From: a virus
Virus record (IMG/VR): IMGVR_UViG_3300045243_000027
Location: 1 to 27,319 of that record
Reading direction: 5' to 3' (one strand)
Length of the DNA stretch: 27,319 nucleotides
Part shown: piece by piece, positions 1 through 27,319 of the stretch
How positions within the stretch are numbered: the stretch's first letter is position 1
Layout: each line of letters opens with the position of its first letter
Notes under the pieces: generated by a model
The model's database searches: none
Told to the model about the DNA's origin: nothing
The model's input: the letters and a program-made list of their open reading frames with translations, nothing else
Translations under genes and position numbers: made by a program

Positions 1-31
1 ACTAAGAAAGGCAACGGGGGCACGGGGAATA

Positions 32-544
32 ATGCTTGATATGCTAGAAAAGCCTCACCGCTCGGCGGATGAGGACAAGGGTTATTGCGACAAAGCGAAG
101 AACGGATCGGCACAGCTTCTTTCGCTGTTGAGAAAACATCACGCCGAGCTTGTGCAGAAGGAAGAACCAGAAAAGGCCGTTCCTGTAGTCCGCGAGCTTC
201 CACCGATGAAGCAACCGTGGTTCGGCGTATTCCCAGACGATATATCCGACCGCATCTTGATTGCGGATATCACCAAGGCTTGCGCTCGGCGTTTTAAAAT
301 CCCGCTGCATGATTTGCAATCGCACAGCAGGGTTGGCGGTCTCATCCGCGCGAGATTCATCATGTACTTTCTCGCTTGCGCCTTGTCGGGCCGCTCCTCG
401 GTCTACGTCGGCAGGAGGCTTGGTCGAGACCACGCGACGATTCTGCACGGAAAGAAGCTCGTCGAGAAATGGCGGGAGAAAGACACTTGCGTTGAAATGG
501 ATCTTCGGACCATCGCGGCTGCTGTAGGAGGCTCTCTCGGATGA
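32..544 (+). CDS. DnaA domain IV-like DNA-binding protein
   Basis: A 170-residue protein whose residues about 75-150 match the C-terminal DNA-binding domain (domain IV, Bac_DnaA_C) of the replication initiator DnaA. The diagnostic stretch GRDHATILHG (131-140) corresponds to the DnaA signature GRDHTTVxHA and is preceded by the expected helix RARFIMYFLACALSGRSS. There is no AAA+ ATPase domain, so it cannot be a full initiator. It probably binds DnaA-box-like DNA, either to recruit or interfere with host initiation or as a regulator; that role is inferred. The first 60 residues are charged and not recognised. A GGGGA run lies just before the ATG; an internal ATG at 41 is an alternative start. 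Frame 1 is open from the window edge to a TGA at 37-39, so the tail of an upstream gene may overlap this start. The stop overlaps the next start as ATGA. Confidence 0.85.
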   Translation: MLDMLEKPHRSADEDKGYCDKAKNGSAQLLSLLRKHHAELVQKEEPEKAVPVVRELPPMKQPWFGVFPDDISDRILIADITKACARRFKIPLHDLQSHSRVGGLIRARFIMYFLACALSGRSSVYVGRRLGRDHATILHGKKLVEKWREKDTCVEMDLRTIAAAVGGSLG

Positions 545-684
545 AACATTCCCCTCGATCCCTATTGAAGGCCAATAAGCGCGCCCTGAAAAGTGCTGAT
601 CCGCGATCCCGTGACCGTCTGCGCCATCGCGTCAAGGTTTTGGAGATCGTGATTGCGCTGCGGAAGAGGGGGCGCGCAGCATGA
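541..684 (+). CDS. small basic protein, unknown function
   Basis: A 47-codon ORF joined to both neighbours by ATGA overlaps (541-544 and 681-684), which is the main reason to believe it. The product is very rich in Arg and Lys (MKHSPRSLLKANKRALKSA at the start, a segment RSRDRLRHR in the middle, ending RKRGRAA) and would be strongly basic. This suggests nucleic-acid binding, but no family is recognised. It lies between the DnaA domain IV-like gene and the GapR-like gene and would be translated by coupling with them. It is too short for confident coding statistics. Confidence 0.55.
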   Translation: MKHSPRSLLKANKRALKSADPRSRDRLRHRVKVLEIVIALRKRGRAA

Positions 685-881
685 AAATCCGAAAATCCGT
701 TCCTACCGAAGGTCTAGCTGAAAAATACCTCACTGGTTCCTGGCGCTATGTCATGCCGGACTTTGACAGGCCGGATCACAGCATTATCGAGAGCACATTT
801 TGTAACAATCGCGTTCCCCCCAACCAAACCAAAGAGGAATGCGATGACGGAGCAGGGTCACAACAGCAACCAGCAGCTTAA
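681..881 (+). CDS. small hypothetical protein
   Basis: A 66-codon ORF starting at an ATGA overlap with the preceding small gene. Its 3' end overlaps the GapR-like gene by 38 bases. Residues 12-42 (GLAEKYLTGSWRYVMPDFDRP and on) look like ordinary protein, but the last 25 residues lie over the ribosome-binding site and start of the next gene and are of low complexity (Gln/Ala/Gly). No family is recognised. It is supported mainly by translational coupling. The long overlap with a confident gene is a reason for doubt. Confidence 0.4.
   Translation: MKIRKSVPTEGLAEKYLTGSWRYVMPDFDRPDHSIIESTFCNNRVPPNQTKEECDDGAGSQQQPAA
763..791 (+). promoter_or_regulatory. possible promoter upstream of the GapR-like gene
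   Basis: A perfect TTGACA at 763-768 is followed after 16 bases by TATCGA (785-790), a poor -10 element with only the first three bases matching consensus. It would give a leader of about 45 bases before the ATG at 844. It lies inside the small ORF at 681. One perfect hexamer is weak evidence by itself. Confidence 0.22.
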
Positions 882-1098
882 AAGCATTGTCGAGCGGATT
901 GAGCATGTTGAGGTCGAGATCAAGGATCTCCAGACCGGCCGCACGGAAATCTATGCCGAGGCAAAATCACACGGCTATGATGTAAAAGCCCTCAAAGCCG
1001 CCGTAAGCAGGCGCAAGGCCGATGCCAACAAGCGCGCCGAGCATGAGGCGCAGGTTGATCTTTACATGAACGCGCTTGCCTCTTTGGTACGCCCATGA
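844..1098 (+). CDS. gapR: GapR-like (DUF2312) DNA-binding protein
   Basis: An 84-residue protein of the GapR/DUF2312 family. The core (residues 13-80) shows the family pattern: a coiled-coil helix KSIVERIEHVEVEIKDL, then IYAEAKSHGYDVKALKAAVSRRK and a C-terminal helix ending VDLYMNALA. In Caulobacter, GapR binds AT-rich, overtwisted DNA ahead of replication forks and is needed for chromosome replication; it is close to 90 residues long, like this one. Phage copies are common in alphaproteobacterial phages. The start at 844 is chosen over the in-frame ATG at 748 because AGAGGAATGCG gives a good ribosome-binding site and because family homology begins about here. The stop overlaps the next gene by four bases. 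An inferred role is to organise phage DNA or assist phage replication, which suits its place among replication genes. Confidence 0.92.
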   Translation: MTEQGHNSNQQLKSIVERIEHVEVEIKDLQTGRTEIYAEAKSHGYDVKALKAAVSRRKADANKRAEHEAQVDLYMNALASLVRP

Positions 1099-1667
1099 GG
1101 CCGCGCTATAGCCGGTATAATGACCCCTACGGCGACGGGCTGGATGCCGATGGGTATGTAATCGAGCCGTCCGGTCGTAAGCCGTTCATTCACGGCTGCG
1201 AGGAGGACGTTGGCGACTTCCGGCCGATAAAGCTGGTGAATGCCATGCAGTCCGCGATCAATCGCATCAGAGTGATGATGGACATTGGAGGAAACTGCGA
1301 CAGCCCAATTGAGGTCCAGATTGGTGCGGCAATTCTCACCTTTTTTGAGCGCTCTGGGAATCCGTTGCGCCTCTGCAAGACGGTTGACCTTAGAAGCCTT
1401 CCGGATGAGCTTGTGCTGGTCCCTCAGTTTGCCTGGAGCTATTACCGCTCCGATTGGGCCATCCTAAATCCAGCGCGCCACGGCGCCTTGCTGATCGAAT
1501 GTGACGGCAAGGACTTCCATTCCTCTGCCGAACAGCGCGCCCACGATGCCGCGAAGGACGCCGCGGCGCTCGATCGCGGGTTTCTCACAATGCGTTTTTC
1601 GGGTTCCATCATCTTCCGTGACGCGGATGGATGCGCCCAGAAAATCCATGATGCGGTGCACGGGTGA
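1095..1667 (+). CDS. PD-(D/E)XK nuclease, DUF559/Vsr-like
   Basis: A 190-residue protein with a restriction-endonuclease fold signature of the DUF559/very-short-patch type. SPIE (70-73) supplies the helix glutamate, the SDW around D120 the first acidic residue, and ECDGKDFH (135-142) the E-x-D-G-K core with the downstream His typical of DUF559. A conserved helix with RAHDAAKDAALD-type spacing follows, then the strand LTMRFSGSIIF. The fold cleaves or nicks DNA in other members; whether this one acts in recombination, repair, host DNA degradation or exclusion is not visible. The N-terminal 60 residues are not recognised. The ATG overlaps the stop of the GapR-like gene, and its own stop overlaps a GTG start, so it is part of the same transcription unit. 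Confidence 0.8.
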   Translation: MRPRYSRYNDPYGDGLDADGYVIEPSGRKPFIHGCEEDVGDFRPIKLVNAMQSAINRIRVMMDIGGNCDSPIEVQIGAAILTFFERSGNPLRLCKTVDLRSLPDELVLVPQFAWSYYRSDWAILNPARHGALLIECDGKDFHSSAEQRAHDAAKDAAALDRGFLTMRFSGSIIFRDADGCAQKIHDAVHG

Positions 1668-2383
1668 GCGCAACGGGGGAATTGATCGCCGCGCTCATAG
1701 CGGGCGGGATGAATGCTGCTGATGCGGCAGGACTGGTTGCGCGCGCCGGCGTCGAAATGACGGGCGCTCTCACCAAGAAATCGTCCAATGCGGTACGTCA
1801 ACAGCGCTACCGCGACAGACACGCGAGCGTAACGAACCGTAACGAAACCGTAACGGAGCGTAACGCAGATAAACGTAACGAAACCGTAACAAACCGTAAC
1901 GAAACCGTAACGCGTAACGCTCCCTCTCTCTCTAAAGAAGATAAGAAAGAAAAGAAAAAAAGAGAGAGTGCAGAAAAGCGAGCGGCGCAATTGCCGGACG
2001 GATGGCGGCCCGACGAAAAGCACTGGGCCGCTTCGGCCGCGCGGCTCGGAAGCTCTGAACGCGCCGAGCGCGAGCTGACAAAATTCACCAACCACGCGCT
2101 TTCCAAGGGGCGTACGGCGAAAAATTGGAATGCTGCATGGGCGAATTGGGTTGAACGAGCAATCGACTGGGGCGGAAATGGGAACGCAATTAGCAATCAT
2201 CGAACAGATACCGCCGCCGGACGTGCGACGGCCCGCGAACTTGACCAAGTTGCCGCAATGGGCGGAGCAGCGTTGCGCTACTTGCAGGAACGAAAGTCAG
2301 CCGGGTCCGGACGGCCGTCACCGGATGGTGCCGGTGTTGCCGAAATCGTTGATTTTGGGGAAAGAGCAAAAAATGTTGGTTGA
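1664..2383 (+). CDS. putative phage replication protein with internal iterons
   Basis: A 239-codon ORF from a GTG that overlaps the previous stop (GTGA). Residues 40-55 (NAVRQQRYRDRHA) form a basic segment. Residues 56-84 are a repetitive NRNETVT tract encoded by the CGTAAC repeats annotated separately. A highly charged KEDKKEKKKRES linker is followed by a conserved-looking domain at about 108-168 (LPDGWRPDEKHW to WNAAWANWVERA), of the kind seen at the C-terminus of phage helicase-loader/replication proteins (lambda O/P or DUF1376-associated types). That family call is from memory and only moderately sure. The last 68 codons overlap the next gene in another frame, where third-position GC favours the other frame, so the true C-terminus may be little constrained. 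Confidence 0.7.
   Translation: MSATGELIAALIAGGMNAADAAGLVARAGVEMTGALTKKSSNAVRQQRYRDRHASVTNRNETVTERNADKRNETVTNRNETVTRNAPSLSKEDKKEKKKRESAEKRAAQLPDGWRPDEKHWAASAARLGSSERAERELTKFTNHALSKGRTAKNWNAAWANWVERAIDWGGNGNAISNHRTDTAAGRATARELDQVAAMGGAALRYLQERKSAGSGRPSPDGAGVAEIVDFGERAKNVG
1828..1919 (+). repeat. nine phased CGTAAC repeats (candidate origin iterons)
   Basis: CGTAAC begins at 1828, 1838, 1849, 1859, 1874, 1885, 1895, 1906 and 1913; eight of the nine read CGTAACG. The spacings are 10, 11, 10, 15, 11, 10, 11 and 7, so within two groups of four the copies recur every 10.5 bp (a 21-bp, seven-codon unit), placing them on one face of the helix. They lie in the middle of the putative replication gene, just before a purine-rich tract. 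This matches the layout of the lambda origin inside gene O. Confidence 0.75.
1926..1970 (+). other. purine/A-rich tract, candidate DNA-unwinding element
   Basis: Directly after the CGTAAC repeats the plus strand switches from a CT run (TCTCTCTCT) to an almost pure A/G run of about 35 bases (AAAGAAGATAAGAAAGAAAA and onwards to AGAGAGAG). Strand asymmetry and AT-richness beside iterons are the usual features of an origin melting region. In protein terms it encodes a Lys/Glu linker, so coding constraint alone does not explain the near absence of pyrimidines. Confidence 0.5.
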
Positions 2384-2813
2384 GCAGCATGTTTCGGCGC
2401 TTGGCGCTGTTCTTGCAATGACGCCGTACGAAGATATCCAGCATGGACAATTGACGCTCGCGACCGTCACCAAAATGACGATGGTGCTGCCGGGAAGGGA
2501 AGCTGGGGATCTTACAGGCGAGGCTAAGGGCGAAGCTTACATGGCGGCCTTGGAAGATGTGCCGAGTTGGGCCGTTCAAGAGGCTATGCGGAAATGGTAT
2601 CGGGCAGAATACGGGGCAAAACACGATTACAAGTGGCAGCCTGGCCCCGCGATCTTGCGCGAACTGGCATTGATCGAAACCTATCGCGTGATGGCCGTGC
2701 GGCGGAAGCTAAACGAGGTTTTGGCTGCCGAGCCACTTATTGAGTTTACGGATGAACAGCAAGAGTCCATGCGTTCGCGTATCTCGGAATATCTAAAAAT
2801 GCGGTCGGCGTAA
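2178..2813 (+). CDS. replication-region protein, unknown function
   Basis: An ORF of 211 codons if read from the ATG at 2178, overlapping the upstream gene by 206 bases. An ATG at 2374, preceded by GGGGAAAGAG, would give 146 codons and only a 10-base overlap. I prefer the longer form because codons in the overlap have clearly higher third-position GC in this frame, and because PPPDVRRPANLTKLPQW and VLPKSLILGKEQ read as continuous protein. The body (residues about 70-200) is mostly helical, with ALEDVPSWAVQEAMRKWYRAEYG and KWQPGPAILRELALIETYRV. No catalytic motif is seen. The position after a putative replication protein would suit a helicase loader or accessory factor, but that is context only. 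Confidence 0.65.
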   Translation: MGTQLAIIEQIPPPDVRRPANLTKLPQWAEQRCATCRNESQPGPDGRHRMVPVLPKSLILGKEQKMLVEQHVSALGAVLAMTPYEDIQHGQLTLATVTKMTMVLPGREAGDLTGEAKGEAYMAALEDVPSWAVQEAMRKWYRAEYGAKHDYKWQPGPAILRELALIETYRVMAVRRKLNEVLAAEPLIEFTDEQQESMRSRISEYLKMRSA

Positions 2814-2844
2814 AACTTCAATCAGGGGCAACCGGGGCAACGAA

Positions 2845-3390
2845 ATGAACGCATTGGCATCACGCAAGAAACTCAAGGGAATACCCGTGGAATACCGGCC
2901 CATTGAAGGGCCAACGGAAGAGCGCAAACGGCATTCAGGCGGGTTTTTCGAGATCGGGGGGGACAGCCAGGTCGGCCGCAAATACACGATGCAGGACTCT
3001 CCGCTGGACCGCATGCGGGCGCGAAACGCGATCGACCCGAAAGAATACTCGGCGCTTCGGAAATACGCCCATCATTTTTATCATGGGGGGCTACTTCCTT
3101 CGGTAGGCTCGGTCGATCTGAACCGGGTATTTGCTTCGGATCCCCTGAGTATGTCCGGCATGGCGAAATCCGAAGGTCAGGCGCACCATCGCCAACAGTA
3201 CCGAAAGGCGAGAGAGATTTTAGGCCATCGCCCCGGCATTGTGGTGGATAATGTTGTTTGCGCCGAGTGGGATTTGACGACGGCAGGGCACTCGATCGGC
3301 TATGCCAGCCCTTATCGAGCGCGCCAAGCGGCTTCCGAAATTTTGCGTGATGCCGGCTATCGCCTGGCTAGATTTTGGGGAATTGGCTGA
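2845..3390 (+). CDS. DUF6456-like DNA-binding protein, candidate late regulator
   Basis: A 181-residue protein. Residues 52-82 (SPLDRMRARNAIDPKEYSALR and on) and 107-178 (MAKSEGQAHHRQQYRKAREIL, then VVDNVVCAEWDLTTAGHSIGY, then RARQAASEILRDAGYRLARFW) resemble, from memory, the helical/HTH DUF6456-type domain of alphaproteobacteria: two helical blocks, a VVC-x-xW strand-like centre and a final helix ending RLARFW. It is the last regulator-like gene before an attenuator-like element and the late genes, the position of lambda Q or P22 gp23 antiterminators. A late-transcription role is inferred from position, not from homology. The ATG follows GGGGCAACGAA. The gene ends in a TGATG overlap with the HNH gene. 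Confidence 0.6.
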   Translation: MNALASRKKLKGIPVEYRPIEGPTEERKRHSGGFFEIGGDSQVGRKYTMQDSPLDRMRARNAIDPKEYSALRKYAHHFYHGGLLPSVGSVDLNRVFASDPLSMSGMAKSEGQAHHRQQYRKAREILGHRPGIVVDNVVCAEWDLTTAGHSIGYASPYRARQAASEILRDAGYRLARFWGIG

Positions 3391-3965
3391 TGCCTGTCGA
3401 ATTGCTGGATATTTCAATCAGCCGTCCGAAAGCTAAGGATCGCCCGAAGACGCATCCAGAACAGCGCCGTTTTGAAGATGGGGCGGTCGAGGTTGTTTTG
3501 CCTAATGGCGGGCGTTTGCGCCAAGTTCCTACCCTTTGTCTGACATGCGGCAGAGAAAAGATCGACCACATTACCGATGCAGGGAGCTTTAAGCGCTTTC
3601 ACTCCGGGTTATGCCCGCATTGTTTCAAGTTAGAGCAGGTCGCTCGCGAGCAGGCCCTCGCCCAAGAGAGAGCTGCGCGCATGTCTCTTGGCGAGACCGC
3701 TGCCCAGCGTCGGTACGTCGCGCAGATTTTGGCTACTCCGCTTTGGCGCGATCGGCTCGAAATCAAAAAAATATATGTGGAGGCAAAAAGACTTAGCGCT
3801 GAAACTGGAATCGATTATGAAGTTGATCATATCTATCCGATTCAAAGCGAATTCGCGTGCGGGCTGCACGTCCACCATAATCTGCGGATACTCGAAAAGG
3901 GTTTGAACAGAGCTAAGAAAAACATCTTTCCGCTATTCGATAGCCCGGCACTTAGGGATAGCTGA
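3390..3965 (+). CDS. HNH endonuclease with zinc-ribbon
   Basis: A 191-residue protein starting at the TGATG overlap. Two CxxC pairs (C50/C53 and C75/C78) form a probable zinc ribbon. The C-terminal half holds the HNH core: YEVDHIYPI (D146-H147), then HHNLRIL with N164, and LNRAKKN with N173. HNH proteins nick or cut DNA at a beta-beta-alpha metal centre. Many phages carry one beside the terminase genes, where it can be needed for DNA packaging. This one lies one small intergenic region upstream of the small terminase, so a packaging role is as likely as a homing one. From about 3760 the gene looks AT-richer than its neighbours. A longer form from 3375 is possible but would overlap the preceding gene more. 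Confidence 0.85.
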   Translation: MPVELLDISISRPKAKDRPKTHPEQRRFEDGAVEVVLPNGGRLRQVPTLCLTCGREKIDHITDAGSFKRFHSGLCPHCFKLEQVAREQALAQERAARMSLGETAAQRRYVAQILATPLWRDRLEIKKIYVEAKRLSAETGIDYEVDHIYPIQSEFACGLHVHHNLRILEKGLNRAKKNIFPLFDSPALRDS

Positions 3966-3983
3966 AAATAGTTCTTGCAAAAA

Positions 3984-4027
3984 GGGCGCGGGTCACACCA
4001 AATCAGACAGCATCGTGATTTGCGCCC
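3984..4027 (+). promoter_or_regulatory. 13-bp hairpin overlapping the terminator (candidate attenuator)
   Basis: GGGCGCGGGTCAC (3984-3996) can pair with GTGATTTGCGCCC (4015-4027) in RNA: six outer GC pairs, three G-U wobbles, then TCAC/GTGA, closing an 18-base loop. The last three bases of the 3' arm (4025-4027) are also the first bases of the terminator stem, so the two hairpins compete. It lies in the only sizeable non-coding stretch (3966-4066) at the early/late boundary. Confidence 0.5.
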
Positions 4028-4052
4028 GCCCGGTTCGTCCTGGCGGGTTTTT
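4025..4052 (+). terminator. intrinsic terminator before the late genes
   Basis: CCCGCC (4025-4030) pairs with GGCGGG (4042-4047), with an inner GG/CC pairing (4032-4033 with 4039-4040), followed by a T run from 4048. This is a standard Rho-independent terminator. It lies between the HNH gene and the packaging genes. The bases after it (TTTTTCATTGGGG) recur nearly unchanged after the terminator at 9591. Confidence 0.75.
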
Positions 4053-4066
4053 CATTGGGGCATCCC

Positions 4067-4231
4067 ATGGGTGATGTAATTGCCGGAATTGATTTCAGAT
4101 CCGGCTATGCGAAGAAATCCTGGCAGCACGACGTAGCCGACGAAAGGCGCAAAGAGGCGGATAGGCTTGCCAAGTCTGCCGATACTGCGCCGAGTGAGTA
4201 TTGCGCTGCACCAGACGATGAACCGGCCTAA
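4067..4231 (+). CDS. small hypothetical protein
   Basis: A 54-codon ORF directly after the terminator, with GGGG six bases before its ATG as ribosome-binding site. The product begins MGDVIAGIDFRSGYAKKSWQ and has a charged helix DVADERRKEADRLAKSAD. No domain is recognised. It would be the first gene of the late transcript. It overlaps the start of the next ORF by 14 bases. Confidence 0.5.
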   Translation: MGDVIAGIDFRSGYAKKSWQHDVADERRKEADRLAKSADTAPSEYCAAPDDEPA

Positions 4232-4763
4232 TTCATTCAGCCCGCTTTTGTTTCGGCTCTACGCCAGCGATCTATCCGAGGCCGTCTCCAAAATGTCCCA
4301 AGAGCGGATGCACACCAGGATCATCGGCTCTGACAAGTTCGTCACAATGGACGGCAAAACGGTAATGGTAAGCCAAATGGCTACGGATGATGAAATAGCT
4401 GCGGCCCTCCATCGGGGCAACGCTGCGAGTGGCAGTCAGAATCAGGCAACGAATAATTACTCGACTTACGCGGGCCAATTGGCTGCGGCCACTCCGTTGC
4501 CGCCCGCACCGACGATTACGCCCGTGGCTAAACCTGCCGCTCAGGGCTCATTCGCTGCAAGCCTCAAGGCCATCGTAGACGAAGCTAAGGCAGGCATCGA
4601 ACAGGCAAAGGCGGACGGCTTGGCGCAAGTCAGAGATGCTGTTGGTGATCTCAGCAAGGCTAAGGAGGCCACTCTTCGCGTGACCGGGAATATGGCCAGC
4701 ACGGTCAAATCTCAGGCTGCCGACATCATGGCCGAGCTTGGTCAGATATCAAACGATCTGTAA
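4218..4763 (+). CDS. hypothetical protein preceding the terminase
   Basis: A 181-codon ORF from the ATG at 4218. Other in-frame ATGs at 4293 and 4308 are possible starts, and no site has a strong ribosome-binding sequence; the frame is open upstream to 4167. The N-terminal part (HTRIIGSDKFVTMDGKTVMV and on) is globular, the middle (about 90-115) is Pro/Ala-rich, and the last 65 residues (ASLKAIVDEAKAGIEQAKADG to ELGQISNDL) are a long amphipathic helix with few bulky residues. No family is recognised. The stop overlaps the small terminase start as TAATG, so the two are translationally coupled. Confidence 0.7.
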   Translation: MNRPNSFSPLLFRLYASDLSEAVSKMSQERMHTRIIGSDKFVTMDGKTVMVSQMATDDEIAAALHRGNAASGSQNQATNNYSTYAGQLAAATPLPPAPTITPVAKPAAQGSFAASLKAIVDEAKAGIEQAKADGLAQVRDAVGDLSKAKEATLRVTGNMASTVKSQAADIMAELGQISNDL

Positions 4764-5206
4764 TGCCAGCTCTTTCAAATGCGCGACATGAGAAGTTTGC
4801 GCAGGAACTATCGAAGGGTAAGACGGCGACAGATGCCTATGTCCTTGCTGGATATAAGGCAAATGACGGCAATGCGGCGACCCTTAAAGGCAATCAAAGG
4901 ATTTTAGATAGGGTCGCAGAGCTTCAGAACGCAGCTTCCATGCGGGTTGAAGTGACCGTTGCGAGCCTTCTTCAGGAAGCGGCCGAAATTCAGCAAGCCG
5001 CGAAGGATGCCGGGCAGCATTCGGCCGCTATAGCAGCGCTGACAGCCAAGGCGAAACTAGCCGGCCTTTGGGTCGATAAGGCAGAGAACACAAATCGTAA
5101 TGTTGATCCAGCCCGAGTCACAGACGCGGAACTTGCCGCAGTTGTCCAGGCTGACAGCGGCGAAAGAGCTACAGCGGCGCCGGCTGATCCGTCGAAACTT
5201 AACTGA
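4763..5206 (+). CDS. terS: terminase small subunit
   Basis: A 147-residue protein. The N-terminal 45 residues (ARHEKFAQELSKGKTATDAYV, LAGYKANDGNAATLKGNQRIL) are the helix-turn-helix of Terminase_2-type small subunits, with the usual KFAQEL...G..AT.AY..AGY pattern and the conserved Asn/Ala of the second helix. A helical oligomerisation segment at 50-110 follows. It would recognise the packaging site on phage DNA and deliver it to the large subunit. It lies directly before the large subunit, which overlaps its 3' end in another frame. Confidence 0.9.
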   Translation: MPALSNARHEKFAQELSKGKTATDAYVLAGYKANDGNAATLKGNQRILDRVAELQNAASMRVEVTVASLLQEAAEIQQAAKDAGQHSAAIAALTAKAKLAGLWVDKAENTNRNVDPARVTDAELAAVVQADSGERATAAPADPSKLN

Positions 5207-6590
5207 ATGGTGCCTGTCGGCCGGTTATGTTCCGGCTGCGCACCACAAGCTGATCAACGCGAAACTGGAATCCGTTACCGCCGGACATAGCGACCGGGTG
5301 ATGATCTTTGCCCCTCCCGGTTCGGCTAAATCGACGTATGCTAGCATTTTGCATTCTCCATGGCATTTTGCGGCTCATCCTACTCATTGCGTTATTGCGG
5401 CTAGTCATACGGCTGAACTGGCCGAGAAGTGGGGCCGGCGCGTCCGCAACCTCGTCGCGGAGCATTCGGCGGTTTTAGGAGTTTCCCTTGCGCCTGATAG
5501 TCAAGCTGCCGGGCGATGGGAGACTGATCATGGAGGCGAATATTTTGCAGCCGGCGTCGGCGGGGCCATTGCTGGACGACGAGCTGACCTGGTTGTCATC
5601 GACGATCCAATCCGTAGCCGAGAGGATGCTGACTCTGAGACCGTCCGTGACAAAATCTGGGACTGGTACAAATCCGACTTATATACTCGACTTAAGCCGG
5701 GCGGGCGGATCGTATTAATCCAGACTCGTTGGCATGAAGACGACTTGGCCGGTCGTTTGCTGGCCGATATGGCGGCCGGCGGAGACCAGTGGGACGTTAT
5801 TTCACTGCCTGCGCTAGCCGAGGCCAACGATCCGCTTGGACGCGCTGTAGGCGCTCCGCTGTGGCCGGAATGGGAAGATGAAGCCAACCTTGAGCGCAAG
5901 CGGCGCGCGGTTGGTGCAAGAGACTGGACGGCGCTTTACCAGCAGCGGCCGGCTCCTGAAGATGGCGACTATTTCAAGCTGGAATGGTTGAAACCGTATG
6001 ACATCGCGCCAGCGCTCAATACGATGCGGGTCTATGGCGGATCTGATTACGCTGTCACCGCTGACGGAGGCGACTTCACCGTTCATGTCGTCGTCGGGAT
6101 TGATCCCGAAAACCGGATGTTCCTGCTCGACCTCTGGCGCAAGCAGGCTTCGTCCGATGAATGGATTGAGGCGTTTTGTGATCTGGTTATCAAGTGGAAG
6201 CCGCTGGGCTGGGCCGAGGAACAAGGCCAAATCCGATCTGGCATTGGTCCGTTTCTTGATAAACGTCAGCGCGATCGAAAGGCTTATGTCTATCGCGAAC
6301 AATTTCCTACCCGAGGGGACAAGGCTGTGCGCGCCCAGTCCATTCGTGGAAGGATGGCGCTTGAAGGACTGCACGTTCCTCATGCCGCTAAGTGGTATGG
6401 CAATCTCCGCTCAGAGCTACTGTCATTTCCCGCGGGGAAGCACGACGACCAGGTTGACGCGCTGGGGCTCGTTGGTCAGTTGATGGCTCGTATGACTGCC
6501 GGAACGAAACCGGCCGAACCTGAGAAGTCCAAGAATCAATCAGGCTACAAATCGACTGCGGTGCAGTCGGATAGCTTCAAAGTTTACTAA
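5100..6590 (+). CDS. terL: terminase large subunit
   Basis: The packaging motor: ATPase plus nuclease. From the ATG at 5100 (496 residues) the Walker A-type loop is APPGSAKST (71-79), Walker B LVVIDDP (164-170), and the coupling motif region QTRWHEDDLAGRLL (208-221). The C-terminal RNase H-like nuclease has its first acidic residue in GGSDYAVTADGGDFT (D316) and the last cluster in KHDDQVDALG (D449/D450/D453). The start is uncertain: 5100 overlaps the small subunit by 107 bases and lacks a clear ribosome-binding site, but the residues RLTAAKELQRRRLIRRNLTEW look like family sequence, so most of this overlap must be coding. A TTG near 5133-5142 is an alternative. Full length for the family. Confidence 0.95.
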   Translation: MLIQPESQTRNLPQLSRLTAAKELQRRRLIRRNLTEWCLSAGYVPAAHHKLINAKLESVTAGHSDRVMIFAPPGSAKSTYASILHSPWHFAAHPTHCVIAASHTAELAEKWGRRVRNLVAEHSAVLGVSLAPDSQAAGRWETDHGGEYFAAGVGGAIAGRRADLVVIDDPIRSREDADSETVRDKIWDWYKSDLYTRLKPGGRIVLIQTRWHEDDLAGRLLADMAAGGDQWDVISLPALAEANDPLGRAVGAPLWPEWEDEANLERKRRAVGARDWTALYQQRPAPEDGDYFKLEWLKPYDIAPALNTMRVYGGSDYAVTADGGDFTVHVVVGIDPENRMFLLDLWRKQASSDEWIEAFCDLVIKWKPLGWAEEQGQIRSGIGPFLDKRQRDRKAYVYREQFPTRGDKAVRAQSIRGRMALEGLHVPHAAKWYGNLRSELLSFPAGKHDDQVDALGLVGQLMARMTAGTKPAEPEKSKNQSGYKSTAVQSDSFKVY

Positions 6591-6600
6591 GGTATTTCCA

Positions 6601-8601
6601 TTGAACCCAGCCCTCGCTACCTCAGCGCCCGAACCAATGACGGGCGGCAGCGGAGCCACGATCGAGGACGATCAGGGGCAATACCTGCCGATTGATCGGC
6701 TGAAGCGGCAGTATTACGATTATCTCGGCGCGAAAGATCAAGAGGTCGAGGAAGCCCGCGAGGCCCGGCATTACTACCACTGCGACCAGTGGACATCCGA
6801 CGAAATCGCTGTTCTGCGCCGCCGCAAGCAGCCCGTCGTTACATCGAACCGGATCGAGCGCAAGATCAACGCCGTCGTTGGCATTGTCGAGAAGCTGCGC
6901 CAAGACCCGAAAGCCTATGCCCGCACGCCGGACCATGAGCAGGGCGCAGACCTTGCCTCAGCCGTCATGCGGTATTGCCTCGATACGAACGACTGGAAAA
7001 GCAAATCAACCCGTAATGCCCGCCTTGGCGCTGTTGATGGTATCGCCGGTATCGAATTCGATCTTGAGCCCGGCGATCATGGCGACCCTGATCTCGCGAT
7101 GCATATCGTCTATTGCGACACGTTCTTTTATGACCCGCGCTCGTTTGACGAAGGTTTCACCGATGCCCGTTACATGGGCATTGCGAAATGGATCGACGTA
7201 GACCAGGCCAAGGAGCTATTGCCGAACAAGGCGGCCGAAATCGACGGCCTAATGGAAAGCGGTTCCGATATCACGTCATCGGCCGATCAGGACAGGGAAC
7301 GGGTCTGGGTTAACACCAGCTTGAAGCGCCTGCGATTGGTGGATCACTGGTACATCTGCAAAGGCAAATGGTGCTGGACGCTCTACATCGGCAACACTGT
7401 GATGATGCAGGGCGTGTCGCCGTTCCATGACAACAAGGGCAAGACGTTTCCGCGCTTTCTGATGTTCTCGGCAAATGTGGATCATGACGGCGATCGATAC
7501 GGGTTTATTCGCAACCTGAAGTCAGCCCAAGACGAAATCAACATGCGCCGGTCGAAGGCGCTGCATCTGCTCAATAGCAAGCTCATGATGAGCGAGAAGG
7601 GCGCGGTTGATGATATCGAAGTGTCCCGTCGCGAGCGGGCGAGGGCAGACGGTTGGATTGAGATAAATCCGGGCCTAAAGGTCGAGTCGATCGATACGAA
7701 CAATGATTTCAAGGGCCAACTGGAAATGCTCCAGGAAGCCAAAACCGAGATCGAGAACTTCGGTCCTAACCCGGCCTTGATCGGGCAGGGGTTGGAGGAT
7801 TCCAGCGGACGCGCGATTGCATTGCTTCAACAGGCCGGGATGGCTGAGCTTGGCCCATATCTGAGCGCGTTCAAGAACTGGAAAATACGGGTTTACCGGG
7901 CCATCTGGAACATTATCACCGAGCATTGGAAGGCCGAGCGCTGGATCAGGGTCACGGACGACCAGAACGTGGCGCAGTTCTTCCAGATCAATAAGAAAGC
8001 GACCGATCAATACGGCCAACCCGCGATTATCAATGCCATTGGATCGATGGACGTTGATTTCATCATCGACGAGGGGCCGGATACCGTCAACATGCAGGGC
8101 GATGCAGCGGCAACCCTGCAGGCGCTGGGACCGCAGTTCGCGCAGAACTTCCCCGAGATTGCGCTAGAGCTTTCTCCGCTTGAGGTCCGGGTTAAAACCC
8201 AGATGCTCAAGAAAATCCAGGCCAAGCAGAGCCAACCGCCGCCGGTCGATCCCAAGGTTGCCGCGCAAGGCCAGTTGAAGCAGATGGAATTGCAGGCCGA
8301 TGGTCAAAAGGCCATGGCAGACAATAGCCTTGAATGGCGCAAGGCGCAGTTGCAGGCGCTGACCCAGATCGAGGTTGCCAGGATCACGGCCAAGACCGAT
8401 CAGGACAGCGGGACGCTCGCTGCGAAGCTGGAAGGCATCCTCGGCTTTGCGCAGATGGCCCATGAGCAGAATCAGAACGCTCAGGATAGGGCGCACGAGG
8501 CCGTCCAGAACGACGCTGACCGGCGCTCACAACAGGTTTTAGCGGCGCGCCAGCAAGCCGCAGATGCACAGCAGGCAGCCGCCCAACCGCAGACTGCATA
8601 G
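6601..8601 (+). CDS. portal protein, P22 type
   Basis: A 666-residue protein from a TTG with AAGG eight bases upstream (6589-6592); an ATG at 6637 is the alternative. Residues about 25-500 match the P22 portal family: an EAREARHYYHCDQWT helix, VTSNRIERKINAVVGIVEK, the YCDTFFYDPRSF segment and the NPALIGQGLEDSSGRAIALLQ helix. The C-terminal 130 residues are Gln/Ala-rich and helical (KQMELQADGQKAMADNSLEW and on), like the P22 portal barrel/crown extension. Twelve copies would form the ring at the capsid vertex through which DNA enters and leaves. It directly follows the large terminase, as in P22. Confidence 0.93.
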   Translation: MNPALATSAPEPMTGGSGATIEDDQGQYLPIDRLKRQYYDYLGAKDQEVEEAREARHYYHCDQWTSDEIAVLRRRKQPVVTSNRIERKINAVVGIVEKLRQDPKAYARTPDHEQGADLASAVMRYCLDTNDWKSKSTRNARLGAVDGIAGIEFDLEPGDHGDPDLAMHIVYCDTFFYDPRSFDEGFTDARYMGIAKWIDVDQAKELLPNKAAEIDGLMESGSDITSSADQDRERVWVNTSLKRLRLVDHWYICKGKWCWTLYIGNTVMMQGVSPFHDNKGKTFPRFLMFSANVDHDGDRYGFIRNLKSAQDEINMRRSKALHLLNSKLMMSEKGAVDDIEVSRRERARADGWIEINPGLKVESIDTNNDFKGQLEMLQEAKTEIENFGPNPALIGQGLEDSSGRAIALLQQAGMAELGPYLSAFKNWKIRVYRAIWNIITEHWKAERWIRVTDDQNVAQFFQINKKATDQYGQPAIINAIGSMDVDFIIDEGPDTVNMQGDAAATLQALGPQFAQNFPEIALELSPLEVRVKTQMLKKIQAKQSQPPPVDPKVAAQGQLKQMELQADGQKAMADNSLEWRKAQLQALTQIEVARITAKTDQDSGTLAAKLEGILGFAQMAHEQNQNAQDRAHEAVQNDADRRSQQVLAARQQAADAQQAAAQPQTA

Positions 8602-8698
8602 AGATCGTAAGACCGGGACGAAACACCGGACAGGACTACCCGCACGCCCGAGCGACAGAGGGCATACGTGATCGCACGAAACGCGAAAGGGTGAGTAA
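8602..8698 (+). promoter_or_regulatory. portal-scaffold leader with weak hairpins
   Basis: A 97-base non-coding gap, unusual among these tightly packed genes. It can form CCGG/CCGG (8613-8616 with 8626-8629) and GCCC/GGGC (8646-8649 with 8660-8663), the latter extendable by CAC/GTG across a bulge. ACGAAAC occurs twice (8618, 8676). It ends in AAAGGGTGAG, the scaffold ribosome-binding site. It may be a translational control leader for scaffold; the pairing is weak. Confidence 0.3.
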
Positions 8699-9565
8699 AT
8701 GGCTATTGAAGCACTTGAAGGGATTAGCGACCAAGAGTTGTTCGACCAAGCCAATGCGGACGAAGCGCCGGCTGACGAAGCCGTTGTGGAGCCTGCTGAT
8801 GCGCCGGTAGAACAACCCGAGCAATCACGCGATGAACAAGGCAGGTTCGCCGGTAAGCCGGAGAATGAGCCTGAAGCACCAGCGGCAACCGATCCGCCGG
8901 CAAAGACGCCGGTTGACGATAACGCCGCAATGGTTCCGTCATGGCGTGTTCGCGAGATCAACGAGGAAAAGCGAGCGCTGGCCGATAGGGTCGCGGCTTT
9001 TGAAGCTGAAAAGCTGAATTGGCAGCGGCAACCGGCACGCGCAGAACCCGCTCCCGAGGTCAAGGTTCCTGAAGAACCCGATCCTCTGCTTGATCCCAAG
9101 GGGTACAAGGATTTCGTGCTCAATCAAACGCGCGAGATCATCCTTAGCGAACGCCGGGAAGCTAGTCTCCAGAACGCTCACAAGGTTTACAAGGAAGAGT
9201 TTACCGAAGCTTACGCGGCTGCACAGAAAGGCGTCGATCCCGCTTTGCGGGCTCTCATGCAGCAGTCGCGCGATCCCGGTGAAACCCTCATCCAGTGGCA
9301 CCGTGAGCAGAAAACAAGGGCCGAAGTAGGCAACGACCTCACCGCATTCCGTGAACGCGAGCAGGAACGCTTGCTTTCCGATCCAGCCTTCCTAGCGAAG
9401 GCCATCGAGAAAGCCCGCGGCGCTGCTCAACCAACCCAACCCGGCACAAGGCCGGCTGTTTCACTTCCGCCATCCTTGACCCGAGCGACTAATGCATCTG
9501 CGGACGGTTCCGCCGATGACAACGACGTTTCGGACGAAGGGCTGTGGCGACACGCCAACGCTTAA
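8699..9565 (+). CDS. capsid scaffolding protein
   Basis: A 288-residue, very acidic and Ala/Pro-rich protein between portal and coat genes, where scaffold (P22 gp8) is expected. Residues 1-75 are disordered and acidic and contain RDEQGRFAGK, a motif common in phage scaffold N-termini. A helical section begins SWRVREINEEKRALADRVAA at about 81, with PDPLLDPKGYKDFVLNQTREI downstream. The tail is low complexity. It would direct coat assembly and then leave or be degraded. Start set by AAAGGGTGAG before the ATG. Confidence 0.85.
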   Translation: MAIEALEGISDQELFDQANADEAPADEAVVEPADAPVEQPEQSRDEQGRFAGKPENEPEAPAATDPPAKTPVDDNAAMVPSWRVREINEEKRALADRVAAFEAEKLNWQRQPARAEPAPEVKVPEEPDPLLDPKGYKDFVLNQTREIILSERREASLQNAHKVYKEEFTEAYAAAQKGVDPALRALMQQSRDPGETLIQWHREQKTRAEVGNDLTAFREREQERLLSDPAFLAKAIEKARGAAQPTQPGTRPAVSLPPSLTRATNASADGSADDNDVSDEGLWRHANA

Positions 9566-9590
9566 AACCAGCCGCGCTCCTGATGACAGA

Positions 9591-9613
9591 CCCGCCTTGA
9601 TGGCGGGTTTTTT
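9591..9613 (+). terminator. hairpin terminator between scaffold and coat
   Basis: CCCGCC (9591-9596), loop TTGAT, GGCGGG (9602-9607), then six T. Only 34 bases separate it from the coat ATG, and most of these are the ribosome-binding region, so no promoter fits after it. It is either read through or serves as an RNA-processing/stability hairpin that sets the coat-to-scaffold ratio. Confidence 0.75.
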
Positions 9614-9647
9614 ATTGGGCTGACGGCTTCAGAAAGGAAAAGCCGTC

Positions 9648-10790
9648 ATGGCTCTCACCACCATCCAAACCAACAATAAGGTCATCAAGTTTACCAAGCA
9701 GGTGAACCGTGAATGGGTTCGCGAAAACCTGTTCGCCCCGTACATGGGCGAGGATATCACCGCCATCATCCGCAAGCGCATGGAGCCTGTATCCGGCGGC
9801 GAGCAGATGAACATTCCGCTTGTGGCGCGTCTTGGCGCCCAGGCTATCGGCTCCGGCGCCTTGAACGGCAATGAAGAGTCGATCGACAACTATGGCATGC
9901 GCGTCTGGATCGACTGGGCGCGTAATGCGGTCAAGACCAACAAGGCCGAAAAGCACAAGGACTCAACCGCTATCTTCGGCGTTGCGCGTCCCCTTCTGTC
10001 GGATTGGCTGAAGGAACTTAACCGCGACGAAATCATCCAGGCTTTCTATGCGCTGCCTTCGGAATCCGCGCCGGCCGGTTTGGGTTCGGCTAATGGACAA
10101 CGGGTTAACGGTATCCTGTTTGATGCCGCGACCGCTGCCCAGCGTAATACCTGGGTGACCGACAACGCCGATCGTGTCGTGTTCGGTCAGTTGAATTCGA
10201 ACTACAGCACGACCTTTGCAACCGCAACGGCCACGCTGGATTCGACCAACGACATCGCCAACGCCGCGAATATGAAGTTCCTCAAGCGTGTGGCGCGCGC
10301 GGCCAACCCGAAAATTCGACCGTTCAAGGTCAAGGACGGCCGTGAATATTTCGTGGCGTTCCACGGCTCGCGGACGTTCCGCGATCTGAAGGCCTCGCTT
10401 GACACCATCAACCAGACCACGCGGCCTCGTGAGGGTGACGGTTTTAACAAAAACCCGATCTTCCAGGACGGCGATCAGATGTATGACGGCGTCATCCATC
10501 GCGAAGTTCCCGAGATCGATACGCTGGCTCCGACCTTCTACGCGACGGCCGGCGCGTCGGGCACCACGCCGGTTCGTCCGGTCTGGCTGTGTGGTCAGTC
10601 GGCAATGGCGATGGCTTACGGCCAGATGGCCAAGCCAACACAACTCGACAACACCGACTATCAGTTCAACCAGGGCGTTGGCATCGAGGCGGCTTACGGG
10701 CTGTCCAAGATGTTCAAGAAAACCACGGGCGGAAACCTCAAGGAATGGGGAATCTGCACGGGCTTCTACGCCGCTGTCGCTGACGCGTAA
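9648..10790 (+). CDS. major capsid protein, N4-gp56/Phage_capsid_3 type
   Basis: A 380-residue coat protein. It shows the features of the N4-gp56 / Phage_capsid_3 (DUF4043) group of HK97-fold coats: N-terminal REWVRENLFAPYMGEDITAII, GGEQMNIPLVARL, the helix YGMRVWIDWARNAVKTNKAEK, a SDWLKELNRDEIIQAF segment and the C-terminal AMAYGQMAKPTQLDNTDYQFN followed by IEAAYGLSKMFKK. There is no N-terminal propeptide. The ribosome-binding site AGAAAGGAAAAG is strong, as expected of the most abundant virion protein. The gene lies after scaffold in the P22 order, although I place the coat in the N4-gp56-like group rather than with P22 gp5. Confidence 0.92.
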   Translation: MALTTIQTNNKVIKFTKQVNREWVRENLFAPYMGEDITAIIRKRMEPVSGGEQMNIPLVARLGAQAIGSGALNGNEESIDNYGMRVWIDWARNAVKTNKAEKHKDSTAIFGVARPLLSDWLKELNRDEIIQAFYALPSESAPAGLGSANGQRVNGILFDAATAAQRNTWVTDNADRVVFGQLNSNYSTTFATATATLDSTNDIANAANMKFLKRVARAANPKIRPFKVKDGREYFVAFHGSRTFRDLKASLDTINQTTRPREGDGFNKNPIFQDGDQMYDGVIHREVPEIDTLAPTFYATAGASGTTPVRPVWLCGQSAMAMAYGQMAKPTQLDNTDYQFNQGVGIEAAYGLSKMFKKTTGGNLKEWGICTGFYAAVADA

Positions 10791-10817
10791 TAATCCAGAG
10801 AGAAAAGGAACATCATC

Positions 10818-11213
10818 ATGGGTACGGGTATTCCGGCTCGCTCTAGCGGCGACCAGACTCTTAACTATCTTCGCGCTCCGATCGATTTCAGCCTCGGTTA
10901 TACCGGGGTTAAGACGGTCGGGACGCTTCCTGCGGGCTGCGTTGTTTTGCGCACCTACGTCATCGTGACGACCGCATTTAACGCGGGTTCCACCAACACG
11001 ATGAAGATCGGCACGGTCGCGAGCGATGCCAGCTTCGGCACCAGCATTGCTCTCGGCACCGCGGGCGTCATCACGGGCGGTACGGCTCTTGCTACGGCCA
11101 CGACCGCAACGCCTGCGGCTGATACTTCGGTTGTTGCCACGTCGGTTTCGACCGGCACGGCTTCGACTGCGGGCGCCGGCATTGTCGTGGTTGAATATCT
11201 GCCGGTATCGTAA
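10818..11213 (+). CDS. putative capsid decoration protein
   Basis: A 131-residue protein made almost wholly of beta-type sequence: TVGTLPAGCVVLRTYVIVTTA, FNAGSTNTMKIGT, ASFGTSIALGTAGV and a final strand GIVVVEYLPV. This pattern and the position one gene after the coat match small head decoration or head-surface proteins that follow N4-gp56-like coats. The exact role is inferred. A ribosome-binding site AAAAGGAA precedes the ATG. The stop is followed by the competing hairpins at 11220-11263. Confidence 0.65.
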   Translation: MGTGIPARSSGDQTLNYLRAPIDFSLGYTGVKTVGTLPAGCVVLRTYVIVTTAFNAGSTNTMKIGTVASDASFGTSIALGTAGVITGGTALATATTATPAADTSVVATSVSTGTASTAGAGIVVVEYLPVS

Positions 11214-11219
11214 CTGATA

Positions 11220-11263
11220 AAACAGGCGGGGCCTAAAAATCCCGCCTGGTTCTCTGCCTGTTT
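11220..11263 (+). promoter_or_regulatory. two mutually exclusive 8-bp hairpins before a Shine-Dalgarno site
   Basis: CAGGCGGG (11223-11230) pairs perfectly with CCCGCCTG (11241-11248). AAACAGGC (11220-11227) pairs perfectly with GCCTGTTT (11256-11263). The 5' arms share bases, so only one can form. The second structure ends one base before a perfect AGGAGG (11265-11269 region) that serves the next gene. The first is not followed by a T run, so it is not a standard terminator. Confidence 0.5.
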
Positions 11264-11275
11264 AGGAGGCTTTTC

Positions 11276-11563
11276 ATGATCGGGACGGACGGCGAGACGC
11301 TCGCCGGGGACATCAAGACCTATACCACATCCGGGCGTGGAATGAATGTGGATGAAATCTCCGACCTGGCGCTGCGCAAGCTCCTGCACGTCGCGGACAC
11401 CACCTCGCCGGCATTGGCCCAGCAGGCCGACTTGTTCAAAGCGCAGATCAAGATCCTTCTGATGCGTTACATGGAAATGGCGATTAAGTCCGACCGCACC
11501 ACGCTTTACAACCAATTGAAGCCCGGCAATCCAGACGTGGCCGATATTATCTTGAGGATCTGA
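11276..11563 (+). CDS. conserved-looking small virion-module protein
   Basis: A 95-residue protein with a very strong AGGAGG ribosome-binding site. Residues 23-95 are helical: MNVDEISDLALRKLLHVADT, SPALAQQADLFKAQIKILLMR, and YMEMAIKSDRTTLYNQL. I associate such short helical proteins with the capsid genes of related phages but can assign no function. The stop overlaps the next ATG (TGATG). Confidence 0.6.
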   Translation: MIGTDGETLAGDIKTYTTSGRGMNVDEISDLALRKLLHVADTTSPALAQQADLFKAQIKILLMRYMEMAIKSDRTTLYNQLKPGNPDVADIILRI

Positions 11564-11706
11564 TGTCTCCTTGGGCGACCCAGTTCATCGTTGACCTGGC
11601 CGGTATCGGGTTCGGCCTCTATCTCTTTTCTCCATATGCCATCGCAGGAGCGATCGGCCTAGCCGTCGCGGTGAAAGCATTCCGCGCCAAACTTAAGGAA
11701 CAATAA
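11563..11706 (+). CDS. small membrane protein
   Basis: A 47-codon ORF with a TGATG overlap with the previous gene, ending directly before the next ATG (TAAATG). Residues 7-36 are one long hydrophobic stretch (FIVDLAGIGFGLYLFSPYAI, then AGAIGLAVAV), followed by a basic tail FRAKLKEQ. It would span the inner membrane once or as a hairpin. A membrane protein inside a virion gene block is unusual. The function is unknown. Confidence 0.6.
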   Translation: MSPWATQFIVDLAGIGFGLYLFSPYAIAGAIGLAVAVKAFRAKLKEQ

Positions 11707-12351
11707 ATGGCGATCAGCACAAGCATGGCAGGCAGCTTCAAACAGCAGCTATTTTCCGGCCAGCACATCATGACGACAACTGGCTTTACGATCACGGCCA
11801 GTTCGTCGAGTTCGACGGCCTATACCTCGGCATCGAGCGTCGCCGGGTTGACGCTCGGCATGTCGTTCACTGGCACCAATGTCGGCGGGTCGTCGATTGT
11901 CACGGTGATTGGTTCGGCCACCACGTTCACCTCCTCGGCAGCCTCGACCGGCACCATTTCCGGCGGAACGCTGACGTTCACGAACCCCATGGCGGCCTCC
12001 TACAAGCTGGCGCTGTATACCTCCTCGGCCACGCTGGACGGCACCACGGCTACCTACAGCGCGACCAATGAGGCGTCTGGAACGGGTTACTCGGCGGGGG
12101 GATCGGCGCTGACACTCTCGGCATCCATGCCCAGCCTGACCTCGACCACGGCGTTCATGGATTTTGCCGATCTGGTGTTTTCGACCGCGACCATTACGGC
12201 GCGGGGCTGCGAAATATATAACAGCTATGCGGGACTGAACCGCACGGTTTCGGTACATGATTTTGGCGCCGACAAGACCGCAACGGCGGGGGATTTTACC
12301 ATCATTTTCCCCACGCCCGACTCGTCAAATGCAATTCTGAGGTTAGCATAA
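11707..12351 (+). CDS. virion structural protein with inserted beta domain
   Basis: A 214-residue Ser/Thr/Gly-rich protein. The C-terminal two-thirds (residues about 95-214) has a pattern I recognise from many phage structural proteins: YKLALYTSSATLDGTTATY, then TNEASGTGY, FMDFADLVFSTATITARGCEI, VSVHDFGADK and a final FPTPDSSNAILRL. Between the first 20 residues and this core lies a segment (about 25-92, AGLTLGMSFTGTNVGGSSIV and on) that resembles a common modular beta unit. No catalytic residues are evident. It is part of the block between coat and gp4-like genes, and probably head or tail surface. Confidence 0.7.
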   Translation: MAISTSMAGSFKQQLFSGQHIMTTTGFTITASSSSSTAYTSASSVAGLTLGMSFTGTNVGGSSIVTVIGSATTFTSSAASTGTISGGTLTFTNPMAASYKLALYTSSATLDGTTATYSATNEASGTGYSAGGSALTLSASMPSLTSTTAFMDFADLVFSTATITARGCEIYNSYAGLNRTVSVHDFGADKTATAGDFTIIFPTPDSSNAILRLA

Positions 12352-12639
12352 ATGGCGCGCGATTATATCAAGATCGACCCGACAAATACGGGTTTGCAGG
12401 CATCCTTGCTGCGTTCGTATGTTTTCCAGTTGCGCGAAGCTCTTGAAACGGGCGAACGCGTTCTAGCTATCATGAGCCACAACAATGATGGAACAGTGTT
12501 CACGGACGTCGAAACCCTGTTCGGCCTCCCGACCGGCAAGGGCCAGACCGTGTTTAACTTGGTGAACGGCTCTATCGGATCGATGCAGGGCACGTTCCAG
12601 GTTGCGGACGCCAAAAACATCACCGAACAGGTCGGCTAA
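12352..12639 (+). CDS. small hypothetical virion-module protein
   Basis: A 95-residue protein directly abutting the previous stop. It has a helix LLRSYVFQLREALETGERVL followed by AIMSHNNDGTVFTDVETLFGL and GKGQTVFNLVNGSIGSM, and resembles small conserved phage proteins found next to the preceding family. The function is not known; the context is virion assembly. Confidence 0.65.
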   Translation: MARDYIKIDPTNTGLQASLLRSYVFQLREALETGERVLAIMSHNNDGTVFTDVETLFGLPTGKGQTVFNLVNGSIGSMQGTFQVADAKNITEQVG

Positions 12640-12664
12640 CACAGCATACTCTGAAGGGTGACGC

Positions 12665-14320
12665 ATGGCCCTCAGCGGTTCGTTAATCTACAGCGAAAAT
12701 GGCTTCGACTACGCCAATGTAACAAAGAATTTTGCCGGTTGCGTCCTGCCGGCGAGTTCGTTGATTGTTCTGCAAATTGCGCAGATCAACAACGCCAACG
12801 GAGATCCTACACTCGCGGTCGCCAACACCGGCACGGCGCTGACGTGGACGAAGCAGAAAACATCAACTAACGGCGTCGGCTCAGCCGGTGCTTTTGCCGA
12901 AACGTGGACTGCTCCTAACACAACCGGACAGACCGTAACTATTCAGTTGTCGGCCGGGGCCGGTAAGGGGGCGTTTACCTCGGATGGAACGGCGAGCGCT
13001 GTCGCTATCACGGCATGGACCGGATACGACACATCGACCCCTCTAGGCTTAAAGGCCGAGAGCAATCTTAATGGCAGCAACACCGGCACGCTGAGTTATT
13101 CGCTTGGTGGTACGGCGGCTTCCTCCAGTGCTGTGGTCGCTATAATTGCTTGCGACGGCGATCATGGCAATGCGGTTGTGGCCGGCGGGTCTGGGTGGAC
13201 TGAGCAATATAAAACGCAATCCGGTACGAGCGGCTGGTTCCGTTCCACGACGGAATCTAAAGCCGGCGCCATTTCGACCGTTGATTACGGCGCGCTGAAC
13301 GATCCATACCAGTATGCGTCATGCGCAGTCGAGATTCGCGCGGCAGGCTCAGGCGGCGGCGTTAGCGTCAACGTTACGGGGGCTTCGTCTACCAGTGCCG
13401 CCGGCACGATTACAGTCACGGGAAAGGCAAATCTAACTTTAACCGGCACTGCCGCGACGGGCACCGCGAATACGGCGACTGCCAGTATTAAGGCCAACGC
13501 CAGTCTAACCGGCGTTGTGGCCACTTCGGCTGCGAATGTCCCGACCACCAGCGGCAAGGCCAACGTAACACCAACCGCCGTTGCGGCCACGTCCTCAGTT
13601 GGGACGTTGACCGAAACCGGGAAGGCCAATGTAACCCTGACCGGGGCGGCGGCGGCAAGCGCAGCCGGCTCTGTTACGGCCTCGACCGCCACCGCTGTAA
13701 ACGTCAATGTCACGGGCGTTGCGGCGACGAGCGTTGCCAATGTCCCGACTGTTACGGGCGCGGCAAATGTCAGCGTCACGGGTATTGCGGCGGCGTCCTC
13801 GACCGGAACATTAGCCGAGACGGGACAAGCCAACGTAACGCCAACGGGAGTTGTTGCAACAGGTTCGGCCGGAACTATAGCGGTCACGGTTGGCGGCGCT
13901 GTAAATGTCAGCATCACGGGCGTCTCATCGACATCGGTGGCGGCAACGCCAACGGTCGCCGGCAAAGCAAGCTTTACGCTAACCGGCGTCGCGTCAACCA
14001 CGGCGGCGGGAACGCCGACAGTTACGGTCCCGGCGAATGTCAATGTTACCGGCGTCCAGTCTGCGACGGCTGCGAATATACCGACTGTCAGCGGAAAGGC
14101 TAATGTTACACTACCGGGCGCGGCAGCGACCGTTTCGATAGGCACGCTGACGATTACCTTGGGCGGATCAACGTCGGTTAGTGTTGATCTCATTGGCGTT
14201 GCAGCAAATTGCAATATTGGCACTCTAACCGCGACCGCCGTTCGGCAAGTTGCCGGCCGGGAGCCGCGCAGTCTTTGGGATTACGGCTGGTATGAGGGCC
14301 GCCCGTTCAAGCGGCGATAA
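12665..14320 (+). CDS. repeat-containing virion surface/fibre-like protein
   Basis: A 551-residue protein. Residues 1-232 form a beta-sandwich-like N-terminal domain (LIVLQIAQINNANGDPTLAV, TWTAPNTTGQTVTIQLSAG, SAVAITAWTGYDTSTPLGLK, GWFRSTTESKAGAIS). Residues 233-526 are thirteen tandem repeats of 22 residues (two of 24, one of 26) with the consensus ANVTLTGVAATSAAGTxTVTGK. The last 25 residues (EPRSLWDYGWYEGRPFKRR at the end) are aromatic and basic and do not repeat. Such Val/Thr/Ala/Gly beta repeats occur in phage head fibres, tail proteins and Ig-like decorations. It would be exposed on the particle; head or tail is not clear. The ribosome-binding site is GAAGGGTGACGC. Confidence 0.75.
   Translation: MALSGSLIYSENGFDYANVTKNFAGCVLPASSLIVLQIAQINNANGDPTLAVANTGTALTWTKQKTSTNGVGSAGAFAETWTAPNTTGQTVTIQLSAGAGKGAFTSDGTASAVAITAWTGYDTSTPLGLKAESNLNGSNTGTLSYSLGGTAASSSAVVAIIACDGDHGNAVVAGGSGWTEQYKTQSGTSGWFRSTTESKAGAISTVDYGALNDPYQYASCAVEIRAAGSGGGVSVNVTGASSTSAAGTITVTGKANLTLTGTAATGTANTATASIKANASLTGVVATSAANVPTTSGKANVTPTAVAATSSVGTLTETGKANVTLTGAAAASAAGSVTASTATAVNVNVTGVAATSVANVPTVTGAANVSVTGIAAASSTGTLAETGQANVTPTGVVATGSAGTIAVTVGGAVNVSITGVSSTSVAATPTVAGKASFTLTGVASTTAAGTPTVTVPANVNVTGVQSATAANIPTVSGKANVTLPGAAATVSIGTLTITLGGSTSVSVDLIGVAANCNIGTLTATAVRQVAGREPRSLWDYGWYEGRPFKRR
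13361..14242 (+). repeat. thirteen 66-bp coding repeats
   Basis: The DNA of the 22-residue repeats recurs about every 66 bases. Copies are diverged at the third codon position but keep the coding pattern GCxAAxGTxA plus ACGGGCGTTGCGGC-like cores (for instance near 13560, 13625, 13760, 13830, 14030 and 14095). The spread of synonymous differences shows old duplication with selection on the protein. Copy number could vary by recombination. Confidence 0.7.
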
Positions 14321-14332
14321 TTGGGAGTATTT

Positions 14333-15019
14333 ATGCGGATTGGCCTTTGTACGCCATGCTATAACGAACAGATTCACTATGACTATATGCTGTCGGTCAT
14401 GGCGGTCGATCGCATGGCCGTCAAGCTCGGATTTGAACTGAAAACCTACATCGCGGCGGGGACTGCGATTTTACCACGGGTTCGCAATCGTCTGATCACG
14501 CAGGCGATGGCCGACAAATGCGACTGGATCGTCTGCATCGACGACGATATCGGGTTTAACGCCGAGGATTTCTTCAGGCTGTTCAAGCATGGCGTTGATA
14601 TAGTCGCTGCGGCTCCCGCCAAGCGCCATCATCGCTGGGATGAACAGCCGGCCGCTGTAGCCAAGTTCCCGAAAGGGAAGATCACGGGCAAGCGAACCGA
14701 AGCCGGCCGGATCTGGAAAATGGATGCGGTTGCTACTGGTTTCATGGCGATCCGCTCAAGCGTCATTGAGAAGATGGAAGCCGTGACGAACGCCTATGTC
14801 ACGGAAGGCGTGCAGGTCCGAAGCTGGTTCTGGCTTGATCTGATCACGCTCAACGGTGAAGTCACGGACGAGGGCGAGGATTACAACTTTTGCCGGAAAT
14901 GGATTGAACTTGGCGGCGAGTGTTGGGTTGATCCTGACATCCGGGTTCGACATTACACCGGCAACGTATGTCACGACATCTGCCTGGCAGATGCAGAAAT
15001 CAAAGAGGAAGCAGCATAA
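14333..15019 (+). CDS. GT-A fold glycosyltransferase
   Basis: A 228-residue protein from the ATG at 14333, preceded by GGGAG; the frame is open back to a TTG at 14321, which would add four residues. The N-terminal strand MRIGLCTPCYNEQIH and the motif WIVCIDDDIGF (DDD at 70-72) are the nucleotide-sugar and metal-binding parts of family 2-like glycosyltransferases. EDYNFC (182-187) is the acidic segment that usually supplies the catalytic or acceptor-side residue, and VDPDIRVRHYTG (His207) the C-terminal metal ligand. There is no membrane segment. It is inside the structural block, so the likely acceptor is a virion protein such as the Ser/Thr-rich neighbours. Host surface modification is the alternative. 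Confidence 0.82.
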   Translation: MRIGLCTPCYNEQIHYDYMLSVMAVDRMAVKLGFELKTYIAAGTAILPRVRNRLITQAMADKCDWIVCIDDDIGFNAEDFFRLFKHGVDIVAAAPAKRHHRWDEQPAAVAKFPKGKITGKRTEAGRIWKMDAVATGFMAIRSSVIEKMEAVTNAYVTEGVQVRSWFWLDLITLNGEVTDEGEDYNFCRKWIELGGECWVDPDIRVRHYTGNVCHDICLADAEIKEEAA

Positions 15020-15291
15020 TGGCTAAAATCACTTGGAATGGTGAAGATGAACTTCACAATGGCGGCGCTGGACCTTCATTCACCCATGCCTTCGGCGGAA
15101 TCAAATTCCCCAAGGGCGAAGAGGTCGATGTCCGATCTCATGCCTTTGTGCAGAAGGCTCTCAATAACCCTTTCTTTGAGGTCGAGGATGCGGACGACGT
15201 GGATGATGCGCCGGACAAGCCTGCCAAGCGTGGCCCAGGCCGCCCGCGCAAGGAAGTCGTGCTCATGCCCGAGCCCGAATCTGTAGAGTAG
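15019..15291 (+). CDS. small protein with AT-hook-like tail
   Basis: A 90-residue protein whose start overlaps the glycosyltransferase stop (TAATG). Residues 1-58 form a small domain (ITWNGEDELHNGGAGPSFTHA and FGGIKFPKGEEVDV, ending NNPFFEV), which resembles small phage structural proteins with a beta-sheet plus helix. An acidic linker DADDVDDAPDK follows, then RGPGRPRKEV (71-80), a textbook AT-hook core GRPRK. The hook could bind packaged DNA or the portal/head interior; this is inferred. A terminator follows. Confidence 0.65.
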   Translation: MAKITWNGEDELHNGGAGPSFTHAFGGIKFPKGEEVDVRSHAFVQKALNNPFFEVEDADDVDDAPDKPAKRGPGRPRKEVVLMPEPESVE

Positions 15292-15310
15292 CCATAACCT
15301 CCCAAACTCA

Positions 15311-15340
15311 AGAGCGTCCTTCGGGGCGCTCTTTTTCTTT
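15311..15340 (+). terminator. strong intrinsic terminator with TTCG loop
   Basis: AGAGCGTCC (15311-15319), TTCG tetraloop, GGGCGCTCT (15324-15332): nine pairs with one G-U, then TTTTCTTT. It is the strongest hairpin in the window. The next ATG is only nine bases after it (15349), so no promoter lies between. Confidence 0.85.
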
Positions 15341-15348
15341 GAGGCCAC

Positions 15349-15687
15349 ATGTCCAAAACCCGCGCTCAAATCCAGTTCAAGGTGTTGGCGATCCTGACCG
15401 GGGGAGACGTGGGCCAAATTCCATCTGCGGAGGACGCAACCACGATCGACGGCTATATCGACAGCGAAGTGGCCGAGCTACAGAGCGACGGCACGACCTA
15501 CATTGACGACCCGGACAGTCTGGACGATGGGCTGTTCACGGTATTCTGCAAGCTGGTCGCAAATTCCGCTGCCGATGAATTCGGAGGGCAATCGAATGAG
15601 CAATTGGCTCTGAGCTACCGCAACCGTTTACGTGTCCTGACCCGTCAAACGCCGGGCTATGGCCCGCAGATCACCGAATATTTCTGA
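15349..15687 (+). CDS. head-tail adaptor, P22 gp4 position
   Basis: A 112-residue protein: KTRAQIQFKVLAILTG at the start, AEDATTIDGYIDSEVAELQ, YIDDPDSLDDGLFTVFCKL and ANSAADEFGG, then a C-terminal helix. This is the helical pattern of P22 gp4-like head-completion/adaptor proteins that bind under the portal ring. Position supports it: in P22, gp4 precedes gp10, and here the gp10-like gene follows after an inserted endonuclease gene. Sequence similarity to gp4 is weak by eye. GAGG lies four bases before the ATG. The stop overlaps the next start (TGATGA). Confidence 0.65.
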   Translation: MSKTRAQIQFKVLAILTGGDVGQIPSAEDATTIDGYIDSEVAELQSDGTTYIDDPDSLDDGLFTVFCKLVANSAADEFGGQSNEQLALSYRNRLRVLTRQTPGYGPQITEYF

Positions 15688-16178
15688 TGAAACCGACAGC
15701 AGAGCGCGTTCGCGAGGTGCTTGACTATAATCCACTCACTGGGAGTTTTGTTTGGCGCATTTCACCATGCAATTCCACACCAGCAGGCTCTTTGGCTGGC
15801 GCCGACAGCGAAGGATATCGCCTGATTCGTCTCGATGGCGGGCGATATAAAGGGCATCAATTAGCGTGGCTTTACATGACAGGAGAATGGCCATCTCGTC
15901 AGGTTGACCACGAGGATACTAACCGATCAAATAATCGATGGGGCAATCTACGCCTCGCTACTGGAAGTCAGAACAAGGCCAACATGGGCAAGCGTTCTGA
16001 CAACACGAGTGGATTCAAAGGAGTTTGCTGGTATCCGACAACTAAGAAATGGAGAGCTGGGATCGGATGCCAAGGCAAAGTGAAAACTATCGGCTATTTC
16101 AAAACTCCTGAAGAGGCGCACGCCGCTTATTGTGAAGAAGCTAAGCGCCTTTTCGGCGAATTTGCCAGATTTGAATAA
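15687..16178 (+). CDS. HNH-AP2 homing endonuclease
   Basis: A 163-residue protein with an HNH_3 nuclease domain: H57 in YKGHQLAWLYMTG, then RQVDHEDTNRSNNRWGNLRL with D74-H75 and N83/N87. An AP2-type DNA-binding domain follows at 108-162 (SGFKGVCWYPTTKKWRAGIG, then TIGYFKTPEEAHAAYCEEAKR). This HNH-plus-AP2 arrangement is typical of free-standing homing endonucleases that cut a phage genome lacking the gene and so spread. The gene is visibly AT-richer than its neighbours and splits a conserved gp4-gp10 gene pair with no gap on either side, which fits insertion by transfer. Confidence 0.92.
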   Translation: MKPTAERVREVLDYNPLTGSFVWRISPCNSTPAGSLAGADSEGYRLIRLDGGRYKGHQLAWLYMTGEWPSRQVDHEDTNRSNNRWGNLRLATGSQNKANMGKRSDNTSGFKGVCWYPTTKKWRAGIGCQGKVKTIGYFKTPEEAHAAYCEEAKRLFGEFARFE

Positions 16179-17621
16179 ATGGCATCAGTAAGCATACCAT
16201 TTCCCCTCTCTACGTCTCCTGGGGCATTTCCTCAAGAAAGTGCTGGGAGGCTCATTAATTGTTCGGCAGAACCACTGGGAAAGGACGTTGAAGCCGCCAA
16301 GAAATTAGCGCCTCCCGCCGTTGTATGGCGCAAATCGCCGGGGCTTTCGTTGTTCGGCACTTCAGCTCAAACCGGATTCCGCGGTCAAATCCTGGTCGGC
16401 AGCACGCTTTATGCAGCATGGTCCGGGAATGCCAGCCGCTACGATAATACGGGCGCTGAAACCGCTCTGACCGGAACACTAAACGGAACGGAGAAGGTTT
16501 TCTTCGCGATCAACAACAAAACAACGCCGGATATCGTTTGCGTTGCACCAGCTACTGGCGCGTTTACGGTCACATCTTCGGCGGTTTCGAATTTCGCGGA
16601 CACCGATGTCGGCGCCCCAAATAGCGTCTGCTTCATGGATAGCTATTTCATCTTCACCTATGGTGATGGGACGCTGCAAGCCTCGGGACAGAACAACGTC
16701 TCCATCGCGACGACCGACAAGACGGTTGAACAAGCCAAGCCGGGAGGCCTTACGCGCTCCGTTCCGTTCAATGGTCAACTGGTCGCGCTGGGCCCGAACT
16801 TCGGTGCAGTCTACGCAGATACAGCCAATCCAACCGGCTTCCCGTTTACGCGCTCATACGTGCTTCAAAGGGGCTTGCTAAGTCCTTATGCCATTGCCGG
16901 CCATGAGGACGGTTTCGGGTCGGCGTTGATATGGGTTGCGGATGATAACTCCGTCGTGCAGCACAATGGCACCCCGAACCCGCTGAAGATTTCGCCTCCT
17001 GATCTGGACAGGTTGATTGCTGGTGTTTCCGACAAGACGACCCTAGAAGCATCTGTTTACATCTCGCAGGGACATCCGAAATGGGTGATCTCGTGCTCGA
17101 CGTTTACCTGGGAATTCGACCTAGGTACGCAGAAATGGAACGAGCGCCAGAGCTACCAGCAGCTTCGCTGGCGCGCTATTGGCGGCTGCTCGGCGTTCGG
17201 CAAATGGATGGTAGGCGACACCCAAGCCGGTCAATTGCTCTACATCGACCCGACCAGCTATACCGAAGTCGGCAATCCGCTTGTGATGCAGATCGAAAGC
17301 GGTCCCGTTCATAACTTCCCGAACCGGACAAAGGTTGCACGGGCTGATTTCAATTTCGATACCGGAGTTGGCATCGCGACTGGCCTTGATCCGATCGCGA
17401 CGAATCCGCAAGTCGGTATCTCGTGGTCCAATGATGGCGGCTTGACTTACAGCAACGAATTCAGCCGGCCGCTTGGTCGGCAATACGAAGATTCCCGCGT
17501 CACGATGTTGAGAACGGGAAAGACTGGAAGCCAAGGGCGCCGCTGGCGTCTGCGGGTATCCGATCCGATATACGCCGCTTTCAAAGGCGCGACGCAAGAC
17601 ACTCAACTTCTGAGGAAGTAA
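16179..17621 (+). CDS. tail hub / DNA stabilisation protein, P22 gp10-like
   Basis: A 480-residue beta-propeller-like protein. It starts VSIPFPLSTSPGAFPQESAGRL-type sequence with the INCSAEPL motif, then repeats of strand pairs (FRGQILVGSTLYAAW, VCFMDSYFIFTYGDGT, FNGQLVALGPNFGAVYADT, RWRAIGGCSAFGKWMVGDT) and ends with a segment NDGGLTYSNEFSRPLG and RRWRLRVSDP. This order matches the P22 gp10 (Phage_stabilise) family, which forms the six-fold tail hub that holds packaged DNA in the head. Its length is close to P22 gp10 (about 470). It abuts the homing endonuclease and overlaps the next start by one base. Confidence 0.9.
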   Translation: MASVSIPFPLSTSPGAFPQESAGRLINCSAEPLGKDVEAAKKLAPPAVVWRKSPGLSLFGTSAQTGFRGQILVGSTLYAAWSGNASRYDNTGAETALTGTLNGTEKVFFAINNKTTPDIVCVAPATGAFTVTSSAVSNFADTDVGAPNSVCFMDSYFIFTYGDGTLQASGQNNVSIATTDKTVEQAKPGGLTRSVPFNGQLVALGPNFGAVYADTANPTGFPFTRSYVLQRGLLSPYAIAGHEDGFGSALIWVADDNSVVQHNGTPNPLKISPPDLDRLIAGVSDKTTLEASVYISQGHPKWVISCSTFTWEFDLGTQKWNERQSYQQLRWRAIGGCSAFGKWMVGDTQAGQLLYIDPTSYTEVGNPLVMQIESGPVHNFPNRTKVARADFNFDTGVGIATGLDPIATNPQVGISWSNDGGLTYSNEFSRPLGRQYEDSRVTMLRTGKTGSQGRRWRLRVSDPIYAAFKGATQDTQLLRK

Positions 17622-17812
17622 TGGCAAAGCCTTTACCTGGCTTGGACGTTCCTGTCGTTGACCCCCAAACCGGGCTGATGACGCAGACATGGTTCGACTA
17701 CTTCAGCCAGCATCAGAAGCTCGGGCAATTGCCTGACGTGTCGCCGGTCGCCCCGACCGATACGCAAGTTTTGAAATATGTCGCTGCAACCAAACTGTGG
17801 ACACCCAGCTAA
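17621..17812 (+). CDS. small tail-module protein in the gp26 position
   Basis: A 63-residue protein. Residues 7-35 (GLDVPVVDPQTGLMTQTWFDY and on, ending FSQHQKLG) have a form seen in many short phage proteins that precede ejection or tail proteins. The rest is Pro-rich. P22 has the tail needle gp26 here; this is far too short for a needle shaft but could be a plug or adaptor. The function is unknown. Its start and end overlap both neighbours (TAATGG at both joints). Confidence 0.65.
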   Translation: MAKPLPGLDVPVVDPQTGLMTQTWFDYFSQHQKLGQLPDVSPVAPTDTQVLKYVAATKLWTPS

Positions 17813-18507
17813 TGGGCCTCTTTGATCTCTTCAGTAACAGCGACGCCGAGACGGCTGCTGCACAACGCAATGCTGGTTTGCAGCAGGGCTATGGTCAGCT
17901 TTCAGACCAGTATGATGCAGCGCGGGGCGCGATCAATACCGGCGCAAACACAGCGCAGGGATATTATCAGCCTCTTGTTCAATCGACGGGAGCAGGAGCG
18001 ACAGCTTACGGCAATGCGTCGGGCGCGAATGGCGCAACTGGCCTCAAGACCGCAATGGATGATTTCCACAATTCAGGTCAGTATGGAAATTTCGGGTTTG
18101 CTCTGACCAACGGGTTACAGGCGCTCGATCGTACACACGCTGCGGCTGGCAATCTCAACAGCGGCAATGCCGATGCCGACACGTTAAATTATGCAACCGG
18201 GTTGGCAAACAACACTTATGGCAGCTACTTATCTGGGTTGCAGCCTTACCTCGGAGCAAACGCGGGTGCCGTTTCTGGCGCGGCTGGCGTTGCAACTGGA
18301 CAGGGAGCCGCATTGGCAGGAACTGATGTCGCGCAAGGCAATGCCGCGAACGCCAATTCGACTGCGCAGGGCGCATCGGATGCCGCGGCAACGATGAACA
18401 ATTACAACGTCGGCCAGAACGATCTCAATGCTATTGCTTCAGTCGGCAAGCTGGCTGGCGGCCTCTTGCCTGGTTTAGGTGGCCTGTTTAGCGGATTTAA
18501 GAGCTGA
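17812..18507 (+). CDS. ejection protein, P22 gp7-like position
   Basis: A 231-residue protein from the ATG at 17812 overlapping the previous stop. It begins MGLFDLFSNSDAETAAAQRNA and is rich in Ala, Gly, Asn and Gln, with a long helical region (GLQQGYGQLSDQYDAARGAIN) and a Gly/Leu-rich C-terminus (LAGGLLPGLGGLFSGF) that is probably membrane-active. This composition fits internal virion proteins expelled with DNA on infection (P22 gp7, gp20, gp16). It is the first of three such genes in a row. Confidence 0.75.
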   Translation: MGLFDLFSNSDAETAAAQRNAGLQQGYGQLSDQYDAARGAINTGANTAQGYYQPLVQSTGAGATAYGNASGANGATGLKTAMDDFHNSGQYGNFGFALTNGLQALDRTHAAAGNLNSGNADADTLNYATGLANNTYGSYLSGLQPYLGANAGAVSGAAGVATGQGAALAGTDVAQGNAANANSTAQGASDAAATMNNYNVGQNDLNAIASVGKLAGGLLPGLGGLFSGFKS

Positions 18508-20156
18508 TGGCTGATATCGACCAAATCATTGCGGGCGGTGCCGGCGCATCGTCGCGCGCCACCATTCCTGATTTCAGCGGTATCCTCGATTCCTTTTATA
18601 AGGGCCGGGATCAGGCTTATCAGCAACAAGGCCGCGATCTGTTTCAAGGTGGCGTCCCGATGGTTAACGGACAGCCTGATTTTGCCGCGATGGGGAAGGC
18701 CCTTTTCCAGCACGGCGACGTAGGGCAGGGCGTAGCGCTTTCGAACCTCGATTTGCAGCGGCAGGGAATTCAGCAGAACAGGGAAGCCGCTGGCTACGGT
18801 GCGACGGGGATCCCTGGTGGTGCCTCGCAGCCCGCACCGGATTTGCCGCCTTCGGTCAACCGATCGGCCCCTGCTGTTGACGCCCGGCCGGCTAACAATG
18901 GGGGTCAGCAACCGCAGGCGCAGCCGTCGCAGCAGACCATGCGCGGATCTCCTCAGGGCGACCAGCCTGGGTCTATCGTCGGGTTGGTGTCGTCTGCCGG
19001 CATTCCTGATGAACTGGCCGGCCCTGTTATTCAGCAGGTCTCCGCTATGACGCGGACAGACCCGAACGCAACTCTTAATCCGGATGTTGCGCAACGGGTG
19101 CAGCAAGTTGTTCAAGCCGCTGCCCAGCGGATGCGCGGCGGACAGGGCGCTCCACAACCGGCATCTCCGACACAGGGCCAGCCGCAGCAGGCTCCGCAAG
19201 TCGCTCAAGCGGCCCCACAGGCGCCGCAAGGTCAGCCCGCCCCACAAGCACCGTCACCGTTTGCAAACGCAGCAGCGGCCGGCCTAATCCCTCCTGGGGT
19301 TGATCCGACTAGATACGTTGCCGGGCTGAAATATCGCGCCGCCTATCTTCAAAAAGGCCCGGCGCAAGAGGCCATCCAAAAGCAGGTTGATGCGATTGAC
19401 AAGGCTTCGGAACTGACCCAATCGCAGCGCGATTATAATGCGTCGCAAGCAAACCCGAAGATTGATGAGCGGGCTGCCCAGCAAAAGGGCGATGAGGCTA
19501 CTGCGACCGCGCGAGCCCAATCCGACGTAAAGGAACAGGATGGCATTATCGCGGATGGGCGATCTGCACAAACCCGCTTGAATACGTTGAACACTGTCGC
19601 CAACATCGTCCAAAGCGACAAAAACCTGACGCTCGGTTTTGGCGGCGAAACAGCGCTGAAACTCAAGAAAGCGTTAGAGCAGATGGGCGTCAACGTCGGG
19701 GATCTATCCGGGGCGCAGACTATCGAAAAGCTCAATGCCGCCTTGGCATCGGAAGCGGCAAAGAGTGTGTCGCCTCGACCTGCTCAATTCGAGTTCAGGA
19801 CGTTCCTTGCGAACAATCCCGGTCTTTCTCTGGACAAGGCTGGCAATCTTCGCGTGCTTGGCATTTTCTCTCAGCTTGCCAAGCGAGACGTAGACCTTGG
19901 CAGGATGGCGCGGGCAAATCGCGATAATTGGGACAATTGGGATAACGTCGTTCAACAGTACGACAAGAACCATCCAATTCTGGATCCCGTCACGCACACG
20001 CCGCTTTCTACGGATTCGGTTATCGCGCCCAAGGCTCAAGGCACAGGAACTACAGCGAGTCCGGCTGGCGCAGTTCCGGAAGGGGCAACCGCGTTCAATC
20101 CCAAGACGGGTGAGCGTATCAAATTCATTGGCGGCAAATGGGGGCCCACGGCGTGA
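18507..20156 (+). CDS. internal virion/ejection protein, P22 gp20-like position
   Basis: A 549-residue protein whose start overlaps the previous stop (TGATGG). Residues 1-95 are partly helical (GILDSFYKGRDQAYQQQGRDL; MGKALFQHGDVGQGVALSN). Residues 100-255 are a Pro/Gln/Ala low-complexity region. Residues 260-485 are long charged helices (YLQKGPAQEAIQKQVDAID, QKGDEATATARAQSDVKEQD, FLANNPGLSLDKAGNLRVLG). A C-terminal piece (PEGATAFNPKTGERIKFIGG) resembles short domains shared by phage internal proteins. It is probably one of the proteins that form the DNA conduit through the host envelope. Confidence 0.75.
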   Translation: MADIDQIIAGGAGASSRATIPDFSGILDSFYKGRDQAYQQQGRDLFQGGVPMVNGQPDFAAMGKALFQHGDVGQGVALSNLDLQRQGIQQNREAAGYGATGIPGGASQPAPDLPPSVNRSAPAVDARPANNGGQQPQAQPSQQTMRGSPQGDQPGSIVGLVSSAGIPDELAGPVIQQVSAMTRTDPNATLNPDVAQRVQQVVQAAAQRMRGGQGAPQPASPTQGQPQQAPQVAQAAPQAPQGQPAPQAPSPFANAAAAGLIPPGVDPTRYVAGLKYRAAYLQKGPAQEAIQKQVDAIDKASELTQSQRDYNASQANPKIDERAAQQKGDEATATARAQSDVKEQDGIIADGRSAQTRLNTLNTVANIVQSDKNLTLGFGGETALKLKKALEQMGVNVGDLSGAQTIEKLNAALASEAAKSVSPRPAQFEFRTFLANNPGLSLDKAGNLRVLGIFSQLAKRDVDLGRMARANRDNWDNWDNVVQQYDKNHPILDPVTHTPLSTDSVIAPKAQGTGTTASPAGAVPEGATAFNPKTGERIKFIGGKWGPTA

Positions 20157-21850
20157 GCGATCTGCCTGACGGTTTTGTGCTGGAACAGGCTACGCCGCCG
20201 ACGCCGGCTGCTGGACTGCCTGACGGGTTTGTCTTGGAGGGACAGAGCGCGCCTTCTGATGCGACACCCGCGCCTAAATCGTTCATGGATAAGCTTGGTG
20301 AAACTTCCTGGGGCCAACTCGCCAAGGGCGCAGTGGACGCGGTTACTCTTCCGGGCGATGTCTACAGCGGTAAGGTGCAGGCTGGTAGCCCGGAGGAACT
20401 AGACCGCGCCAGAGGAGCGGCACTCTATTTGACGCCTGGTAGCGCAGCGCTCCGCGGTGGCGAGGGTGTTGCGGGCGTGGCGTTGGCACCGCGAACGGCG
20501 GAAGTGTCCCCCGGTATAGCCGCAGCTAAGACCGCCGAGGATTTGGGCGCGCCTTTGCCGATTGGTCTCGCGACCGAAAACAAGGGCATGCAGGCCGCGA
20601 CAAAGGCGGCCCAGCAGCTTCCATTAGTTGGCCCGAAGATAGGCGAGCAGGCTGCGCGCACTGTCAGCGCGGCAGGGAACAAGGTCGGAGACATTGCCGA
20701 TGATCTGTCCGGAGGCGTCGTTGACCGCGCCTCAACGGGCGCCATGTTGCGGCCATCGATCAAGGGAGTAATCGAGGGCAACAATTCACGCATTGACGAT
20801 GCCTTTTCGTCTTTGCGCAACATGCTCGATCAGTCAGAGCCTGCAGAGCTTCCGACGACGGAAAAAGTTCTAAAAAAGATTGTGGACGAACGGACCGCAG
20901 CCGGACAGACCAATCCGAAAGCCGGGCTTGAAGATGCTCATAATCTGGTGGATCAAGGCGCGACATTCGACGGTCTCCAGCGCGCCCGGTCTGATGTCGG
21001 CAATACTCTAAACTTCGGAGAAGCTAACCCCGGTTTCAATGCTGGCGACCTGAAGCGCGTCTATGGGGCAATGTCCCGCGATATGGAAGGCGTTGCCGCT
21101 CAGAGTGCCAAGGAAGGCATTGCACCCCAAGCGGCGGTTCAAGCCCTAAAAGACGCGAATGCGACAGCGGCGCCGATCATAGAATTCAACAAGACCCTGC
21201 AGAAGCTTTCTGGCATCAACTCGGATGAAAGTCTTGTTGGGTCTCTCACCAAGACTGCTCAGGACAAAACGGGCAACGTGAAGCTTCTCGCCCAGCTTCG
21301 CCAGTCCATGCCCCCAGAGGACTTCCAGCAAATCGCCGGGACCGCGCTTTCGGAGCTAGGCCACAACCAGTCAACCGGAAAATTCAGCCTCAATCAGTTC
21401 GCGACGAAATGGGAGGGGCTTGGAGATCGTGCCAAGTCTGTCCTGTTTTCGCCCGAACATAAGGCTTCGCTCGATAGTATCGCAGCGCTCGGCCGCCATC
21501 TAAAGGACGCCGACAAGTTTGCAAACACGTCGAACACGGCGGGCGCTGCAGCATGGGGAAAACTCATTGCCAGCGGTGCAGCCGCGGCCGGAGCCCTGAC
21601 TTATGGCGACGTATCCTTATTGATCAAGGGAATCGGCGCCGCTGGAACAGGCATGATGTTTGCCAGACATCTAGCGAAGCCGGCAGGCGCGTCAACGATC
21701 GCTAAGTGGACGAGGGCGGCCGTTTTGGCTGATCACGGTCATACGCCGGCAAGATTGGCCTCTTTCCGGATGGCGACGCGGAATCTTTTGAAGAATATCG
21801 GCCAAGACCAAACCAGTCCTCAGCAATCCACAGCGCTCCAGCCCCAATAA
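20153..21850 (+). CDS. large ejection protein, P22 gp16-like position
   Basis: A 565-codon ORF from the GTG at 20153 (GTGA overlap, GGGGG nine bases upstream). An in-frame ATG at 20138 would add five residues. It begins with two copies of LPDGFVLE (residues 4-11 and 22-29), a motif frequent at the start of phage internal proteins. The body is helical and charged; residues about 455-500 (AAAWGKLIASGAAAAGALTYG, LLIKGIGAAGTGMMFARHL) are hydrophobic enough to enter a membrane. No peptidoglycan-hydrolase motif is seen. It would be the third ejection protein. Its last 149 bases overlap a minus-strand ORF. Confidence 0.75.
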   Translation: MSDLPDGFVLEQATPPTPAAGLPDGFVLEGQSAPSDATPAPKSFMDKLGETSWGQLAKGAVDAVTLPGDVYSGKVQAGSPEELDRARGAALYLTPGSAALRGGEGVAGVALAPRTAEVSPGIAAAKTAEDLGAPLPIGLATENKGMQAATKAAQQLPLVGPKIGEQAARTVSAAGNKVGDIADDLSGGVVDRASTGAMLRPSIKGVIEGNNSRIDDAFSSLRNMLDQSEPAELPTTEKVLKKIVDERTAAGQTNPKAGLEDAHNLVDQGATFDGLQRARSDVGNTLNFGEANPGFNAGDLKRVYGAMSRDMEGVAAQSAKEGIAPQAAVQALKDANATAAPIIEFNKTLQKLSGINSDESLVGSLTKTAQDKTGNVKLLAQLRQSMPPEDFQQIAGTALSELGHNQSTGKFSLNQFATKWEGLGDRAKSVLFSPEHKASLDSIAALGRHLKDADKFANTSNTAGAAAWGKLIASGAAAAGALTYGDVSLLIKGIGAAGTGMMFARHLAKPAGASTIAKWTRAAVLADHGHTPARLASFRMATRNLLKNIGQDQTSPQQSTALQPQ

Positions 21851-22031
21851 GCATCGGCCCTATCCACCAATATAAGCCGTCGCTTCCATGGCTGCGAACG
21901 TTACGTGACCAAAAAATATCCGATGGCGATGTCCAGACCACTGAAATCGGATGCTCCCAAGCAATCATCAGCAACGCGCCGCCAGCGATGAGCGCCAAAG
22001 CTACCGACAACTGAAACAGCTTCCACCACAT
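21702..22031 (-). CDS. minus-strand two-helix membrane protein
   Basis: The only minus-strand gene I would accept. A 109-residue ORF begins MWWKLFQLSVALALIAGGAL and has two hydrophobic segments (about 6-26 and 53-72, the second LYWWIGPMLIGAGALWIAED), separated by a loop with SVVWTSPSDIFWSRN. Its ATG is preceded by GAGAGG at the right distance. It fills a 193-base stretch (21851-22043) with no plus-strand gene; the last 50 codons run under the end of the ejection-protein gene. The clean TM-loop-TM shape and the ribosome-binding site argue against chance. No family is recognised; a lysis, exclusion or envelope role is open. Confidence 0.55.
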   Translation of the reverse strand: MWWKLFQLSVALALIAGGALLMIAWEHPISVVWTSPSDIFWSRNVRSHGSDGLYWWIGPMLIGAGALWIAEDWFGLGRYSSKDSASPSGKRPILPAYDRDQPKRPPSST

Positions 22032-22043
22032 TAGGGCCTCTCA

Positions 22044-23081
22044 ATGCTCAAACGCTTATCCCTCGCCCTCGCGGGGCTCTTTGTGCTGTCTGCACAGTGC
22101 TTCGCAGCCGGCACCATACCATATTCGCTGTCCCAGCAGTTTGATAAATATGGGCATGTCCTAGCCGGTTGTAAACTCAACATAATTCAGGCTGGGACGG
22201 TTGGCACTCCCCAAACCGCCTATCAGGATTCGGCGTTAACGATCCCGGTTCCTGGGGGAAGCCTACTTACTTGCGATGCAGCCGGGCGGCTCCCGCAGTT
22301 CTTCCTTGCGGACGGCTCGGTCAAGATTCTGCTTACCGACGTAAACGGCGTTACACAGGTATCGGCGGACGGCATCCTGGTCGTCGGGGCAAGCTCTGGC
22401 GGCGGCGGCGGGTCTCCCGTCGATCCGACTACGGTCCTGCAAACGGGCTGGCTACAGCCGATCTACGGATCTGGCGTCGTCACCGGCTTTGTTCGCGCCA
22501 ACGGTCGAACCATCGGATCGGCAACATCAGGCGCCTCCGAGCGGGCCAACTCCGATACGCAGGCATTGTTCCTGTGGCTCTGGGGTGCTGATGCTAATCT
22601 GGCCGTTTCGACGGGCAGGGGTGCTTCAGCCGCTGCGGATTGGGCGGCGAATAAAACCATTGCGCTCCCCGATTGGCGCGGGCGCGCGCTCGCCGGTCTT
22701 GATGACATGGGCAACAGCGCGGCGGGACGGCTGACTGCGACTTATTTCGGCACGGCGGCAACGGCCCTCGGAGCGGCGGGGGGTGCGGAAAGCCAAACCC
22801 TTTCCCTTGCTCAACTGCCGACTGGCATCACGTCAACCGGAACATTGACTGTAGGGGGCACCAGCAACGGCGCATTGTCGTTCATGACCGCAGACCAGCA
22901 GGGCACAGTTATCACCATTAACTCCGGGGCAACCGTATCATTCAAGGCAATTCTTAACGCCGGAACCAGCTTGACCCAGAGCGCCAGTGCTACGGGCACG
23001 CTGACCTCGAACAACACCAGCGGGAGCGCCCATCCGATTGCAAGTCCGATGATGCTCGCAACCATTTACCTGAAGCTTTAG
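22044..23081 (+). CDS. tail collar/fibre protein with signal peptide
   Basis: A 345-residue protein. Residues 1-21 are a Sec signal peptide: MLKR, a hydrophobic core LSLALAGLFVLSA, and a cleavage region QCFA/AG. Residues 29-70 (QQFDKYGHVLAGCKLNIIQAG, then TPQTAYQDSALT) are the short beta domain common at the start of podovirus tail fibres. A Gly/Ser linker (117-125) follows. Residues about 138-225 form a tail-collar domain (GWLQPIYGSGVVTGFVRANG to IALPDWRGRALAGLDDMGNS). The rest is Thr/Gly/Ser-rich beta fibre. It is probably part of the receptor-binding tip. A virion protein with an export signal is unexpected. Confidence 0.85.
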   Translation: MLKRLSLALAGLFVLSAQCFAAGTIPYSLSQQFDKYGHVLAGCKLNIIQAGTVGTPQTAYQDSALTIPVPGGSLLTCDAAGRLPQFFLADGSVKILLTDVNGVTQVSADGILVVGASSGGGGGSPVDPTTVLQTGWLQPIYGSGVVTGFVRANGRTIGSATSGASERANSDTQALFLWLWGADANLAVSTGRGASAAADWAANKTIALPDWRGRALAGLDDMGNSAAGRLTATYFGTAATALGAAGGAESQTLSLAQLPTGITSTGTLTVGGTSNGALSFMTADQQGTVITINSGATVSFKAILNAGTSLTQSASATGTLTSNNTSGSAHPIASPMMLATIYLKL

Positions 23082-23083
23082 CG

Positions 23084-23422
23084 ATGGGCATCACCCTCAA
23101 TTCCGCCGCGACCAGCTACCGTGACTGGAAAACACAATTCCAGTTCAACGACGCGGATACCGGCGACCTGATTGACTTTAGCGGGGCTTTCATCGCGATT
23201 GCGGTCGAGGATCAGGGTGGCTGCCAGAAGATTTTAGCAACAACCGATAACGGTCTAATCGTCATCGTCTCGACCGGCCTGATCGAAATGGACATTCCTG
23301 AAACGCAAATGGACCTATGCGCCGGCAGCTATAACATGGGCGGCTACTATCAATTGAACGGCGAGACGATTGACTTGTTTGAAGGCTCCCTTTCCATCCG
23401 CAGGGGGATTCCGCAGCCGTGA
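23084..23422 (+). CDS. small tail-fibre-region protein
   Basis: A 112-residue beta-rich protein two bases after the previous stop: YRDWKTQFQFNDADTGDLIDF, IAIAVEDQGGCQKILATTDNG, LIEMDIPETQMDLCAGSYNM, and ETIDLFEGSLSI. The pattern resembles small baseplate or fibre accessory domains (the BppU/DUF2479-like N-terminal fold of Gram-positive phages is one parallel), but I cannot assign a family. Translated in a chain with its neighbours, it probably assembles with them at the tail tip. It has no signal peptide, unlike the genes on either side. Confidence 0.65.
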   Translation: MGITLNSAATSYRDWKTQFQFNDADTGDLIDFSGAFIAIAVEDQGGCQKILATTDNGLIVIVSTGLIEMDIPETQMDLCAGSYNMGGYYQLNGETIDLFEGSLSIRRGIPQP

Positions 23423-23973
23423 CAATCCCCATTCTCAAGATAAAGGTAATTCCGAAGTCCGTCGTCAAGGGCAAGATGGACGTTCGGTTTCCTGCGAATG
23501 TCGGGGTTTCAAGCTTCCTGACCGCCGCCAAAGCCAATGGGACATATACGTTCGGCGTTGATTATACGCTTATTGGCACCGTCCCGATTAACGATCCAAC
23601 AACGGCAATGGTTGTGGTTCTGGATGAAACGAGCAGCACCTATAAACTGCAAAGCCTCTCTAATCTACTCGCCAGTACAGCCCAGATCGAGCAGCACATC
23701 ACGGCGGCCGGTCCTGTCACGATCAATAATAACACGGGCATCGTGCGCGTCGATCAGACGGTCGGGGCGGCCATCACGATCAATCTTCCCGCCGCGTCGA
23801 ACAAGACCTGTCCCGTTCTGATAGCGGACTGGAAGGGGGATGGGGGAACGAACAATATCACGATCACGCCGAACGGTTCCGAGAAAATCCAGGGGCAATC
23901 CACATGGACGATTGCCGCCGATACCGGAAGCGTTTTCTTGCGTCCTATTTCTGGGGTCGGGTACGTCATATGA
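23419..23973 (+). CDS. tail-fibre-region protein
   Basis: A 184-codon ORF from a GTG overlapping the previous stop (GTGA). The N-terminal part (LKIKVIPKSVVKGKMDVRFPA to TFGVDYTLIG) and the C-terminal part (GIVRVDQTVGAAITINLPAAS, NNITITPNGSEKIQGQ, SVFLRPISGVGYVI) both consist of short beta strands. The C-terminal part is a recurring unit in phage tail fibres. It overlaps the start of the next gene by four bases (ATGA). It is likely a fibre or adaptor subunit; no enzyme motif is present. Confidence 0.7.
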   Translation: MTIPILKIKVIPKSVVKGKMDVRFPANVGVSSFLTAAKANGTYTFGVDYTLIGTVPINDPTTAMVVVLDETSSTYKLQSLSNLLASTAQIEQHITAAGPVTINNNTGIVRVDQTVGAAITINLPAASNKTCPVLIADWKGDGGTNNITITPNGSEKIQGQSTWTIAADTGSVFLRPISGVGYVI

Positions 23974-25460
23974 ACTATAGACATAAGCTTTTAGCGGCCG
24001 CTTCGGCGGTCTTTTTCATGGCAGGTTCGGCATTGGCTCAGAACGCGGGCACGGTCACAAACCACGCTTTTGCCATTGGCAAGGGCGCGGGCACCACTGG
24101 ATTTACTTCAGCGCTTTGCACGTCCGCGCAGCTTATCGTCGGCCAATCTGCAGCCGATCCGCTCTGCAAGACGATCACAGGCGACGTGACGATTACTGCG
24201 GCGGGTGCCACGGCTATCGGCGCCGGCAAGGTTACAAGCACAACAATCCTGAATAGTGCCGTTACGAACGACAAATTAGCGAACATGAACGCCTTCACGT
24301 TCAAGGGCAACAATACTGGATCGGCCGCAGTCCCGACCGATGTTGATATTGCGGCGCTAACCGCGAAGGCCAGCCCAGCCGCCAGCGATCTGGTGATGAT
24401 TTCTGACCAAGCCGCATCCGGCGCTTGGAAGAAGGTTACTCTTTCATCGATTTCTTCGGCAGGCGCTGTTGTTGACGTGAACGGCTTGGCTGGATCTGTG
24501 GTTGTCCCAATAGAGCCAGGTGGGCGGCTAACGCTCGCGAGCGGCGCTCCCGTCATGACGACTGACCAGGCTGGGGCCACAACTATCTTTTATGCCCCGC
24601 TAAACTCTCCCTATATTCCCATCTATAATGGAACGAACGTCAGGCAATTTCTTTTCACGTCAAGCACGACGGATGCGGTCGGGCTTTCGATTGCGCTCGG
24701 ATCAAATTGGGCTGCCAGCACGATCTATGACGTATTCGTTGGTCTGAACAGTTCGACGGTGACGCTATGCACCGGGCCGGCATGGACGAACAGCGGAGCA
24801 GGGACCAGCACGCGAAGCACAGGGGCCGGGACTACAGAGCTTCAGCTATTCAACGGCCTGCAGACCAATAAGAACTCGATGACGTGCAGGTTCAACAACA
24901 CCACGACGTTCACCTGTGCTGTTAACCAATGTACCTATCTCGGGTCGTTTCTCACCAATGGCAGCGCCGGACAGGTCGATTTCAAGCTCGGCACGGTCGC
25001 GACGAACGGAGGCATTGCCTGCGTTTGCGTGTGGAATGCCTACAATCGAGTTGCGGTGTCTGGTCTGGTCGGGGATTCCACGTCTACCTGGACTTATGCG
25101 GTATCCTCTACATGGCGAGCTGCTAATGGCAGCGCGACAGCGCGCGTCAATGTTGTGCGAGGGCTGAACAACGACGCGCTTAATGCGGATTATCTTGCAA
25201 TTGTTGTTCCCGGCGCAGCGACACAGGGCGTAGCCGGGGTAGGTATTAACGCGACGAACGCATTCACCGGAAGAACTGGATTTGGAGTGTCGGCAGCAGG
25301 TGGAATACAAGTTATAGGCTCTTACAACGGATTCCCGCCTATCGGATTGAACTTCGCATCCGCGCTTGAATACAACTCAACAGCTACGTCTAGTACATGG
25401 GTTGGCAATTCCGGCACGGCCTATATACAGACCGGCCTGAATTACCAAACGACGTACTGA
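23970..25460 (+). CDS. tail fibre protein with signal peptide
   Basis: A 496-residue protein from the ATG at 23970 (ATGA overlap). Residues 1-23 are a textbook Sec signal peptide: MNYRHK, LLAAASAVFFMAGS, then ALA/QN. Next comes a domain I know from alphaproteobacterial phage fibres (AGTVTNHAFAIGKGAGTTGFT, SAADPLCKTITGDVTITAAG, then FKGNNTGSAAVPTDVDIAAL), and then a beta-rich receptor-binding part with several cysteines (C303-C329 region: TLCTGPAWT, MTCRFNNTTTFTCAVNQCTYL, IACVCVW). The Cys-rich tip would suit disulphide formation after export. An upstream in-frame extension to 23904 is rejected because it would hide the signal peptide and has no ribosome-binding site. Confidence 0.85.
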   Translation: MNYRHKLLAAASAVFFMAGSALAQNAGTVTNHAFAIGKGAGTTGFTSALCTSAQLIVGQSAADPLCKTITGDVTITAAGATAIGAGKVTSTTILNSAVTNDKLANMNAFTFKGNNTGSAAVPTDVDIAALTAKASPAASDLVMISDQAASGAWKKVTLSSISSAGAVVDVNGLAGSVVVPIEPGGRLTLASGAPVMTTDQAGATTIFYAPLNSPYIPIYNGTNVRQFLFTSSTTDAVGLSIALGSNWAASTIYDVFVGLNSSTVTLCTGPAWTNSGAGTSTRSTGAGTTELQLFNGLQTNKNSMTCRFNNTTTFTCAVNQCTYLGSFLTNGSAGQVDFKLGTVATNGGIACVCVWNAYNRVAVSGLVGDSTSTWTYAVSSTWRAANGSATARVNVVRGLNNDALNADYLAIVVPGAATQGVAGVGINATNAFTGRTGFGVSAAGGIQVIGSYNGFPPIGLNFASALEYNSTATSSTWVGNSGTAYIQTGLNYQTTY

Positions 25461-25461
25461 T

Positions 25462-26436
25462 ATGAAACGCATTATTCTAATTGTATCGCTATATTGTGTG
25501 GCGGCCTTGAATGCCGTGGCCGCTGTCATGTCCGGCGGCGGCCCGCCCGATCCCTTTACGCTGCAAGAATCATTGATCGTCCCGGCACTCGGATTGTGGG
25601 CAAACAACGCCGGGTTCAATGACACTCAATTCATCGGCACCCGCACGCTCCGCGCCTCGCCGCAGATCAATACTGGCGTTGCCAATCTAGTGCTTATCCT
25701 TGCCGGACAATCGAACGTTGCGAGTGAGGCTCCATCCGCCTATTCACCGACGAACTCAACCGTCGTTGATAATCTGAACATTTATGATGGCGGGATTTAC
25801 GCTTGGGCTGATCCGCCGCTCGGCTCGACTTGGGCATATCAGTCCTTCGGCGGCACCGGCTCGACGTGCGGAACACTGCAAAGCTGCGGCCATGTCGGAG
25901 CGCGCATATCCGATCTCTTTATCAATGCCGGGACATTCGCTCGCGTCATCGTCGCTCCGGTTGCGGTTGGCGGGACAACGATATCCCAGTGGGATACGGG
26001 GCCTCTCTCGAACCGGATTTGCGTCGCCATTGGACGGCTTGCTAACCGGGGCATCACTCCCAGCGTCACGAATGTGACGTTCGCGATTGTCTGGGGCCAG
26101 GGCGAAAGCGAAACTACGAGCACGACCCTGCAATATCAGACTGCCATAACCAACATACTCAACCGGGCCAAAGCCTGCGGATTCTCGGGGCGGTTTTTTG
26201 TCAACAAAGAAACTTTTGGTGCCGGTGCCACGAACGCCAATGTTCAAAGCGCGCAGACCGGAATCGTCGATAGCGTAAACTTCTGGGCCGGTGCCAATGC
26301 TGACGCGCTGACCGGGACGGCTTGTTCTGCCTCCGCCTGCCGCCGCGCGGATAACACGCATTTCACTGACGCGGGCGCAACCAGCCTAGCGGCTGCGATC
26401 CAATCTGCCATGCACGCGAGCGGGGCACCGTACTAG
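25462..26436 (+). CDS. secreted SGNH/sialate O-acetylesterase-like hydrolase
   Basis: A 324-residue protein. Residues 1-20 are a Sec signal peptide (MKRIILIVSLYCVAALNAVA). The catalytic domain from about residue 74 has the blocks of the SASA/CE6 branch of SGNH esterases: LVLILAGQSN (Ser84 nucleophile), APVAVGGTTISQW (Gly169-170), FAIVWGQGESE (211-217) and DNTHFTDAGA (Asp297, His300). These enzymes remove acetyl groups from sugars. In the tail-fibre cluster this suggests a tail-borne deacetylase that edits capsule, O-antigen or exopolysaccharide. The pair of cysteines near 136-142 would be oxidised if exported. It is translated one base after the fibre gene. A terminator follows. Confidence 0.85.
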   Translation: MKRIILIVSLYCVAALNAVAAVMSGGGPPDPFTLQESLIVPALGLWANNAGFNDTQFIGTRTLRASPQINTGVANLVLILAGQSNVASEAPSAYSPTNSTVVDNLNIYDGGIYAWADPPLGSTWAYQSFGGTGSTCGTLQSCGHVGARISDLFINAGTFARVIVAPVAVGGTTISQWDTGPLSNRICVAIGRLANRGITPSVTNVTFAIVWGQGESETTSTTLQYQTAITNILNRAKACGFSGRFFVNKETFGAGATNANVQSAQTGIVDSVNFWAGANADALTGTACSASACRRADNTHFTDAGATSLAAAIQSAMHASGAPY

Positions 26437-26464
26437 CCCTTTCAATCAATTGCGATCCAAATAG

Positions 26465-26484
26465 CCGCCTTCGGGCGGTTTTTT
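26465..26484 (+). terminator. intrinsic terminator after the tail genes
   Basis: CCGCC (26465-26469), TTCG loop, GGCGG (26474-26478), then six T (26479-26484). It is followed by CATGGG, close to the bases after the terminators at 4025 and 9591. The lysozyme ATG is 14 bases beyond the T run. Confidence 0.85.
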
Positions 26485-26497
26485 CATGGGAAAATGA

Positions 26498-27193
26498 ATG
26501 ACAATCTTCCCGCGCGTCGTGGATCTGTTCCACGGCGATCTGATGTACAGCGATGCCCATCATACTGACCCGGTTGCGGATTTCCGCGCCATGGCGTCGG
26601 CTGGCATTTACGGAATGATCCACAAGGCAACGCAGGGAATAGGCGTCTCTGATCCGGCCTATGCGCGACGTGTCCACAATGCGCGGCTCGCTGGCATCCT
26701 GACGGGCGCCTATCACTTCAACACAGGCGATACGGTACAGGGGCAGATTAACCATTTCTTCGATGTAGCGCAGCCTGACTATCGCACGTTGATGGCGCTC
26801 GATTGGGAGGACAACAGGGCCTCGCAGATGACGCTTTCGCAGGCTGTCCAGTTCCTCCAGATCGGCAAGGAAATGCTTGGACGGCCGCTATGGCTCTACA
26901 GCGGCAATCGGGTCAAGGAACAGATTGTCAACGCCAGCGAAGAGATTAGGCAGACGTTTGCTGAATGCCCGTTCTGGCTTTGCGAATACGGCCCGGTTGC
27001 CAAGATGAAAGACAGCACTGGAAAGCCGTTGCCGTGGGTTGAACCGACTTTGTGGCAGTTCACCGGCGATGGTGTCGGACCAATGCCACACACAATGCCC
27101 GGCATTCTTACCAAAGGCATCGACATCAACAGCTTCCAGGGAACGCGCGACGATCTGGTCGAAGCCTGGACCGACAACGCTCTTACTTCCTAA
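26498..27193 (+). CDS. endolysin, GH25 lysozyme-like
   Basis: A 231-residue protein of the GH25 (Chalaropsis-type) muramidase family. VVDLFHGD supplies the first-strand Asp9; GIYGMIHKATQGIGVSDPAYA and AGILTGAYHFNTGD are the next two barrel strands; LMALDWEDN carries the catalytic D102-x-E104 pair; LWLYSGNRV and ECPFWLCEYGP are later strands; and LWQFTGDGVG precedes the final IDINSFQG. It would cut the glycan chains of peptidoglycan to release progeny. No signal peptide or anchor is visible, so it needs a holin, which probably begins just downstream. Confidence 0.93.
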   Translation: MTIFPRVVDLFHGDLMYSDAHHTDPVADFRAMASAGIYGMIHKATQGIGVSDPAYARRVHNARLAGILTGAYHFNTGDTVQGQINHFFDVAQPDYRTLMALDWEDNRASQMTLSQAVQFLQIGKEMLGRPLWLYSGNRVKEQIVNASEEIRQTFAECPFWLCEYGPVAKMKDSTGKPLPWVEPTLWQFTGDGVGPMPHTMPGILTKGIDINSFQGTRDDLVEAWTDNALTS

Positions 27194-27217
27194 CCCCTCA
27201 CATCACTGGAGAACATC

Positions 27218-27319
27218 ATGCCCCTGCCAACGCAGGCACAAGTCAAGTCGGCTGCGGAATCGGCTGGCACCGTAGTCGCGACCGCGTTCGCCATCTTTGG
27301 TTTGCAGGCCAAGGGAATC
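27218..27319 (+). CDS. probable holin, 5' part only
   Basis: Only the first 34 codons are in the window. They begin MPLPTQAQVKSAAESAGTVV and continue ATAFAIFGLQAKGI, a polar start followed by a hydrophobic helix, with GGAG eight bases before the ATG. Position directly after the endolysin and the short amphipathic-then-hydrophobic start fit a small holin. The rest of the gene is needed to confirm this; another small membrane protein remains possible. Confidence 0.6.
   Translation, partial: MPLPTQAQVKSAAESAGTVVATAFAIFGLQAKGI

Follow-up and report, generated by a model that had tools for sequence, protein, structure and literature searches.

Background

To our knowledge, the antiterminators of phage type that are known in structural detail (Q, Q21 and AlpA) are all gammaproteobacterial, and late control in the phages of Alphaproteobacteria seems to have been little described. 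A limited literature search returned no paper combining antitermination, a late promoter, alphaproteobacteria and phage, nor any report of the phage site-plus-regulator module described here; the DUF6456 papers that it found concern GTAs.

In the relevant passages of PMC11150451, GafZ of C. crescentus is described as an antiterminator with a palindromic element between the -10 and the -35 of a GTA promoter, and mutation of this element abolishes both GafZ enrichment and GTA production. The same passages match GafY to the N-terminal and GafZ to the C-terminal part of R. capsulatus GafA, and state that the binding elements of GafA are not mapped to the nucleotide level. According to passages of PMC9638019, relatives of GafA are annotated as DUF6456 and the C-terminal part of GafA binds a fragment of the GTA promoter that includes its -10, -35 and start site. 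Q21 (passages of PMC6606751) and AlpA (passages of PMC9371919) each load at a promoter element and let the polymerase pass a downstream terminator. For phiLM21, the passages of PMC12429752 that name an annotated antiterminator mention no binding site.

Here we present a computational analysis of a virus record of 27,319 bases, referred to as the window, which follows up a prediction made from its letters. The original prediction held that a 13-bp RNA hairpin and an intrinsic terminator between the replication and packaging genes exclude one another, and that either a Q-type antiterminator or an attenuator would act there.

Results

Gene organization of the window

All genes of the window that were taken as likely run on the plus strand. 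Those that frame the locus, together with the further terminators of the late operon, are as follows.

32-544, plus strand: DnaA-type HTH / DnaA C-terminal-domain protein, early region
748-1098, plus strand: GapR-domain protein
Before 2845, plus strand: early genes for an MTES_1575 endonuclease and then a DnaT-domain protein
2845-3390, plus strand: regulator gene, putative late regulator of 181 aa, divergent relative of DUF6456 (GafZ / GafA C-terminal family)
3390-3965, plus strand: HNH / endonuclease VII-like gene (phrog_1035, E=2.3e-6), between the regulator gene and the candidate promoter
4067-4231, plus strand: first late gene, with its ATG 14 nt past the T tract of the terminator
4763-6590, plus strand: terminase small and large subunit genes, late packaging (phrog_51, E=1.8e-12; phrog_38, E=3.2e-110)
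Downstream of terminase, plus strand: late genes for a P22-like portal, a capsid protein and a GH25 endolysin
9590-9608, plus strand: late-operon terminator between genes
15310-15333, plus strand: late-operon terminator between genes
23996-24011, plus strand: late-operon terminator between genes
26463-26480, plus strand: terminator-like hairpin inside the late operon, 5' of the endolysin gene, not returned by a stricter scan

The locus had been placed in the only real intergenic space between the early and late genes, and in our gene list 3966-4066 (101 nt) is indeed the largest intergenic gap before 8602. The regulator-like gene noted upstream of it likewise proved to be a relative of the GafZ/GafA-C (DUF6456) family. 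The HNH gene that separates the regulator gene from the promoter element had escaped mention; used as a query for relatives, its protein gave none that could be confirmed. Homologues of the first late gene occupy the same place in L068, L089 and L070, at 97%, 94% and 72% identity, respectively. Elsewhere in the window, a minus-facing terminator-like hairpin (-14.9 kcal/mol) lies in a late intergenic gap at 11223-11248, although no likely gene was taken on the minus strand, and CGTAACGAAACC-type repeats at 1830-1915 in the DnaT-domain gene encode a repetitive NRNETVT stretch.

The regulator and its relatives

Against PF20057 (DUF6456) the window regulator obtained E=0.017 and 15.6 bits, which is below the 26.3-bit cut-off for membership; its relatives L002 (29.2 bits) and L029 (27.0 bits) pass that cut-off. 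Matches at E<=0.1 were found for 16 of the 24 members of the regulator family (best 3.4e-6), and the family profile matched a profile of six relatives, including L002 and L029, with E=4.3e-8. Judged by these comparisons, the window regulator is a divergent relative of DUF6456, and we do not call it a member. PF20057 matches also occurred in three of 14 control genomes, Caulobacter vibrioides among them, and exceeded the cut-off in one of the three.

The predicted model of the regulator has a mean pLDDT of 73, and its C-terminal part, mostly near or above 90, is predicted to be sigma-region-4-like. Foldseek searches with this model gave no significant match (best E 2.3; Q21 entries at E 3.2 and 4.7). 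In the VIA-align ranking, sigma region 4 came first (Z 7.2), with Q21 in third place (Z 6.5, rmsd 3.3 over 98 residues) and the AlpA complex 7xya in 16th (Z 5.6, rmsd 7.7); at Z below 8, all of these are only suggestive and may reflect no more than a common arrangement.

A tblastn search of named phages with the window regulator gave no match; a cousin from L029 found one, in Bradyrhizobium phage ppBeUSDA76-2, whose protein is 50.6% identical to that of L029 and whose layout is similar. Overlapping the end of its regulator gene are TTGCC, 7 nt and CAAATCAC, followed by a terminator (GCCCGCCCGG...GGCGGGTTTT) 48 nt past the TTG and, further on, by terminase. No TGATTTGCG was seen at this site. 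Two more intergenic terminators (7139-7156 and 19738-19757) lie in the late region of this phage (L206). At the DNA level, relatives of the window among named phages came down to one record, matching in terminase only.

A conserved promoter-like element ahead of a terminator

Typical sites in the relatives consist of TTGAC, a spacer containing CAAATCAC, then CAAATCAG, about 8 nt, TGATTTGCG and a terminator, with TTG 24 nt 5' of CAAATCAG in nearly all of them. The corresponding parts of the window are listed below; conservation refers to alignment A2, which holds 23 of 31 type I sites and omits L138, L140, L142, L143, L145, L150, L163 and L196.

3975-3980, plus strand: -35-like box TTGCAA (TTGAC in most aligned relatives), the TTG invariant in the 23 aligned sites
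3989-3996, plus strand: position of the spacer half-site CAAATCAC, degenerate in the window (CGGGTCAC), within the 5' arm of the 13-bp hairpin
3998-4003 or 3999-4004, plus strand: candidate -10, CCAAAT or CAAATC
3999-4006, plus strand: half-site CAAATCAG over the candidate -10, most columns invariant or nearly so in the 23 sites
4016-4024, plus strand: inverted half-site TGATTTGCG, at about +5 to +14 of the presumed transcript, most columns invariant or nearly so in the 23 sites
4024-4052, plus strand: intrinsic terminator directly 5' of the first late gene, with stem-loop 4024-4048 and T tract 4048-4052

The inner inverted repeat, CAAATCA (3999-4005) and TGATTTG (4016-4022), is better conserved than the 13-bp hairpin within which it had gone unmentioned. 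Among 43 loci found on viral contigs through TerL relatives, several have an upstream terminator resembling GCCCGCC...GGCGGGT-TTTT, and in some of these CAAATCA...TGATTTG, rather than the 13-bp helix, stands directly 5' of it. A scan for the inverted repeat plus CCCGCC returned 35 loci, and a tighter motif 37 viral and four genome loci. A pattern scan built on the arms of the 13-bp hairpin was discarded: it returned 18 viral loci (L045-L062), none with the site at up to 4 mismatches, L057 matching it with 5.

Of 43 relatives' sites, 30 have a terminator no further than 160 nt from the -35 box, as against 6 of 150 control stretches, and 29 of these 30 terminators start 46-53 nt past the box. 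The terminator finder reported none within 160 nt in the other 13 sites; the terminator of L126 is weak and further from the box. At the place where a terminator is expected, L151 and L164 have GGGAATTATATACTT in common, as if by insertion or exchange.

By conservation and place, the locus thus appears to contain what would be looked for in a Q-type system, a conserved element in a late promoter ahead of a terminator. The promoter activity of the window itself is uncertain, since its -10 is poor, its -35 is TTGCAA and its spacer half-site is degenerate, with 5 mismatches to the composite. The conserved TGATTTGCG in the first transcribed bases is not clearly -10-like, and no sigma-dependent pause element was identified. 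A simple scan listed neither the terminator at 4024-4052, which its rule of a loop of at most 8 excludes, nor any promoter at this place; its totals over 1-20000 were at shuffle level (24 terminator-like hits against 22.3 and eight promoter-like hits against 9.7).

The 13-bp hairpin

The pairings that had been proposed can indeed be drawn. Positions 3984-3996 (GGGCGCGGGTCAC) pair with 4015-4027 (GTGATTTGCGCCC) through 13 bp that include three G-U pairs (-20.7 kcal/mol when folded alone), the terminator hairpin at 4024-4048 (-16.4 kcal/mol) is followed by its T tract, and CCC at 4025-4027 is common to both structures. At full length only one of them can form, as stated; the exclusion is weak, however, as in the minimum free energy fold of 3960-4066 the terminator remains complete and stacks on 9 bp of the 13-bp hairpin. 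In the shorter stretch 3984-4052 the full hairpin (-30.3 kcal/mol) is ahead of a forced terminator (-26.8 kcal/mol) by 3.5 kcal/mol. The folding stability of 3960-4066 reaches z = -1.2 only. Arms of 13 bp, with G-U allowed and loops of 3-30, occur twice in the window against 2.0 +/- 2.0 in 30 dinucleotide shuffles; since the count matches the shuffle mean, the hairpin is not above chance. The two structures could compete in principle, and the number of such arms is unremarkable.

Comparison of the relatives did not bear out the covariation that a functional helix should leave. Across the alignment, 66.9% of cells are paired against 65.2% in shuffles, 33 of 500 shuffles reaching the observed value, and the covariation score was reached by 61 of 500. 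The helix does pair better than slid versions of itself (17.8-46.5% paired), owing to AAATCAC / GTGATTT, its conserved part. Of the 23 aligned sites only that of the window has all 13 pairs, the other 22 having 6-11. The three G-U pairs are A-U in the relatives, because AAATCAC there is the conserved half-site. L144 and L197 retain 10 of the 13 pairs and carry GGGCGC in the 5' arm, so this arm is not wholly window-specific. An Rfam search gave no match at gathering thresholds. On the chance count, the pair counts and the near relatives, the hairpin was rejected as the functional unit, and we regard it as probably incidental.

Treated as an RNA helix, the inner palindrome has 95.7% of cells paired and zero double changes, a pattern that would suit a DNA site equally and proves neither the RNA nor the DNA reading. 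In L037 (the contig of L126) and L007 (the contig of L158), about 500 nt and an apparent gene separate the site from the terminator, an arrangement that speaks for two independent modules rather than a single RNA switch. A transcript from the promoter itself would moreover lack the 5' arm, because the arm sits between the -35 and the -10.

The nearest relatives by regulator, L124 and L125, encode a 99% identical protein and lack the HNH gene. Their alignment to the window breaks off at 3393 and resumes at 3950/3951, with 88-93% identity on the long matching stretches flanking that gene, and their version of the site, TTGCAAAAGGGCGGCAAATCAC, lacks the inner and inverted repeats. The window equals L129 between 3993 and about 4050. 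The window spacer therefore looks mosaic, with an apparent junction at about 3988-3992 inside the promoter, L124/L125-like to the left and L129-like to the right, and the 5' arm GGGCGCGGGTCAC would then stem from the junction. An older spacer variant, shared with L144 and L197, could also account for this arm.

Linkage of the site to the regulator family

The motif was read from L002-L097 and tested afterwards. Scoring was confined to 39 of the 61 motif-found loci (L063-L123), since 22 had more than 4 mismatches to the consensus; among these 22, L072, L081 and L091 do have regulator relatives. In seven of the 39 the upstream sequence was too short. Where it extended to at least 700 nt, a regulator homologue was found upstream in 19 of 19 loci with TTG at 24 +/- 1 nt, and in none of 13 loci without TTG. 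Four matches came from the scan of the genome collection: L099, a Rhodospirillaceae MAG, has both TTG and regulator, and L098, L100 and L101 have neither.

The reverse comparison started from the proteins, taking the best 80 of 89 regulator relatives; these include close copies (72 after a k-mer filter), and the counts use the 80. In the 1.2 kb downstream, 30 of 80 loci have a type I site, defined by at most 5 of 22 mismatches. None of 75 has one upstream, and the 3 of 80 found on the reverse strand reflect the palindromic nature of the site. The composite TTGAC-N8/9-CAAATCAC (up to 1 mismatch) occurred within 600 nt downstream in 33 of the 80 viral loci, and in none of the controls (0/80 reverse strand, 0/72 upstream). 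As 23 of the 80 loci were on contigs already seen while the motif was read, the other 57 were counted apart, and 16 of them have the composite with up to 1 mismatch. The distance from regulator to site varies from about 30 bp to more than 500 bp and the site persists.

The 47 loci that lack the strict composite comprise 25 loci of one clade and 22 others. In a tree of the 80 proteins and that of the window (midpoint-rooted FastTree, no support values), these 25 form clade B, none of them having clade A-type sites; another 17 loci that have no labelled site are spread over the rest of the tree. A different spacer element, TTGAC-N4-GGGYCGTTTTGG (up to 2 mismatches), read by eye from L156, L160 and L192 and then tested on all 25, was present in 16 of the 25 and absent from the 55 other loci and from 22 upstream stretches. 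Terminators lie within 260 nt of 14 of 17 clade B sites, a count made without control stretches, and terminase small subunits were found downstream in two of four clade B loci sampled, with six proteins scanned. Site sequence thus changes together with regulator clade, as would be expected of a site that the regulator recognizes. Two sites, L118:4928 and one on the reverse strand of L121, have a clade B-like spacer (GGGCGTTTTGGG) together with a clade A-like repeat (CAAATCCG...TGATTTGCG), and are possibly intermediate between the two types.

Discussion

Comparison with described systems

The likeness to GafZ and its element, as described in passages of PMC11150451, extends to a related family, a predicted sigma-like helix-turn-helix, packaging genes as the putative target, a terminator downstream and possibly an inverted-repeat element at the promoter (-35 to -10). 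A GafZ-type element may have its counterpart here in the spacer element and in the inverted repeats of the 23 aligned sites, but these repeats span the -10 and reach into the transcribed region. The CcGTA element GCGCCCG-CTGGCGC is also unlike the window-type element, the terminator here is mostly about 50 nt past the -35 box whereas in those passages that of GafZ follows the first gene, and the setting is a phage rather than a domesticated element. There is no adjacent gafY; the DnaA C-terminal-domain gene at 32-544 lies about 2.3 kb upstream of the regulator, and its protein, which resembles the DnaA-like half of GafA / GafY, is a possible partner of the regulator. With GafA of Rhodobacter capsulatus, whose C-terminal region is the part common to DUF6456-type proteins, the difference is the fusion to a DnaA-like N-terminal domain (passages of PMC9638019).

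The present locus also resembles the Q21 system, for which passages of PMC6606751 describe direct repeats in the late promoter as subsites of the antiterminator, and a terminator before the late genes; the sigma-region-4-like DNA-binding fold may be a further likeness (the Z of 6.5 being against a predicted model). No sequence link was found, the repeats described for its element (QBE) are TGAGCA, and the present site differs in having a third, inverted half-site and no identified pause element. AlpA of Pseudomonas aeruginosa likewise has an element (ABE) between -10 and -35 and an intrinsic terminator downstream; in the passages of PMC9371919, however, this element is GGGACG, one protein binds and cell-lysis genes are controlled, and the structural match of 7xya to our model is weak.

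Proposed mechanism and alternatives

We consider that 3975-4052 is probably a phage late promoter combined with an antiterminator loading site and a terminator to be overcome, in a phage whose host, judging from its relatives, would be an alphaproteobacterium. Transcription would start near 4011, after a spacer of 17-18 bp from TTGCAA at 3975-3980. Without the regulator, an RNA of about 42 nt from 4011 would end at 4048-4052, and early transcripts would likewise end there. The GafZ-like regulator (2845-3390) would bind the repeated half-sites of the spacer, the -10 and the start of the transcribed region, and join RNA polymerase at the promoter; the polymerase would then pass the terminators at 4024, 9590, 15310, 23996 and 26463, and the late genes would be transcribed. 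As the ATG at 4067 is only 14 nt past the T tract, which leaves no room for another promoter, the mRNA of this first late gene has to get past the terminator. Such an arrangement would need processive antitermination, and the regulator is the obvious candidate for it. Against this reading count the poor -10 and the degenerate spacer half-site of the window, a Pfam score below the cut-off, the lack of a significant Foldseek match, the 47 of 80 loci that miss the strict composite, the 13 of 43 sites with no terminator in range, and L124 and L125, whose site lacks the repeats beside a 99% identical regulator.

The idea of a Q-type antiterminator site is largely supported by these data, given a GafZ-related gene upstream, a conserved spacer site, a terminator and a late gene. 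It could still be that the regulator is a plain activator acting at 3975-4004, the terminator being a leaky insulator that closes the early operon and late mRNA arising by partial read-through. The poor -10 fits a need for activation, and GafA is described in passages of PMC9638019 as an activator that contacts the omega subunit of RNA polymerase. Terminators in 30 of 43 sites and further ones in the late operon make little sense without antitermination, however, and GafZ, with its site similarly placed, has been shown to antiterminate (passages of PMC11150451); we think simple activation rather unlikely, though not negligible.

We give considerably less credence to the palindrome being an operator for another protein, such as an early repressor, with the linkage reflecting early-late position only. 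Because gene and site are neighbours in a conserved order, linkage alone is no proof of recognition; this explanation is nevertheless quite improbable in view of a spacer element that changes with regulator clade and a site that is kept at such varied distances from the regulator gene. The attenuator of two exclusive hairpins, in which transcripts of the early genes would choose between the 13-bp helix and the terminator by sensing a ligand or protein, is not supported by the comparison. The overlap is real, both structures are similarly stable in 3984-4052 and two of 22 relatives (L144 and L197) hold most of the pairs. Against this stand the lack of covariation above shuffles, the chance frequency of such arms, a full helix in one of 23 sites, the apparent mosaic junction in the 5' arm and the Rfam result, and we regard this reading as very improbable. 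Loading of a GafZ-like antiterminator at a late promoter is the reading that we prefer.

Conclusions

On a broader scale, we give even weight for and against the proposal that DUF6456/GafZ-like proteins are a widespread Q-like lineage of late antiterminators in Alphaproteobacteria phages, with at least two clades that differ in the promoter element they use, one clade reading a site of three repeats that covers the spacer, the -10 and the first transcribed bases; GTA control by GafA/GafZ would then be a phage late switch retained on domestication. The module of site and regulator would correspond, on the phage side, to the GafZ system of GTAs, and it provides two regulator clades with different DNA elements. 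A promoter-terminator cassette of about 80 bp could be used to test where GTA control came from and how it works.

Follow-up and report, generated by a model that had tools for sequence, protein, structure and literature searches.

Signal peptides on a tailspike-like protein, a fibre and an esterase of a podovirus point to export of phage adhesins

Tailed-phage virions are taken to be assembled entirely in the cytoplasm, and the tailspikes of P22, Sf6, Pam1 and Pan3 are known as proteins synthesized there and without a signal peptide. The locus described here raises the question of why three neighbouring tail genes of a tailed phage should begin with signal peptides (SPs), and of where their products would go. 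The locus lies in a 27.3-kb IMG/VR virus record, all 27,319 nucleotides of which were analysed and are called the window below. The window encodes a small and a large terminase subunit, portal, major head and head-closure proteins, and a GH25 endolysin. The virus is a podovirus, a tailed phage with terminase, portal and major head genes, and its host is probably a relative of Bradyrhizobium, judging from the hosts of related phages.

Signal peptides in the tail gene block

Five genes that overlap or nearly abut follow the presumed ejection genes. They begin at 22044 (collar), 23084 (112 aa), 23419 (184 aa), 23970 (fibre) and 25462 (esterase), and are laid out, with the endolysin gene, as follows.

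22044..23081, plus strand: the whole collar/tailspike-like gene, 345 aa (phrog_8763, tail protein)
22044..22106, plus strand: predicted Sec SP of the collar, 21 aa, cut CFA^AGTIP; SP conserved in 33 non-redundant relatives, all with Ala at +1
23084..23422, plus strand: 112-aa protein, SP-less (phrog_1084), syntenic in relatives and conserved between the collar and the attachment protein
23419..23973, plus strand: 184-aa attachment protein, SP-less; its N-terminal part matches the beginning of unsplit fibres, and its C-terminal domain spans 23713-23970
23970..24038, plus strand: predicted Sec SP of the fibre, 23 aa, cut ALA^QNAG; its start overlaps the stop of 23419-23973 (ATGA)
25462..25521, plus strand: predicted Sec SP of the esterase, 20 aa, cut AVA^AVMS
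26498..27193, plus strand: GH25 endolysin, SP-less, a lysis enzyme that in our reading would stay in the cytoplasm until the inner membrane fails

The first-pass annotation had placed Sec-type SPs on the genes at 22044, 23970 and 25462 and none on those at 23084 and 23419. Its coordinates and starts for the three genes are correct, and both statements held up: with a rule-based caller, the three SPs are the only strong calls among the 33 window genes, and the two small proteins have none. Each SP has a basic n-region, a hydrophobic core and small residues at -3 and -1, and the predicted cuts are MLKRLSLALAGLFVLSAQCFA^AGTIPYS in the collar, MNYRHKLLAAASAVFFMAGSALA^QNAGTV in the fibre and MKRIILIVSLYCVAALNAVA^AVMSGG in the esterase. 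The A-x-A type of cut first assigned to all three fits the fibre and the esterase; the collar has C-F-A instead, in which Cys at -3 is unusual but small. Collar relatives mostly have Ala or Val at this position: among the 33 collar SPs, -3 is A in 20, V in 8, S in 2, C in 2 and L in 1, and -1 is A in 26, G in 5 and S in 2.

The caller was home-made and was calibrated on genes upstream of related collars, where it was positive in 5 of 308, and on shuffled N-termini. Composition alone takes shuffled N-termini past the loose rule in 15-43% of cases; just 6.8%, 0.4% and 0.3% of shuffles for the three SP genes match the real score. Since composition explains part of the scores, the weight rests on comparative evidence from relatives. 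Two other kinds of export signal were considered and rejected. The collar sequence L-S-A-Q-C has Q before the Cys and thus no lipobox, and a pattern search found no twin-arginine (RR) motif of the Tat type.

The head-binding domain of collars with and without a signal peptide

What follows the SP of the collar is a domain with counterparts in fold among phage tailspikes.

22107..22388, plus strand: mature head-binding domain, residues 22-115, with PDB profile and AF2 fold matches
22170-22172 and 22272-22274, plus strand: codons of Cys43 and Cys77, a pair found in SP forms only

The protein had been described as a tail-tip collar. It is a tail protein, and fold and profile characterize it better as a P22/Pam1-type head-binding, tailspike-like protein. 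The AF2 model of the domain (mean pLDDT ~90 over residues 1-90) matches Pan3 (9vyg) with Z 12.4, Pam1 (7eeq) with 10.6, Sf6 with 10.0 and P22 (1lkt) with 9.2, and the sequence profile matches Pan3 and Pam1 (9vyg, 7eeq). The window collar thus resembles the tailspikes of these four phages in the fold and position of its mature N-terminal domain, but differs from them in having an SP before the domain and an added Cys pair. The domain would come to lie at the N-terminus of the chain only once the SP is removed. As modelled, the mature collar is by its fold a virion-docking protein.

Relatives of the collar came from 63 loci found by scanning viral contigs with the collar as query, and from genome scans, which found collar prophages in Bradyrhizobium, Rhodopseudomonas, Afipia and other Hyphomicrobiales. 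The first-pass annotation had called for a survey of whether the signal is conserved in related phages. It is present in 33 of the 82 classified non-redundant collars and absent from 49. Four further relatives are unclassified; two of these (L082 and L085) are prophage genes with a broken or missing start that have the alternative Cys pair described below, and in L082 the frame runs from a DNA-binding-like gene into an SP remnant.

The SP-less collars begin with Met-AGTI or Met-SGTI at exactly the junction where the SP forms are predicted to be cut. Once Met is removed, the N-termini of the two classes would be identical or almost so. An alternative, close to the unprocessed attachment helix that had been offered as one option in the first-pass annotation, is that the hydrophobic N-terminus is never cut and anchors the protein in a membrane or in the virion. 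The ease with which hydrophobic composition passes the loose rule is in keeping with such an anchor, but the SP-less forms start at the predicted cut, the -3/-1 profile across 33 relatives fits signal peptidase, the SP sequence diverges while its class stays SP-like, and the Cys pairs described below track the SP. Because the SP-less forms start at the cut and the mature N-terminus is the docking domain, an unprocessed helix is disfavoured, and we consider it very improbable.

SP and SP-less collars also differ in their cysteines. Cys43/77 is present in 24 of the 33 SP collars and Cys59/88 in 6, so that 30 have a pair; the three with none are those of L016, L088 and L103. Neither pair occurs in any of the 49 SP-less collars, two of which have a lone Cys43. 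Positions 43 and 77 are the only ones in the head-binding domain at which the two classes favour different residues. One SP-less collar with a lone Cys43, that of L029, is followed by a fibre gene and a further gene that retain their SPs, and it looks like a recent loss of the SP. SP status is thus not the effect of a single clade: the collar tree requires a minimum of 6-8 changes (bootstrap range 7-9). In strictly independent pairs on the tree, the Cys pair follows the SP in 3.0-3.8 of 4 and never goes against it, but with so few pairs the test is unable to attain significance (p = 0.125-0.25).

The genomic setting of the collar varies in two Bradyrhizobium loci (L081 and L083), where an SP collar with Cys59/88 lies upstream of a terminase-looking gene and not after ejection genes.

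Conservation of the head-binding domain is equal in the two classes. Pairwise identity of the domain is 0.61 among SP forms, 0.64 among SP-less forms and 0.58 between classes, compared with 0.32 for the SP sequences, and the gene is single-copy in all 14 long contigs of SP+ phages. Retention of an equally conserved, single-copy domain is not what one would expect of a collar that had left the virion.

The split fibre, its attachment protein and the esterase

The fibre and the esterase contain further domains with cysteines.

24039..24185, plus strand: cap domain of the fibre, with Cys50/Cys66; every occurrence in the loci examined lies behind an SP
24570..25457, plus strand: fibre receptor-binding region with Cys267/306 and Cys316/321; TNF/C1q-like lectin fold at ~25044-25457
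25522..26436, plus strand: SASA (PF03629) carbohydrate acetylesterase-like domain with Ser84, Asp297/His300 and Cys-bearing loop inserts 136/142 and 288/293

In L015, L017 and L020, which are SP-less phages, a single chain combines the fibre body with the start of the 184-aa protein. In SP phages the chain is split: the SP-less 184-aa protein ends in a small domain of its own, and the fibre opens anew with an SP, mostly through an ATGA overlap with the preceding stop. An SP gene comes directly after this C-terminal domain in all 42 testable cases, part of the fibre loci having been found with SP-bearing queries, and in 32 of 32 cases from a second scan with the 184-aa family as query, many of whose loci are common to the first set. 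The N-terminal parts of the attachment proteins vary between phages, which indicates that the C-terminal domain and the SP fibre travel as a unit. We infer that the two would form a docking pair. In three loci of other phage types (L007, L138 and L140), there are two successive SP fibre genes, each behind its own SP-less attachment gene.

A cassette of this kind could also mean that export is a by-product, the SP having arrived together with bacterial exported adhesins and slow export leaving a cytoplasmic fraction for virions. Movement of the C-terminal domain and SP fibre as a unit between different N-terminal attachment types would fit such an origin, and exported bacterial fibres do exist, such as the Bdellovibrio MATs (PMC10769870). 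However, Cys pairs arose in the collar domain in two alternative places, which points to selection in an oxidising compartment, and the SP has persisted through deep divergence and a minimum of 6-8 switches. We find export as a by-product quite doubtful.

The distribution of cysteines in the fibre is consistent with formation of disulphides after export. Cys50 and Cys66 of the cap are both present or both absent in intact copies. At the tip, Cys316/321 is found in 4 of the 8 SP fibres with residues there and Cys267/306 in 5 SP fibres, and neither pair occurs in 10 SP-less tip homologues; a Rhizobium-type fibre (L158) has an SP plus Cys267/306. In the fibre model, Cys316 and Cys321 flank a hairpin turn, and the fold of the C-terminus matches Photorhabdus PLTL (Z 11.8) and the N-domain of BC2L-C (Z 10.9). 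SP fibres have 1.66 Cys per 100 residues versus 0.73 in SP-less fibres (p 5e-6, with related sequences counted as independent). The first-pass annotation had listed disulphide formation in the periplasm among the reasons for export, and the comparisons support this strongly and independently, in that Cys pairs follow the SP in the collar, the fibre cap and the fibre tip. On this pattern, it is highly probable that the exported proteins form periplasmic disulphides.

Neither the fibre cap nor a second type of exported fibre had a match in 50,697 phage records, and a search for the cap in 385 class-level genomes at E 1e-8 gave no hit. It is present in 9 of 392 genomes at E 1e-6 (family of Bradyrhizobium genome G001).

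The product of the gene at 25462 is a predicted carbohydrate acetylesterase with putative deacetylase activity. It matches SASA with 36.2 bits against a cut-off of 24.8, and the domain is intact, with the GQSN serine and D-x-x-H motifs. Relatives did not turn up when viral contigs were scanned with the esterase alone; an alignment used as query did find them. Relatives in L128 (~45% identity) and L154 (49%) keep the SP; the esterases of Rivra, most Rhizobium phages and L157 are without one, and those of L156 and L158 give weak SP calls. The SASA/CE6-like esterases of Rhizobium phages share the domain and active-site motifs with the window esterase but are without its SP and its two Cys loop inserts. 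L154 and L157 make a natural pair: the former has a split SP fibre and an SP esterase, whereas in the latter the fibre is fused and neither protein has an SP.

SP status is also linked between genes. Among loci fetched with the collar, 12 of 20 with an SP collar and 3 of 30 with an SP-less one have a large SP gene after it (Fisher p 3e-4, kinship ignored). The linkage is incomplete, with 8 of the 20 SP collars lacking such a gene; the status of collar and fibre is thus separable, and export of one does not require export of the other. Based on the comparisons among relatives, we consider the predicted export of the collar, the fibre and the esterase almost certainly genuine, and cleavage of the SPs has strong support from the same comparisons.

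Proposed assembly in two compartments

We postulate that the collar, fibre and esterase are made as Sec precursors and exported to the host periplasm, where signal peptidase I would remove the SPs and disulphide bonds would lock the adhesins. Heads, the tail hub and the 112-aa and 184-aa proteins would remain cytoplasmic. Failure of the inner membrane at lysis would let the periplasmic collar dock on the tail through its P22/Pam1-type head-binding domain, and the exported fibre would dock on the virion-bound 184-aa protein, probably by way of the C-terminal domain of that protein and the fibre cap. The substrate of the exported acetylesterase would be envelope polysaccharide, and the enzyme may become part of the virion as well. 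We put the probability of this explanation as a whole (Sec export, disulphides and mounting at lysis) at roughly 0.6.

Given the intact, single-copy head-binding domain, we suspect that the exported tailspike still joins virions, most likely at lysis, and we regard its presence there as reasonably likely. Export and an intact docking domain are most simply reconciled if the tailspike is mounted when the cell lyses. Tailspikes of P22 can join completed heads in vitro.

The exported proteins could instead have their whole function at the envelope of the infected or lysogenic cell and not be parts of the virion. There they might occlude or deacetylate new surface glycan, block superinfection or stop progeny from sticking to debris. 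A SASA esterase domain and a TNF/C1q-like lectin tip suit work on glycans, SP+ phages make the fibre and its attachment protein as two chains, and Pantoea WceF is an exported enzyme of tailspike fold that trims exopolysaccharide (PMC7949094). Several features stand against a function at the surface alone: conservation of the collar docking domain is undiminished in the only such gene of each long contig, the genes lie within the tail operon with overlapping starts, and the SP fibre goes together with the C-terminal domain of the 184-aa protein. We think a purely surface function unlikely. Joining of tails after lysis had been one of the options in the first-pass annotation; we favour it as the sequel to disulphide formation, with a function confined to the surface as the weaker rival. 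Whether a lineage of tailed phages assembles in two compartments, with cytoplasmic DNA particles and periplasmic, disulphide-locked adhesins mounted only at lysis through an acceptor/donor cassette, is a claim to which we give even odds.

Other systems resemble the window phage in part. Coat proteins of filamentous phages, such as pIII, are virion adhesins made as Sec precursors and assembled by extrusion through the membrane. The likeness lies in the Sec-precursor virion adhesin; in contrast, the window phage is tailed and has terminase, portal and major head genes. Pseudanabaena phage Pam5 has the same gene order (collar, 112-aa protein, tail spike), with a homologous collar, 184-type N-terminus and fibre body, but has no SP, an unsplit spike and no Cys in the spike. 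In Bdellovibrio MATs and Pantoea WceF, a phage-fibre or tailspike fold follows an export signal (PMC10769870, PMC7949094). However, these are bacterial genes that serve the bacterium, WceF uses Tat, and neither is part of a phage virion. The window genes are not bacterial fibres of the MAT type, as they belong to a tail operon that also includes terminase, portal, major head, head-closure and endolysin genes. A literature search limited to open-access papers found no tailed-phage precedent for exported adhesins, and the absence of an SP has been taken to mark an adhesin as phage-derived (PMC6199706).

If adhesins do pass through the periplasm, then views of the order of assembly, of what lysis contributes and of how exported prophage proteins should be annotated would all change. 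Cysteine pairs that appear on the move to an oxidising compartment would make a clean evolutionary case. Natural pairs of phages with and without SPs make export directly testable.

The window has further features around this gene block. On the minus strand at 21702-22031, directly before the collar, is a 109-aa open frame with two hydrophobic stretches; no homologue was found in the fetched loci, and it is possibly not a gene. At 14321-15019, inside the structural gene block, is a glycosyltransferase-like gene (phrog_1574) with a weak Anp1 match below the curated cut-off. An HNH_3 plus AP2 homing-endonuclease-like gene lies amid the tail genes at 15687-16178, and its relatives adjoin or lie near the collar gene in L013, L016, L037, L063 and L089, among others.
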